Positions 1 to 48,726 of a DNA stretch of 48,726 bases are shown here, piece after piece. The DNA lies in the IMG/VR virus record IMGVR_UViG_3300020472_000045, positions 1 to 48,726 of that record; one strand, 5' to 3'. The translations under genes were made by a program, and so were the position numbers. This DNA comes from a virus. The notes under the pieces are model-generated. The model did not search any database and was not told the origin of the DNA. It worked only from the letters and a program-made list of their open reading frames with translations. The number at the start of each line of letters is the position of its first letter. The stretch's first letter is position 1.

Positions 1-70
1 CGAAGTCATCACCCCAAAATCGGGAACGACTCTCACACTCGGAAAAAAAGAGGAGAGAGATAGACTCTAA
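1..70 (+). CDS. 3' end of a rightward gene (partial)
   Basis: A frame open from base 2 to a TAA at 68-70 encodes about 22 residues ending KKEERDRL. It stops eight bases before a strong terminator, which suggests the true end of a gene that begins outside the window. The fragment is too short to assign a function and could be chance. Confidence 0.4.
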   Translation, partial: EVITPKSGTTLTLGKKEERDRL

Positions 71-77
71 AAAAATC

Positions 78-115
78 GGGTGGCTTGGAGAAATCCGAGC
101 CACCCAATTTTTTTT
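78..115 (+). terminator. Strong intrinsic terminator, probably bidirectional
   Basis: A 12-bp stem (78-89 with 94-105, one G-T pair) closes a GAAA tetraloop and is followed by eight T. An A-tract at 69-75 on the other side would give a U-tract to leftward transcripts. Confidence 0.9.
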
Positions 116-120
116 GCAGC

Positions 121-228
121 TCAGAGTCAATGCGGTTCAGAGTCAATGCGGTGGTAAGAGGGCATCCGGTGCGGGTATGCACTGCAATTTTTTGGTGGGT
201 TTATCGGGTGAATCTTGCCGTGTGAATC
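121..228 (+). repeat. Motif array A
   Basis: Contains CAGAGTCAATGCGGT twice in tandem (121-149), then CATCCGGT, ACTGCAAT (181-188), a GGGTGAATC box and GTGTGAATCT. The last box runs into the palindrome at 229. This is the first of about ten intergenic arrays with the same element order and orientation. Confidence 0.8.
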
Positions 229-244
229 TGTGACATATGACACA
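229..244. promoter_or_regulatory. CRP/GlxR-like box 1
   Basis: TGTGACATATGACACA, one mismatch from TGTGA-N6-TCACA. Its centre lies about 63 bases before the predicted start point of the 330 gene, a class I-like position. Confidence 0.6.
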
Positions 245-263
245 AAGAAATGTCAACTTGAGG

Positions 264-293
264 TTGTTGTTTCGTATAGTTCTTTTATATAAT
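264..293 (+). promoter_or_regulatory. Sigma70-type promoter for the 330 gene
   Basis: TTGTTG (264-269), an 18-base spacer and TATAAT (288-293). The gene start with an AGGAAGG ribosome site follows within 40 bases. Confidence 0.6.
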
Positions 294-329
294 TTAGGTA
301 TAAGCAAATTGCTTATAGGAAGGTTAGAA

Positions 330-617
330 ATGACAGTAACTATTGCAAGTCCTATAAGAGTCCTAGACTCTACCCCACTCAATGAGTGGGCATCTGAATA
401 TACCGCTGACATATGTCAAGCATTAGTCCATGCGTATATTCTCACTACAGATACACCCGAACTATACCAAGCGAGTTGGGTAGATTTTGGTAAAGATTGG
501 CAACTAAACTTTGCATCCAATAAGTTGAACGACTTAGGTGGAGCATTGGTCGAGGTTTACCACAACCCGAAAGATCCTGAGTATGTAGGAACGGTGGTAG
601 TCGATTACGATAACTAA
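330..617 (+). CDS. Hypothetical protein, 95 aa
   Basis: Start chosen at 330 because AGGAAGGTTAGAA precedes it, the leader pattern shared by most genes in this region; the longer frame from 237 would run through the promoter. The protein is acidic and soluble, with tryptophans and a C-terminal beta-like stretch ending VVVDYDN. No family recognised. It is a single-gene unit bounded by array A and a hairpin. A partial palindrome (CTGACATATGTCAAG) sits inside the gene near 408. Confidence 0.7.
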   Translation: MTVTIASPIRVLDSTPLNEWASEYTADICQALVHAYILTTDTPELYQASWVDFGKDWQLNFASNKLNDLGGALVEVYHNPKDPEYVGTVVVDYDN

Positions 618-632
618 TCGCAATAGCGGAAC

Positions 633-666
633 AACCCTCACCCTTATTACCTTTCGGGTGGGGGTT
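633..666 (+). terminator. Terminator-like hairpin after the 330 gene
   Basis: An 11-bp stem (633-643 with 656-666, one G-T pair) and a 12-base loop. The T-rich tail CTTTCGCGTTT is weak. Confidence 0.6.
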
Positions 667-679
667 CTTTCGCGTTTAA

Positions 680-777
680 GAGAGTTCATCCGGTTATGAG
701 TAGATGCGGTTATGGCTCCTACAGGGAATGGTAACTGCAATCCCGCAGCTGAATTAGCGTGTGAATCTTAGGGTGTG
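680..777 (+). repeat. Motif array B
   Basis: In order: TCATCCGGTTATG, AGATGCGGTTATGG, ACTGCAAT (734-741), GCGTGTGAATCT and GGTGTGAATTT. Same order and orientation as array A. No TGTGA-N6-TCACA box follows, unlike most units. Confidence 0.8.
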
Positions 778-850
778 AATTTAACCATTAGTTGATATAT
801 TGGAAGTGGTGGTGAAAGCCACCGAAAACAGAATATGAAAGGTTATGAAA

Positions 851-1237
851 ATGAATTATCAAACCGCCCTCAAATATAGAGAGCAAGTCGCTAGTAAAGG
901 TTTGCTAGCAGTAATGAACGAAATCGGATTAGATGTATTTGAATCCGACAGGATAAACGCAGACATAAGGGAACGACATGGGGACACACCCTATTGCGCT
1001 CCTGATGTCATCCCCGAAGAGGGACATTGTGGTGGCGGAGATGCTTACCCAATATGTTGCACAGGACACCGCTTCCTAAACGACATCGAAGTTTCCATCT
1101 ACGACCATGAAATGCTTTTAGAGCAAGAAGAAGTAGCTCGGATTCAAGCTAACACCCCAGCTTACGGAACTCCAGAAGCTGAATGGTACCTAATGGACGA
1201 TATGGAAAGGCAGACCATGAACCCTTGGTTGCGATAA
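851..1237 (+). CDS. Hypothetical protein, 128 aa
   Basis: Start at 851 preferred over the in-frame ATG at 845, because its distance from AAAGG matches neighbouring genes. Acidic protein. A central CGGGDAYPICC segment with further Cys/His could bind metal or form a turn. The C-terminal half is helical and Glu-rich. No family recognised. Sole gene of its unit, between array B and a TTCG-loop hairpin. Confidence 0.7.
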   Translation: MNYQTALKYREQVASKGLLAVMNEIGLDVFESDRINADIRERHGDTPYCAPDVIPEEGHCGGGDAYPICCTGHRFLNDIEVSIYDHEMLLEQEEVARIQANTPAYGTPEAEWYLMDDMERQTMNPWLR

Positions 1238-1241
1238 GATT

Positions 1242-1261
1242 GGGGGAGCTTCGGCTCCCCT
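1242..1261 (+). terminator. Hairpin terminator with TTCG loop
   Basis: GGGGAGC, a TTCG tetraloop and GCTCCCC (1243-1260), directly after the stop at 1237. The following TTAATC gives only a weak U-tract. Confidence 0.65.
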
Positions 1262-1265
1262 TAAT

Positions 1266-1386
1266 CAATCCGGCTTCAAAGTGGTTCCGGTTCAGGTTGA
1301 GGGCATGCGGTTATGGTCGGTGCTTCCGGCGGGGAACTGCAATCTTGAGCTGGATTTAGCGTGTGAATCTCGCGGGTGAATCCGGT
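1266..1386 (+). repeat. Motif array C
   Basis: Contains AATCCGGCTT, GTTCCGGTT, CATGCGGTTATGG, CTTCCGGCG, ACTGCAAT (1336-1343), GCGTGTGAATCT and GCGGGTGAATCCGGTT. It lies between convergent genes, so the arrays are not simply promoters. Confidence 0.8.
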
Positions 1387-1396
1387 TGAAACAGGG

Positions 1397-1430
1397 CAAA
1401 AAAAAAGAGGGGCTTTCGCCCCCCTGATTT
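1397..1430 (-). terminator. Bidirectional terminator
   Basis: On the minus strand: a GC-rich stem (1406-1423) with a GAAA loop followed by nine T (1405-1397). On the plus strand the hairpin is followed by a T-rich stretch from 1426. It ends the 1438-1866 gene. Confidence 0.85.
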
Positions 1431-1437
1431 TTCTTTA

Positions 1438-1866
1438 TTATCTGTAATTCCATTTACTGTTCATAGGAGCGTCATAAAGTATGGTGTCGCAAATCTCGCA
1501 ACGGTAAATGCTAGGGAACATAAATTCCATTGATATGTGTCCTTGCGGGACTAGAGGCAACTCGTAAACTTCGCCCTCTTCATTCTCCCACGCCATAACC
1601 CCATCATCTCTTTTATGGGTGCGCTCCAAATTATTCCATTCACCTTTATTGTCCAACATCGTTATTAGCCAAGTGTGTCCGGCTTCGAGGTATTCCGATT
1701 TTTCATCTTCATCAGTTTGCCCGAACTTGAAACAAGGAACACATAAGTCCCAAGAATGAGAACCTGCGTGTTCCGGCAGTTTGCCACAATGAGTAACCCT
1801 TACGCCAATTTGCGATTTAGGGTCTCTTTCAATATCTTCATAACTTTCGTATTCATAGTCTTTCAT
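1438..1866 (-). CDS. Hypothetical protein with Cys/His pairs, 142 aa
   Basis: Start at 1866 chosen for AGAAAGGTAATGCT before the ATG; the frame extends eleven codons upstream without such a site. An N-terminal CGKLPEHAGSHSW followed by CVPC resembles small zinc-binding modules common in actinobacteria and their phages. A second CEIC pair lies near the C-terminus. Possibly a two-site metal-binding protein; function unknown. Single-gene unit with no clear CRP-like box. Confidence 0.7.
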   Translation of the reverse strand: MKDYEYESYEDIERDPKSQIGVRVTHCGKLPEHAGSHSWDLCVPCFKFGQTDEDEKSEYLEAGHTWLITMLDNKGEWNNLERTHKRDDGVMAWENEEGEVYELPLVPQGHISMEFMFPSIYRCEICDTILYDAPMNSKWNYR

Positions 1867-1956
1867 AGCATTACCTTTCTGTTTTGTTTGTATATTCATT
1901 ATATACAGTCAACCTGAAATTGAAACCTATATACAAAAAACTTTTATTTTTTTTTC

Positions 1957-2030
1957 AGCGCTTCCGGTTACGAGAGCATGGACGCGCAGAAGCCCCACCA
2001 GCAAACAGAAGAACTGGTGAGGCTTCCGGT
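1957..2030 (+). repeat. Partial motif array D with hairpin
   Basis: CTTCCGGTTACG is followed by an imperfect 12-bp stem-loop (1990-2001 with 2014-2025, one mismatch), then CTTCCGGTTTAG. The hairpin may terminate the leftward ardC unit, though no U-tract follows. Confidence 0.5.
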
Positions 2031-2165
2031 TTAGAGTTCTTCCATCAAACGAGCTTCCTTAGCTTCATCCATTGGGTCGAGCGGATGCGGTCTATCCATA
2101 GCTTTGTCCAACATTTCAAACATGCCAAAAATCGCATCCCATGATGGGGTGTCATCCGGTTTCAT
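2031..2165 (-). CDS. Hypothetical small protein, 44 aa
   Basis: Begins MKPDDTPSWDAIFGMFEML and ends ARLMEEL. Its ATG overlaps the TGA of the ardC-like gene (ATGA), which indicates translational coupling. Acidic, amphipathic helix-rich, Met-rich. Function unknown; co-expression suggests a role linked to the antirestriction protein. Confidence 0.65.
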   Translation of the reverse strand: MKPDDTPSWDAIFGMFEMLDKAMDRPHPLDPMDEAKEARLMEEL

Positions 2166-3070
2166 GCTACCTCCCTTCCAAGCTCAAGCAATGCGGGATT
2201 GCTGTTGTCGATTATCCACTTGACGGCAGTTCCGGCTTTGGAAGCTGCTGACCAAATAAAATCTTTGTCATCATTAAGCGCCTTTAACCAAGACTTAATG
2301 TAGTTGGCGTGATCCGGTCGAGGATTGGTAGCTACTCCGAAATGAGCAGAAAGAAAAACTGCGCCAAGCTCGGCAACTAATTCTTCAAAAGCGTATCCGG
2401 CTCGCCCTTCCTTGAGCTTGTCGTTACTGCGATTCGTCCGGCTTGAGTGTGCTGTCCAGTGTGTGAACTCATGGGCGACAGTTCCGAACCATCCGGCTGG
2501 AGTCTCAAACTGGACATCTTCGGGAGTGCTTATGTAGTCGCCATGCGGGGAGTAGAACGCCATATCGCTAGGGGTTTCTCTCCAGTCAGCTCCGAGAGAC
2601 TTAAAGTACGTCCGGTAATCATCCACATTTATATCGGGACTTAATACTGGTTGCTCCCATGCGGGTGCGCCCTCTACCTGACTGGCATGAAAAACCATGT
2701 AAGCACGAAACATCATCCGGCTATCAAACTGGTCTTTAACCGATGCGGTTGGGGCTTTATTAGTCCATTTGCCAGTATCTTTATTTTTGTAAGATTTTCC
2801 AACATATAGAATTGCTTGCCCGCTTTCTCCGGCTTGGACTTGTGCGCCCAATTTCTGCCATCCTTTATATGTAGACCAGCGAGGGTCTCCGGTTGGGTTT
2901 ATCCACATTAAAAGCATTTGATTGCCTCCGGTGTAGATAGTCCCTGTAGCTGGGTTCTGAGCTAATCCGGTTCGACCGGCCCATGGCTTTGTCCATTCTT
3001 CAGGGGAGTTTTCCATTTGCTCAATCACTGCGGTGGTGAGCTGTTCAATGACGGTATCTGTTTTTGACAT
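2162..3070 (-). CDS. ardC: ArdC-like antirestriction protein, 302 aa
   Basis: The N-terminal part (about residues 1-140) reads like the ArdC single-strand-DNA-binding domain, with TGGNQMLLMW and WSTYKGWQKLGAQV. The C-terminal part is a zincin-like metallopeptidase domain with HEFTH (200-204) and a downstream EELVAE glutamate (229-234), the expected third zinc ligand. ArdC proteins on plasmids and phages protect incoming DNA from host restriction. Start at 3070 chosen over 3097 because GAAAGGAATTACCAAA precedes it. First gene of a two-gene leftward unit with a CRP-like box upstream. Confidence 0.85.
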   Translation of the reverse strand: MSKTDTVIEQLTTAVIEQMENSPEEWTKPWAGRTGLAQNPATGTIYTGGNQMLLMWINPTGDPRWSTYKGWQKLGAQVQAGESGQAILYVGKSYKNKDTGKWTNKAPTASVKDQFDSRMMFRAYMVFHASQVEGAPAWEQPVLSPDINVDDYRTYFKSLGADWRETPSDMAFYSPHGDYISTPEDVQFETPAGWFGTVAHEFTHWTAHSSRTNRSNDKLKEGRAGYAFEELVAELGAVFLSAHFGVATNPRPDHANYIKSWLKALNDDKDFIWSAASKAGTAVKWIIDNSNPALLELGREVA

Positions 3071-3131
3071 TTTGGTAATTCCTTTCGTTTTTGTCATATA
3101 TTCATTCTAAAGGTAAACCATCAGTTTCCAC

Positions 3132-3147
3132 CATGACATATGTCACA
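3132..3147. promoter_or_regulatory. CRP/GlxR-like box 2
   Basis: CATGACATATGTCACA, one mismatch from TGTGA-N6-TCACA, upstream of the ardC-like unit. A TAGAAT -10 candidate (minus strand) lies near 3105. Confidence 0.6.
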
Positions 3148-3157
3148 CCAGCTGCAA

Positions 3158-3327
3158 AACCAATGCGGGTCAGCTCAGACGGCATCCGGTCACACGATGC
3201 GGGCATATCCGGTTTAGGTGCGAGTCGATGCGGTCGTATAGGGGCATAAAAAAACACGGTGACTGCAATCTTGGACTGCAATCACCGTGTGAATCTAGCG
3301 GGTAAATCCAGCGGGTGAATCTAGAAG
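3158..3327 (+). repeat. Motif array E
   Basis: Elements in order: AATGCGGG, CATCCGGTCACACGATGCGG, ATATCCGGTTT, GAGTCGATGCGGTCG, ACTGCAATC twice (3262 and 3275), GTGTGAATCT, GCGGGTAAATCC and GCGGGTGAATCT. It lies between divergent and convergent gene ends. Confidence 0.8.
3248..3290 (-). terminator. Terminator built around two ACTGCAAT boxes
   Basis: A 9-bp stem ACACGGTGA/TCACCGTGT (3254-3262 with 3282-3290). On the minus strand it is followed by seven T (3254-3248). Both ACTGCAAT elements sit in the loop. It would end the 3328-3801 transcript. Confidence 0.75.
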
Positions 3328-3801
3328 TTAAAAATCCACTTTGCGCCAGTCTTTCTCGTAGAAGCGCTCCCAAAAAGTTACACAGTCTATGCTCTCCGAA
3401 CAATAGTAAAGGTAAATCATATTTAGTATTCCTGAGTCGAAAATGTTGTCGATGCACATAGGAGAGAGACCGATATCACGCATATCGGCATAACCCAGAT
3501 CAACCATTTTCGCTACCGTGTCTATTCGTTGCCTAGCCAAGATATTACGTGGGCGCTCCGCTAACTTTCCCCACGCATCCAAATCCTGTATATATACATG
3601 GTCAATAGAAAACCCGCGCTTGTAATCACGCCATTTTCTTTTAGCCTTTTGTTTATACCGCTTAACAAAATAAGGGACAGGGAACCTAATCAAATCTTGT
3701 TGCCCCATAGGTTCACCCACAGGACAACCTTCCCAGTCCACACTTTGCCCCGTGTTGTAGTATCTGACGGCTCCTACAAGCCGATTCCAATAATTTAACA
3801 T
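3328..3801 (-). CDS. Hypothetical protein with RNA polymerase alphaCTD-like segment, 157 aa
   Basis: Basic central region (KRYKQKAKRKWRDYKRG), then a stretch near residues 83-120 (ERPRNILARQRIDTVAKM, then LGYADMRDIGLSP) whose spacing resembles the helix-hairpin-helix of the RNA polymerase alpha subunit C-terminal domain: R-x2-N-x-L, I-x-TV, L, D-x-R-x-I. This suggests DNA or RNA polymerase contact. The assignment is by eye only. Start supported by GAAAGGTTGAATT. A CRP-like box lies upstream and a terminator directly downstream. Confidence 0.7.
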   Translation of the reverse strand: MLNYWNRLVGAVRYYNTGQSVDWEGCPVGEPMGQQDLIRFPVPYFVKRYKQKAKRKWRDYKRGFSIDHVYIQDLDAWGKLAERPRNILARQRIDTVAKMVDLGYADMRDIGLSPMCIDNIFDSGILNMIYLYYCSESIDCVTFWERFYEKDWRKVDF

Positions 3802-3855
3802 AATTCAACCTTTCATTAGATATAGATATTCTATACAAACCACAACCTAATTCCT

Positions 3856-3871
3856 TGTGACATGCGACACA
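3856..3871. promoter_or_regulatory. CRP/GlxR-like box 3
   Basis: TGTGACATGCGACACA, one half-site mismatch, upstream of the leftward 3801 gene. Confidence 0.55.
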
Positions 3872-3876
3872 GCGGG

Positions 3877-4005
3877 GGGCGGTGCGTGATCCGGTCGCTT
3901 CCGGTTGCGGAGCGAGTGGATGCGGTTGAGGCGAGGGCTTCCGGTTACGGACTGCAAAGCTGGGCAGAGTTTATCGTGTGAATTTCATCGGGTGAATCCG
4001 GTTGG
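3877..4005 (+). repeat. Motif array F
   Basis: GATCCGGTCGCTTCCGGTTG, GGATGCGGTTG, GCTTCCGGTTACG, ACTGCAAA, ATCGTGTGAATTT and ATCGGGTGAATCCGGTT, ending five bases before box 4. It separates divergent genes. Confidence 0.8.
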
Positions 4006-4009
4006 GTGG

Positions 4010-4025
4010 TGTGATATATGTCACA
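4010..4025. promoter_or_regulatory. CRP/GlxR-like box 4 (perfect)
   Basis: TGTGATATATGTCACA matches TGTGA-N6-TCACA exactly and has the central TA of the GlxR consensus. Its centre is about 47 bases upstream of the predicted start point, four bases from the -35 element. Confidence 0.75.
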
Positions 4026-4029
4026 AAGG

Positions 4030-4058
4030 TTGTCAACTACCACTTGAACTGTTATGAT
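4030..4058 (+). promoter_or_regulatory. Sigma70-type promoter for the 4085 gene
   Basis: TTGTCA (4030-4035), a 17-base spacer and TATGAT (4053-4058). The clearest promoter in the accessory region. Confidence 0.75.
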
Positions 4059-4084
4059 GTAGTTACAACAAAGAAAGGTTAGTA

Positions 4085-4240
4085 ATGGATTGGTATGAAT
4101 TAATTTCATCAAAAACAATTACCCTCACAGAAGATGAGGTTGCCACACTAGGCACCCTCATAGATTGTATGAGAGTGGCAGAACTCGCTCTCAAAAAGGC
4201 TATGCCTGTCCTTGATAAGGTGGCAGACCCTTACGAATAA
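4085..4240 (+). CDS. Hypothetical small protein, 51 aa
   Basis: Begins MDWYELISSKTITLTEDEV and ends VADPYE. It has the AAGAAAGGTTAGTA leader typical of the region, its own promoter and a hairpin just after the stop. Predicted as two helices; no family recognised. The complete promoter-leader-terminator context makes it a convincing gene despite its size. Confidence 0.75.
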   Translation: MDWYELISSKTITLTEDEVATLGTLIDCMRVAELALKKAMPVLDKVADPYE

Positions 4241-4252
4241 CAGGGGTTGAGA

Positions 4253-4280
4253 GGGAGCTGGAAATGAGTCCCCAGCTCCC
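4253..4280 (+). terminator. Hairpin terminator after the 4085 gene
   Basis: GGGAGCTGG/CCAGCTCCC, a 9-bp stem with a 10-base loop, 13 bases after the stop. The U-tract is weak (CGAACCTCTT). Confidence 0.6.
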
Positions 4281-4286
4281 CGAACC

Positions 4287-4330
4287 TCTTCCGGTCATCA
4301 TCCGGCGGTGGTGTAGGTGTTTCCGGTTGT
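4287..4330 (+). repeat. Short motif array G
   Basis: CTTCCGGTCATCATCCGGCG and GTTTCCGGTTGTG. Only CCGGY elements are present; the ACTGCAAT and GTGTGAATCT elements are missing. Confidence 0.6.
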
Positions 4331-4332
4331 GG

Positions 4333-4348
4333 TGTGACAGATGACACA
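4333..4348. promoter_or_regulatory. CRP/GlxR-like box 5
   Basis: TGTGACAGATGACACA, one half-site mismatch. Its centre is about 63 bases upstream of the predicted start, the same spacing as box 1. Confidence 0.6.
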
Positions 4349-4367
4349 AAACAATTTGCATCAGAGG

Positions 4368-4397
4368 TTTCAATTAGCAGTGGAATTTGTATACGAT
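4368..4397 (+). promoter_or_regulatory. Candidate promoter for the 4429 gene
   Basis: TTTCAA (4368-4373), an 18-base spacer and TACGAT (4392-4397). The match is weaker than at 4030. Confidence 0.4.
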
Positions 4398-4428
4398 AAG
4401 AGGGTAAACAAAAACGGAAAGGTTAGAT

Positions 4429-4611
4429 ATGAAAGTCACTATCGAAGTTGAAGTGGACTGGAACAAATTTGTTTCTGAGCTTGGAGTTATAGGGCAGTCA
4501 TGTTCAGAGGATGTGGTGGACTCTATAGAAGGTCTTGTTAACTCAGGATTACCTATTGCCTCGCAAAACTGGGTTAAAGACACCCAAGTCACATACAACA
4601 GATACAAGTAA
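4429..4611 (+). CDS. Hypothetical protein, 60 aa
   Basis: Preceded by GGAAAGGTTAGAT. Begins MKVTIEVEVDWNKFVSELG; acidic, an N-terminal beta strand then helices. No family recognised. Single-gene unit with a CRP-like box upstream and a hairpin downstream. Confidence 0.7.
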   Translation: MKVTIEVEVDWNKFVSELGVIGQSCSEDVVDSIEGLVNSGLPIASQNWVKDTQVTYNRYK

Positions 4612-4642
4612 GACTGAGGGGGAGCTTTGCTCCCTCAAAGTC
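4612..4642 (+). terminator. Hairpin terminator after the 4429 gene
   Basis: GACTGAGGG...GGAGC, a TTT loop, GCTCCCTCA...AGTC, with a small G bulge, starting immediately after the stop codon. Confidence 0.55.
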
Positions 4643-4766
4643 ATTCCGGTTGCAGCTCCAGTCAATGCGGGCGCGAAAAAAGGGACTCCGGCGTAGAAAG
4701 GTTAGAAACAACACCGAAGTCCCTTAGAACTATTGCAATCTTACCACATATTTATCGGGTGAATTT
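4643..4766 (+). repeat. Motif array H with a decayed gene leader
   Basis: ATTCCGGTTG, GTCAATGCGGGCG, CTCCGGCG, TATTGCAATC and ATCGGGTGAATTT. Between them (about 4696-4710) lies TAGAAAGGTTAGAA, the standard ribosome-site leader, but followed by ACA instead of ATG. It is enclosed by AGGGACT/AGTCCCT inverted repeats. Confidence 0.6.
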
Positions 4767-4774
4767 TATTCGGC

Positions 4775-4966
4775 TCATGCCTTCACCACCATGTTGTAGT
4801 AATGCCTAAACATTAAATCTTCTGCTTCGATGAGGACAGCTATCTCATCCGCCCAGTCGTCATCACCGTACTGCTGGTTTTCTTCCAAGAAATGAATGAC
4901 CTTAGTGATAGCCCCTTCCGTTGCCAAGTCCCAAATCTTTTCCTTTTCTAAATTTATGATTTCCAT
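4775..4966 (-). CDS. Hypothetical protein, 63 aa
   Basis: Last gene of a five-gene leftward operon starting at 5931. Its start lies 13 bases inside the upstream zinc-ribbon gene. Acidic and mainly helical (WDLATEGAITKVIHFLEEN). No family recognised. Array H lies downstream. Confidence 0.65.
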   Translation of the reverse strand: MEIINLEKEKIWDLATEGAITKVIHFLEENQQYGDDDWADEIAVLIEAEDLMFRHYYNMVVKA

Positions 4967-5127
4967 TGATACATCCCTGTGTCAGGATTCGCTTCACCGC
5001 AGTCCCAACATTCCGGTTCGTTCTCATAGTATGTCTGCCCACAGTTGTCGCAATCATAGACAGCGGGTGAAAATTGGCTCATGTCACTCTCGGCGTAAAA
5101 TCCGATGACACCGTATTTATCCGGCAT
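4954..5127 (-). CDS. Zinc-ribbon-like protein, 57 aa
   Basis: Begins MPDKYGVIGFYAESD. C26DNC29 and C40WDC43 form two CxxC knuckles separated by ten residues, a rubredoxin/zinc-ribbon pattern. Its ATG shares one base with the preceding TAA (TAATG), so it is translationally coupled. Likely binds zinc; target unknown. Confidence 0.7.
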   Translation of the reverse strand: MPDKYGVIGFYAESDMSQFSPAVYDCDNCGQTYYENEPECWDCGEANPDTGMYQWKS

Positions 5128-5270
5128 TAGCCCACCTCACAATCGTGTCCGTAAAACCATTCTCCGGCTTCATCTTCATCCCACAAGTCGAAAACTCTGT
5201 TGCACTCAACGCAAGCCACCGGAGTCTGACTATTGAATATCTCCGCTAGGTTCTCTGTTCTAACCTTCAT
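5127..5270 (-). CDS. Small Cys-containing protein, 47 aa
   Basis: Begins MKVRTENLAEIF. CVEC (20-23) and a later HDC (42-44) suggest a degenerate zinc finger. The start overlaps the upstream TGA (ATGA) and the stop overlaps the next start (TAATG), so it lies between two coupled genes. Confidence 0.65.
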   Translation of the reverse strand: MKVRTENLAEIFNSQTPVACVECNRVFDLWDEDEAGEWFYGHDCEVG

Positions 5271-5731
5271 ACCAGTTCCCCCCTTGACCTTTCACGCCTT
5301 GAGAGGATGCGGTCGCAACATTCCTTCACGGTTATTCCGTAACCGAGTTGTTTCAGTAAGCTATTAACAACAGCGTCACCTTCACCTATGAGGTAGCCAC
5401 TTGCCAATTCTTCAATGGTGTCCGGCTCTAGGGAAATCATATACTGACCATTTTCCTCATCGAAACCAACGCCAGTAAATACAGCTGTACCTTTAAGAAG
5501 ATACTGTGCCTGTGTCGCCTCAGTAACTATCTGACTTGCTAACCAGTTAACGGCAAGGTCATCTCTCAATAACCCCGACTCATTAACCCAACAATCAATC
5601 CGGCTAGGGACTTGTAGGGAAACTCTCTCAATTAAACCCTCAACCATTGAACGAACATCGTTGTAGCTGTCATCGGTGGGCTCAACTAGGAAAGCGTCTC
5701 CCTCATCGGATATAACTAAATAGTGGCTCAT
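5267..5731 (-). CDS. DUF3846-like protein, 154 aa
   Basis: The first 100 residues follow the DUF3846 outline: a start such as YLVISDEGDAFLVEP, a helix, then an Asp-rich WVNESGLLRDDLAVNWLAS and the closing GTAVFTG. DUF3846 proteins are common in actinobacterial phages and plasmids and have no known function. The C-terminal tail is Arg/Glu-rich. ATGA overlaps link it to both neighbours. Confidence 0.7.
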   Translation of the reverse strand: MSHYLVISDEGDAFLVEPTDDSYNDVRSMVEGLIERVSLQVPSRIDCWVNESGLLRDDLAVNWLASQIVTEATQAQYLLKGTAVFTGVGFDEENGQYMISLEPDTIEELASGYLIGEGDAVVNSLLKQLGYGITVKECCDRILSRRERSRGELV

Positions 5732-5931
5732 GCTTGCACCACCGTTACATCGCCTAAGTCCATCCGGCTAACAAGGTCAACTCTTTTAACTGCGTCAACG
5801 TGTTCCTGTAAAATGGAAATCATCAGTTCGCAATCTGCCCCGAATTGATTAGGTGAGTCCCCCGCATTTAGCGAGTCGTCAATCACCAGTTCTACCCAAT
5901 GGTCAACTCTGTTTTCATTTGCTTTTACCAT
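5728..5931 (-). CDS. Hypothetical protein, 67 aa
   Basis: First gene of the 5931-4775 operon. The start has AGAAAGGGAATAGAA upstream. Acidic and helical; no family recognised. Its TGA overlaps the next ATG. Confidence 0.7.
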   Translation of the reverse strand: MVKANENRVDHWVELVIDDSLNAGDSPNQFGADCELMISILQEHVDAVKRVDLVSRMDLGDVTVVQA

Positions 5932-5961
5932 TTCTATTCCCTTTCTATTTCTACTAATACA

Positions 5962-5991
5962 ATTCTAGGAGCAGTTGACGTAAAACCTCAA
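5962..5991 (-). promoter_or_regulatory. Promoter of the 5931-4775 operon
   Basis: On the minus strand: TTGAGG (5991-5986), an 18-base spacer and TAGAAT (5967-5962). Confidence 0.65.
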
Positions 5992-5993
5992 AT

Positions 5994-6009
5994 TGTGACA
6001 AGAGTCACA
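5994..6009. promoter_or_regulatory. CRP/GlxR-like box 6 (perfect arms)
   Basis: TGTGACAAGAGTCACA lies two bases upstream of the -35 element. Its centre is at about -46, a class II-like placement. Confidence 0.7.
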
Positions 6010-6011
6010 TC

Positions 6012-6142
6012 AGGGCGTTCCGGTCACACGATGCGGTCTCCGGCTATATGTGAAAGGGATGCGGTTACCGTTTCGTGATGGCATGCGTTGAGACTGAGGA
6101 TAACTGCAATCCCCCTCACAGTTCTATGTGTGAATCTGTCGG
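6012..6142 (+). repeat. Motif array I
   Basis: GTTCCGGTCACACGATGCGG, TCTCCGGC, GGATGCGGTTACCG, ACTGCAAT (6103-6110), TGTGTGAATCTGTC and GGGTGGATTT. The last boxes overlap the end of the 6116 gene, so array sequence is read as its C-terminus. Confidence 0.75.
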
Positions 6143-6337
6143 GTGGATTTCAAACGAAGCATAAGGCGTGTGCTTCCCATTCACTCCGGCAGCTGCAAAG
6201 ATGTCGGCACAGCAAACGTCACCACCAGTATCATCTACATAAACCTTTCCGGTTTGGGTGATAGGTGATTTGCAATGAACGCACACCAGCTTGTAATGCG
6301 AACCAGTCACTTTACGAAAGTAAGGGATACTAGGCAT
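6116..6337 (-). CDS. Small Cys-pair protein, 73 aa
   Basis: Start at 6337 chosen for AGAGGACTA upstream and a TAATG overlap with the preceding gene. CVHC and a later CC-A-D suggest a zinc site. The last residues (HPTDSHIEL) are encoded by motif-array DNA. Last gene of a seven-gene operon beginning at 7525. Confidence 0.65.
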   Translation of the reverse strand: MPSIPYFRKVTGSHYKLVCVHCKSPITQTGKVYVDDTGGDVCCADIFAAAGVNGKHTPYASFEIHPTDSHIEL

Positions 6338-6513
6338 TAGTCCTCTTTCCATTCGGCATATTCATTTAGGCACATCATTATGATGCGCGCTCTGTTACAT
6401 AAGGCTTGTCTGCATTTGATAAGTTCTTCATCGGTCAACTCGGCTAAACCTTCGTGGAGTTCTTCCGCTTCATTCCACGCATCGTCAATATCTACTTTCA
6501 TTTGACCTAGCAT
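6337..6513 (-). CDS. Hypothetical protein, 58 aa
   Basis: Begins MLGQMKVDIDDAWNEAEEL. Start at 6513 preferred because GGGGGAGG lies upstream, inside the preceding gene; the ATG at 6501 is an alternative. Helical and acidic with Cys and Met in the C-terminal half. Confidence 0.6.
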   Translation of the reverse strand: MLGQMKVDIDDAWNEAEELHEGLAELTDEELIKCRQALCNRARIIMMCLNEYAEWKED

Positions 6514-6632
6514 GTTGTATCATCCTCCCCCAACTCCAAATTCGATATTTGTTTGCAACACCATGCGAACACGCTGGCACATAAAGAAAACACACCTAGT
6601 AGTATCGCAAAGACTGTCGTCTCACCATCCAT
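6507..6632 (-). CDS. Single-pass membrane micro-protein, 41 aa
   Basis: Begins MDGETTVFAILLGVFS. One hydrophobic segment covers about residues 7-26 and ends in CC-K, followed by a short acidic tail. A strong AAGGAG precedes the ATG, which overlaps the previous TAA. Inner-membrane location is inferred; function unknown. Confidence 0.7.
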   Translation of the reverse strand: MDGETTVFAILLGVFSLCASVFAWCCKQISNLELGEDDTTC

Positions 6633-6850
6633 TAAATCTCCTTATCCCAGTCCCACTCATCACGGTTGATAAAGCGGAAAACTTCTTCACTTGCTTTTGT
6701 TGTACCTCCACGACCTTCATTCATTCCACAACCTCTTTCCGGTTCTTGGATATGGATGTAAGCCTCGACATCATATGAATAAGCAACGTCACGGTCACAA
6801 TCAATACACGGTTGGATAGTCTCGATTTCCATATATTTGATTTCAGTCAT
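6632..6850 (-). CDS. Small CxxC protein, 72 aa
   Basis: Start at 6850 set by an ATGA overlap with the upstream stop. CIDC near the N-terminus and another Cys-Gly-Cys-like motif (RGCGM) suggest a metal site. The C-terminus is acidic and Trp-containing. No family recognised. Confidence 0.65.
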   Translation of the reverse strand: MTEIKYMEIETIQPCIDCDRDVAYSYDVEAYIHIQEPERGCGMNEGRGGTTKASEEVFRFINRDEWDWDKEI

Positions 6851-7167
6851 CCCGCTTCCCCCTTGTGCCACTCTGAGGCATAATCACCATCCAACATCAA
6901 ACCATCGCCTTCTTCCCAATAGATTTGCTCGTAAGACTCATGGTCATCCGACTCGACACCGTAAAATGAACTTTCAAAAGACGCAGATGGGGACAACGAA
7001 TAACTGTCTCTTTCAAGACGCAAATCCTCTGCCTCCACTTGTTCTTTTATGTACTCCAACAGGTCTTCCGGTTTAACGGTGTAAGGCACTTTATACTCAG
7101 CATCAAAATTCCTACTCTCGGTGCAATGTGTAATGCCTTGCACTTTTACCGTGTAATGTTCAGTCAT
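6847..7167 (-). CDS. Hypothetical acidic protein, 106 aa
   Basis: Beta-strand-rich start (HYTVKVQGITHC) then a long acidic, Ser/Tyr-rich part. Coupled to both neighbours by ATGA overlaps. The N-terminal layout resembles the 7340-7525 product (strand, then acidic helix), so these may be related small folds. Confidence 0.65.
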   Translation of the reverse strand: MTEHYTVKVQGITHCTESRNFDAEYKVPYTVKPEDLLEYIKEQVEAEDLRLERDSYSLSPSASFESSFYGVESDDHESYEQIYWEEGDGLMLDGDYASEWHKGEAG

Positions 7168-7343
7168 TCCGCTTCCTCGATGTCCACCTCAACAACCATG
7201 TAGTGGTCGTTGTAAAGTTTAGAGGTCAACTCATCTACCAATTTTTCCAATTCAGGGTTTTCTTTCCAAATGGCATCTTTGGATGTAGCTTCGACTTCAT
7301 GTGCATAAAGGTATGTGGCATCTATGTTTATTAGATACTTCAT
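7164..7343 (-). CDS. Hypothetical protein, 59 aa
   Basis: Begins MKYLINIDATYLYAHEVEAT and ends VEVDIEEAE: strand, helix, strand. GAGGAAAAGAC precedes the ATG, which overlaps the upstream TGA. Second gene of the 7525 operon. Confidence 0.65.
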   Translation of the reverse strand: MKYLINIDATYLYAHEVEATSKDAIWKENPELEKLVDELTSKLYNDHYMVVEVDIEEAE

Positions 7344-7525
7344 GTCTTTTCCTCTATCCGCATGATTCGACCATTGTCGATTATTATTCCGTTCTCCATA
7401 TCAGGAGACATTCCAGCAATGATGTCAAACGCAAATCTTTCTGCATCATGTTCATCGTCAGCTTCAACTTCGATGACATCAGGGACTTCTACCATCCATG
7501 AAACATCTATAGTGTAAGTATTCAT
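7340..7525 (-). CDS. Hypothetical protein, 61 aa
   Basis: First gene of a seven-gene leftward operon. The start has AGAAAGGCAAAACT. Pattern: strand, EVEADDEHDAERFAFD helix, strand; a fold seen in many small phage proteins of unknown role. Confidence 0.65.
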   Translation of the reverse strand: MNTYTIDVSWMVEVPDVIEVEADDEHDAERFAFDIIAGMSPDMENGIIIDNGRIMRIEEKT

Positions 7526-7550
7526 AGTTTTGCCTTTCTTTATGTATATA

Positions 7551-7578
7551 ACTCTATCGTGTCAACTGGTAATTGCAA
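7551..7578 (-). promoter_or_regulatory. Candidate promoter of the 7525 operon
   Basis: On the minus strand: TTGCAA (7578-7573), a 16-base spacer and TAGAGT (7556-7551). Confidence 0.5.
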
Positions 7579-7594
7579 CATGACATTTGTCACA
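7579..7594. promoter_or_regulatory. CRP/GlxR-like box 7
   Basis: CATGACATTTGTCACA, one mismatch, adjacent to the -35 element of the 7525 operon. It overlaps the stop codon of the gene upstream. Confidence 0.6.
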
Positions 7595-7745
7595 CTCCCT
7601 CCAACGGAAGAACAATCCAACCATGACGGTCGTTCGCCAATTCCTTAGCAATCGCATACTGCACCGCTTCCGGTTCAGAGTCGAATTTCCCGACACACTT
7701 CTGACCGTTGCGGTATTCGTTGCCAAAAACACAAATCGTGAACAT
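7590..7745 (-). CDS. Hypothetical protein, 51 aa
   Basis: Start at 7745 (TGATG overlap, AGGA five bases upstream) preferred over 7751. It reads MFTICVFGNEYRNGQKCVG, then a helix AVQYAIAKELAND, then WIVLPLEGV. Resembles small strand-helix-strand proteins. Last gene of the 8704 operon; its stop lies in CRP-like box 7. Confidence 0.65.
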   Translation of the reverse strand: MFTICVFGNEYRNGQKCVGKFDSEPEAVQYAIAKELANDRHGWIVLPLEGV

Positions 7746-8392
7746 CAGCATCCTGCTTTCTCTAGAGCCATATCCGCTATAACGGTTTCGCTCCCCACCT
7801 CACGCAATGTATCTACCAGTTTTTCTTCGGCTATGGCATACTTTTCATACCAAGCATCCTCATCGAAATCAGGGTTATCCCAATCTGCTTCCGGTATATC
7901 CATATCAGGATGGTCGTGGTGGACAGTTGTCTTTTCACCATTATGGAAAATATCCACTCCTGCAAACATCATGCCACCTTCGTAATAAACATTAGAGAAC
8001 CACAGCTCAGGGTAATCAAGGCTAACTTTTGTGAAATCGCTCGGGCCCCATGCGGTCTGATAGGTGTAGTAATGGTTTGGTACTCCCATATACTCCCCTG
8101 CGCCTCTAGAGGTAGTATCACAGTCACCCCATTTAGAACCCCAGTTATCAAGACACCATTGGTAGCCATCGAACCCATCTTCGGCTTCTTCTGTAAAAGC
8201 ACTCCCGACTACTTCACCGTCTATAACAATTTCCTTGCTGGCTCGTTCCGGTGAAGGTAGCAAGCTCTTAAAAATTTCATAAGCCGTACAGTCGTCATAT
8301 TCGACAGTTATATGCTCCAAGAAATCCCACAGCTCCCCATCATTCTCAGGGGTGCTGAAAATAGTTAAATAATTATCACACCAATTCGGCAT
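7745..8392 (-). CDS. DUF1281/Api92-like protein, 215 aa
   Basis: Begins MPNWCDNYLTIF, the hallmark start of the Api92/YubB (DUF1281) family found on plasmids and phages. The middle has the usual WCLDNWGSKWG and a W-rich beta part (YQTAWGPSDF). Function of the family is unknown; it has a ferredoxin-like fold. Start at 8392 chosen for GAGAGGATACTA; the frame extends 18 codons further without a ribosome site. Confidence 0.8.
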   Translation of the reverse strand: MPNWCDNYLTIFSTPENDGELWDFLEHITVEYDDCTAYEIFKSLLPSPERASKEIVIDGEVVGSAFTEEAEDGFDGYQWCLDNWGSKWGDCDTTSRGAGEYMGVPNHYYTYQTAWGPSDFTKVSLDYPELWFSNVYYEGGMMFAGVDIFHNGEKTTVHHDHPDMDIPEADWDNPDFDEDAWYEKYAIAEEKLVDTLREVGSETVIADMALEKAGC

Positions 8393-8519
8393 TAGTATCC
8401 TCTCTTTCCTCAAATTCCAGAGCAAGCAGTTGTTTGAAATCTTCAACTGCCTCTATGACATCTGCCCCAAGAAAGGAATCGAAGTCATCTTTTATCATTA
8501 CTGTTACTGTTCTAGGCAT
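8376..8519 (-). CDS. Hypothetical protein, 47 aa
   Basis: Begins MPRTVTVMIKDDFDSFLGAD. Overlaps both the upstream gene (16 bases) and the downstream DUF1281-like gene. GCGGAGCA precedes the ATG. Acidic and helical. Confidence 0.6.
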   Translation of the reverse strand: MPRTVTVMIKDDFDSFLGADVIEAVEDFKQLLALEFEEREDTNAELV

Positions 8520-8704
8520 TGCTCCGCCCCCTCTACTTCAAACATAAGAAATTCTTGAATATCATCAAAGCTCATTACCAAGTGTTTACGGTAAGAGTCT
8601 GCGACATCAGAACTTTCAGCGTCAGTAAAATCGTGCATGATTATTGCACCCAACGCATCGGATAATGTCATCGCATTAACCTTCTCTAATATTTCATCTA
8701 CCAT
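8504..8704 (-). CDS. Hypothetical protein, 66 aa
   Basis: First gene of the leftward 8704-7590 operon. The start is preceded by AGAAAGGCAAAACTA, nearly identical to the leader at 7525. Helical and acidic (VDEILEKVNAMTLSDALGA). No family recognised. Confidence 0.65.
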   Translation of the reverse strand: MVDEILEKVNAMTLSDALGAIIMHDFTDAESSDVADSYRKHLVMSFDDIQEFLMFEVEGAEQCLEQ

Positions 8705-8776
8705 TAGTTTTGCCTTTCTATAGTCAATTCAACCATAAAATGACTCTATCAAACTAAAACAACTTTTCACACACTT

Positions 8777-8792
8777 TGTGACAACTGTCACT
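8777..8792. promoter_or_regulatory. CRP/GlxR-like box 8
   Basis: TGTGACAACTGTCACT, a single terminal mismatch, upstream of the leftward 8704 gene. Confidence 0.6.
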
Positions 8793-8798
8793 TTCGGC

Positions 8799-8930
8799 GC
8801 ATCCGGTTAGAGCGTGAGTCGATGCGGTGGCATGCGGGGGGATGCGGTTAAGCGATGCGGGGGGATGCGGTGTTTTTTGGTACTGCATTTGTGGGACTGC
8901 ATTGGCGTGTGAATTTGGGCGTGTGAATCT
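8799..8930 (+). repeat. Motif array J
   Basis: CATCCGGTTAG, GAGTCGATGCGGTGG, CATGCGGGGGGATGCGGTTA, GCGATGCGGGGGGATGCGG, ACTGCATT twice, GCGTGTGAATTT and GCGTGTGAATCT. The last box forms the left half of box 9. Confidence 0.8.
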
Positions 8931-8937
8931 TGTCACA
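8922..8937. promoter_or_regulatory. CRP/GlxR-like box 9, fused to a GTGTGAATCT repeat
   Basis: TGTGAATCTTGTCACA matches TGTGA-N6-TCACA exactly. Its left arm is the last GTGTGAATCT box of array J, so the two motif families are related. Confidence 0.7.
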
Positions 8938-8950
8938 TGTGAGTTGGTAG

Positions 8951-8978
8951 TTGACCCATCTACTGGTATAGTTACTGT
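8951..8978 (+). promoter_or_regulatory. Candidate promoter of the 9001 unit
   Basis: TTGACC (8951-8956), a 16-base spacer and TACTGT (8973-8978). Good -35, modest -10. Confidence 0.45.
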
Positions 8979-9000
8979 ATACGAAATAGAAAGGACAGAA

Positions 9001-9204
9001 ATGTTAACAAGAAAACACATGAACGCATTAGCGGAGGTAGTAAAAGACTTCCCAGGTGTGGGCTATGAAGCTCAGAGTGGTGACAAAGCTTACCTAGCAG
9101 CTCAACTAGCAAACATATGCGCTAACTCAAATCCAGCATTCGACTACAGGAGATTTTTTGAAGCCTGCGAAGTTGATGCAGAAAGAGCATGGTCATACGC
9201 ATGA
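9001..9204 (+). CDS. Hypothetical protein, 67 aa
   Basis: Start at 9001 follows AGAAAGGACAGAA; an upstream extension of the frame would run through array J and the promoter. Helical, resembling small phage proteins with LAEVVKDF and FDYRRFFEAC segments. No family recognised. Its TGA overlaps the next ATG. Confidence 0.7.
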   Translation: MLTRKHMNALAEVVKDFPGVGYEAQSGDKAYLAAQLANICANSNPAFDYRRFFEACEVDAERAWSYA

Positions 9205-9404
9205 GTCAAACAACGAATGACCGATTAGTAACAGATGTTACGTTGCGTCTAACTTTACGAGGCGACTACTGGTCTAGTCCTGAGAAATGGGACTGGACTG
9301 ACCTGTTGGATCTCGAAGGATCTGAGAACGTAGAGGTAACTGCTTCTAAGCGTATCCGCAGGATATTCCCTGACGGCTCAACGCTGGAAATGGAAAGGGG
9401 GTAA
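9201..9404 (+). CDS. Hypothetical protein, 67 aa
   Basis: Coupled to the preceding gene by ATGA. Beta-rich: VTDVTLRLTLRGDYW, then WDWTDLLDL, then strands ending STLEMERG. No family recognised. Confidence 0.65.
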   Translation: MSQTTNDRLVTDVTLRLTLRGDYWSSPEKWDWTDLLDLEGSENVEVTASKRIRRIFPDGSTLEMERG

Positions 9405-9411
9405 AAAAGCC

Positions 9412-9575
9412 TTCCGGTCGCTTCCGGTTAGTCGATGCGGTCTTTTTTTGCCGCCTGCATTTTGGTTTCCGACTCGGCGTGTGAATCCGGTTGCATTTGT
9501 GACTGCATTTCTACGTGTGAATCTATGTGTGAATCTTGGGTTGCACACAGTGGACAGACCCATCGTGTGAATCTG
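9412..9575 (+). repeat. Motif array K (last array)
   Basis: CTTCCGGTCGCTTCCGGTTA, GTCGATGCGGTC, CCTGCATTTT, GCGTGTGAATCCGGTTG, GACTGCATTT, ACGTGTGAATCTATGTGTG and TCGTGTGAATCTG. After this point the motifs become rare. It lies between convergent genes. Confidence 0.75.
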
Positions 9576-9605
9576 CCCACCGGTGCATCTGGATGACAGG
9601 GGGGG

Positions 9606-9812
9606 TCAGTCAGCCAGAGAAGCGGTACCTTTAGTACCTAGTTTTGTTGCAAGAGCGCCTTTCAATACTGAGACAGCTGCGGCGACACCTGCGCCTGCCA
9701 TCATCTTCCATTGATCTACACCCAAGTCGAACATGCTATTGGATGACATTGCACCGATAGCAGCTTGAATGAATGTAGCAGCGACTCTTTCAAATAAATC
9801 GCGAGTAAACAT
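9606..9812 (-). CDS. r1t-type holin, 68 aa
   Basis: Begins MFTRDLFERVAATFIQAAIG and continues with WKMMAGAGVAAAVSVLKGAL, the two hydrophobic helices and spacing of the phage r1t holin family common in actinophages. Holins open the membrane for lysis. GGAGGTGAGT precedes the ATG at 9812, which decides the start over the upstream in-frame ATG. No endolysin was found nearby. Confidence 0.8.
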   Translation of the reverse strand: MFTRDLFERVAATFIQAAIGAMSSNSMFDLGVDQWKMMAGAGVAAAVSVLKGALATKLGTKGTASLAD

Positions 9813-9848
9813 ACTCACCTCCATTGTTAGTTGACCAAAAAAATCCAA

Positions 9849-9984
9849 GGCAAGCCAGCAGGCAAGCGAATGGGCTTTTTTGTGTTTGTATATGTTCCTT
9901 TTGTGTGTGTATAGGGTTTGTTTTCGTATAGGGGTTCTGTTTGTGGTGTTTGTGTTTAGCCTGCACTATGCGTCTACTTATAGT
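9849..9984. other. Leader with direct repeats
   Basis: No gene seen. Contains two imperfect direct repeats around GTATAGGG (about 9907-9950), T-rich on the plus strand, and a repeated GGCAAGC at 9850-9880. Possibly a leader or promoter region for the holin. Confidence 0.35.
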
Positions 9985-10212
9985 TTAATTTGCTATTCCT
10001 AGAGCCAACGAAACGATAGCCGTAATAATCGAAGCAGGAACAGCATACATCCACCGTTCAACAGTCCTAATACGCTCCTCCAAATCGTCAGTCTTCCTAC
10101 CCTGAGTGACCATAATCGCATCAATCTTCTCATCAATAGTCTCCAACCGCTCATTCAAAACCGCTAAAGTAATCGCAGTACGAGCATCCCCCCACGGGTT
10201 ATCATCAACCAT
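9985..10212 (-). CDS. Coiled-coil plus C-terminal membrane protein, holin-associated, 75 aa
   Basis: Residues 15-55 form a charged coiled coil (NERLETIDEKIDAIM, then DDLEERIRTVERWM). The last 20 residues are one membrane segment (VPASIITAIVSLALGIAN). This is the layout of XhlA-like and other second lysis proteins next to holins. Overlaps the preceding gene by eight bases. Confidence 0.65.
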   Translation of the reverse strand: MVDDNPWGDARTAITLAVLNERLETIDEKIDAIMVTQGRKTDDLEERIRTVERWMYAVPASIITAIVSLALGIAN

Positions 10213-10510
10213 CTAAATGAATCTCACAAAGAACATCCTCAGAACAATCAGGGCAATCCCCAATATCACTTAAAGACTCTTCTCCCCCTAGTGGTTCTTC
10301 TTCTTCGCTTCCAGCGGGGTCTGTTTCCTCAACAACAGGTGGTACCACAGGTGCAGGAGAACCGCTCCTGTCCCTAGGGCCATTTCCTGTGGGTTGCCAT
10401 ACAACACCTCCAGAAGTATCTTGTCTAACCCTACCGCCTGTGGCAGCTGGTGGTTCTGGGTTCTTAACCGCTTTTTTCGGCTCTTCAGAACCCTCATCTT
10501 TTTTAGCCAT
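10205..10510 (-). CDS. Disordered Pro/Glu-rich protein with C-terminal Cys motif, 101 aa
   Basis: Mostly low complexity (PAPVVPPVVEE, GSEEEEPLGGEE) with a C-terminal CPDCSEDVLCEIH that could bind one zinc. First of three overlapping genes leading to the holin. No family recognised. Confidence 0.6.
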   Translation of the reverse strand: MAKKDEGSEEPKKAVKNPEPPAATGGRVRQDTSGGVVWQPTGNGPRDRSGSPAPVVPPVVEETDPAGSEEEEPLGGEESLSDIGDCPDCSEDVLCEIHLDG

Positions 10511-10547
10511 TCCGTTTACTCCTTAAACTTGTGGACTATAGAAGATG

Positions 10548-10685
10548 CTAGTCGAAACGTCTCCTAAGTAGCGGAGCCTTCTCGATATAAGCACTGAGTA
10601 AGGTTTCTAATCGTTCCACAGCTTTCTCTATTTGTGGTTCGTTTTTTACGTCGTTTTGTTTTAAAACTGGGGTTTGATTGGTCAT
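10548..10685 (-). CDS. Possible small protein, 45 aa
   Basis: Begins MTNQTPVLKQNDV, then a helix PQIEKAVERLETLLSAYIEK and a basic end. The amino-acid pattern is protein-like. The ribosome site (GAGTGAGTGTT) is weak, and a competing overlapping frame exists, so it is uncertain. Confidence 0.4.
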   Translation of the reverse strand: MTNQTPVLKQNDVKNEPQIEKAVERLETLLSAYIEKAPLLRRRFD

Positions 10686-10756
10686 AACACTCACTCATAT
10701 CTCTGTTCGGCTTACCAGTATGACACATAAAATCGGATAGAAAGACTGCCCATCGC

Positions 10757-10784
10757 TTGTGAAATAAGGTTTTTAGTATAAAAT
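10757..10784 (+). promoter_or_regulatory. Promoter of the rightward 10817-14612 operon
   Basis: TTGTGA (10757-10762), a 16-base spacer and TAAAAT (10779-10784). No CRP-like palindrome. Confidence 0.55.
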
Positions 10785-10816
10785 AAAGTAACAGGCTACC
10801 TATACGGAGGTACCCA

Positions 10817-11173
10817 ATGAAATATACGATTGATGGCCCTGAAATGGGTTTCGAGGCGTTCATAGAGGGGGAAAGACAAATTGTCGCCACCCTTGTTCAC
10901 TTGCCTGAAGCGAGCGCTAAAACTGCTGCTATGTTCGGAAGACACGCAGCTCGGTCATGGTTAGACCAACCAGAATATGCAAGCTTTAGTGAAGATAACA
11001 ACAGTAGAGTTGTCCGCTGGGATGGTTCAACCCTCGATATTAAAACCAAAAAAGAATTAGAAGACATAACTGTCGGTTACCTTAAAATGACACGCATCAT
11101 CGGAGAAATAAGTTCTTACGGTAAAGTGTGGGTCGTAGACGATGTTAAGGTAGCTGAACATTATGAAAAGTAA
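10817..11173 (+). CDS. Hypothetical protein, 118 aa
   Basis: GGAGG precedes the ATG. Mixed alpha/beta protein with a helical middle (SAKTAAMFGRHAARSW) and a C-terminal WVVDDVKV strand. First gene of the rightward operon. No family recognised. Confidence 0.65.
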   Translation: MKYTIDGPEMGFEAFIEGERQIVATLVHLPEASAKTAAMFGRHAARSWLDQPEYASFSEDNNSRVVRWDGSTLDIKTKKELEDITVGYLKMTRIIGEISSYGKVWVVDDVKVAEHYEK

Positions 11174-11453
11174 CCCCATGAACCCTTCTGATGGCAACTA
11201 TGAAGGATCACAAATACCCGACTTCTCAGCAATGAGAGATAATCAAAAGATGGGTAACCCTTTCTCCCAGTTCACTAAATACACTCCCCCCACATCCGAT
11301 TTTATTCCCTACTCAGAAGAAGAAACAGTTGTAGTTCCGAAAGAAACTATCACTGCGCTTAAAACTCTTTTAGACACCATCGCTGAAACTTTTAGAGAAC
11401 ATGGTATGGTCGATCTTGCTGTAGAAGCAGATGAAGTAGCCGCCCTTCTCTAA
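11163..11453 (+). CDS. Hypothetical protein, 96 aa
   Basis: Overlaps the preceding gene by eleven bases. Disordered first half with Pro/Ser/Asn. The C-terminal helices (ETITALKTLLDTIAETF) end EADEVAALL. No family recognised; a start at 11178 is also possible. Confidence 0.6.
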   Translation: MKSNPMNPSDGNYEGSQIPDFSAMRDNQKMGNPFSQFTKYTPPTSDFIPYSEEETVVVPKETITALKTLLDTIAETFREHGMVDLAVEADEVAALL

Positions 11454-11462
11454 GGAGTAAAC

Positions 11463-11696
11463 TTGACAATCAGATGTACGGAAAGCGAGTCTTCCTACAT
11501 GGCAGGTTGTCGTTGCGCCGATTGCCGTAACGCACACACTGTTAAAGAACGTGAACGACGCGCCATTAAACGGGGAACACCAAAAAAACAACCCCGAAAA
11601 GAAAGCTCACCTCACACCATAAAAAAAGACTATTCTAATAACATGGATACTTTGACGAGAGGGGAATTATGTCGAGCCCGTGGTTGGGAGGAGTAA
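11463..11696 (+). CDS. Small CxC-x2-C DNA-binding-type protein, 77 aa
   Basis: TTG start after AAGGAG. The motif YMAGCRCADCRNAH followed by a run of Arg/Lys matches the short cysteine module often found in actinophage HNH-type or DNA-associated proteins. Likely binds zinc and nucleic acid. A basic tail (KKQPRKESS) follows. No nuclease motif is present. Confidence 0.65.
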   Translation: MTIRCTESESSYMAGCRCADCRNAHTVKERERRAIKRGTPKKQPRKESSPHTIKKDYSNNMDTLTRGELCRARGWEE

Positions 11697-12745
11697 AGAC
11701 TCAAAACGACGAGTTTTTTACTAACACCACCCCAGAAATCACCGAAAAAGAAGTAAAAGAACTGCTTTCTTACGAACAAGAACATTACACAGGTGGTATA
11801 TCTGTATTCCGAAATGTTTTAGATATGAGCCTCTGGGACGAGATACACCCGTGGCTTTTAGAACAAGTAGAGATAGCTGATGCTAATAGGTGGGAATACC
11901 GGACTGATGAGAACGGGGAAACTTACGCTCTTAATGAAGATGACAACAAATTCACACTTGAGCAGGTAAAAACGTCTCCCATACGTGTCCTTTACGCTAT
12001 TAACGAAGAAACCCCGTCAGAGTTTGTTGATGTTTTCAGAGACTGGGAAGACACAGTGTACAAATGTGTTCTCGGATATACAGATGTATACCCATATTTA
12101 CAAAACTGTCTCTGGTGGCGTACACGTGGACACTTTATGGCGTACCGTAAAAACTCATGGCTAGGCCCTCACGCAGACGCTGACACCAACTACCGTTCCA
12201 TAGACGGGGTTCGCTACCATCCTCAAACAGAGTTCCCAGCGAGACAAAGCATTTCGATAACAGCATGCTTAAACAACGGCTCAGGGGTCGATTATGACGG
12301 TGGTGAACTCTACTTCCCTTACTTCGACACAACTTTGACTACAAACGCTGGTGACATTGTTGTATTCCCCTGTAATTACATGGGTCTCCATGAACTCAAA
12401 TATGTAACAGAAGGTATGCGATTAGCCTACTTAATTGCCTATGGACAAGGTACGGACAACCGTCAGGCAGGAACTCCCTTAACAGAAACGAGTGGAGATA
12501 TAGATGTAAAGGATATACTAAATATGTGGACACCGCCCGCTTGGGTTGACAATGTGCATAAAGATTACGCAGAAGTGTGGAGACACTCTCCACGATGGTC
12601 TGCTAATGATATGTACAACCCAATGGCACAAAACCGACCTTTAGAAGGTCAGGGTTTAGATAAAGTTGGTGGGGGACACTTTACAGAAACCGAGATGGAC
12701 GACATACGCCGACAAAAGAATGATAGCTCACCAAAAGACCGTTAG
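11669..12745 (+). CDS. 2OG-Fe(II) oxygenase, 358 aa
   Basis: The double-stranded beta-helix core shows the iron triad H168-x-D170 (GPHAD) and H241 (GLHELKYVTEGMR), with R251 as the likely 2-oxoglutarate ligand. A YDGGELYFP strand lies between them, as in prolyl 4-hydroxylase-like enzymes. The 140-residue N-terminal part and the C-terminal tail are longer than in minimal members. GAGGGGAATT precedes the ATG, inside the upstream gene. It heads the stretch leading to two Mom-like genes. The substrate is unknown: protein side chain or nucleobase. Confidence 0.8.
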   Translation: MSSPWLGGVKTQNDEFFTNTTPEITEKEVKELLSYEQEHYTGGISVFRNVLDMSLWDEIHPWLLEQVEIADANRWEYRTDENGETYALNEDDNKFTLEQVKTSPIRVLYAINEETPSEFVDVFRDWEDTVYKCVLGYTDVYPYLQNCLWWRTRGHFMAYRKNSWLGPHADADTNYRSIDGVRYHPQTEFPARQSISITACLNNGSGVDYDGGELYFPYFDTTLTTNAGDIVVFPCNYMGLHELKYVTEGMRLAYLIAYGQGTDNRQAGTPLTETSGDIDVKDILNMWTPPAWVDNVHKDYAEVWRHSPRWSANDMYNPMAQNRPLEGQGLDKVGGGHFTETEMDDIRRQKNDSSPKDR

Positions 12746-12752
12746 AGATAAA

Positions 12753-13475
12753 ATGCAAGTCGAAGATTCCCAGAATCTTTTCGGTGAGTGGTGGCAAGAC
12801 ATAGATGTAGACATCAAAAAAGCGGTTGTTAAACAGATTGACTACAAGACAGCTGCAAGTGTAATTATCAAATATGAGTGGCTTGGGTGTATGCCAGCAA
12901 TGGTCAAATACTGTTTTGGTATCTACTTTGACGACAATTTAGCTGGAGCTGTTGTTTACAGCACCGAATACATCGAGAACTTAGGTAAATGGGATAAGTA
13001 TGATTACACAGGGAAAATCATTCTGTTGTCCAGAGGCGCTTGTGTCCATTGGGCTCACCCTCATAGTGCCAGCAAACTGATAACAAGCTCTATGAAGATG
13101 CTCCCTGAGAAATACAAAGTTGTCACTGCGACAGTTGATGACCATGCTGGTGAAATAGGAACTATTTATCAGGCGTGTAATTTTGTTTACATAGGTTCTA
13201 TGCGAGACAACAACCCGAATGTTAAAAGCAGAAAAGATGACAGGTTCGGAGTTGAGATTGACGGCAAGCTATACACCGCACGTTCAATGCGACAGAAAGT
13301 AGGGTCGCAGAAGAAAGCAGACATTTTGAAGGTTTACCCTGATGCTGTGTTCGTCCCTCAAGCCAGCAAGAAAAGATACTTCTACTTTCTGGGGGATAAA
13401 AAAGAAAGAAAGTACCTTCGGAGTAAAATAGAAAACCAGATTCAACCCTACCCAAAGCGTGACAGTAATGATTGA
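12753..13475 (+). CDS. Mom-like DNA-modification protein 1, 240 aa
   Basis: The GNAT-like middle contains RGACVHWAHPHSASKL and GEIGTIYQACNFVYIG (about 134-149), matching the conserved region of phage Mu Mom and relatives, which convert adenine to N6-carbamoylmethyl-adenine and block restriction. Start at 12753 is tentative; 12720 is an alternative, and neither has a strong ribosome site. It is directly followed by a paralogue. The C-terminus carries YFYFLGDKKERKYL, also shared by the paralogue. Confidence 0.7.
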   Translation: MQVEDSQNLFGEWWQDIDVDIKKAVVKQIDYKTAASVIIKYEWLGCMPAMVKYCFGIYFDDNLAGAVVYSTEYIENLGKWDKYDYTGKIILLSRGACVHWAHPHSASKLITSSMKMLPEKYKVVTATVDDHAGEIGTIYQACNFVYIGSMRDNNPNVKSRKDDRFGVEIDGKLYTARSMRQKVGSQKKADILKVYPDAVFVPQASKKRYFYFLGDKKERKYLRSKIENQIQPYPKRDSND

Positions 13476-14436
13476 ACAAGAAACACTGTTCCCAGTTGAA
13501 AAGCCAATGAATGTTCACGATAGGTTCGTTGACTACTCAGAAGAGCATTGTTGGCAATATCAAATAAGGTTAGAGAACTTAGAAGACGATTTACGTTCAG
13601 CGAAGTTAACTGAAGAAGAAATGGAACAGTTAAGGACTTCGGATTTTTCTTTCGAGTATGTCCCCAAAGAAGACAGTCGCCAATGTGCAGAGATCAAAAA
13701 CTTTATAGAGAAACACGAATGGTTGGGCAAGCTACCTGTCTGGGCTACTCACCGATTTACAGCACGACTAAAAAAAACAAATGCCTTAGCTGGGGTTATT
13801 GTTATGGCTACCCCTAACGCTTTTTCAAATCTGTTAGGTGAGGAAAACAAAAACAAAGAGAAGTTGATTGCGCGTGGGGCTTGCATCTCTTACGCTCCTA
13901 AGAACTTAGGATCATGGCTAATTATGCAGTCAATAAACTGGATGGTTCAAAACACGGAGTTTAGATTCTTTACGGCTTATTCTGACCCTGAAGCGAAAGA
14001 GTTGGGGACTATTTATCAAGCGTGTAATTTTATTTATCTAGGACAAAAGTTTGGTTCGTCAGACCAGTACCTCGACCCTGACAATCCTCAACGTGGGTGG
14101 TTTGGTTCTAGTGGTTTTAGTGACAGAAGCCAAATTGTGAGATACGCAAAAAGTTTAGGGATTGAATGGCAAAAAGAATGGTATAAAAAAAGTGGTTCAA
14201 AAAAGAACTACCGGAAAGTCGATTGGAAGAGTATACCCGAAGATATTGCTACAAAATTAAAAGAAGAAAGACGAAAACATAAAGAACGGTGCTTGTCGCG
14301 TCCGTCACCTGCAAAACACAAGTACTGTTATATTTTAGGAGAAACAAAAACAGAGACAAAAAGCTTGGTAAAAAAATTTGCTGAGAACAGTCCTGACAAA
14401 CAAAATCTACCATACCCTAAAGAGAGGGGGAACTAA
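13468..14436 (+). CDS. Mom-like DNA-modification protein 2, 322 aa
   Basis: Paralogue of the preceding product: HEWLGKLPVWATHRF, IARGACISYAPKNLGSW, ELGTIYQACNFIYLG (about 178-192) and a C-terminal KYCYILGETK. An extra N-terminal 60 residues and a basic insert (KKEERRKHKERC-like) distinguish it. Overlaps the previous gene by eight bases. Two different Mom-like proteins in tandem are unusual and may act as a pair or on different sites. Confidence 0.7.
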   Translation: MIEQETLFPVEKPMNVHDRFVDYSEEHCWQYQIRLENLEDDLRSAKLTEEEMEQLRTSDFSFEYVPKEDSRQCAEIKNFIEKHEWLGKLPVWATHRFTARLKKTNALAGVIVMATPNAFSNLLGEENKNKEKLIARGACISYAPKNLGSWLIMQSINWMVQNTEFRFFTAYSDPEAKELGTIYQACNFIYLGQKFGSSDQYLDPDNPQRGWFGSSGFSDRSQIVRYAKSLGIEWQKEWYKKSGSKKNYRKVDWKSIPEDIATKLKEERRKHKERCLSRPSPAKHKYCYILGETKTETKSLVKKFAENSPDKQNLPYPKERGN

Positions 14437-14612
14437 TGAGCCCAGTGTGGGGTGGTGTACCATCAATTTTTATAGACAGATTAAATGAATTACCTGCATG
14501 TAAATGTGGTTGTGGTGCCGATTGTGAATGCACAGCAGAAGTAAACTGTGGTTGCTACTGTTGGCTTAACGATAAGGTTTCCCAAGAAACCACGCGACAA
14601 GAGACCATCTGA
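14436..14612 (+). CDS. Metallothionein-like cysteine-rich protein, 58 aa
   Basis: Residues 22-42 contain eight cysteines as CKCGCGADCEC and CGCYC, a density and CxC spacing like metallothioneins. A strong GAGAGGGGGAACTA precedes the ATG, which overlaps the upstream TAA. The N-terminal half is not Cys-rich (MSPVWGGVPSIFIDRL). It likely binds Zn, Cd or Cu; alternatively it is an iron-loading or structural peptide. The 3' end overlaps the convergent oxygenase gene by 47 bases. Confidence 0.65.
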   Translation: MSPVWGGVPSIFIDRLNELPACKCGCGADCECTAEVNCGCYCWLNDKVSQETTRQETI

Positions 14613-15141
14613 CACCCTCAGCTAATGGTTTGACACCATGTAAAGTCCAAGAGGGGAAGATGGTAGCCCACCCTTTGTCTTTCCTAATCATGTGAGGTGA
14701 TTCAGGGCCATCATTCAATAAAACCTCACACCCTACATAATCGTGTTCGTTAGAAAGTTGCACAGTCATCGAAAACTTGCGATTAACGTGTGTGCCTCCC
14801 CAATCTGTGTGCTGTTTGTAATACCCACCTAATTCGTATTTTAAGACTTGGATAATAGGTAACGCTTCCCGACCTTTATGAGTTTCAAAACCCCAAACAT
14901 TCTCTTTCAAACCTTGTTTTCTGACTTTATCAATGATGTCAAAATCATTTTCATAATCTAGATAATGTGTGGTCGTGATTCTTACATCAGACATATCAGC
15001 ATTTACTTGACCTTTGTGTTGTACAAGAGCTTGCTGTGGTTCATGTTTTTCAGCAGCTTCGATAACCGTGTTGCATTCTTCAGGGGTGAATAATTGGAAC
15101 TCCCTGAAAGTGGAAGATTTTAATTGTTCATGGATTCCCAA
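14566..15141 (-). CDS. 2OG-Fe(II) oxygenase, prolyl-hydroxylase type, 191 aa
   Basis: Compact single-domain member: H111-x-D113 (KQHTDWG), distal H168 (TLHGVKPLAEG) and R178. Short oxygenases of this type are common in cyanophages and other aquatic phages. It sits downstream of terminase in the leftward transcript, overlapping the 15120 gene by 22 bases. Substrate unknown. Confidence 0.85.
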   Translation of the reverse strand: MGIHEQLKSSTFREFQLFTPEECNTVIEAAEKHEPQQALVQHKGQVNADMSDVRITTTHYLDYENDFDIIDKVRKQGLKENVWGFETHKGREALPIIQVLKYELGGYYKQHTDWGGTHVNRKFSMTVQLSNEHDYVGCEVLLNDGPESPHMIRKDKGWATIFPSWTLHGVKPLAEGVRWSLVAWFLGKPYR

Positions 15142-15554
15142 CGATGATCCTCCCTGTCCTCCAAAAACTTTTTCCCAAGATCAAATGTGTCTGTGGTAGC
15201 CTCAGACATTCTTTCTATCTTCCGCTTCTCACCTTTAGTCAGCTGTTCTGCTTCACTGCTATCAAGGTTCTCCTGAGCAAGAGTGTTAGCTATCTGAACC
15301 GCCATAGAGCCTAATGATTGAATAAACCGAGGGTCATCCAAGCCACCTTCGCCTTCATATTCACGCCTGTTCTTCAAAAGAGAGACCGCCATTTGCCAAG
15401 TTTCTTTAGAGGGTTGCTTAATTTCGCATGCTTTAGCCCAAGATTTCATATTCTTTTCTTTAGCCAACTCGTCTGGAGAGAAGCCTAAACGCTCCGCCAT
15501 GTCAGCTATTTTTACGGCTTTCACCATCCGATGTTGGATTTCATAAGGGTTCAT
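15120..15554 (-). CDS. Hypothetical protein, 144 aa
   Basis: All-helical, charged protein with HRMVKAVKIADMAERLGFS near the start and a coiled-coil-like C-terminus. Its start overlaps the end of terminase by four bases. The position directly after terminase suggests a head or packaging accessory role, which is not shown by the sequence. Confidence 0.65.
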   Translation of the reverse strand: MNPYEIQHRMVKAVKIADMAERLGFSPDELAKEKNMKSWAKACEIKQPSKETWQMAVSLLKNRREYEGEGGLDDPRFIQSLGSMAVQIANTLAQENLDSSEAEQLTKGEKRKIERMSEATTDTFDLGKKFLEDREDHRWESMNN

Positions 15555-16882
15555 AAGATCAGTCTAACCTTAGCTTTACGTTTTGAAAGGTTGTTAATAG
15601 CTCCTGACACAGCGTCAACTTGGTCGTCGTGAGACCCTTTCGGGAACTGAACACACTCATCGGTTAGAGCCTTATTCCATCGTCCTCTTATCAGCTTCAG
15701 GTTCCCCATCTCACAAGCTGAAGAAAAAACTCTTGCTCTTTCTTCCTTGCTACCCGTAGACCGGACTCCCTTAAACGGGTGACCGACCAAAACCTGTCGT
15801 GCGTAATAATCAATAGTGTTCACACCACTGGCACCTGGTTCCTGTTCCATACATATTTGAACATCTGACGGGTCATTCTCAGCTGTTTTCCTTACTATCT
15901 TTTCCACCTCAGCGGGGGTGCCTCTCATTCTCTGGATGTCTAAAACGTAATACCTTCCTTCATGTATCCCAACCAAAGCCCCAACTGTGTAATCGGGGTC
16001 TTTGCCTTTAGCTTCTGCTGTAGCTGCCAGATCCCAGAACCTGACCTTTTTCATTTTGTCTGGCTGTATGTCAATAGTCTCAAACCAGTCATGTTCAAAC
16101 ATCCCACCTTTTTCAGTGACTTCCCAATTGCCTTCCAGAAGTCTCGCCCTTTCAACCGCATCCAATTCCTGAAGACTCTCTACATAAGCATCCCTGTCCA
16201 AAGATGGATTATCTGTAATCCGCGCTGGCATAAATTTACGATTAGGTGCCTTGTTTAAAACAAACCTTTCATAAACCCAATCGTTGCCTCGACCACCTGG
16301 GTTGGTAGCGGCTCTAGTCCTCAACGGGACATCAGCAACTGTCATCCCACAATCAGGGCAAGCTTTCAGAGAAGGATCAGGGGTGGGTTTACGGACACGC
16401 GAGAAACCTACATAAAGGTAAACCCTGTCTGTCCCCCACTGTGTTAACTCGTCTGCACCAACGAACTGATAAGCAAATGACTGGAAATTGTACCTGTCTT
16501 CGTCACGTTCACAGTGACCTAAAGTAATTGTCGCTCCAGAAGGAAATGACCACCTTTTGCTAGTCACATTGTAAGAAGCCCCGCTTTCATTCAACCACTC
16601 TGTTGTACGGTCAATGAAACCATCAGCACCAGACAGCTGAGGGAATGTCTGCCTTAAAAGTAAAGCGCTGTAATTGGGGACACACACATATTGGAGTGCT
16701 GCCATTAACAGGGTGTCAGATTTTCCTCCGCCAGCAGCTCCGCCGAATAAGGCTTCTCTAGTCGAGTTCCATGTCAGGAACGCTTGTTGCTTCGGATGAG
16801 GGTTGTGAGGAATTATCAGATTGCACGGTTTCCTCCACGACATCAGCGTCGATAATTTGTCCCTCGTCTCGTTTTTCTCCAT
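15551..16882 (-). CDS. terL: Terminase large subunit, 443 aa
   Basis: ATP-driven DNA packaging motor. The adenine-binding segment PHPKQQAFL precedes Walker A GGAAGGGKS (47-55) and Walker B FVGADE (140-145). The C-terminal nuclease domain has an RFWDLAAT aspartate and a final DDQVDAVSGA. Start at 16882 chosen because GGAGG lies seven bases upstream; later ATG codons lack a site. This gives a 125-base overlap with terS. Confidence 0.9.
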   Translation of the reverse strand: MEKNETRDKLSTLMSWRKPCNLIIPHNPHPKQQAFLTWNSTREALFGGAAGGGKSDTLLMAALQYVCVPNYSALLLRQTFPQLSGADGFIDRTTEWLNESGASYNVTSKRWSFPSGATITLGHCERDEDRYNFQSFAYQFVGADELTQWGTDRVYLYVGFSRVRKPTPDPSLKACPDCGMTVADVPLRTRAATNPGGRGNDWVYERFVLNKAPNRKFMPARITDNPSLDRDAYVESLQELDAVERARLLEGNWEVTEKGGMFEHDWFETIDIQPDKMKKVRFWDLAATAEAKGKDPDYTVGALVGIHEGRYYVLDIQRMRGTPAEVEKIVRKTAENDPSDVQICMEQEPGASGVNTIDYYARQVLVGHPFKGVRSTGSKEERARVFSSACEMGNLKLIRGRWNKALTDECVQFPKGSHDDQVDAVSGAINNLSKRKAKVRLIL

Positions 16883-17387
16883 CCCATGCCTCCAAAACAT
16901 TTTCTGGCAAGTCACCTGATTCGACTAAAGCCTCTAACACCTTACGTTGTTTATCTTCGTCTGGTTCAGCTAAAACGTGCATATGAGCAGAAAGTTGAGC
17001 TACTGGCCCTCCTTGGGCTCCTGTGATTTCCAAACGAGTTGCAGGATCTGACCATCTCTCAGGGAACGCCTTTGCCAAGAACCTTTCAGCCGCCCGCCAA
17101 TCACCATCTGCCGCTTCTGTATACCATCTTGCAACAAGTGCCGCTTCCGCTTTAGCCCTCGCATCTTCGAGTTCATTCACAAACCATAAAAGTTCTTCTT
17201 GAGTTTCCGTTAAAGCCACCCCGTTTTCTTGATCTTCCCTTGCCTGCTCGCCTTTTTTACGCCATTCGTTAAAAGTCCACTCTGAGATGCCTGCCGCTCG
17301 ACATGCTGTGCGTTGATAATTACCAGCAGCTATCAACTTTAAGACATTTTCACGTTTTTCTTTAGGAATTAAAAGACGATCACTCAT
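16758..17387 (-). CDS. terS: Terminase small subunit, 209 aa
   Basis: The N-terminal helix-turn-helix (YQRTACRAAGISEWTFNEWR) recognises packaging DNA. A helical middle (ELEDARAKAEAALVARW) is for oligomerisation, and an acidic C-terminus (VVEETVQSDN) for contacting TerL. Start at 17387 set by an ATGA overlap with the upstream gene. The last 42 codons double as TerL coding DNA in another frame. Confidence 0.8.
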   Translation of the reverse strand: MSDRLLIPKEKRENVLKLIAAGNYQRTACRAAGISEWTFNEWRKKGEQAREDQENGVALTETQEELLWFVNELEDARAKAEAALVARWYTEAADGDWRAAERFLAKAFPERWSDPATRLEITGAQGGPVAQLSAHMHVLAEPDEDKQRKVLEALVESGDLPENVLEAWDGEKRDEGQIIDADVVEETVQSDNSSQPSSEATSVPDMELD

Positions 17388-18235
17388 GCAGGCCTGTCCT
17401 GAAAAGAGTAGTTGTTGTCTTCTGTTTCCCATGTTTTAACAGCAACCCAGCCAGCAAAATTCATCCACCTCCAAAAGCAGTCAGCGTGAAAATACCCGCT
17501 TCCTTCTAAGAGTAGCTCATTTTGTTGTGCCGTTAAAGGCTCTAAAACTCCATCAAGGCTAAGTTTTTTACGTTCAATCTGTTCTTCCGTATAACCCATA
17601 GTTCTTTTATGGTCAAAATAAGCTGCTGTCATGTCATCATCTAATTCAGGAGTAAACGCTTTTATCTTCTCAACCAGTATCAACCTTCCTCCCCATCTCA
17701 GAGATCGGGTCAATTCATCTAAAATCCTTTGGCGATGAACCACAGGGGTGAATTGGAGAGTTAACACACAAAGAACAACATCAAACTGGTTGTCTTCATA
17801 AGGTAAATGCTCCCTGAGATCATGTATCTTCAAATCCCAGCGTGAATCACTACGATCTACTGCTTTCTTCAGCATGGCACTAGAGACATCAAGACCGTGC
17901 AACTCCCCGATCGTATGATCTCTTCCTGTCGCATACCCGTCAAGAGAACTTAAAGCTAAACCATCAGAACAGCCAGCGTCTAAAACTTTTGTTTCCCTTT
18001 GACCATTGAGAGCTTTAAAAGAGAGAGCATTTACAGCTTGTCTCATAATGTAATAATCAGGGATGCTTCGTTGCAACATGTTTTCAAAAACCGCTGCAAC
18101 CTCATCATTGAATTCCCATGCGCCAGTTGGCATCACAGTATCGCTACCAGGAGCAATTGCTATTTCTTGATCCCACCAGCCTCTATTTGCTTTAAGTCTG
18201 TCTAAGTAATCCATAGTGAAGCTTACCGAACTCAA
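17384..18235 (-). CDS. CmoA-like SAM enzyme, 283 aa
   Basis: The sequence follows the CmoA family throughout: VFENMLQRSIPDY (49-61), motif I VLDAGCSDG (84-92), LTLQFTP (158-164), LILVEK (185-190), DHKRTMGY (208-215) and a C-terminal NFAGWVAVK. CmoA converts SAM and prephenate to carboxy-SAM, used for carboxymethylation of tRNA wobble uridine. By eye, the position of E. coli Arg199 reads Lys here, so the cofactor choice is uncertain; it may be an ordinary methyltransferase. Located next to terminase and ParB-type genes. Confidence 0.7.
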   Translation of the reverse strand: MSSVSFTMDYLDRLKANRGWWDQEIAIAPGSDTVMPTGAWEFNDEVAAVFENMLQRSIPDYYIMRQAVNALSFKALNGQRETKVLDAGCSDGLALSSLDGYATGRDHTIGELHGLDVSSAMLKKAVDRSDSRWDLKIHDLREHLPYEDNQFDVVLCVLTLQFTPVVHRQRILDELTRSLRWGGRLILVEKIKAFTPELDDDMTAAYFDHKRTMGYTEEQIERKKLSLDGVLEPLTAQQNELLLEGSGYFHADCFWRWMNFAGWVAVKTWETEDNNYSFQDRPA

Positions 18236-18251
18236 ATTACAATGGTGTTAT

Positions 18252-18884
18252 TTAAGGTAATAAAGTCTTCCACGGTTGTGAATCATCACGATTAGCGTCA
18301 CGGCATTCGATGTCGTTGGCTTTGTACATTGACCGAGAGTATTTGTTCGACTCGATAGCAAAATACAAGGAAGGATCATCTCCATACTTGGGGAAAATAA
18401 ATTCTTTCAAATACCGTGCTTTAGCTGTGTGAGCCCTCAAAGCCGACTTCCCTTCTTCCCACGGGTTGAAAAACCAATCATCAGGTTGCCATCCTGTTTC
18501 ACTCTTTATTCTTTCTAAAGTCATGTCTTCATACAGGAAAGAACGAGCTGTGCAGAGAATAACAAATTCGTGTTTTAAAAGGTTCACCAACCAAGGACGA
18601 TACTCTTCTACGTTTTGAACAAAGTTTGACATCGGGCGATTCTGTTGCATGTCTTTAAAGTTGCTACTTAAAGCCACATTTAAATCTTGTAAAATGATAC
18701 GACCTGAAGGCCCGAAAGGTATGTCTCTTTTGTACCCTGCGCCTCCTTCATTAGCGTTTAAAGCTGCTAACTGTTTCTGGGCTTTATCTTTTGTTTTATG
18801 GCAACCCATTAATTTTCCGCCACTTTTTTTAACAACGGCGTAACCGGAACATTTAGGGTGTGCTTCTGTGATTCTGTAAGGCAT
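18252..18884 (-). CDS. HAD-like protein with small N-terminal module, 210 aa
   Basis: Residues 5-45 (ITEAHPKCSGYAVVKKSGGK, then DKAQKQLAALNANE) match a short module common in actinophage proteins. The rest looks like a HAD/polynucleotide-phosphatase fold: motif II CTAR (111-114), a Lys, and FAIESNKYS (175-183) as motif IV. Motif I is QDLNV rather than DxDxT and motif IV is ESN rather than EDN, so phosphatase activity may be lost. Confidence 0.6.
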   Translation of the reverse strand: MPYRITEAHPKCSGYAVVKKSGGKLMGCHKTKDKAQKQLAALNANEGGAGYKRDIPFGPSGRIILQDLNVALSSNFKDMQQNRPMSNFVQNVEEYRPWLVNLLKHEFVILCTARSFLYEDMTLERIKSETGWQPDDWFFNPWEEGKSALRAHTAKARYLKEFIFPKYGDDPSLYFAIESNKYSRSMYKANDIECRDANRDDSQPWKTLLP

Positions 18885-18893
18885 ACCTTTATC

Positions 18894-20477
18894 CTAGAGG
18901 GCTATTGACAGTCGGCGGGAGAAGGCTTCTAAAGCCTGTTCTGAACGGTCTAAAGAGCCTTCTGGGTACGGAAGGTTGAACTCAAACTTGATTGCTTCAG
19001 ACAGCGCAGTTGGGTCTACTGGTTGAGGATCTCTGCAAACACAATGAGCTACTTTATTGGGTTTGAATAGGTAAGAATGTACGTCAGAAAATCCGATAGA
19101 CCACAATTCTCGCCACTCATCTATGCTGAAATACTTTTGAACTTTAGGGTGTTTAATCAAATCGGAGACAACTACCCCTTCTTCATACCCAGCAGAAAAC
19201 GAAGAAGCGAACTGAGTCTCATGGTTTGAAATGTTTTCTTTCATCCCAATTGAAGCAATATACCTTTCAGCAAATCTAGATATAGCGCTAGCATAAACAA
19301 CCGTCCCCGTGGTACTCAAAGCAGCAACTATCCGAACGATATGCTCTCTGTCTTTAGCGAAAGGCACAGAATTTAAAACAGAAGCCAAAAATATTGAATC
19401 AAACTTTGTCCCATCAGCGATTCTTTCTAAAAAAACATCAGTTATATAACGGGCGGATTCAATGTCAAACCCAACATCTTTCCCTCCCGTGTAATAAGGC
19501 TCAAAAGCCACACAATCAACACCCATCTCATCACGCATAATTAAAGACTTGTCGAGTAACCCAGCACCAAAATCTAAGACTGTCGTCCCATACCAGCGTC
19601 TCCAAGCTTTCACATGTTTCTCATCACTGGGGTTAAACACCGAAGCTGGTCTATGAGTCGCCCCAGACTTAGACATCGCTGTAACCATGTCTGCACACAT
19701 CGCAGACATCAAATGCCCTTGCCTGTTACTGGCGCGCCTAAAAGAGTTGTACCTGAGAACGTCAGCGTATTTGTCTTCCAAATCGAAATCCATAGATAAA
19801 TGATTTAAGAAAATACCAGCTAATTCTGCAACAAAAGGGCTGACAGTTATTACTTGCACACTGGGGATACCTGTTTCAGAAGCATGTTGCAGTCGCCCTA
19901 TGCCATTAACCACATCACCTCTTGGTGTCGCTATAACAGGAATTGAAGTTTTAGCCCAATGAAAAAGACTTTCTGCCTGTCTAATAGCGTGTGAAAGAAA
20001 CGGAGTTAAGTTTTTCAACATCAACTCCCGTGTGTCTTTAACTTTAGTATTCATACACGGGTACCAAGCATCAGTGTCTACGGGTATATCTGGTATCCCT
20101 TTAATCGCTTCTTCTATAACCGACATTGGGATTCTTTCAGAAAGACTTTCACCTGAGTCATGTTTGTGCATGTCGTTTGTAGCACGATTAAAAACGATGT
20201 TAACCCCACGCGCCCGTTCAGGGTTCAAGTCTTTCAACACTACAACAGGGACTTTCGTTGCTCCTAAGTCTTTAGCAGCATCCAACCTTTGATGCCCTGA
20301 TAAAACTACGCCCTCCGCTGTGACATACATAGGTAAGAGCCACCCAAGTTTTTTTAGTGAAGTCTTAACAAGTTCATAACGATGTGGGTCTGTTCGTCTT
20401 GGGTTGTAACCGGCTTTCGCAAGAGTATCAATATCCACTAACTGTATATTGACAAATTTTGGCTTTCGTTTAGCCAT
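18894..20477 (-). CDS. ParB-methyltransferase fusion, 527 aa
   Basis: N-terminal ParB/sulfiredoxin-type domain with VVLSGHQRLDAAKDLG (57-72). The C-terminal half has a SAM-binding motif I VLDFGAG (300-306) and downstream strands (IFLASVLNSV, GTVVYASA). Such fusions occur in phages and mobile elements, where a ParB-type domain often accompanies DNA methylases. It lacks an obvious NPPY or PC motif, so the target is not clear. Its start overlaps the next gene by one base. Confidence 0.75.
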   Translation of the reverse strand: MAKRKPKFVNIQLVDIDTLAKAGYNPRRTDPHRYELVKTSLKKLGWLLPMYVTAEGVVLSGHQRLDAAKDLGATKVPVVVLKDLNPERARGVNIVFNRATNDMHKHDSGESLSERIPMSVIEEAIKGIPDIPVDTDAWYPCMNTKVKDTRELMLKNLTPFLSHAIRQAESLFHWAKTSIPVIATPRGDVVNGIGRLQHASETGIPSVQVITVSPFVAELAGIFLNHLSMDFDLEDKYADVLRYNSFRRASNRQGHLMSAMCADMVTAMSKSGATHRPASVFNPSDEKHVKAWRRWYGTTVLDFGAGLLDKSLIMRDEMGVDCVAFEPYYTGGKDVGFDIESARYITDVFLERIADGTKFDSIFLASVLNSVPFAKDREHIVRIVAALSTTGTVVYASAISRFAERYIASIGMKENISNHETQFASSFSAGYEEGVVVSDLIKHPKVQKYFSIDEWRELWSIGFSDVHSYLFKPNKVAHCVCRDPQPVDPTALSEAIKFEFNLPYPEGSLDRSEQALEAFSRRLSIAL

Positions 20478-21790
20478 TAGTTCCCTCTAAATTTATTGTT
20501 CCCTGTAGTGGGATCGGCGACAGAAGCCCAAACTTGGAACTGTGATTGTTTAAGTTTAAGCAACTGCCCGATCCGCATTCCCCGTTCTTCTTTAGTCATA
20601 TACCCGTCAGCAATCATTTGATGTTCCCACTCAGAGTATTGTTTGCCACAAACCTGCACAGTAACCATGTCTATTTTCAAGGTCGCTACACGCCGAACAT
20701 CTGCTGGGGCATCTATTACAGCTGCCGGATCGCGTTCTTGGGGTAAATCTTTAAGTACATCATCAATGTCTGTTGGTGTGAATCCTGTACCGTCCAAGCT
20801 GTCAAGATCCATTAAGACTTCAGCTAAAGCAGCATTGTAATAACCTGCTTTGTCTGCAAGACGATTGTCGGCTAAAAGAATTCTTCTAGCCTCATCATCA
20901 TTAACATCTAACATTACAACTGGAACCATCTCCCAGCCTAAAGACTTAACCGCTTGCCAAGTGTTGTTGCCTTTAAGAATTAAACTAGAAGATTCTTGAA
21001 CAACCAACGGTCTGTAAATGCCGTTAACTCTTAAAGATTCTGCTATTGCCCCTATATCACCCTGCCGAGCGTTCTCTGGGTGAGCTTCAAGACTCTCAAC
21101 CGGAATCCAGACACAAGCATCAAGTCCAGAATGTTGCGGAGTTTCCCCAGAGATATGCCCCCACGTTTTACCCTTCTTGGTTGCTTTAGGTTCTGGATCA
21201 TCTGTTAAACCAAGTCTTTCCCTGATGCCATTCATTGCTTCTTTTTGTTCCCCCATCTCTTCAAACCATTCATCAAAATAGTCTGTTTCAACAAGCAACA
21301 AATTTTTACCTATGTGAATTTTTTTAGTCGTTTCACCCAGTGTCGAACCCTTACCTTCGAGTCCACCGAAAAGGTCTTCCTCCACCTCCTCCAACTGGTG
21401 TAAACGCTCTAAAGAACCACGATCCCAACCTGAACCTTCAAAATCAGGTGTTAGCGACTCAATCAAATGAATAAGATTTGGTCTGTCATAAGTGGCTAAA
21501 TCGGATGTCCGATTATCAGCCAGCAGAATCCTTTTCGCTTGTTGGTCATCGACATCAACACGAAGGACGGCTATTTCGTCCCACCCTAAAGACTTAGCCG
21601 CCCTCCATGTATGATTACCCGCCAAGATAAAGCTATTACGATCATCAACTATGACAGGTGAATACTGTCCATTGACACGCAAGCTTTCCGCTATCCCCTG
21701 TATGTCTCCTTTTCGGGGATTACGTGGATGCGATTGAATTGAATCAATCGGAACCACAGTTTCTTGGAGATCAGTGGCAATTTTTGTCAT
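20477..21790 (-). CDS. Tandem double ParB-domain protein, 437 aa
   Basis: Two ParB/sulfiredoxin-type domains: the first with SHPRNPRKGDIQGIAESL and ILAGNHTW (56-62), the second with AHPENARQGDIGAIAESL and ILKGNNTW (271-278). Both end RILLADNR, so they arose by duplication. ParB-type domains can act as CTPases or nucleases. The linker (about 150-215) is charged and low complexity. Confidence 0.75.
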   Translation of the reverse strand: MTKIATDLQETVVPIDSIQSHPRNPRKGDIQGIAESLRVNGQYSPVIVDDRNSFILAGNHTWRAAKSLGWDEIAVLRVDVDDQQAKRILLADNRTSDLATYDRPNLIHLIESLTPDFEGSGWDRGSLERLHQLEEVEEDLFGGLEGKGSTLGETTKKIHIGKNLLLVETDYFDEWFEEMGEQKEAMNGIRERLGLTDDPEPKATKKGKTWGHISGETPQHSGLDACVWIPVESLEAHPENARQGDIGAIAESLRVNGIYRPLVVQESSSLILKGNNTWQAVKSLGWEMVPVVMLDVNDDEARRILLADNRLADKAGYYNAALAEVLMDLDSLDGTGFTPTDIDDVLKDLPQERDPAAVIDAPADVRRVATLKIDMVTVQVCGKQYSEWEHQMIADGYMTKEERGMRIGQLLKLKQSQFQVWASVADPTTGNNKFRGN

Positions 21791-21797
21791 TTGCTCC

Positions 21798-22049
21798 TTA
21801 GCCGATTTCTTTGTAAACCTTGTTGTGGTCTCTCCCGAAAGTCGTCCATTTGTGAATCCATTGCTTAGAACACTCTAGTGCATCAGCAAGATTTTCTAGG
21901 GTTTCTCCTTGCTGACGAGCATCCCGCAATGTTTGTAAATGAATCTCCTGAGCTGTCATGTAATTAGCTCTCGCTAAAACCACAGCTTCATTAGTTTCTT
22001 TTACTCTATTAATAATAGCAACATCTGCTGTTGCTCTTTTCTTTGGCAT
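21798..22049 (-). CDS. Helix-turn-helix protein, 83 aa
   Basis: C-terminal helix-turn-helix (TLENLADALECSKQWIHKWTTFG) preceded by a helix. Probably DNA-binding. Starts one base downstream of the 22050 gene's end and sits in the replication operon. Confidence 0.65.
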   Translation of the reverse strand: MPKKRATADVAIINRVKETNEAVVLARANYMTAQEIHLQTLRDARQQGETLENLADALECSKQWIHKWTTFGRDHNKVYKEIG

Positions 22050-22316
22050 TTACTTTTCTCCTTCTATTTTGTATGCCTGCATATGAAGAGTCGTGTAAAC
22101 GCCTCTTTGTTTATCCCATCCACCTCTTACAGTTCGACAGGCTAAATCTCTATCTTTCGCTACTTTGTGGGAATACCGAGCAAGCTCTTTAAATTCCATT
22201 CCCGCTAAGTCTTCTTCAGTGAGTTCCCAAACTTCTCCATTGAGCCATTCGTCCCACGGATAAACTTCGTTACCTCTTAGTCCCCTATATGGAAACTCTT
22301 TAACTCTTTTTGCCAC
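22050..22316 (-). CDS. Hypothetical protein, 88 aa
   Basis: Trp-rich start (YPWDEWLNGEVWELTEEDL) then a basic helix. Overlaps the preceding zinc-ribbon gene by 17 bases. The N-terminal pattern resembles small phage proteins of unknown function. Confidence 0.65.
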   Translation of the reverse strand: MAKRVKEFPYRGLRGNEVYPWDEWLNGEVWELTEEDLAGMEFKELARYSHKVAKDRDLACRTVRGGWDKQRGVYTTLHMQAYKIEGEK

Positions 22317-22536
22317 GCTTTTCCTTCCTTTTACGATTTAATAAATAAAGCAATATCTTAAATTGTTGCCACCGATTGTTAGGCATGAGTGGCTCAGGCT
22401 CAAAAACCAAATCACACTCTTTACACCGCCCAACCGGATCGCCATGAATTGTTTCCATAGCAACAACTTTTGTTGCCATTTCTTCAAGGAACTTGTCCTT
22501 CCCGCAATCCAAGCAGACCCAATTAATCGTTTGCAC
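22300..22536 (-). CDS. Zinc-ribbon protein, 78 aa
   Basis: CLDC (8-11) and CKEC (38-41) form a zinc ribbon. The C-terminus is strongly basic (NRKRKEKRGKKS), fitting nucleic-acid binding. Overlaps the helicase gene by 14 bases. Confidence 0.65.
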   Translation of the reverse strand: MQTINWVCLDCGKDKFLEEMATKVVAMETIHGDPVGRCKECDLVFEPEPLMPNNRWQQFKILLYLLNRKRKEKRGKKS

Positions 22537-24751
22537 GTTTCACCAGTTTGCCTATAAGTTCATTCATCACACTTTCCGCCATTTCAGCTTCGCCATCAGT
22601 TACTGCATCAACAACCAGTCTTTTCTTAGCTATTAGTTCATAAATATCATCATCAATGGTTTCTTCCGCCAACAAATAGAAGGCACTCACACTTTCAGCA
22701 TCTTGTCCTATCCTGTGACACCTATCTTCTGCTTGATCGTGTTCAGCTGGTGTCCAACCTTGCTCGACAAACAACACATCAGATGCAGCTGTCAAAGTGA
22801 TACCCACTCCACCGGCTTTAGTGTTCAGGACAATAACCCTTGAGTTAGGATCATTTTGGAAAAGATCAATGGACGCTTGGCGAGCTTTCATAGAGTCACT
22901 ACCTGAGACACGAAGCCCACCATATTTTTCTGCTAAAGCATTAACAACTGATTTATGATGACCAAACACCACTAGCTTTCTATCTGTGCTGTCTAAGAAT
23001 GTGTCTATCCATTCACAAGCTGCTTCTACCTTTCCTTCTCCTGCGATTCTCTTCAATACCATTAGCTTCGCTAAAGTATCTACCATTGAGCTGTACCGAC
23101 CTTCTTCTGCCAACCAAACTATTGTCTCGTTTTCAACAGCTTTATATTCTTTAGCGGACACTCTCGATAATTGTGTTTCTATTGTGTACCGAGCTTTTGT
23201 AGGCAACTCTTTGAGAACATCTTCTTTTTGTCTTCTGACATAACAAGTTTGCCTGAGCATGTTATTCAATTCTGATGTATTAGAAGCCCCACCAAAATTC
23301 CATCCAAACCCATCATGTTTAGCGTCACAATAACGCTTACGGAAATTCCATGAACCTCCAAAATCTTCTATGCGCCCAAGAATCTCCAACTGGGAGACAA
23401 GCTCAACAGGACGATTCAAGACAGGTGTTCCTGTCAACGCTAAAACCATGCCGTTCTCTGGTATCGCTTTAGCTATCTTTTTTAAGGCTTTCGTTCTTTT
23501 AGCTGTGCTGTTTTTTGCATAATGACTCTCATCAAAGACAAGCGCTTGAAAACCAACTTTCATCAACTCTTCCTGTTGCTTATCGAGAATGTCATAGTTG
23601 ATAATCACAACATCAGAATTTTTAACCCCAACTTTGTTGTCAACAATATGGACTGTTTTCTCAGGAAGCCACATCCGAACTTCACGTTCCCAATTTGACT
23701 TCAAAGTAGCTGGGCAAACGACTAGCAAAGGAAAAGCTTTCTCCATATGAACCGCCGCCAAGCTTTGGACAGTCTTACCAAGACCCATCTCATCAGCTAT
23801 AAAACACTTTTTGACATCAATAGCGTAAGCCACCCCAGCAACTTGGAAAGGTCGTAACTCTAATTTTTCCCCAGTCTTCGGGTGTATCGCTCCTAAACCT
23901 TCAATCTTGAGTTTTGATGTTTCTGCTGATGAAGCTTCTTCCCTCATTCGTGCTTCATCAGACATTCTTAAAGCTTCCGAGAACACGTTTCCATCATGCT
24001 CAAAACCCCAAGTCGTTGCCAGCATCATTACTTGGTCACAAGCGACCTTTGGGACAACCCAAACTTTCTCTTTGCTATCCCACTTTCTTCCTGTCAACGA
24101 CTTGACTGCGTAAACGAGATCAGCGTCATACTCAAAATCTAAAATAAAAGATTCGTCTCTGAGGGTTAAACTTCTTAAACCTTCGGGTCTTTCTTCTACC
24201 TCAACATCTTTAAAGCGATCTAAAAGTTCTTGTGCTTCATCTGTAACAATAAAACCATAATCAAAAGCCAAGCTTCTTAACTCTCCCCCAACGTCTTCAT
24301 GTATGGGGAATGTCCATGTTTTAGAATTTTGTTTCCATTGACCTTTTAATTTTTTTACTCTTCTTATAAGCCCTGCTTCATATTTGAATTTGAGAACAAA
24401 CTCGTCGTCTCCGACCTTAAGAGTTTTTCTTTCAAATGATGCTTGCCGTGCATCATCACGACCATCACCCCCAACTCGTTCAGGAACTGGAAGCGCCGAA
24501 TAATCTAGACCATCTTTCGCAAGTTGGTTACTGTATTTGGCAAGCATTTGATACGCCTCCCAACACATAGCATCTGACCATTCTTCGGGTTCCATCTCAA
24601 CTGCGCGATTGCCAAATTTAGTGTCGCTTCCATTAAACCCAACCCCATCTTGGGATTCTGCCCCATCACAGTTGTCAGCTATAAACATTACTGCGTTGTG
24701 GATTTCTTCTTTGATTTCTTGTTTTGTCATCATTATATCTGTGTCTGTCAT
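22523..24751 (-). CDS. SNF2-family helicase with HARP-like repeats, 742 aa
   Basis: C-terminal SNF2 ATPase: Q-like RPFQVAG, motif I DEMGLGKT (320-327), motif II DESH, motif III TGTPV, and a second lobe with AEDRCHRIGQ. Two similar N-terminal repeats (about 117-155 and 203-240, with KSLTGRKWDSKEKVWVVP) resemble the HARP domain of SMARCAL1-type annealing helicases. Likely remodels forks or recombination intermediates. ATG codons at residues 7 and 8 are alternative starts. Confidence 0.85.
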   Translation of the reverse strand: MTDTDIMMTKQEIKEEIHNAVMFIADNCDGAESQDGVGFNGSDTKFGNRAVEMEPEEWSDAMCWEAYQMLAKYSNQLAKDGLDYSALPVPERVGGDGRDDARQASFERKTLKVGDDEFVLKFKYEAGLIRRVKKLKGQWKQNSKTWTFPIHEDVGGELRSLAFDYGFIVTDEAQELLDRFKDVEVEERPEGLRSLTLRDESFILDFEYDADLVYAVKSLTGRKWDSKEKVWVVPKVACDQVMMLATTWGFEHDGNVFSEALRMSDEARMREEASSAETSKLKIEGLGAIHPKTGEKLELRPFQVAGVAYAIDVKKCFIADEMGLGKTVQSLAAVHMEKAFPLLVVCPATLKSNWEREVRMWLPEKTVHIVDNKVGVKNSDVVIINYDILDKQQEELMKVGFQALVFDESHYAKNSTAKRTKALKKIAKAIPENGMVLALTGTPVLNRPVELVSQLEILGRIEDFGGSWNFRKRYCDAKHDGFGWNFGGASNTSELNNMLRQTCYVRRQKEDVLKELPTKARYTIETQLSRVSAKEYKAVENETIVWLAEEGRYSSMVDTLAKLMVLKRIAGEGKVEAACEWIDTFLDSTDRKLVVFGHHKSVVNALAEKYGGLRVSGSDSMKARQASIDLFQNDPNSRVIVLNTKAGGVGITLTAASDVLFVEQGWTPAEHDQAEDRCHRIGQDAESVSAFYLLAEETIDDDIYELIAKKRLVVDAVTDGEAEMAESVMNELIGKLVKRAND

Positions 24752-24787
24752 ATGGCTAGTCTACAGATAGTGGACTTAAACGACAAC

Positions 24788-25006
24788 CTACTTAGGGCGA
24801 AGATCGACAGTTAAAGTCAAAACCCCATCATGTAAAACAGCTTCCGCATCCGAGATAATCGCATAGTCTTGGTAATCCAATTCTGCTTGCTCTATGAAAC
24901 GTTTACGTTCTTCACCTGCTATCGGAGGCATGTTTCGTTTTTTTACCGCTAAAGCCCTTTGATGAAATCTTTCTATAAAAGTATCTAAATCAAGAAAAGT
25001 TTCCAT
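24788..25006 (-). CDS. Hypothetical protein, 72 aa
   Basis: Helical, charged protein (FIERFHQRALAVKKRN, FIEQAELDYQDYAI) ending in a short strand. Its start shares one base with the upstream stop. No family recognised. Confidence 0.6.
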   Translation of the reverse strand: METFLDLDTFIERFHQRALAVKKRNMPPIAGEERKRFIEQAELDYQDYAIISDAEAVLHDGVLTLTVDLRPK

Positions 25007-25296
25007 CAGAGAGAACCGTTCCTTCGGACACGAAGCGTGTGAATCTCTCTTGCCAACGAAACCATCTGCTGAACCAACGGCTTGGAAACAGCAAGTGACC
25101 TAGCTACTTGCGAATATGTTAAACCATCTCCACCATTACCAAAATCACACGCTTCCTTAACAGACAAAGCTCTCTGAGCAATTATGTCCTGCCTCAACTC
25201 TGTCACCGCCGGAAGAACATGGTCATTCAAATACTGAGCCCTTTCTAATGGATCATCCAGTTTAGATGCCCTTCCAAGTAACCCTTCTACATTCAT
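25006..25296 (-). CDS. Helix-turn-helix protein, 96 aa
   Basis: C-terminal helix-turn-helix (LTYSQVARSLAVSKPLVQQM) like those of sigma-region-4 or small phage regulators. The N-terminal half is helical. Overlaps the RusA-like gene by four bases. May regulate or recruit at the replication operon. Confidence 0.65.
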   Translation of the reverse strand: MNVEGLLGRASKLDDPLERAQYLNDHVLPAVTELRQDIIAQRALSVKEACDFGNGGDGLTYSQVARSLAVSKPLVQQMVSLAREIHTLRVRRNGSL

Positions 25297-25691
25297 TTTT
25301 CACACTCCGTTATATAAAGCATTGCTCTATCTTCACCCCCATCTACATATGGTGCCTTAAAGGTTAAGGACTTCAAAAATTCTGGGCCATCATCAGGAAT
25401 AACCCCTGCATCTACAAGCCCATCTATGCAGGCTTTAGCCACAGGTATATGACCGCCTGTATCTGCCATGTTTCTTCTATTGGTTCGACAAGGCACGAAA
25501 GTCACATCTATACATTTCATCTTCGGGATCTTTGCTTTCTTAGTCGCCTCACAAGATGCTTCCCTCCAAGTCTTGATGAGCCTTGCTCGTTTATGAAAGT
25601 GCATTGTCCGTTCGCTGTTAAGCGTGAATAGATGCCCTTCAACAACGACTGTCCATTGTTTTTTTCTAGGCACATATTCATTGTATACCAT
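25293..25691 (-). CDS. RusA-like Holliday junction resolvase, 132 aa
   Basis: Matches RusA layout: basic beta start, then NRRNMADTGG (71-80), KACIDGLVDAGVIPDD (86-101), with D77, D90 and D100/D101 as the metal-binding acids. Resolves recombination or replication junctions before packaging. Fits its place beside the helicase and loader genes. Confidence 0.75.
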   Translation of the reverse strand: MVYNEYVPRKKQWTVVVEGHLFTLNSERTMHFHKRARLIKTWREASCEATKKAKIPKMKCIDVTFVPCRTNRRNMADTGGHIPVAKACIDGLVDAGVIPDDGPEFLKSLTFKAPYVDGGEDRAMLYITECEK

Positions 25692-26013
25692 CTCTATTCT
25701 TTGAGAGGGTCTCTCTTATTCTTTTTAAATGACGTTCTGATTCCTCTTGACTGCAAGCTGGTTTTTCTTCAGGTTTTTCTAGAACATTCACCGGATTATT
25801 CCTCTTAATCAAATCAATGAATTCTTTATACTCAGCCCACGATGGGAAGAACTTGCAATGGTCAGCGATCTTTTCAAGAGCGTCCATGCCATGTTCAAAC
25901 TCGTATGGTTGTAATTTAGCAATCCAGAAATTGACCTCTTCAACAGTGAGAGGTTTCCCAGCCCAAACTACACACATCTTCGCCAGAACATAATCTGCTT
26001 GATCGTCAGTCAT
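25678..26013 (-). CDS. G39P-like helicase loader, 111 aa
   Basis: FWIAKLQPYEFEHGMDALEKIA followed by FFPSWAEYKEF is the pattern of the loader/inhibitor (G39P) and replisome-organizer domain that brings the replicative helicase to the origin. The acidic C-terminus is probably flexible. It lies just downstream of the DnaD-like gene, as in other phages. Confidence 0.65.
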   Translation of the reverse strand: MTDDQADYVLAKMCVVWAGKPLTVEEVNFWIAKLQPYEFEHGMDALEKIADHCKFFPSWAEYKEFIDLIKRNNPVNVLEKPEEKPACSQEESERHLKRIRETLSKNRDGIQ

Positions 26014-26212
26014 TTTCCAAAACTGTCATAGAGATACGAACTGACTTCTCTCCGTTAGGTTTTGGAGAATGATAATCAACGTGGTTTACATTTACTGATT
26101 CAACCGGATACCCGATTATCTCAGCTATTTGTTCATTCGATATAAGCACACGAATGTCTCGGCGCGAAGCCCCAACTTTAATGTCATAATTTGACCTACT
26201 TGTTTCACTCAT
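26006..26212 (-). CDS. Hypothetical protein, 68 aa
   Basis: Mixed alpha/beta: IKVGASRRDIRVLISNEQI, then strands with NVNHVDYH and SVRISMTVLEND. No family recognised. Overlaps both neighbours by eight bases. Confidence 0.6.
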   Translation of the reverse strand: MSETSRSNYDIKVGASRRDIRVLISNEQIAEIIGYPVESVNVNHVDYHSPKPNGEKSVRISMTVLEND

Positions 26213-26951
26213 TTTTTTTCCTTTGCTCTCTTGCAGTTTGAATAGCGTCCCAACCTTTAGGCGCTGTAACTACATCAACGACATGAACCGTGCTTGGGTC
26301 TAACTCAGACCAATGATTAGCTATGGCATTTGGTGTCAGAGCAGCTCCCTTAAACTTCTTTCTGTAAACTTGAACTCGTTCATAAATGTCATTAGCTGTC
26401 GCTCCTGACTCTTTCAAGACTTTCACAACCTTGTTGTATCTGCCTCGCTCATTAGAATTAATCGTTTGAGCATTAACTCCACAAGCGTCCATGATTGCGT
26501 CCCAAACCTCGTCTCTTTTTTTGCTAGGTTCTATTTCGGTTGTATTACGGTTATATAACGGTTCCTTAGTCAAAGCTTGACTAGGCTGATCGGTCACAGT
26601 GACTAGGCTGCTAGGTGATGGTGCATCCTCAGCATGGTCACCATGACTAGGGTCATCATCCACTAATTTAAGCTCTAAAACAGGGGCATAATCGAGATGA
26701 ACCGTGTAAGTATTCGATCTCCTTCCGCCCCCTGAGTCCTTAGACAGCAACCCCTTTTTCTCCAAAGATTTGATAGACCGCTGAACAGTCGATTCAGACA
26801 AAAGGGTGTAACCGGATAAAGTTTTCAAAGAAGGGAACGCCCCACTTCCATCTGGTCTAGCGTGATTTGCTATACCCAATAAAACAAACTTTTCGCTTGT
26901 AGTTAAGCCCCCTTCTTGCTCTAAAACCCAAACCATTACTTCAATAGCCAT
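26205..26951 (-). CDS. Winged-helix replication initiator (DnaD/HTH_36-like), 248 aa
   Basis: Residues 15-75 form a winged helix of the HTH_36 type (FPSLKTLSGYTLLSESTVQR, SIKSLEKKGLLS). The C-terminal domain is helical with DIYERVQVYRKKF and a W, as in DnaD-like initiators. Likely binds the phage origin; the gene order with the loader-like gene supports this. Confidence 0.75.
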   Translation of the reverse strand: MAIEVMVWVLEQEGGLTTSEKFVLLGIANHARPDGSGAFPSLKTLSGYTLLSESTVQRSIKSLEKKGLLSKDSGGGRRSNTYTVHLDYAPVLELKLVDDDPSHGDHAEDAPSPSSLVTVTDQPSQALTKEPLYNRNTTEIEPSKKRDEVWDAIMDACGVNAQTINSNERGRYNKVVKVLKESGATANDIYERVQVYRKKFKGAALTPNAIANHWSELDPSTVHVVDVVTAPKGWDAIQTAREQRKKNE

Positions 26952-26954
26952 TTA

Positions 26955-27542
26955 TTAACCCTTCTTCACAGAAATAACAGCTTTTGTTGACCTTTTAGTA
27001 TCACAAAAGTTATCAGGATCAAGACCAGGAACTCTCGCTCGTAAAGCTGTGACTCTCCAATCACGGAAAGCTGCACATTCCAATAACCTGTCAACCGCCG
27101 CCTCCATCCAAGGGGCAACAATTGATCTTTCATTCACCAGCTCACCGGATTCTTGGTCAACATAATTACGATCTTGTAATTCGTCTAATGCTGTTGTGAT
27201 AACAGCACGGACAAGAACTTGGTTCTGCCAGTTTGATCTGTAATTAGAAACCCTTCTTTCAATTTCTAAAGACCCGCGTGTGAATTTTTTAACACCCAAA
27301 GAATCCATAACAGTGACCAAAGAAGGATTAGCTTCATTATCCACTTCACGAAGATTTGCTTTGTGTGCTTTTAAAGTCTCCAAAAGATCAACCATGTCTT
27401 CAGCGACTACTTGACGGTCTCCGTCGTGTTCCGCTGATTCTGCCGATTCTTGTGCATCTCTTAACAAGGAACGCATGTCACGTTCAAGATCACGCGCCCT
27501 TTCATCTAAATTAATTATTCTGTCAGTTAATTTCATTTTCAT
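26955..27542 (-). CDS. Coiled-coil protein, 195 aa
   Basis: Residues 10-75 are a long charged coiled coil. The C-terminal half contains RVTALRARVPGLDPDNFCD, a pattern I have not placed in a family. Located between the HIRAN and initiator genes; a recombination or replication accessory is plausible. Confidence 0.6.
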   Translation of the reverse strand: MKMKLTDRIINLDERARDLERDMRSLLRDAQESAESAEHDGDRQVVAEDMVDLLETLKAHKANLREVDNEANPSLVTVMDSLGVKKFTRGSLEIERRVSNYRSNWQNQVLVRAVITTALDELQDRNYVDQESGELVNERSIVAPWMEAAVDRLLECAAFRDWRVTALRARVPGLDPDNFCDTKRSTKAVISVKKG

Positions 27543-27867
27543 ACACCTTTAGTCGTAACCCTGGTTGTTCTGTGTTTTCAGGGGAGACAACTATCTTTTC
27601 GACAATCGCCCTCCACCGTTTAGCACCCTCATCTAACTCTGGAGACAAATGTTTCGCCGCCCACGCAGGGACATACCCAACGTGTTCATTGTTGATTAGG
27701 ACTTTGATAGCGTTTCCATCCATCTCATTCTCAGGTTCTCTTTGCAGTACAGCTAGTACCGGAACAGGAGAGTGAACTTGGAGTTTCGCTATGTTGAATA
27801 TGTTCTGAGGATAGTCAGGGCGGAAGGTAACTCCCGCCACCGCCATCTCGAAAGGAGAAGCTAACAT
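27523..27867 (-). CDS. HIRAN-domain protein, 114 aa
   Basis: AGVTFRPDYPQNIFNI, VLAVLQREPENEMDGNAIKV and VGYVPAWAAKHLSP give the HIRAN fold, which recognises 3' ends of single-stranded DNA at damaged or stalled forks. Stand-alone HIRAN proteins occur in phages and may partner with the SNF2 helicase encoded nearby. ATG overlaps the upstream stop. Confidence 0.8.
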   Translation of the reverse strand: MLASPFEMAVAGVTFRPDYPQNIFNIAKLQVHSPVPVLAVLQREPENEMDGNAIKVLINNEHVGYVPAWAAKHLSPELDEGAKRWRAIVEKIVVSPENTEQPGLRLKVYENEIN

Positions 27868-28628
27868 TAGTCGCTGGCTTCTTCTAGTTGTAACATTTCT
27901 TCTTCTGCTTCTGTGTGCAAAGCCTCAACGATATTAAGCACAGCATTGAACTGACTCACCGAAACAATTGGCCACTGTCTGCCGTTGAGTTTTTGGTGTG
28001 CTTCGCGGGCTCTGTCTGCATAACCTTCTGGGAGAGCGTTAACTCTTGTTTTAAGCTCAGTGTGGCTTACGTTCATAGCTCCATCACTTTCCCATTCGTC
28101 AGAAGGTTCATCTACAACAACTGCTGGTTCAGCGACTGGTTCAAAATTGTCAGCAATTACTTGCGAGGATTCAGAAGAGTCCACCGAATTACGTTTGGTT
28201 TCCGTGTCTGGAATGGGAGGCTCTTCTGAAATAGTTTGGTCATCACCTGTGCGAATAGCATCATGCTCCGCAAGACGCTGTTTATAGGTGACAACAAGTT
28301 TCATTTCACTAGCAGTGTCGGCGTAACCTGCTCTTTTAAGAGCGCGCCCTAATGCTTTAGTGCATAGGGTGTTCCAAGCGTCACTAGCGTGATCGTTTTT
28401 GTTTTGTTTAGCATCGGAAAAAGGTTTATATCCGATGATTGGCATTTCATCTGTGGGACGTAAAAGAATTTGTGCTACACAGTATTCTTCTACTCCCCCG
28501 AATTTTTCAGGGATGCCTATTTCGGCTCCTGTGCAAGATGAGAATTCTGCGATCGCTTCAGGGTAATCTTGTTTAAGAACCCCCCATCTAACAGATGGCG
28601 AAACGTAATCCTCAGCAATTTGTACCAT
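27867..28628 (-). CDS. Putative recombination/annealing protein, 253 aa
   Basis: The N-terminal domain has KALGRALKRAGYADT, typical of Rad52/Erf-type annealing and related DNA-binding proteins, following a CTGAEIGIP and HASDAWNT segment. The C-terminal half is an acidic linker then a helical tail. First gene of the replication operon, with a good promoter and AAGGAG. Exact family uncertain. Confidence 0.55.
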   Translation of the reverse strand: MVQIAEDYVSPSVRWGVLKQDYPEAIAEFSSCTGAEIGIPEKFGGVEEYCVAQILLRPTDEMPIIGYKPFSDAKQNKNDHASDAWNTLCTKALGRALKRAGYADTASEMKLVVTYKQRLAEHDAIRTGDDQTISEEPPIPDTETKRNSVDSSESSQVIADNFEPVAEPAVVVDEPSDEWESDGAMNVSHTELKTRVNALPEGYADRAREAHQKLNGRQWPIVSVSQFNAVLNIVEALHTEAEEEMLQLEEASD

Positions 28629-28662
28629 TAGTCTTAACTCCTTTATTTAAGTGTTAAGAATA

Positions 28663-28691
28663 ACTATACGGTCAGTTTATAGTAAACACAA
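28663..28691 (-). promoter_or_regulatory. Promoter of the replication operon
   Basis: On the minus strand: TTGTGT (28691-28686), a 17-base spacer and TATAGT (28668-28663), about 40 bases before the 28628 start. Confidence 0.6.
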
Positions 28692-28699
28692 CCTTTTTT

Positions 28700-28939
28700 T
28701 TAAAGTTCTCTACCACCAACATCAGCAACAGAATTAGAAAAAAGCTTATTCACCATCAAATACTGAACCATCCCGCCATCAAGATTAAACAAAGCAATCA
28801 AATCCCAATACTCATCATCATTAGATTCCTTGATGTGGATGAAAGCTTCGTCGTCAAAAACTCGCAACGCCTTAGCAAGCTGTTGAGCGGAATCAAACTG
28901 GGGAACAGCGCATCCTAATTTATATTGGTAAGTAGCCAC
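28700..28939 (-). CDS. Hypothetical protein, 79 aa
   Basis: Starts MATYQYKLGCAVPQFDSAQQL; strand-helix-strand pattern with FIHIKESNDDEYWDLIALFN. Last gene of the tail operon. A run of eight A follows its stop on its own strand. Confidence 0.6.
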   Translation of the reverse strand: MATYQYKLGCAVPQFDSAQQLAKALRVFDDEAFIHIKESNDDEYWDLIALFNLDGGMVQYLMVNKLFSNSVADVGGREL

Positions 28940-28946
28940 CTACCCA

Positions 28947-29111
28947 TTATGCTTCGTCTTCGACCTCATTATCAACAAGAGCGACTTCTGCTGGTTCTTC
29001 CCCCTGTAAAGAAGCAATCACAGCGTTCTTAACAGCGACCTCAGCGGTGAGCTGGGCTATCTGATTAGTTAACTGGTTAATAACTACTTGAATATCAATT
29101 TGGTTTTCCAT
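28947..29111 (-). CDS. Short coiled-coil protein, 54 aa
   Basis: Begins MENQIDIQVVINQLTNQIAQ and continues as a heptad-like helix before an acidic tail ending EVEDEA. Small coiled-coil proteins beside tail-fibre genes often act as fibre assembly helpers; that role here is inferred. Confidence 0.6.
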   Translation of the reverse strand: MENQIDIQVVINQLTNQIAQLTAEVAVKNAVIASLQGEEPAEVALVDNEVEDEA

Positions 29112-29120
29112 AATAAGAGT

Positions 29121-29327
29121 TTACACAGTCGGATCAGAAACAGCCGCCATTGCGTTATTATTTGCCATTTGCCATAACTCTGCATTAACTATTTCTTGAA
29201 CCCAAGCGTTGATAGCGGTAATCCTGTCACCGTCACTACTGTTAGCTGACGTTCCTTTTAAACTTGCCAAATAAGTATCTAACGACGCTAATTGAGCGTC
29301 TGGAACTGTAGCTGTTAAATCTGCCAT
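29121..29327 (-). CDS. Hypothetical protein, 68 aa
   Basis: Starts MADLTATVPDAQLASLDTY, then two helices with a DGDRITAINAWVQEIV segment. Immediately downstream of the tail fibre. No family recognised. Confidence 0.6.
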   Translation of the reverse strand: MADLTATVPDAQLASLDTYLASLKGTSANSSDGDRITAINAWVQEIVNAELWQMANNNAMAAVSDPTV

Positions 29328-29342
29328 ATCTAAATCTTACTC

Positions 29343-32300
29343 CTAACTTTCCAAAGCGGCAATGCGAGCTTCAAGAGTTTGAACAACAGACACCAAATCT
29401 GAAATAATTGCCTGCTGTTCCCACATGACAGGTTCTGCTTCTGAAAGGTCATAAAAATCGTCATCGGTTACTTCTTTATTTTCTGGATCTTTAATTTTTA
29501 GGGTGTATTGATTTTCGCCTTCACCCCACCAGCCATATTGCCCATACGTGTGGTCTACAGTTGCAGCTTCTTCAGCGATGAATCCCCGTTTTTTATCAAA
29601 TGGTGTCATCTCATTTTGACCACCAATAGTCCCTGCTTTCCATGTGAACTCAACAGGACGCAATGCTTTAATTCTCGCCAAAGCATCATTCGCATTTACA
29701 GTTTCAACATTTTCTTTCAACTTGCCAGACGAAGTTACCCAACTAATACCCCAACTGGCATTGACACCAACGTAATTAGTCAACGTTAAAGAACTCATAT
29801 ATGCGTAAGCGGTTGTGCCATCTGACCCAAACCCGATGCTTGATGAGCCACCGTTACCTCTTAAATATCCAGCCTGCCCAGTACCACCTGTTACAGCACA
29901 ACCCCCAGTAGAACTACCGTAAATCCAGTTACCACCAGAAAAACTAATTGAATTACCTAACGCCTGAACACCCTTATTAACAAGAGACTGAACCGTACCC
30001 CTAGCATTGACACCAAAGACACTCGTATCAGTGAAAACAACCTGATCGTCAGCAGCAAACGCCTGACTAGAACTCAACTCAGACAAAGACAAATAAATCA
30101 CAGGATTAGGCCCCGTTAAACTAGACCCACCTATACCTTCATTAGCAGTTATCCCCGTTAAATCACCTTGAGGAGCCAAAGCAACAATGTCGTTAACTGT
30201 TGTGCGTTTCATCGCCCCGTCATCTTGGTCATAAACAGCGACATAATCAGAAGTCGTTAAAACAGCAGCACCAGCGAAAAGACTCAGCTTCGTCCAATCA
30301 ATGGTTAAATCGGCGGTTCCCGAAAGAACACCTCCCGTTAAACCAGAGGTAGAGCTTGTGGTCACACCCTCAATATCACCATCGCCGCCACTCCCACCAC
30401 CGACTTCCGTAGAACCCCACTTAAGAGTCCCGCCATCATTCCATAACCTGTTTGTAGTCCCCCCAGCAGGTGTACCTGAATCCAACGTCAACCCGCCAGC
30501 AGTATTTGATGTCCCAGCGTGACTCGTTATCCTAAACCCACCAGGAGCAGTTGTTACCGCTGTGACTTCACCATAGGCAACCCCTGACCCTTCTGGTCTG
30601 TCACCCAAAACAATACCGATGTAATCCATGTCTGCCGGATGAACAAGTAACGCTTCACCTAGCTTGCTTTCCGACACCGAATAAGTAGTCGTGCTATCTG
30701 GAGTTACAGACCATGCTGGATCAACAGAGGCGATCCTAAAAGAACCGTTATAAGAAGTGATGTCTCTTGTTTGCCCTGAACCCGTACCACCTGTAGTCGT
30801 AACTTTATGATGTGTGTAATATTCAGATGTAGTAGAAGCAGATGTAGCGAATTGAATAGTCGTAGCAGCACCACTTTGAGCCGTGCCACTATGAGTGTGA
30901 TGCTCAGGATCTCTAACCCTAACACCAGCATATTTCCACATATCAGCTGAACCATTATGCAAACGTGGAGCTACAAAAAAACCGTTACCAAATTTTGTGA
31001 TACCGCTTGTTTCAGTCTGCCAAATAATATTACCTGGTAGGTTTTCAGACGCATCGCCTGTGAAACCAAGCAGATAACCGTAGCCACCTGAACTACCCCC
31101 AGCGCCAACATTGACGTTGCCGTTACCTATAACTACACGTTCAGAACCCAATGACCCTGAAGCAAACATACTTTCCGACCCACCTGTACCTGAAGAAAGA
31201 GTGCCTTTAAACTGTGCGTTACCATCTTCGTCAATCCAAGAAGTCATAGCGTTTAAAGCGGTGTCAGCAGCATTGACTCCGTTTTTAGCGTTGGCGATCG
31301 TCGTGTGATTCCCCCACCACATGTTGCCCGTGAAATCAATATTGAAAGTTAATTCTTTACCAGTTGTACCATCATTCAAATCCCCAGCATGCTGTGGGCT
31401 TGTAACTGTCGGCATTTTAATAGCATTAGCCCAAGTCTGATTAACACTGATATTCGACGCTGTTATCGTGCCAGCATCAATAAGCGTACCTGTGATTTCA
31501 CCTGCTTTAATATGGTTAGCCAGAATCGAATCCAACCCGATAATGACACCAAGCTGAGTTGGATCATCAAGGTCAAGGTCAACAGACCCACCATCTGTCC
31601 AAGCAACGGCAGCTGTGTTAGCCCAATTGACTGCTCTGGCTCTAACATAATGTGTCCGTCCCCCAGATTCAGATTTCAAACCGTGGCAAATAAAACCTTT
31701 ACCGCTAGGAACAACAAAAGTCATAGCATAGTTGGATTCCCAACCAGAGTTCTGAGCGCCTACTTCCTGAGTCCATTCATTACCTGAAGTCTCATTAAAC
31801 CCACCAGAAGCATTCGATATTTGGATCTCATAAAACCCTCTATTACCAACCATCGCTGAATCAGAAGTGTCATTCAAATCAGTGAACGTGACATGAATAG
31901 CGTTCAACATCCCCTCTAAAGAAATGTTAGAAATAGCCGCAGGTGGTGTTGAACCATCAACAAGGTCATCCAAATCAGACGCTTCAATAGTTACATTGTC
32001 ACCCGTATGCCACTCGCTCTTGTACCCCATCTTTGAAACAGACCTTGCCCTGACAACATGAGCGCCACCCGTAGTGCCGACACCCTGAACCTTTATTGTT
32101 TGGCTAGTCTCTCCCCGTTCAGGCTCACGCGACATTCGGAACTTCTTAGAAGTCGCCGCTGTCGGGTAAACCTCAGCTTCATAAACTCTAATTTCATTCT
32201 CCCAACCTTTAGGCTGATCGAATGTCACATCCACAAACCTGCTCAACCCCTCAGTGCCAGCAGTACCAACAATGTTTATAGGTGGCCCAGGTTTACTGCT

Positions 32301-33734
32301 ACTTTGAACATCTCCTTGTGTGATTTGCCATGTGTATTGGTCAGTGTCATTTTCTTGTTTTAATTGAGCTATCAGATTGTCAACCAGATCACCGATTGTT
32401 ACCTCAATATCAAAACTCTCAGGAGTGATATTCGCAGCTATACCAACCACTTGGCGGTCTTGGTAAACCCCAGCTTCATATTCAAGACGCACCATGTCTG
32501 AAAGCCCAAAATCAAGCCATGCCTGAGTGGAGTCTGTTTCTATGTACCTGAAAGAAAACTCGTCAAGAGGATCTTTTACCTCATTTAAAGCTGTTCTCGC
32601 AGCAGACTCTTTTGATTCACCGTGTGAACCTTCATACTGGACAAAACCCTCTCTCCGCCCATAAGTGCTTTCGCTAGTCGAATCAGAAACCTTTTCAAAA
32701 GCGTAATTATTAGAAATAAACATAGATGTGCGTAAATCTGTTCTACGGAAGCTATTCGTTGACCGGACAGCATTAGGCACTGTCAGCATCATTGTCGCTG
32801 TTCTGTCTGTCCCAAGAACCTTCGCTATATAAATCTTTCCATTAGGGTCTACACGCCATTGAGCGTTGGCTGTTTTAACAGCACAATCTTCAAGGGCTTT
32901 AAGCATCGAATCCCCAGATTTAATTTCAAACAACCACTCGACATCAACCGCAGGATAAGTAGCTGTGGTACTCCAATCAGCATTGTTAGAGTCCTTCTGT
33001 TCCGAAAGGTTCGTTGAAAGACTCAAAGCCCAGTCAACAGAGTCACCATTACGGCTACCTGCACCACCCCCACCAGGAAGAGTGCTTAAAGTTACATCAG
33101 TCCATGCTTCCGTACCACTACCATCTGAGTTAGTCCACAACCACCGAGCAGTCGTAGCGGCGTTACCAGTATCAGCTTCGTTAAACAAGTGGACAAAAGC
33201 GCCACCACCATAACCTTTATACTTTGGCCCATATGAAGATTCAGGCATTCCTATAGCACCATGATCGGGTCTTGTTTGACCGGATTGGGTTTCTAAATCG
33301 GTTTGGACAGTATGAGTAGAGCCAAAAGCCCTGTTCATAAAATCTACAGTTCCATCAGGATCAGAAACGGCTTCATCATATTTTTCGGGGACTACAACAG
33401 CCCACTCTAAACAGGCTGCTATACCTCGACCGCCCATAGAGACACGCCGTCTTTCCCCTGCGTATTCAATTTCGGATTCTTCAATTAGAAAAGTGTGGAC
33501 AAGAGTACCCGCACGATGCACTTGAACAGCGTAATTACCCTCCCACGGGTAGTTTCCATTAGCTGTTTTAAAATCCGCCACCCACGATTCGTCATAATCA
33601 AAATTGACACGCCCTTGACCTGTCTCACTTACTATGTCTGCTACCTGAAGGGAATCCCAATTAGAGACATAAGCGAGAACAGCGAGGTTCGTTGCGTTGA
33701 CAATCCGCACATCCCAAGCTGTAACTGTTGACAT
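29343..33734 (-). CDS. Tail tip/fibre protein with S74 intramolecular chaperone, 1463 aa
   Basis: The N-terminal part is a tail-tip protein (VRIVNATNLAVLAYV, and a GDSMLKALEDCAVKTANAQW stretch like Gp37/tail-associated proteins). The middle shows fibronectin-type repeats with WENEIRVYEAEVYP and YEIQISNAS. Glycine-rich beta repeats follow. The final 128 residues are a Peptidase_S74 self-cleaving chaperone, starting at S1336 (SGKLKENV), ending in a coiled coil (VVQTLEARIAALES). It would form host-binding fibres. Follows the Dit-like gene. Confidence 0.8.
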   Translation of the reverse strand: MSTVTAWDVRIVNATNLAVLAYVSNWDSLQVADIVSETGQGRVNFDYDESWVADFKTANGNYPWEGNYAVQVHRAGTLVHTFLIEESEIEYAGERRRVSMGGRGIAACLEWAVVVPEKYDEAVSDPDGTVDFMNRAFGSTHTVQTDLETQSGQTRPDHGAIGMPESSYGPKYKGYGGGAFVHLFNEADTGNAATTARWLWTNSDGSGTEAWTDVTLSTLPGGGGAGSRNGDSVDWALSLSTNLSEQKDSNNADWSTTATYPAVDVEWLFEIKSGDSMLKALEDCAVKTANAQWRVDPNGKIYIAKVLGTDRTATMMLTVPNAVRSTNSFRRTDLRTSMFISNNYAFEKVSDSTSESTYGRREGFVQYEGSHGESKESAARTALNEVKDPLDEFSFRYIETDSTQAWLDFGLSDMVRLEYEAGVYQDRQVVGIAANITPESFDIEVTIGDLVDNLIAQLKQENDTDQYTWQITQGDVQSSSKPGPPINIVGTAGTEGLSRFVDVTFDQPKGWENEIRVYEAEVYPTAATSKKFRMSREPERGETSQTIKVQGVGTTGGAHVVRARSVSKMGYKSEWHTGDNVTIEASDLDDLVDGSTPPAAISNISLEGMLNAIHVTFTDLNDTSDSAMVGNRGFYEIQISNASGGFNETSGNEWTQEVGAQNSGWESNYAMTFVVPSGKGFICHGLKSESGGRTHYVRARAVNWANTAAVAWTDGGSVDLDLDDPTQLGVIIGLDSILANHIKAGEITGTLIDAGTITASNISVNQTWANAIKMPTVTSPQHAGDLNDGTTGKELTFNIDFTGNMWWGNHTTIANAKNGVNAADTALNAMTSWIDEDGNAQFKGTLSSGTGGSESMFASGSLGSERVVIGNGNVNVGAGGSSGGYGYLLGFTGDASENLPGNIIWQTETSGITKFGNGFFVAPRLHNGSADMWKYAGVRVRDPEHHTHSGTAQSGAATTIQFATSASTTSEYYTHHKVTTTGGTGSGQTRDITSYNGSFRIASVDPAWSVTPDSTTTYSVSESKLGEALLVHPADMDYIGIVLGDRPEGSGVAYGEVTAVTTAPGGFRITSHAGTSNTAGGLTLDSGTPAGGTTNRLWNDGGTLKWGSTEVGGGSGGDGDIEGVTTSSTSGLTGGVLSGTADLTIDWTKLSLFAGAAVLTTSDYVAVYDQDDGAMKRTTVNDIVALAPQGDLTGITANEGIGGSSLTGPNPVIYLSLSELSSSQAFAADDQVVFTDTSVFGVNARGTVQSLVNKGVQALGNSISFSGGNWIYGSSTGGCAVTGGTGQAGYLRGNGGSSSIGFGSDGTTAYAYMSSLTLTNYVGVNASWGISWVTSSGKLKENVETVNANDALARIKALRPVEFTWKAGTIGGQNEMTPFDKKRGFIAEEAATVDHTYGQYGWWGEGENQYTLKIKDPENKEVTDDDFYDLSEAEPVMWEQQAIISDLVSVVQTLEARIAALES

Positions 33735-34591
33735 TAGATAAATGCCTTGGTGTACGCAATCGAGAAGGTTGTGTTAGAAGCAAGCGTGTTGGAAATATTA
33801 GGTTGAAGACGGAACCAATCAGTAGTTGTTGAACCTGTGCGATCTAAACTCCCAATAGCGTTAGTGCCATTGTCAGTCAGAGTGTAGTTTGATGTGTTGA
33901 TAACGACAGCTCCAGTAGGGTTACCTGAAAACGTAAGTTTGCTTCCTGTTGTTGTGTTCTCTATGTAAGGATCGTTCACAGACCCATCCCCTAAAGTTAT
34001 TGTCATGTCTGTCATCAACGCTGTCCCATCAGGATTACCAGTTGCAGTCAATGTAGAGGTCGTTTTAGCCCCTGCTGAATTACATTCATACCAACGAGGG
34101 TCAGGATAAAAAACATTTACAGAAAACTTAGCCATAACAAACGCACGATAATCCCTGACAGATATTTGCCCATTCATTTCACCATAATTGATTCTGTATT
34201 TATCCGCAGGGCTTGAAGGGTTACTTTGCATTCTGCGAACAACTTTCAAAGGAGCGTCATACCCTGAAGCGGTGTGAGTAGTGTTGAGGATATTCATAAC
34301 AACATCCCAGTTGTCGTGGAATTGCGCCCGTTGAGCCTTATTAGTAGAAGGAGGAGTGTTCGTTGTCGGGTCAGCGTCAGTAATCCACATATTCCATGTT
34401 TCTGTACGCCCACCGAGACGTTTTTCTCTCCACCTATCACCATGATCCATCGCTGGAGTCAAATTTTGACCACGCATCAAAGGCGTGTTTTGGGTAACCT
34501 GCTCAATCGTGTAACCAGCATTATTAAAAATAATATCGTTAACCTGATAAGCCTCTACGTGGTGACTATCAGAAGCATCATCAAACGCCAT
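33734..34591 (-). CDS. Distal tail (Dit)-like protein, 285 aa
   Basis: The N-terminal half has a Dit-like fold pattern (GGRTETWNMWITDADP, RMQSNPSSPADKYRINY, FSVNVFYPDPRWYE). The C-terminal half is Thr/Asn-rich beta structure, possibly a carbohydrate-binding extension. Position between tape measure and tail-tip genes supports the call. Confidence 0.75.
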   Translation of the reverse strand: MAFDDASDSHHVEAYQVNDIIFNNAGYTIEQVTQNTPLMRGQNLTPAMDHGDRWREKRLGGRTETWNMWITDADPTTNTPPSTNKAQRAQFHDNWDVVMNILNTTHTASGYDAPLKVVRRMQSNPSSPADKYRINYGEMNGQISVRDYRAFVMAKFSVNVFYPDPRWYECNSAGAKTTSTLTATGNPDGTALMTDMTITLGDGSVNDPYIENTTTGSKLTFSGNPTGAVVINTSNYTLTDNGTNAIGSLDRTGSTTTDWFRLQPNISNTLASNTTFSIAYTKAFI

Positions 34592-34609
34592 TTTGTGTCC
34601 CTTCCTTCA

Positions 34610-37600
34610 TTATCTAGTAGGCCCATATTTCGGGTCATGGGTTATTGGTGCCGAATCTAGGATGCTGTTAATCAACGACTGACCACTATCAAACTCAACT
34701 ATGTTGTCAAGAGAAACAGCGCCGTCTTTAGTTAACACCAAATTACCGACAATCATCCCTTCATTTTTGAAGCTGTTGTCCGACGCGCCCTCATTGAATA
34801 CATTGCCACCCCCAGCCATAGGAGCAACTGGTATTTGGCTTAAATCCGCACCCATCGTTGCTGGGTCAACAGCCAAGGGTGTAAGCCCTTGAACATTGAC
34901 TCTAGCTAAACCTCCAGCCGCTGCTCTTCTTTGGAACGCCGCAGCCATCGGATCTTGTCTAACTCGTTCAAAATAACCTCCCAATCCCTCCATGTCCCTG
35001 TCACCAATCCCTCCATCCACGGGATCGAAAATCTCGTCTGCTTTGTCTTTAACTTCGCCTAACCCATCTCGTACCTGATTGATTTTTTCTAAAACCTCTG
35101 CGCTTATAAGAGTCTCAAAGAACGAATCCTCATCAGCAGTGACACCTAAAAGACTCTCAATAGCAGTCTCGCTTAAACCCACACTCGTTGCCATAGACTT
35201 AAACGCTTCTTGGGCATCTTCACTTTCCATTTTCATCTGAGCGTTAGCATCAACAAACTTCAGTCCAGCTTCTACAGCTGCTAACTCTGCTCGTTTAAGC
35301 TCATCCCCACTAGCAGCTGCTTCGTCAAAACTTTCAAGAGCAATATTCGCTGACCTTAAAGCAAGCTCAAGATCCTCTATATGCCCTTCTCCCATTCGTA
35401 AAGCCCTTTCAGCGCTCTTAACATCACGCTTTAATTTAGCTCTAGTCAATTTTTCAAAATCAGTGTCAATCCCAACACCGCCCCGATCACGGCGGATATC
35501 CCGTAACGCTTTCTGGGCTCTTTCAAGATCAAGAACCGATGAAATAGCGCCCGTGAACTTGCCGATAGTCTGGTTTGTGGTGCTTATAGCGTGTTCCACC
35601 ATTTCCCTGTAAGCATTAGTTACTTTAGGAATCCCGTCCCAAACACCGTCAACATAACCGTCTATCGTGGACTGCCCCAACTTATAAAACACTTTAGAAG
35701 GTGACCTTGACTCAGTTGTATCATAGGCTACTGTTATACCCAGCTTCATCGCTGTTTCTATAGCATCCTGAACTACACTCGCCGATTCTGAGATTCCCCC
35801 CGCCATACTGTCGTTAATGTGTTCTCCAATACCATGATAAAGTGGCCCCATCATGCTTCTTGTGCCAGCAGCTATCCCCTCAATCTGATCGCGGAGAGCA
35901 TCTGGAACCAACGCGTTCTCTTGATCCATGAACATCATGCCGATACGCTCTTCAGTTATCATGTTGTCAGCGAAGAACTTGTCTAGTTCTTTTGCATTGG
36001 TTCCTCTGTCAAGAGCATTGATAGCGATACTACCCAAAGCGTCAGTGAAAGCAGCTTGGGCTTCTTTAGCGCTACCTCCCGCTTTAGTAATCGCTTCTGA
36101 GTACGCCAAAGCCGCATCAACTTGACTGCGAAGAGCCTCTCTGTTTTCTATGCCAGCTTTTGTTGAGGAGTTAAGAGTACCATCACCCTCAGCTAAGGTT
36201 TCAACCATGTCTCTTAAACCACTATTGAACGCATCTTGAGCTTCCCCTACCCCCATAGCTCTACCGATAAGATCATCAAACCTCTTGTTCATTCTTTTCG
36301 CCGCTGCATCTGCGCCACTGAAAGCCACTTCTAAATCTTCAAACATAGTTTTAACAGTTATAGAAGCTCTTTCAGTGTTAGCAGCCATCTCTGCTAACTG
36401 ACGGTTCACTTCTTTCGACATTTCTGCGAAAAGTTCACCGCGGAGAGTCGCATCAGACATTATGTCGGCGTAGTTTAGAGTCGCCTCGCCTGCATCACCA
36501 GAAGCGTGTCTCATGCCTTGCAACTGTTTAACATAAGTCTGAGCAAAATTTTCTAACTGTGCGTTTATAACCTTCCACTCTCTGCCTTCTGCTTCCATAG
36601 CTGCTACGATCGCCCGCATGAGCCCATCAAAAGAATTAGTTGTCATGTCGAAACTGTCTACTTCTCCGAATCGTGTGACTGTAAGCATTGTTTGGGCAAA
36701 AAGACCATCAAGGGCTTTCATGTTGTTTATGCCCGCTTGAGTTGCTTTCCCACCAACTTCGTCGCTACCTATAACATCCTCTATCATGTCAGACCACATG
36801 GACGTAAATTCCACTACATTGCCTTTTTTGATAAGACGTTCCATCTCTTTTGCAACAGGTGTCATTGCATCAATAGCCTCTTGAGAGTCTCCAGCAGCTC
36901 TCTCAATCCACTCTTTAAATACGCTCTTATCACCTCTCTGCGACAGAGTAAATTGGTGATCCCCCATGAGTTTTGCGAAATCTCTTTCACCATCAATTAG
37001 CCATTTTCTAAGAGCATCTTCGTCTATAAGACCACTGTCCATCAGATCGTCAAGCGATGACCATTCCCCAAACATCTTGATTGCCGGAGCGTCTCTCCGA
37101 ACACGCTCAAAACCCGCTTCTAGCACATCATCTAAAGCCTCTACAAGTGTGTCAGCATGTATTTGGGCTCTCACAGCTACAGCCTTTCTGACACCCTCTT
37201 CATTACCTAAAAGGAAATTTGTAATCGCTTCAATACGATCAGTGCCAGCAGGGCCAAAGTGACGCAAAAACACATCTGAACTGTCTCCAACCTCTCGATT
37301 CATGTCATCTATTATCTTTGCTAATGCTTTACGCACAGCAGGAGTGTCACCACGCCCAAAGAAGAATGTTGTTATAGCATCTTCAGCTTCAAGCCCACCA
37401 GCCAGTGTGCCTACGCCAGCTTTAAAAGCCTGCAATATATTGTCCATAAAAGAAGTATCGAAAGCTTGCGCCAACTGCATCTCTTCGCTTGCTTCTTTAA
37501 GTTCTGTGACTGCTTTAGTTAAACCTGTGATCGGGGTTATAGCAAACTTGCCTGCTGTTCTAATATCTCTTAATTCTTCTCTAAGGTTCGCTAAAGTTTT

Positions 37601-39058
37601 GGAAGTTTTATCTGCTTCTCTACCAAACCCAAACATAGAAGCTGTCATAGCCCCAAGTCCAGCCGCCAACGCTAAAAACACTCCGACACCTGATGCGATA
37701 GTAAGAAGTCTAATAGCCCCTGCTGCTACCTTCGCCTTTTTTGAGACACCCGTTAAAGCAGCTTGCAAAAAGATGTAGGCTTGTGTCAATCTACCAGCCG
37801 CTATCAAAGCGAGACCCATTACGATACCCAAAATGCTGAAACCGCCGACTATCCCCACCAGAGCAGCGTTGTTTGACATCATTTTGAAAACTTTAGACAA
37901 GTTCCTCAAAAACCCAGCAGTAACACCAACAAGAGGTGTTAACGCTTCACCGAATTCAGTGAAAGAAACCTGCAAACCAGCTACTGCTACTTTTAATCTG
38001 TGAGCGCCTGTTTTAGCAACTGCTTGAAAAGCGTCATCCGTATCACCAGCACTATTAGCTAACTGTCTAAAAATTTCTGTGTTCTCTTGCAAGTTCTCAC
38101 CCGTAATGTCCAAAGCACCCGCAAGGGCTCGAACATTCGGGAATATGTCAGCGAACGCTTCTGCGTTCTCTTTTGAAAGGTCACGGATTTTAACAAGAAC
38201 AGCCAACAAACCTTTATTACGTGCAATGTCAGCAAGCTCCCCCTCAGCGATACCAAACTCTTTCAAAGCTCTAGTCGTCTGACGAGACGGATCAAGAATC
38301 GACTGCATAATCTGACGTAACTGAATAGCTGACGTTCTAGCATCAGTACCAGTACGAGTCATAGCAGCAATAGCCGCTGCTATTTCATGGAATTCGATAC
38401 CCATAGCAGAAGCGACAGGGATAGCTTTACCAATAGCAGGTGTCAATCTTGTGGCTTCAACTTTACCTTCACGTACAGCAGCAGTAAGAACGTCTACCGC
38501 CGCTGCACCCGACAAGTTCTCTGAACCGTATGCGTTAACAGCGGATGTGGCAGCATCGGCAACAACTGAAGTTTGCCCCAACCCAATGGCGGCACCTTTA
38601 GCGGATGCCTCCATAACTTCCATAGCGACAGCGCCACGCAAACCAGCAGAGGAAACGAAGAACATAGCGTCCGCAAGTTCTTGAGGGCCACGACCTGTGA
38701 CTTCCGCTACCTCTTTTACTCTTTCTGTGAAGTTCGCAACAGCACCAGAACTGATACCCACCAAAGCTTCGATTTTAACCATTGATTTTTCAAAATCTAA
38801 AAAAGATTTAAGAGCCATACCACCGACCAAAGCCAACGGCATACCAAGATTTCTAAACAACAACCGACCTGTGGTCTGAGCGCGGAAAGACAACGTGTTC
38901 AACGAGGTTGACATATGCCCTACACTTCTCGCTGTATTGGTAGCTGCTTTGCTTACAGGATTTAACTGTTTCTGTACTTTCGTTGCCGCAGCACCAACAC
39001 CCGTGGGATCAAGAACTATTCGTTGTACCAGAGGTGGTAATTGGATACCGGCTGCCAT
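34610..39058 (-). CDS. Tape measure protein, TP901 family, 1482 aa
   Basis: The N-terminal third contains the TP901-1 core (LTPAIGKAIPVASAMGIEFH, IAAAIAAMTRTGTDARTSAI, QLRQIMQSILDPS). Hydrophobic helices follow near residues 390-475 (VGIVGGFSILGIVMGLALIA), then long coiled-coil stretches. It sets tail length. The 1482 residues imply a tail of roughly 200 nm by the usual 1.5 angstrom per residue rule. Confidence 0.9.
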   Translation of the reverse strand: MAAGIQLPPLVQRIVLDPTGVGAAATKVQKQLNPVSKAATNTARSVGHMSTSLNTLSFRAQTTGRLLFRNLGMPLALVGGMALKSFLDFEKSMVKIEALVGISSGAVANFTERVKEVAEVTGRGPQELADAMFFVSSAGLRGAVAMEVMEASAKGAAIGLGQTSVVADAATSAVNAYGSENLSGAAAVDVLTAAVREGKVEATRLTPAIGKAIPVASAMGIEFHEIAAAIAAMTRTGTDARTSAIQLRQIMQSILDPSRQTTRALKEFGIAEGELADIARNKGLLAVLVKIRDLSKENAEAFADIFPNVRALAGALDITGENLQENTEIFRQLANSAGDTDDAFQAVAKTGAHRLKVAVAGLQVSFTEFGEALTPLVGVTAGFLRNLSKVFKMMSNNAALVGIVGGFSILGIVMGLALIAAGRLTQAYIFLQAALTGVSKKAKVAAGAIRLLTIASGVGVFLALAAGLGAMTASMFGFGREADKTSKTLANLREELRDIRTAGKFAITPITGLTKAVTELKEASEEMQLAQAFDTSFMDNILQAFKAGVGTLAGGLEAEDAITTFFFGRGDTPAVRKALAKIIDDMNREVGDSSDVFLRHFGPAGTDRIEAITNFLLGNEEGVRKAVAVRAQIHADTLVEALDDVLEAGFERVRRDAPAIKMFGEWSSLDDLMDSGLIDEDALRKWLIDGERDFAKLMGDHQFTLSQRGDKSVFKEWIERAAGDSQEAIDAMTPVAKEMERLIKKGNVVEFTSMWSDMIEDVIGSDEVGGKATQAGINNMKALDGLFAQTMLTVTRFGEVDSFDMTTNSFDGLMRAIVAAMEAEGREWKVINAQLENFAQTYVKQLQGMRHASGDAGEATLNYADIMSDATLRGELFAEMSKEVNRQLAEMAANTERASITVKTMFEDLEVAFSGADAAAKRMNKRFDDLIGRAMGVGEAQDAFNSGLRDMVETLAEGDGTLNSSTKAGIENREALRSQVDAALAYSEAITKAGGSAKEAQAAFTDALGSIAINALDRGTNAKELDKFFADNMITEERIGMMFMDQENALVPDALRDQIEGIAAGTRSMMGPLYHGIGEHINDSMAGGISESASVVQDAIETAMKLGITVAYDTTESRSPSKVFYKLGQSTIDGYVDGVWDGIPKVTNAYREMVEHAISTTNQTIGKFTGAISSVLDLERAQKALRDIRRDRGGVGIDTDFEKLTRAKLKRDVKSAERALRMGEGHIEDLELALRSANIALESFDEAAASGDELKRAELAAVEAGLKFVDANAQMKMESEDAQEAFKSMATSVGLSETAIESLLGVTADEDSFFETLISAEVLEKINQVRDGLGEVKDKADEIFDPVDGGIGDRDMEGLGGYFERVRQDPMAAAFQRRAAAGGLARVNVQGLTPLAVDPATMGADLSQIPVAPMAGGGNVFNEGASDNSFKNEGMIVGNLVLTKDGAVSLDNIVEFDSGQSLINSILDSAPITHDPKYGPTR

Positions 39059-39104
39059 ACCTCTATTTTCCCTTAAAAACGTGTAAAGCTCAAACGCAAA
39101 TCAA

Positions 39105-39320
39105 TTAAAAACCGTGACGATTATTGCCATCACCAGATTGTAAAGCGCCACCTAAACTGTTGGTAAAAGTTAAAAGCTGACTTGTTTCTTTAGTTTTCTT
39201 TTTTGTAGCTTCAGGTCGGTGAACAGCCGCTATGACTTGGGCTGGGCTTGTTTCCCAGAATCTGTGGAAGGCTTGTCCTGATTGGCACCATGCTGAGATT
39301 GCGTGTTCCCAAGGATATCC
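39105..39320 (-). CDS. Tail assembly chaperone, -1 frame extension (gpT-like)
   Basis: In the -1 frame relative to the 39230-39784 gene, an open stretch encodes GYPWEHAISAWCQSGQAFHR then FWETSPAQVIAAV and ends at the TAA at 39105. The PW...FW-x-TP-x2-x-AA pattern matches small phage tail chaperones. It has no start codon, so expression probably needs programmed -1 frameshifting upstream of 39314. No canonical slippery heptamer is visible, so the site is uncertain. Confidence 0.65.
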   Translation of the reverse strand, partial: GYPWEHAISAWCQSGQAFHRFWETSPAQVIAAVHRPEATKKKTKETSQLLTFTNSLGGALQSGDGNNRHGF

Positions 39321-39784
39321 TCCTCCGCTTCGTCCAGAGCTTCGGTCAACTCCTGATTTATCATTTCGACCTGCGAGTCGGCTGCCGCTTCCGCTTGACT
39401 CAAGAGCCGACTCGCCACGGTGGGGTCTACGCCATTAGCTAACCCCCAAGCTGCACCTATAGCGTTGCTGTAAGAATTTATCTGCCCTTCAATAAGCCTT
39501 AACCCAATTTTCTCAACAGGTTCTGCTTTAATAAGCCCTATCGTTCTACGAAGAGTCGAAATGGGTTTATTAGCCATAGCTTCTTGCCATTCAGGTAAAC
39601 TGTCCCAAACTTCTTCAATGTCTGCAATGGTGTTATGCGTGAATTTGATCCATAGTGTTTCTGTTTCAAGTTCACCTTCTTCATTGTAAATAAGTTTCCA
39701 TTCGCCATTTTCATCACGAAGTTGAGCTATTTGAACGGAAACGCCGTTGTTTTTTAATACTTCTGGTGTGTAATCCATGAACAC
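39230..39784 (-). CDS. Tail assembly chaperone, upstream ORF (gpG-like), 184 aa
   Basis: Placed between major tail protein and tape measure as tail chaperones are. Acidic; contains LWIKFTHNTIADIEEVWDSL, typical of these proteins, and a Gln/Ala/Glu-rich C-terminus. Its 3' part overlaps the -1 frame extension for about 90 bases. Confidence 0.75.
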   Translation of the reverse strand: MFMDYTPEVLKNNGVSVQIAQLRDENGEWKLIYNEEGELETETLWIKFTHNTIADIEEVWDSLPEWQEAMANKPISTLRRTIGLIKAEPVEKIGLRLIEGQINSYSNAIGAAWGLANGVDPTVASRLLSQAEAAADSQVEMINQELTEALDEAEEDILGNTQSQHGANQDKPSTDSGKQAQPKS

Positions 39785-39804
39785 ATCATAACACTATGCG
39801 CGAA

Positions 39805-39831
39805 GGAACGGCAGCCTTTCGACTGCCGTCC
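39805..39831 (-). terminator. Hairpin after the major tail protein
   Basis: GGAACGGCAG pairs with CTGCCGTCC (one bulged A) around an 8-base loop, 35 bases past the major tail stop. There is no U-tract, so it may attenuate rather than stop transcription. Confidence 0.45.
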
Positions 39832-39865
39832 TACGCAAACCCGCTTTTAAATTAACTCTGGTTTA

Positions 39866-40462
39866 TTAGAGTGTTGCTGCTGTTTCTGCGATTTCTATGT
39901 CGCCCATGCGCCTCACGCCGCCACTACCAACGGCTGCGTGTAGACCGTAAGGCAAGATTGCTTCAGCGGTGAAAGTGGGATTACTAAATGAGTCAGTGGA
40001 ACCTGAAATCAACGAACCACCAGTTAGCTGACACTTTTGAAGTGTGCAAACAACTGTGGCAGGTTCATCACCTGATGCGTGTTGAAGGTCATCCATCAAG
40101 AAAGCAATCATAAAGTAAGGAAGTGACGCATCATCTAGACCCATAGTCGCTAATCCGTCGCTACCAGTATCTGTCTCAGTTAGAGTCTGTCCTGTTAGAA
40201 CAGACAAAACTGGCAGTGAAAGCTCACTGTATGTGCATGAGAAGTTCAAACGGTCGATCTTACCTTTTTTAGCAAGAACAGCACCGCCGTCACCCTTCAA
40301 CTCATTAGTGATAAAGTTTGGTTCCAAAGACACCTCTTGGATACCAGGAACGTCAACGGCACTATCATGTGTCATTGGGTTATCTCCTGATGGATCTGTA
40401 ATTTGTTTATAGACTTTACAGTCTTTTACGTCAAACGTAATGACGCTATTTGCTACAGCCAT
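39866..40462 (-). CDS. Major tail protein, 198 aa
   Basis: All-beta protein with SVITFDVKDCKVYKQITD, internal DRLNFSCTYSEL and FSNPTFTAEAILPYGLHAA, as in siphophage tail-tube proteins. TAAGGAGTAAATA precedes the ATG. The hairpin downstream and strong ribosome site fit high expression. Confidence 0.75.
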   Translation of the reverse strand: MAVANSVITFDVKDCKVYKQITDPSGDNPMTHDSAVDVPGIQEVSLEPNFITNELKGDGGAVLAKKGKIDRLNFSCTYSELSLPVLSVLTGQTLTETDTGSDGLATMGLDDASLPYFMIAFLMDDLQHASGDEPATVVCTLQKCQLTGGSLISGSTDSFSNPTFTAEAILPYGLHAAVGSGGVRRMGDIEIAETAATL

Positions 40463-40629
40463 TATTTACTCCTTAAGCGGGTCTTCGGTTCTGTATTCTT
40501 AACTATTCTTACCTAACGGGTGTAATGAATGAGAGAGGGTATAAGGTTCTTGAAGCTTACTCTCACCCACTCCACTCAGAAGTGGTGTATTGTAAATGTC
40601 AACGACTGTTTATAAACGAGGATTAATAA
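40463..40629. promoter_or_regulatory. Divergent promoter region
   Basis: Separates the leftward major tail gene from a rightward gene island. It contains an inverted repeat CCACT-N4-AGTGG (about 40574-40587) and a rightward candidate GTATTG, 18-base spacer, TATAAA. Leftward, TAAGAATA occurs twice in tandem. Confidence 0.4.
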
Positions 40630-40872
40630 ATGGATTTTACAACTGCCGTTAGTGATGCTGACCAAAGAGTACATTATCAGCGTTCTATCGAGTCTTTAGA
40701 AGAAGAAATACGTATTGGATGTGTAACCCAAGGGTTAGATCCTGCTACTTTGGCTGACCCTTACACAGCGCCAGAGAATGCTGATGGGACAGTCAACCCC
40801 GCCCTGAAACAGATAGAAACACTTCAGGCGCGTTGGAACGATATTAAAACAAAATTAGCTGCATTAGGCTAA
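40630..40872 (+). CDS. Hypothetical protein, 80 aa
   Basis: Helical protein beginning MDFTTAVSDADQRVHYQRS, with LDPATLADPYTAPENADG in the middle and a coiled-coil-like C-terminus. First of five rightward genes lying within the leftward late region. The LD-x-ATL motif is shared with the next gene. Confidence 0.65.
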   Translation: MDFTTAVSDADQRVHYQRSIESLEEEIRIGCVTQGLDPATLADPYTAPENADGTVNPALKQIETLQARWNDIKTKLAALG

Positions 40873-40882
40873 GGAGGGAACA

Positions 40883-41089
40883 ATGGCTTTAAGCGCCGCA
40901 CAAGAAACCTTAGCTAAAACACGGGCTAAAGAATATCTTGAATGGTCAATATTCACTATGTGTCAGCTATTAGATGTTGACTCAGCGACACTTGATACAA
41001 GTTACACAATCCCTGTTGCTTCAGATCATCCTCAATACAACGCACACGATTGTCTTAAAAAGCAAGTAATCGCTCACTCCAAACTGTAG
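40883..41089 (+). CDS. Hypothetical protein, 68 aa
   Basis: AGGAGGGAACA precedes the ATG. LDVDSATLDTSYTIPVASDH parallels the preceding product, so the two are probably paralogues. Function unknown. Confidence 0.65.
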   Translation: MALSAAQETLAKTRAKEYLEWSIFTMCQLLDVDSATLDTSYTIPVASDHPQYNAHDCLKKQVIAHSKL

Positions 41090-41095
41090 GTAGTC

Positions 41096-41401
41096 ATGGC
41101 TCAAATCCAAAAAAATGACAGCTACACAAGAAGTGATCCCAACTTTTTTGATAACGACTCTATTATGATTGAAAGAGCAGAAAAAGCTGGGAAATTAGTC
41201 GCTACCCGTGGGCATAAAGATGATCGCAGGGGTGAAAGGTTGGCTGACAATATAAAAAGAGACGATGATCTTGTGTCATGGAACCCTGATTTAATGGCTA
41301 CAGAATTTGTAAGTGATGGGTCAGTTTTCTTTTGCATAGACTCTGACAGCGAACTAGGCAGTGTTAAAGATAATGCTTTTCCTTCGGATGATTACGAATG
41401 A
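41096..41401 (+). CDS. Hypothetical protein, 101 aa
   Basis: Charged, with KLVATRGHKDDRRGERLADN and a C-terminal acidic DSDSELGSV stretch. Its TGA overlaps the next ATG. No family recognised. Confidence 0.6.
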   Translation: MAQIQKNDSYTRSDPNFFDNDSIMIERAEKAGKLVATRGHKDDRRGERLADNIKRDDDLVSWNPDLMATEFVSDGSVFFCIDSDSELGSVKDNAFPSDDYE

Positions 41402-41709
41402 CTGTCCGTAACTCTCCTACAGGTGCCATGTATTCAGCTTCTGCTGAATTGTTATTTGCTGAACAAGAAATAGCAACAATAATGTTCACTATTGGACTTG
41501 ACTGGGCTGACATAGAAACAACAACCATTGACGACATTGTTAACGAAATGCGTGTCATGTGGCCCTACGGCGAGTATTCAGATTCACATGAAAGCACGGA
41601 TACATACACCCCAGCTGCTCAAGATTTCATGTCGTCACAATTAACCCTTTTAGTAGGCGTTTTAAGAAAAGCATGGTTCTGGCGACACTGCTCGGCACAG
41701 GTGGTATAA
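41398..41709 (+). CDS. Hypothetical protein, 103 aa
   Basis: Helical protein with SAELLFAEQEIATIMFTIGL and a C-terminal Trp/Arg-rich LLVGVLRKAWFWRHC. Coupled to the previous gene by ATGA. No family recognised. Confidence 0.6.
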   Translation: MTVRNSPTGAMYSASAELLFAEQEIATIMFTIGLDWADIETTTIDDIVNEMRVMWPYGEYSDSHESTDTYTPAAQDFMSSQLTLLVGVLRKAWFWRHCSAQVV

Positions 41710-41711
41710 CA

Positions 41712-42473
41712 ATGTGGAAAGTAAGCAAACTTTATAGAAAAAATGTAGCAGCGAAAGAACTATCGCGAGATCCTTATACAGATAAGGACATGCTCAGTTC
41801 TGCTGGCATCCAAGATTGGGCTGCTGGTGCCAGAGATTACATGGAAACCATGAATCAAGATAAACGTGCTATAGCTATGGGTGGAGATCCATACTTACAT
41901 TTATGGCACATGGTTGAAAAACCCCATCCAGAATGGGAATCATACTTGTGGACTCTATGGTCTTTCAGACAGTTGCTACACAAACTCACAAACTATTCAG
42001 ACATGTTAATGTGCAATGCCTATCCTTCCCATTGGTTAATGGAGCAATTAGATAGCGATAGTGTGGATGTGACTTTTGTAAACAATTGGGATCTCAACCT
42101 GTTTGAAAAATATGGGATAACAGCTGATGCTTATTCGGCTTACACTAAAAATTATTCAGTTGTTGATATGTCCGACATAACGGATGGGACAGTGAACGAA
42201 TCTTACGATTTTATTGACGTAGAGATGCTAAACCTTTCATCTGCTGGTGGAAGATTTGACCATATAGATGCGTTTATAGACGCACTTAAACCAGGTGGTC
42301 ATATGTTGGTTATGAACGCCTCACAAGGTAAATCCCTATATATTAAAAGCCGTTTCCATCTCCATAGTTTCACCGACATGCTCAGATACATGAAAGACCA
42401 CACTGACATTGAACGATGTGACCATATTGCTTTAGACACCGGATGGGTTTTACTCCAAAAGAAAGCTTCTTAA
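41712..42473 (+). CDS. Possible methyltransferase-like protein, 253 aa
   Basis: Start at 41712 chosen over 41673 because it follows the upstream stop by two bases. The C-terminal half contains DALKPGGHMLVMN, as in class I methyltransferases, preceded by YDFIDVEML. A clear glycine-rich SAM motif I is missing, so activity is doubtful. Its stop overlaps the convergent oxygenase stop by four bases. Confidence 0.5.
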   Translation: MWKVSKLYRKNVAAKELSRDPYTDKDMLSSAGIQDWAAGARDYMETMNQDKRAIAMGGDPYLHLWHMVEKPHPEWESYLWTLWSFRQLLHKLTNYSDMLMCNAYPSHWLMEQLDSDSVDVTFVNNWDLNLFEKYGITADAYSAYTKNYSVVDMSDITDGTVNESYDFIDVEMLNLSSAGGRFDHIDAFIDALKPGGHMLVMNASQGKSLYIKSRFHLHSFTDMLRYMKDHTDIERCDHIALDTGWVLLQKKAS

Positions 42474-43270
42474 ATAGGGCTAGGGAAACCGTGAGGTTTC
42501 ACAATGTTGTCTGAATTGTCAGTAACACGATATCGGGCGTTTCTTTCATCTATCAAACCGCTTTCGAGTAGTTCAGGTGGTAACCAGGCATTTCTACCCT
42601 GAGTATGCCATTTTATGTATGAATTAATTTCATCTTGGTCAGTAGGGCCAGTTCCTACGCTTTGCAAATAGGAATACCTTCTACCGGATGTGACTGGTGT
42701 GACTTCGTGAGCGCCGACATAATTTGAGGGAAATGCTAGAACAGAACCTGCCTTCTGGGGGATGCTGGATTTTGCATGACGTAAAACCATTTCCCCACCT
42801 TCGTAATCATCGTTAAGAAATAAAGACATGCTTATAGAATTTTTTTGGACTCTGATTGCTTTTGGTATTTCACCAGCCCAATATTTGATACCTACTAAAT
42901 CAACGCTTTGATCTGTGTGTTCGCCTATACATTGACCTACGTCATACACGGCGACATGTCCAACTGACCAAGCCCAACATGATTGCCGTGCCATCGGGTA
43001 AATCTCCATATACTTAGCCACACAATCAAGCATCGCCTTTTCTAACTTTTTGTTAAATTCTAAATCCTGACCATCCCTTTTTGGCCCCCAAACACCTAAC
43101 CTCGTAGGGGTAGTAAGCATCTCTTCTTTTGAGAATGTGTACTCATTTCTAAAATTATGATGATGCTCTTCCCACATGCTTTCAATCCAAGAAGTAACAA
43201 AATCTTGATCTAAGTCAATAGCGTCCTCAAAAAGGACAGCGCCACTACTGTAATCTTTAGCTTTCATCAT
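42470..43270 (-). CDS. 2OG-Fe(II) oxygenase, 266 aa
   Basis: Prolyl-hydroxylase-like core: H118-x-D120 (GEHTDQS), SLFLNDDYEGGEM strand, H188 (GAHEVTPVTSGRR) and R197 or R198 for 2-oxoglutarate. Last of six oxygenase genes in one leftward operon; its start overlaps the previous stop by 14 bases. Confidence 0.85.
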   Translation of the reverse strand: MMKAKDYSSGAVLFEDAIDLDQDFVTSWIESMWEEHHHNFRNEYTFSKEEMLTTPTRLGVWGPKRDGQDLEFNKKLEKAMLDCVAKYMEIYPMARQSCWAWSVGHVAVYDVGQCIGEHTDQSVDLVGIKYWAGEIPKAIRVQKNSISMSLFLNDDYEGGEMVLRHAKSSIPQKAGSVLAFPSNYVGAHEVTPVTSGRRYSYLQSVGTGPTDQDEINSYIKWHTQGRNAWLPPELLESGLIDERNARYRVTDNSDNIVKPHGFPSPI

Positions 43271-44039
43271 TTCCCATAATGTTATATTTCTCTGTCATAT
43301 ATATATTAGTAGCACGTTCCGCCTGTTCAGGGTCAAGCATAGGGTCTACAACAGATTCGCCGTATTTATCATTAGGAGTGCCGTGGCAATACCAACCGAC
43401 ATGAGAATATCTAATACCTTTAGTCACAGTAGTGGTTCTATGAGCCCCCATATAATTAGAAGGGAAAAGTAAAAGGTCGCCTCTTTTTGGCTTGTATTCA
43501 ATATCTAAATACTCGAACATAAGATCCCCGCCTTCATAATTATCATTCAGGTAAGCGAGTGTTGAAACAACCGTTCTTGTAGCTATCTGATTCGGAGGGT
43601 GTGGTTTCGCATATTCATAATCTGTGCTGACATCAGAATGAGCGCCGATGAAAGAACCTTCTGGATATCTCAAAATGTGACTCTTAATTTTCCACCAAAT
43701 ACATTTACCGGCTAGTGGGAAACGGTGGAGGTAATCTTCCCACAACGCTGTGTCTCTCGCTTCTTCAAAAAGATCAAGTATTACTTTGACATCATCAGGA
43801 GCATCTTTATGGGCATAAGCCATATGGAAAGGCATTTTGTCAACTGCATCAAACGGGAAAAAATAGCCATTACGATTTATATACCCTGCTTCACCCGTCA
43901 ACGGGTCATTACCTTCCGTGTAATGTGTTGAGTGTTCCCTCTTGACTTGCTCTTCGCAAAAAGAATACAGCAGCTCCCAGTCAGCATCTTTTACTGCTTT
44001 TTCATAAAGGACTACACCACCGCCAAGATGTTCACCCAT
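43257..44039 (-). CDS. 2OG-Fe(II) oxygenase, 260 aa
   Basis: Core: H134-x-D136 (GAHSDVS), YEGGDLMFEY strand, H200 (GAHRTTTVTKGIR) and R210. Start at 44039 chosen for the eight-base overlap with the upstream TGA. Closely resembles the 42470 and 11669 products in core spacing. Confidence 0.85.
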   Translation of the reverse strand: MGEHLGGGVVLYEKAVKDADWELLYSFCEEQVKREHSTHYTEGNDPLTGEAGYINRNGYFFPFDAVDKMPFHMAYAHKDAPDDVKVILDLFEEARDTALWEDYLHRFPLAGKCIWWKIKSHILRYPEGSFIGAHSDVSTDYEYAKPHPPNQIATRTVVSTLAYLNDNYEGGDLMFEYLDIEYKPKRGDLLLFPSNYMGAHRTTTVTKGIRYSHVGWYCHGTPNDKYGESVVDPMLDPEQAERATNIYMTEKYNIMGNDES

Positions 44040-44979
44040 GATAGTCGTGTCCTTCAGGAACGTCATACCCCCAGTCATCAGGTGGGAGAGTTATCACATC
44101 TTCTGGGTGACCTCCGTTCCATTCGACGCGATCAAAAATACGTTCACCCAGTTTCCATCCAGCACCACAACCATGAGACATTCTTCTTGTATTCCACAAA
44201 AGCAAATCCCCAACCCCGTTGTATTGCCAAACCTTTTGCCTATTTTCTTCTGGTGAGGGCCACCATTCGATATCTGCTAATTCTTCTGTATAGGGATTAA
44301 GCATTGGGGATGCTTCTCTATTGTCCACATAAGAACTTATAAAAGCATGGATGTCCCATAACTTGTCTTTACTTATAGAAGTTGACTCAGGGTCTATTCT
44401 TTGTGGTAATATTGTGCAATCATAGTTATACCCATGCAAGATAAGATTTTTTTTACCGTTTCCCCAATCCTTTTCAATAATAGAATGAGGGTGATGGATC
44501 ACATTTTCAGGCATAAATTCAACACGCTCTTCTTTTTGGATAGCGTTTTCTAAGCCTTCTTTCCAAAAATCAGACAAAGCTCCGTAAGCTTTTTGCATGT
44601 CCACAAACCCTGTCCAGCCACAATTGTGAGGAATAGTTGAAGCCCAAGTGTGCATATTGACACCCACAGCTAACGGAGGATGTTTTTTGTATGTATCTTC
44701 TAAATGCCAATAAAGGAAAGTGCTATCAGCAGGCGGAGGTAGTCCACCTGTGCCTTCACCTTTTTCAAATTGCTCAAAACGGGTTTTATGGTCAATAGCT
44801 ACTTTTATTACCCCTTCGTATAAGTCTAAAGCGATCATTGCTTCTATGAACTCTTCTTTAGATAAACCTAAACGTCTGAAACCTAAAACACCTGCTTCCT
44901 CAAACAGACCACGAAAATAAGCAGGGTCTTGAAAAAGATCATTCGGGGTAACAGATGTAAACCCCTCTAGCTCAATCAT
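44032..44979 (-). CDS. TauD/TfdA-type 2OG oxygenase, 315 aa
   Basis: Different oxygenase class from its neighbours: WHLEDTYKKHPP (91-102) gives H92-x-E94, then GFVDMQKAYGALSDF as in taurine dioxygenase relatives, and the distal H269 with R280/R284 (RRMSHGCGAGWKLGER). It has E in place of the usual D in the iron triad. Such enzymes usually act on small molecules. Its stop and start overlap both neighbours. Confidence 0.8.
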   Translation of the reverse strand: MIELEGFTSVTPNDLFQDPAYFRGLFEEAGVLGFRRLGLSKEEFIEAMIALDLYEGVIKVAIDHKTRFEQFEKGEGTGGLPPPADSTFLYWHLEDTYKKHPPLAVGVNMHTWASTIPHNCGWTGFVDMQKAYGALSDFWKEGLENAIQKEERVEFMPENVIHHPHSIIEKDWGNGKKNLILHGYNYDCTILPQRIDPESTSISKDKLWDIHAFISSYVDNREASPMLNPYTEELADIEWWPSPEENRQKVWQYNGVGDLLLWNTRRMSHGCGAGWKLGERIFDRVEWNGGHPEDVITLPPDDWGYDVPEGHDYHG

Positions 44980-45662
44980 GTTTCTTTTATTTGGTCAACA
45001 ACTGGAGCTAAATCATAAGGATTTTGCGGACTATGCGCTTGGTGATTCCTGTCATTGTAATCATACATAGTGACAGCAGAATATTTAACCCCTTCAGAAA
45101 CAGGGAGCGAAGCGTGAGCGCAAACAAAATTTGACGGATGTATTAACACATCTCCTGCTTCTGGAAGAAACTTAATGTCCTGATAAGGCATCAGATACTC
45201 CCCGCCTTCATAATCTGAACCGTGTGAATTTAAATAACCTATTGCAGAAACTACACAAGAATACGAAAACCCGCTATCAGGATGAACAGCAAAATGTTGT
45301 CCCTTTTCATACTTGACGAAATTAGTAGCTTCCTCATATCCCAACTCACCTAAATTGTAAAGCGATTTGTAGTGAGAGACACATTCCCTTACCCCAGCAA
45401 TAACCTCTTGGTAAACATCCCAAAGGTCTTCGTGTTCTGATGGGACATTAAATGATTCAGCTATTTTAAAATCTGAACAATCACGATAGTCGGGCATTGA
45501 CTCTGAATCGCCGACAAGAGCTGGTTGCCAATTGTAAGTAGAGTCTTCTGTAGTCCCTAAACCAGCTTCAAGCCTTTCAATAAGACCCAAAGGATCTTCC
45601 CAAACTTTTTTATAAAGCACGATCGCTGATGCCTCATGTCCACAGTAACCTGCTATTTCCAT
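44976..45662 (-). CDS. 2OG-Fe(II) oxygenase, 228 aa
   Basis: Core: H127-x-D129 (VHPDSG), YEGGEYLMPY strand, H183 (CAHASLPVSEGVK) and K193 in the 2-oxoglutarate position, as in animal and viral prolyl 4-hydroxylases. Overlaps the TauD-like gene by four bases. Confidence 0.85.
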   Translation of the reverse strand: MEIAGYCGHEASAIVLYKKVWEDPLGLIERLEAGLGTTEDSTYNWQPALVGDSESMPDYRDCSDFKIAESFNVPSEHEDLWDVYQEVIAGVRECVSHYKSLYNLGELGYEEATNFVKYEKGQHFAVHPDSGFSYSCVVSAIGYLNSHGSDYEGGEYLMPYQDIKFLPEAGDVLIHPSNFVCAHASLPVSEGVKYSAVTMYDYNDRNHQAHSPQNPYDLAPVVDQIKET

Positions 45663-45665
45663 AAT

Positions 45666-46373
45666 TTAATCTCCTTTATCATAAATTTTTTCGACTTTGT
45701 AAAAACAGGGAGATGCCCACCGTTCCCCAGAAATAATAGGGTTAACTCCGTGCATGTAGTTTAAATCACCAGGATGAGAATACATCGACCCAGCTTCAGT
45801 TTTGAATTCTAAATCAAAATCTGGGTAAAAAAGTTCCCCACCTTCATAATCCTCCCCACAAGAATTCCAATAAATTGTCCCAGCTACATCATATGTGGGG
45901 AAGTACCCCGTTTCGCCACTGTTCAATTGTTTATCAGCATGTGGTAATTGCTCTGTGCCTTCTCGCCAACAAACAAACTCTGGGGCGCGACAAGATATTT
46001 GCATTTTTCTATTTCTTTTAGCCCAATGTTCCTCTATAAGAAACCTTGCTTTATAAACATACTTATTGACGACATCATAAATTTCAGGATATTGCCAAAG
46101 ATCAGTGCGACGATCTCTCCAAAAATCAGGATTATAAATTACTTGACCTTTATCGTTGTAAACCATTTCCGCATCTTCAGGAGTGGGAATCCACTTAGTA
46201 ATAGTTGAGTAAAACTCTTGAATTTTTTTTAAGTCTTCTTTTTCAACAAAATCTTTTACTATCAAAAGATTGTCAGGATCTGGAGTTGTCCCAAAAAAAC
46301 CCACAGGGGCTATAGACACCTCATCCCAATGTTCTTTGGTGATTGTATTTAAACCAAAAGGATTCTCATTCAT
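45666..46373 (-). CDS. 2OG-Fe(II) oxygenase, 235 aa
   Basis: Core: H145-x-D147 (LPHADKQLN), YEGGELFYPDFD, H208 (MHGVNPIISGERW) and R218. It shares GFFG, FVEKEDLK, LPHADKQLN and SGERW with the 46370 product, so the two are recent tandem duplicates. Confidence 0.85.
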   Translation of the reverse strand: MNENPFGLNTITKEHWDEVSIAPVGFFGTTPDPDNLLIVKDFVEKEDLKKIQEFYSTITKWIPTPEDAEMVYNDKGQVIYNPDFWRDRRTDLWQYPEIYDVVNKYVYKARFLIEEHWAKRNRKMQISCRAPEFVCWREGTEQLPHADKQLNSGETGYFPTYDVAGTIYWNSCGEDYEGGELFYPDFDLEFKTEAGSMYSHPGDLNYMHGVNPIISGERWASPCFYKVEKIYDKGD

Positions 46374-47212
46374 AACATCTCAGGCACACGGGTCAATCCT
46401 GCCTCGTTCTTAGTGAGAACATCTGGTTCCAAAATAGGAACTCGGTCTTTCACATCTGTAACTCCATAAAAAGCGGGTGTTGTCCACCTCTCTCCTGATG
46501 TGATTTCTCTCACCCCGTGTAAAAAATGCACATCTCCTACATGGGCAGCAAAAGTACCTTCTTCAATTTCTACCTCTATGTCATGCTGAGGGTAATACAG
46601 TTGCCCCCCTTCAAAAGCCTCATTCCAATAAATAAGAGAAGATAAATCATAAGTTACAAAAGCATTAGCCCAACCATTGTTTAACTGCTTATCAGCATGA
46701 GGTAACTGGTTTTGACCTTTTCTCCAACAAATAAGACTCGGTGGGCGACTCCACACTTCTACACCCCAATGCTCTTCAATCGTTTTTGCCCCTTTAGCAA
46801 TATATTTATCAACTATCGAATGTATTTCGGGAGCTACTCTAGCTATGGCTCCATGATCTACTTGTCGGTCTCTCCAATATTCAGGGTCATAAATTACGTC
46901 ACCCGCATCGTTATATTGGGTCTCTCCTGGGTCAGCCCAATCATCAATAGTGGGGAAAAATGCTTGCATGGTTTTTAAGTCTTCTTTTTCAACAAAATCT
47001 CTGACACAAAGAATGTTTTTTTCTGGGTCAGCGCCAAAAAAGCCAGGAGGGACTATGGATTGTTCGTCTTGCCCACGCCATTTTTCTATGGCTTCTTCAT
47101 TGTATTCCAAATCAGCCTCTTCTTGAACAGGGACATAAATACCAAAGGCTTCTCCTTTGGGGTTTCGATACCTGTCCCCCCATTGACCAAACCTTCGCCC
47201 CACACCTGTCAT
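46370..47212 (-). CDS. 2OG-Fe(II) oxygenase, 280 aa
   Basis: Core: H172-x-D174 (LPHADKQLN), FEGGQLYYPQHD, H232 (LHGVREITSGERW) and R242. Longer N- and C-terminal ends than its paralogue at 45666. First oxygenase of the operon, 21 bases downstream of the proline-rich protein. Confidence 0.85.
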   Translation of the reverse strand: MTGVGRRFGQWGDRYRNPKGEAFGIYVPVQEEADLEYNEEAIEKWRGQDEQSIVPPGFFGADPEKNILCVRDFVEKEDLKTMQAFFPTIDDWADPGETQYNDAGDVIYDPEYWRDRQVDHGAIARVAPEIHSIVDKYIAKGAKTIEEHWGVEVWSRPPSLICWRKGQNQLPHADKQLNNGWANAFVTYDLSSLIYWNEAFEGGQLYYPQHDIEVEIEEGTFAAHVGDVHFLHGVREITSGERWTTPAFYGVTDVKDRVPILEPDVLTKNEAGLTRVPEML

Positions 47213-47233
47213 GTAATTTAGTCTATCAAACCA

Positions 47234-47644
47234 TTAACACTTAGGTGGTGGTGGAAAGAACGGTGGGAAATGTGGCGGGAAATGCGGTGGGAAGTGAGGT
47301 GGGAAATGTGGCGGGAAAAACGGTGGAAAGAACGGTGGGAAGTGAGGTGGGAAGTGAGGTGGGAAGAATGGCGGGAAATAAGGGTCGTAATACGTGTAAT
47401 CAATCGCCTGAACCAGTGGATAAACAGCTCCCGCTGTCTGAACCTGACTTTTAACCTTACCTAAATTGCTATTACCAATAGAACCACTAGAGTCATCAAT
47501 ATTCTCTGATGTGGCAGTACCCACTTCAAAACCAGCAGTAGTGATTAAATTATCAGACTCTCCTGAACCTGTTCCCTTTGTCGAGCCGACAATGTTAGGA
47601 ACATCGTCTTTTCTCGGTGTCTGATCTCTGGGTTGTGTAGCCAT
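47234..47644 (-). CDS. PASTA-like protein with FPPx proline repeat, 136 aa
   Basis: Residues 15-83 resemble a PASTA domain: VPNIVGSTKGTG, LITTAGFEVGTATS, then GKVKSQVQTAGAVYP. Residues 90-132 are about eleven units of FPP-H or FPP-F, ending PPPPKC. Probably a virion-exposed tail component, since it lies between a tail fibre and the oxygenases. The repeats are a plausible substrate for prolyl hydroxylation. AAAAAGGT precedes the ATG. Confidence 0.75.
   Translation of the reverse strand: MATQPRDQTPRKDDVPNIVGSTKGTGSGESDNLITTAGFEVGTATSENIDDSSGSIGNSNLGKVKSQVQTAGAVYPLVQAIDYTYYDPYFPPFFPPHFPPHFPPFFPPFFPPHFPPHFPPHFPPHFPPFFPPPPKC
47249..47377. repeat. 12-bp tandem repeat (FPPx minisatellite)
   Basis: About eleven 12-bp units of the form GGTGGGAAGTGA / GGCGGGAAATGT (plus-strand view), coding for FPPH and FPPF. 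Units vary in synonymous positions. Copy number could change by slippage without shifting frame. Confidence 0.85.
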
Positions 47645-47658
47645 ACCTTTTTACCTTA

Positions 47659-48726
47659 TCAGTCGTCCAAGTCGCCTGTTATTAACCATTCATCTGTTGC
47701 TATCTTAGTGCAAGTGCAAGACGAATATTGGGCTCTTAGTTTTAAGCCTGGTGTAGAACGGAGTGTGACTCCACTACCAGCAACCATAGTTACCTGACCA
47801 GCACCAAGTTGTGCAACTTGTATAGAGGTTCCAATAGCAAAAGCGACACTGCTGTTAGGTGGCACAGTGCAGTCCATCGTCGAACCACTGTTCATAGTCA
47901 CCAACTTGCTTTTGTCGGTAAGAGTAAACGTGTGAGAGGCTGTTAAAGCACTTATAGCGGTGTTGTAAATCACATTGCCTGTGACATCCACCGTCGATCC
48001 ATCCATCACAGCAAACTCTGAACCAGCGACATCAAACCGGATTTTGTCCTCATCAGAGGATTCCTCAACCTGAATCTTGGTGTCATTATCAGCATCTTTA
48101 ACGGAGTCACTGCTAATAGAACCCAATTCTGTTTGCACGTAAGCCGTGGTCGCAACCTTGGTTGTGTTGTCATCCGCTGCTTGAGTGGTAGCTGTAACTC
48201 CATCAGCGAGAACAACAGTCGCTGCGAGTGAATTCTTCGACAACTGGATGACACCATCAATGTAAACACTCTTACCAGTGGCGAGAGCGATGTGTTCTGA
48301 AGATGTCCAAGCATCAGTTGAGTCAACCCAGTTGAAGGTTTTATCGCTTGCGCCCTTCAGGGTGATTCCACCGCCGTCAGCAGTGGTGTCACTTGGGGAA
48401 GCAACAGCGCCGAGTTCAATGTTCTTATCATCAACCGTGATGGTTGTTGAACTGATCTCTGTTGTCGTTCCGTTAACTGTGAGGTTGCCTGTAATAGTGA
48501 CAGTGCCGTCAGCGGCTATTGTCATTCTTTCAGTACCAGCAGTGTCGAAACGGATGATGTTCTCGTCTGACGATTCCTCTACTTGGATCTTGGTGTTATT
48601 GTCAGCGTCAGTTATCGAATCGCTACTCAGAGCATTCAGACCAGTATCGACATAAGCGGTAGTAGCGACCTTTGTTGAGTTGTCGTCTGCCGACTGGGTG
48701 GTAGCCGTTACGCCGTCAGCGAGGAC
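47659..48726 (-). CDS. Repetitive tail fibre protein (partial, 5' end outside)
   Basis: The frame is open from the window's right edge to a stop at 47659, at least 355 residues; the internal ATG at 48525 is not the start. Beta-rich, Ser/Thr/Asp-rich. A 171-residue unit repeats, marked by VLADGVTATTQ-ADDN-TKVATTAYV and TKIQVEESSDE. The C-terminal 60 residues (PGLKLRAQYSSCTCTKIATD) look like a phage fibre tip. Similar proteins are common in aquatic phages. Confidence 0.8.
   Translation of the reverse strand, partial: VLADGVTATTQSADDNSTKVATTAYVDTGLNALSSDSITDADNNTKIQVEESSDENIIRFDTAGTERMTIAADGTVTITGNLTVNGTTTEISSTTITVDDKNIELGAVASPSDTTADGGGITLKGASDKTFNWVDSTDAWTSSEHIALATGKSVYIDGVIQLSKNSLAATVVLADGVTATTQAADDNTTKVATTAYVQTELGSISSDSVKDADNDTKIQVEESSDEDKIRFDVAGSEFAVMDGSTVDVTGNVIYNTAISALTASHTFTLTDKSKLVTMNSGSTMDCTVPPNSSVAFAIGTSIQVAQLGAGQVTMVAGSGVTLRSTPGLKLRAQYSSCTCTKIATDEWLITGDLDD

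Follow-up and report, generated by a model that had tools for sequence, protein, structure and literature searches.

Orientation-locked arrays and a strand-polar five-base word divide the genomes of a marine phage family and may act as one-way transcription stop signals

Among the systems described so far, the stoperators of Cluster A mycobacteriophages, repressor sites known from L5, Bxb1 and TipsytheTRex, are the closest in action to the repeats analysed here. Those of the L5 type are asymmetric 13-mers, and they no longer block elongation once reversed (PMC9283540). Short words that form no hairpin also pause or end transcription at the class II terminators of T7 RNA polymerase and at the CJ pause site, the class II terminator being a 7-bp word in which the nontemplate strand is crucial (PMC11617373). 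At the level of restriction, the EcoP15I sites of T7 form an extreme one-orientation set over tens of kb, and such sets are a known escape route from Type III enzymes (PMC12707154). Other candidates for comparison are intrinsic terminators, with their G+C-rich hairpin and T run, and integron attC sites, which are foldable imperfect inverted repeats. The SAS/ESAS of Cluster K mycobacteriophages are short conserved intergenic repeats on the strand of the gene, just 5′ of start codons. Finally, Chi sites are polar words of 5-8 bases and, like KOPS, they show a regional orientation bias.

The window, that is the whole 48.7-kb stretch of DNA analysed, is a fragment of a tailed phage with genes for a large terminase, a RepO-like initiator, RusA, SNF2, ParB-like proteins and a tape measure. 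It is incomplete, because two contigs of its family are circularly permuted pieces of a single genome of about 86 kb. Genes for structure, packaging and replication (terminase, RepO-like, RusA, SNF2 and tail genes; 9606..48726) are on the minus strand, hereafter the ‘late direction’, and positions 1-9600, the ‘early region’, hold small genes on both strands. These labels are assigned by gene content, and the two gene sets are presumed to be expressed early and late. The polarity switches at the final late-direction gene, small and conserved (9606..9833, minus strand; 77-90% identical in relatives), which is called holin-like solely from its size and apparent membrane character. Several contigs begin near this gene. 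A cos end at the switch was considered and rejected, as other family contigs run through it and one phage is represented by two permuted contigs.

Searches with the terminase and the holin-like protein delineate a single syntenic family of marine phages with G+C contents of 44-62%, for which we found no DNA match to cultured phages and no tRNAs. The TerL and ParB-like proteins are nearest to those of actinophages, the single best TerL match being a Methanothermobacter phage, and an actinobacterial host is a guess. The sole match among genome contigs belongs to a MAG labelled Gammaproteobacteria; this contig is probably a misbinned phage, and a gammaproteobacterial host was not retained.

An initial annotation of the window had proposed arrays of short intergenic motifs, and the counts bear this out. 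ATGCGGT occurs 18 times in the window against 3.95 expected and GTGTGAATC 12 times against 0.5, numbers that 0 of 100 shuffles reach in either case. In positions 1-9600, TCCGG is found 52 times on the plus strand and once on the minus strand, ATGCGG 24 and 2 times, ACTGCA 11 and 0, GTGTGAAT 13 and 0; all four words are enriched there, nearly all on the plus strand. As had been claimed, the arrays end near 9.6 kb, but the words do not simply stop: the polarity flips, and the remainder of the window has TCCGG 0 times on the plus and 20 times on the minus strand. Clusters with at least three elements lie at 130-229, 689-782, 1269-1390, 2155-2240, 2888-2975, 3163-3322, 3890-4006, 4290-4331, 4645-4696, 6019-6137, 8802-8930 and 9413-9574. 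In 14 of 26 pairs the distance from ACTGCA to GTGTGAAT is 25 bp, and successive GTGTGAAT copies are mainly 12-14, 26 or 37-38 bp apart. Both ACTGCAATC and GTGTGAATC end in AATC and may be regarded as versions of a single unit repeated on a lattice of 12-13 bp.

All arrays are on the plus strand, whatever the direction of the flanking genes. The first (element order MMCAGG, 121..229) lies 3′ of a terminator-like hairpin (78-105) and 5′ of a plus-strand gene, and CMAGG (689..782) is flanked by two plus-strand genes. Convergent genes stand on either side of CCMCAGGC at 1269..1390 and of a sparse array, CMC with one GGGTGAATT, at 4645..4765; terminator-like hairpins are present where arrays lie between convergent genes. 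Another CCMCAGGC array (3890..4006) and C MMMMM AA GG (8802..8930) each separate divergent transcription units, and CMCMAG (6019..6137) is upstream of the minus-strand gene 5728-5931. In the array MCMCMAAGGG (3163..3322), two ACTGCAAT copies fall inside a terminator-like hairpin with a 17-bp stem on the minus strand (3290-3254). Three copies of CCGG alone make up the cluster at 4290..4331, and the boundary array C C M G C A G G G (9413..9574) comes immediately after the stop codon of the final gene in the late direction. By eye, CRP-like boxes and promoter regions adjoin several arrays. The order of elements is looser than the fixed grammar first described, since CCGG and ATGCGG interleave (MMCAGG, CCMCAGGC, MCMCMAAGGG, CCMGCAGGG) and CCGG also occurs after the last GTGTGAATC or fused to it. 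Most arrays are intergenic, as stated at the outset, but TCCGG is dense inside the antirestriction gene 2162-3097, and the elements at 2155-2975 are in coding sequence or at its edge.

In all relatives with an early region, CCGG words and GTGTGAATC-type boxes are present and share one orientation with respect to the late genes, and the orientation of TCCGG/CCCGG and GTGTGAATC elements is kept across related phages. These two parts of the four-element grammar are shared; the grammar as a whole is not conserved, ATGCGG and ACTGCA being rare in relatives and mostly limited to the window phage, of which ACTGCAAT and ATGCGGT are mostly a dialect. A likeness of ATGCGGT to the uptake sequence AAGTGCGGT was dropped on account of this rarity. 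Boxes of the GTGTGAATC type are intergenic in 76 of 78 cases over five early regions, and GTGTGAATC arrays are restricted to the early region. A scan of a viral collection for paired GTGTGAATC boxes, stricter than a preceding looser pattern whose matches were mostly due to chance, returned eight contigs, mostly recognisable family members. The boundary array is the strongest and best conserved: eight family contigs carry 3-6 GTGTGAATC-type boxes on the same strand after the holin-like gene, the first box being 29-36 nt past its stop in six of the eight. No late-direction terminator-like site was found within it in the four genomes scanned, where the boundary array appears to stand in place of an intrinsic terminator.

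In general the arrays fold no better than shuffled sequences: most fold z values fall between -1.8 and +0.5, and on one strand two of the eight arrays reach -2.3 and -3.0. An Rfam covariance search of the arrays gave no match at gathering thresholds. Structured RNA and attC sites were rejected on these grounds, fold z being near that of shuffles for most arrays, and the hairpin and T run of intrinsic terminators are missing from the arrays save for 3254-3290. The earlier statement that the arrays resemble no known repeat thus stands for the open-access literature and extends to RNA families. The SAS/ESAS repeats are, like the arrays, short, conserved and intergenic, but the arrays ignore both gene starts and gene strand and also occur between convergent genes.

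One of the words obeys a rule that reaches over the rest of the genome. We write it as CCGG followed by A or G on the late strand (CCGGR), which is YCCGG on the other strand. Codon shuffling predicts 393 copies of CCGGR for the late-direction genes of the late region (226 kb from ten genomes), yet only 25 are present. In opposite-strand genes within the late region it is found once on the same DNA strand against 28 expected, whereas their own mRNA contains it at a near normal level (25 against 32); the rule therefore follows the DNA strand and not the coding strand. It is exact to about five bases, since CCGGY has roughly its normal frequency in late-region ORFs. Thus ACCGGA (1 observed/48 expected), CCCGGA (0/59) and GCCGGG (1/71) are avoided, whereas ACCGGC (71/69) and TCCGGT (84/58) are tolerated and TCCGGG (18/60) is only partly avoided. 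Expected counts derive from synonymous-codon shuffles and hence depend on gene calls, and several callers gave the same picture. A coding or codon effect is ruled out by shuffles with own codons and with late usage, by equal use of reading frames and by the minority-strand genes. At 6% of expectation in one orientation and near normal in the reverse, the YCCGG bias is among the strongest strand-specific word biases visible without experiment.

In the early region this strand-polar selection has the opposite sign and depends on gene direction. Late-direction genes there contain the word 184 times, against 105 with own-codon shuffles and 54 with late codon usage, in equally used frames (59/63/62). 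The opposite-direction genes contain none, against 5.8-7.6 expected, or 40 at the density of late-direction genes (p about 0.0005-0.003, based on 18 genes). This contrast indicates that transcription direction matters. One such late-direction gene is the ArdC-like antirestriction gene (2162-3097, minus strand; phrog_7245, E=1e-67), in or at the edge of which dispersed YCCGG and some ATGCGG lie antisense on the plus strand (2155..2975), giving CCGGR in the coding strand. The window phage has 11 CCGGR in ardC against 4.0 in codon shuffles (maximum 9, n=400), and in four genomes ardC carries 11-17 copies each, exceeding all 400 shuffles. Positions of the word in ardC mostly differ between the window phage and three relatives. 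Equal frames, and a density kept despite this turnover of sites, argue for selection on density at the nucleic-acid level. In the 86-kb genome, early-type words set in sharply at the boundary and, followed in the late direction, thin out over 8-16 kb.

These observations fit one-way stop signs better than any known repeat. The reading we favour, while granting it somewhat less than an even chance, is that the arrays and the dispersed YCCGG are orientation-dependent transcription stop sites that keep late transcription from the early region. A one-way word purged outside one region points to a machine travelling in the late direction. That intragenic signals depend on gene direction, and that an array lies where a late-operon terminator is expected, points to transcription, so that the machine would be RNA polymerase, stalling at the signals, and a DNA-bound factor would be present there. 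This putative factor would act at clustered GTGTGAATC/YCCGG sites on the 12-13 bp lattice and arrest polymerase travelling in the late-gene direction (minus strand of the window). The boundary array past the holin-like gene would terminate late transcription, arrays at other transcription-unit boundaries would exclude late-direction polymerase from each early unit, and, with the factor present, internal signals would shut off ardC and other early genes of the late direction. Late genes would have to lack the signal, arrest there being fatal, and genes opposed to the late direction could not tolerate polymerases stalled inside them. The first description of the arrays as ‘not simply promoters or terminators’ is right for ordinary ones; the array at the expected place of a late-operon terminator and the intragenic signals that depend on gene direction nevertheless speak for a role in transcription.

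Such sites would share much with stoperators: in both cases numerous short, asymmetric sites are placed chiefly in small intergenic gaps, and the repeat of about 13 bp here recalls the stoperator 13-mer. The orientation-dependent effect demonstrated for stoperators (PMC9283540) is proposed here. Stoperators, however, follow local transcription in their orientation, which the arrays ignore, and they are dispersed genome-wide, whereas GTGTGAATC arrays keep to the early region and YCCGG is purged elsewhere. Because of these differences in orientation and dispersal, we do not file the arrays as stoperators. The arrays further comprise several different words and keep to one region, outside which the reverse case is purged, and the acting factor would be a putative one where stoperators are bound by the phage immunity repressor. 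The T7 class II terminators and the CJ pause site, also short and without hairpin, consist of another word; the words here come in dozens of copies and in arrays.

The stop-site reading meets difficulties of its own. Avoidance in opposite-strand late genes needs either putative late-direction read-through or putative harmful stalled polymerases, internal signals would impede their own early genes if the factor did not come late, and five bases would be very short for a protein roadblock, recognition of single-stranded DNA or RNA being easier. Ranked second, and unlikely in our estimation, is a signal at the RNA level: in late-direction RNA, CCGGR and the boxes in reverse complement would serve for ribonuclease cleavage or for loading or termination by a Rho-like factor, so that early messages of the late direction are cleared and late ones do without the word. 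The purge of the word from late mRNA, its enrichment in the early region solely in the sense strand of late-direction genes, and the suitability of five bases for an RNA endonuclease or RNA-binding factor would agree with this. We nevertheless prefer stop sites, because late opposite-strand genes keep the word in their own mRNA and avoid it in the antisense strand; these minority-strand genes disfavour an effect on RNA only. Early opposite-direction genes avoid the antisense word too, and arrays are located outside transcripts or between them, also between convergent genes that have terminator-like hairpins.

Transcription stop sites are also ranked above replication, packaging and nuclease models, because these leave the early gene-direction rule unexplained. 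A polar replication-fork barrier of the Tus/RTP kind, arresting a late-direction fork with the early region as terminus, would explain why avoidance tracks the DNA strand genome-wide whatever the coding strand. It seems quite improbable: it requires unidirectional replication of the whole genome, whereas RepO-like initiators are of a kind usually tied to bidirectional theta replication, and it predicts neither 184 against 0 signals in early genes of the two directions nor an array at the late-gene stop codon. Still less probable are Chi-like signals, which would govern a helicase-nuclease of host or phage and by which the early genome end would be protected or recombined. A short polar word enriched in a single region has that character, but Chi and KOPS are over-represented across chromosomes, whereas the word here is purged from most of the genome and depends on gene direction. 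Neither the purge from 75 kb nor the early gene-direction dependence would have a reason, and no CCGGR purge was seen in other marine phage families that have this small holin-like gene, although their hosts may differ.

We see little more than a slim chance for packaging signals, with arrays as terminase-binding or headful-cut sites. Boxes that recur on the 12-13 bp lattice might match a TerS ring, circular permutation is seen between contigs of one phage, and the HTH protein 16758-17432, immediately 5′ of the large terminase (HTH_Tnp_1, E=1.5e-4), is likely TerS; yet headful cutting has no need to purge sites in mid-genome, and gene direction should be irrelevant to it. Slimmer again is the case for activator sites of early promoters, upstream elements whose orientation was fixed by history. 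The adjoining CRP-like boxes and promoter regions would suit them, but arrays also lie between convergent genes and past the last late gene, and the genome-wide purge is left unexplained. Evasion of a Type III-like restriction enzyme needing two opposed sites, for which the one-orientation set of T7 is the precedent, is hardly credible, as the early region is an island enriched in the opposite orientation and creates many opposed pairs, and as CCCGG/CCGGG lacks adenine, the base methylated by Type III enzymes.

If the signals are transcription stop sites, a factor is expected to act on them. We found no phage RNA polymerase among the proteins examined. The small HTH protein 25006-25296, present in eight relatives and not found in 50,697 phage records, has weak sigma-region-4-like matches (Pfam E=0.008; Foldseek best E=0.29); it is only a candidate for the array-acting factor, without a link to the arrays.

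More broadly, and tentatively, we propose that the polar five-base word and the boundary arrays form a previously undescribed code, which would partition the genome into regions that must carry and regions that must lack the word. This code would act via a directional machine, most likely an RNA polymerase in a late-modified form, which a phage-specific factor unrelated to known repressors or terminators would recruit. Should replication, packaging or RNA decay be responsible instead, the same statistics make such mechanisms testable. If true, the stop signals could provide orientation-dependent insulators for gene engineering. How phages confine runaway late transcription is an open problem, and a one-way stop, if true, would be a general solution for confining or ending it on a circular or concatemeric genome.

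Two IMG/VR contigs of the phage family, one of 64053 bases (G001) and one of 61519 bases (G010), represent a single phage genome of ~86 kb, of which they are circularly permuted fragments; their overlaps are >99.9% identical. Consequently, the window misses perhaps 35-40 kb, the portal, capsid and lysis genes among them. Among the relatives whose terminase is ~84% identical, G+C content ranges from 44% to 62%, an unusually wide spread given the closeness of these phages.

A conserved non-coding stretch, A/C-rich when read on the - strand, lies at window 9840-9985, between 9985-10212 and the holin-like gene (9606-9833, - strand). It carries CCTATAC repeats, and a hairpin followed by a T-run ahead of the holin-like gene. 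This stretch may be a small RNA or a promoter-terminator unit. A small helix-turn-helix protein is encoded at 25006-25296 on the - strand; it is 62-78% identical across relatives, found no match in a search of cultured phages, is modelled by AlphaFold with a pLDDT of 91, and gives weak sigma-region-4-like matches. Genes of the 2OG-Fe(II) oxygenase and TauD-like kinds form a cluster, at 42470-47212 (-), 11669-12745 (+) and 14566-15141 (-).

Palindromes resembling CRP/FNR sites, with the form TGTGACAN(2-4)TGTCACA, were located by eye at window 232-245, 3137-3156, 3862-3875, 4009-4024, 4344-4357, 5993-6010, 7579-7596 and 8779-8796. They adjoin early promoters of either strand, and boxes resembling them were seen, also by eye, in relatives.

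In the late genes of ten family genomes, both strands are strongly depleted of pentamers containing AGCT; for AAGCT, the counts are 58 versus 298. This depletion is non-polar, in contrast to that of CCGGR, the pentamer purged from the late genes in one orientation, and is the pattern expected if an AluI-like host restriction system were acting. The window further encodes two Mom-like DNA modification proteins (12666-14436, +) and an ArdC-like antirestriction protein (2162-3097, -), and therefore this phage seems to invest heavily in escaping restriction.
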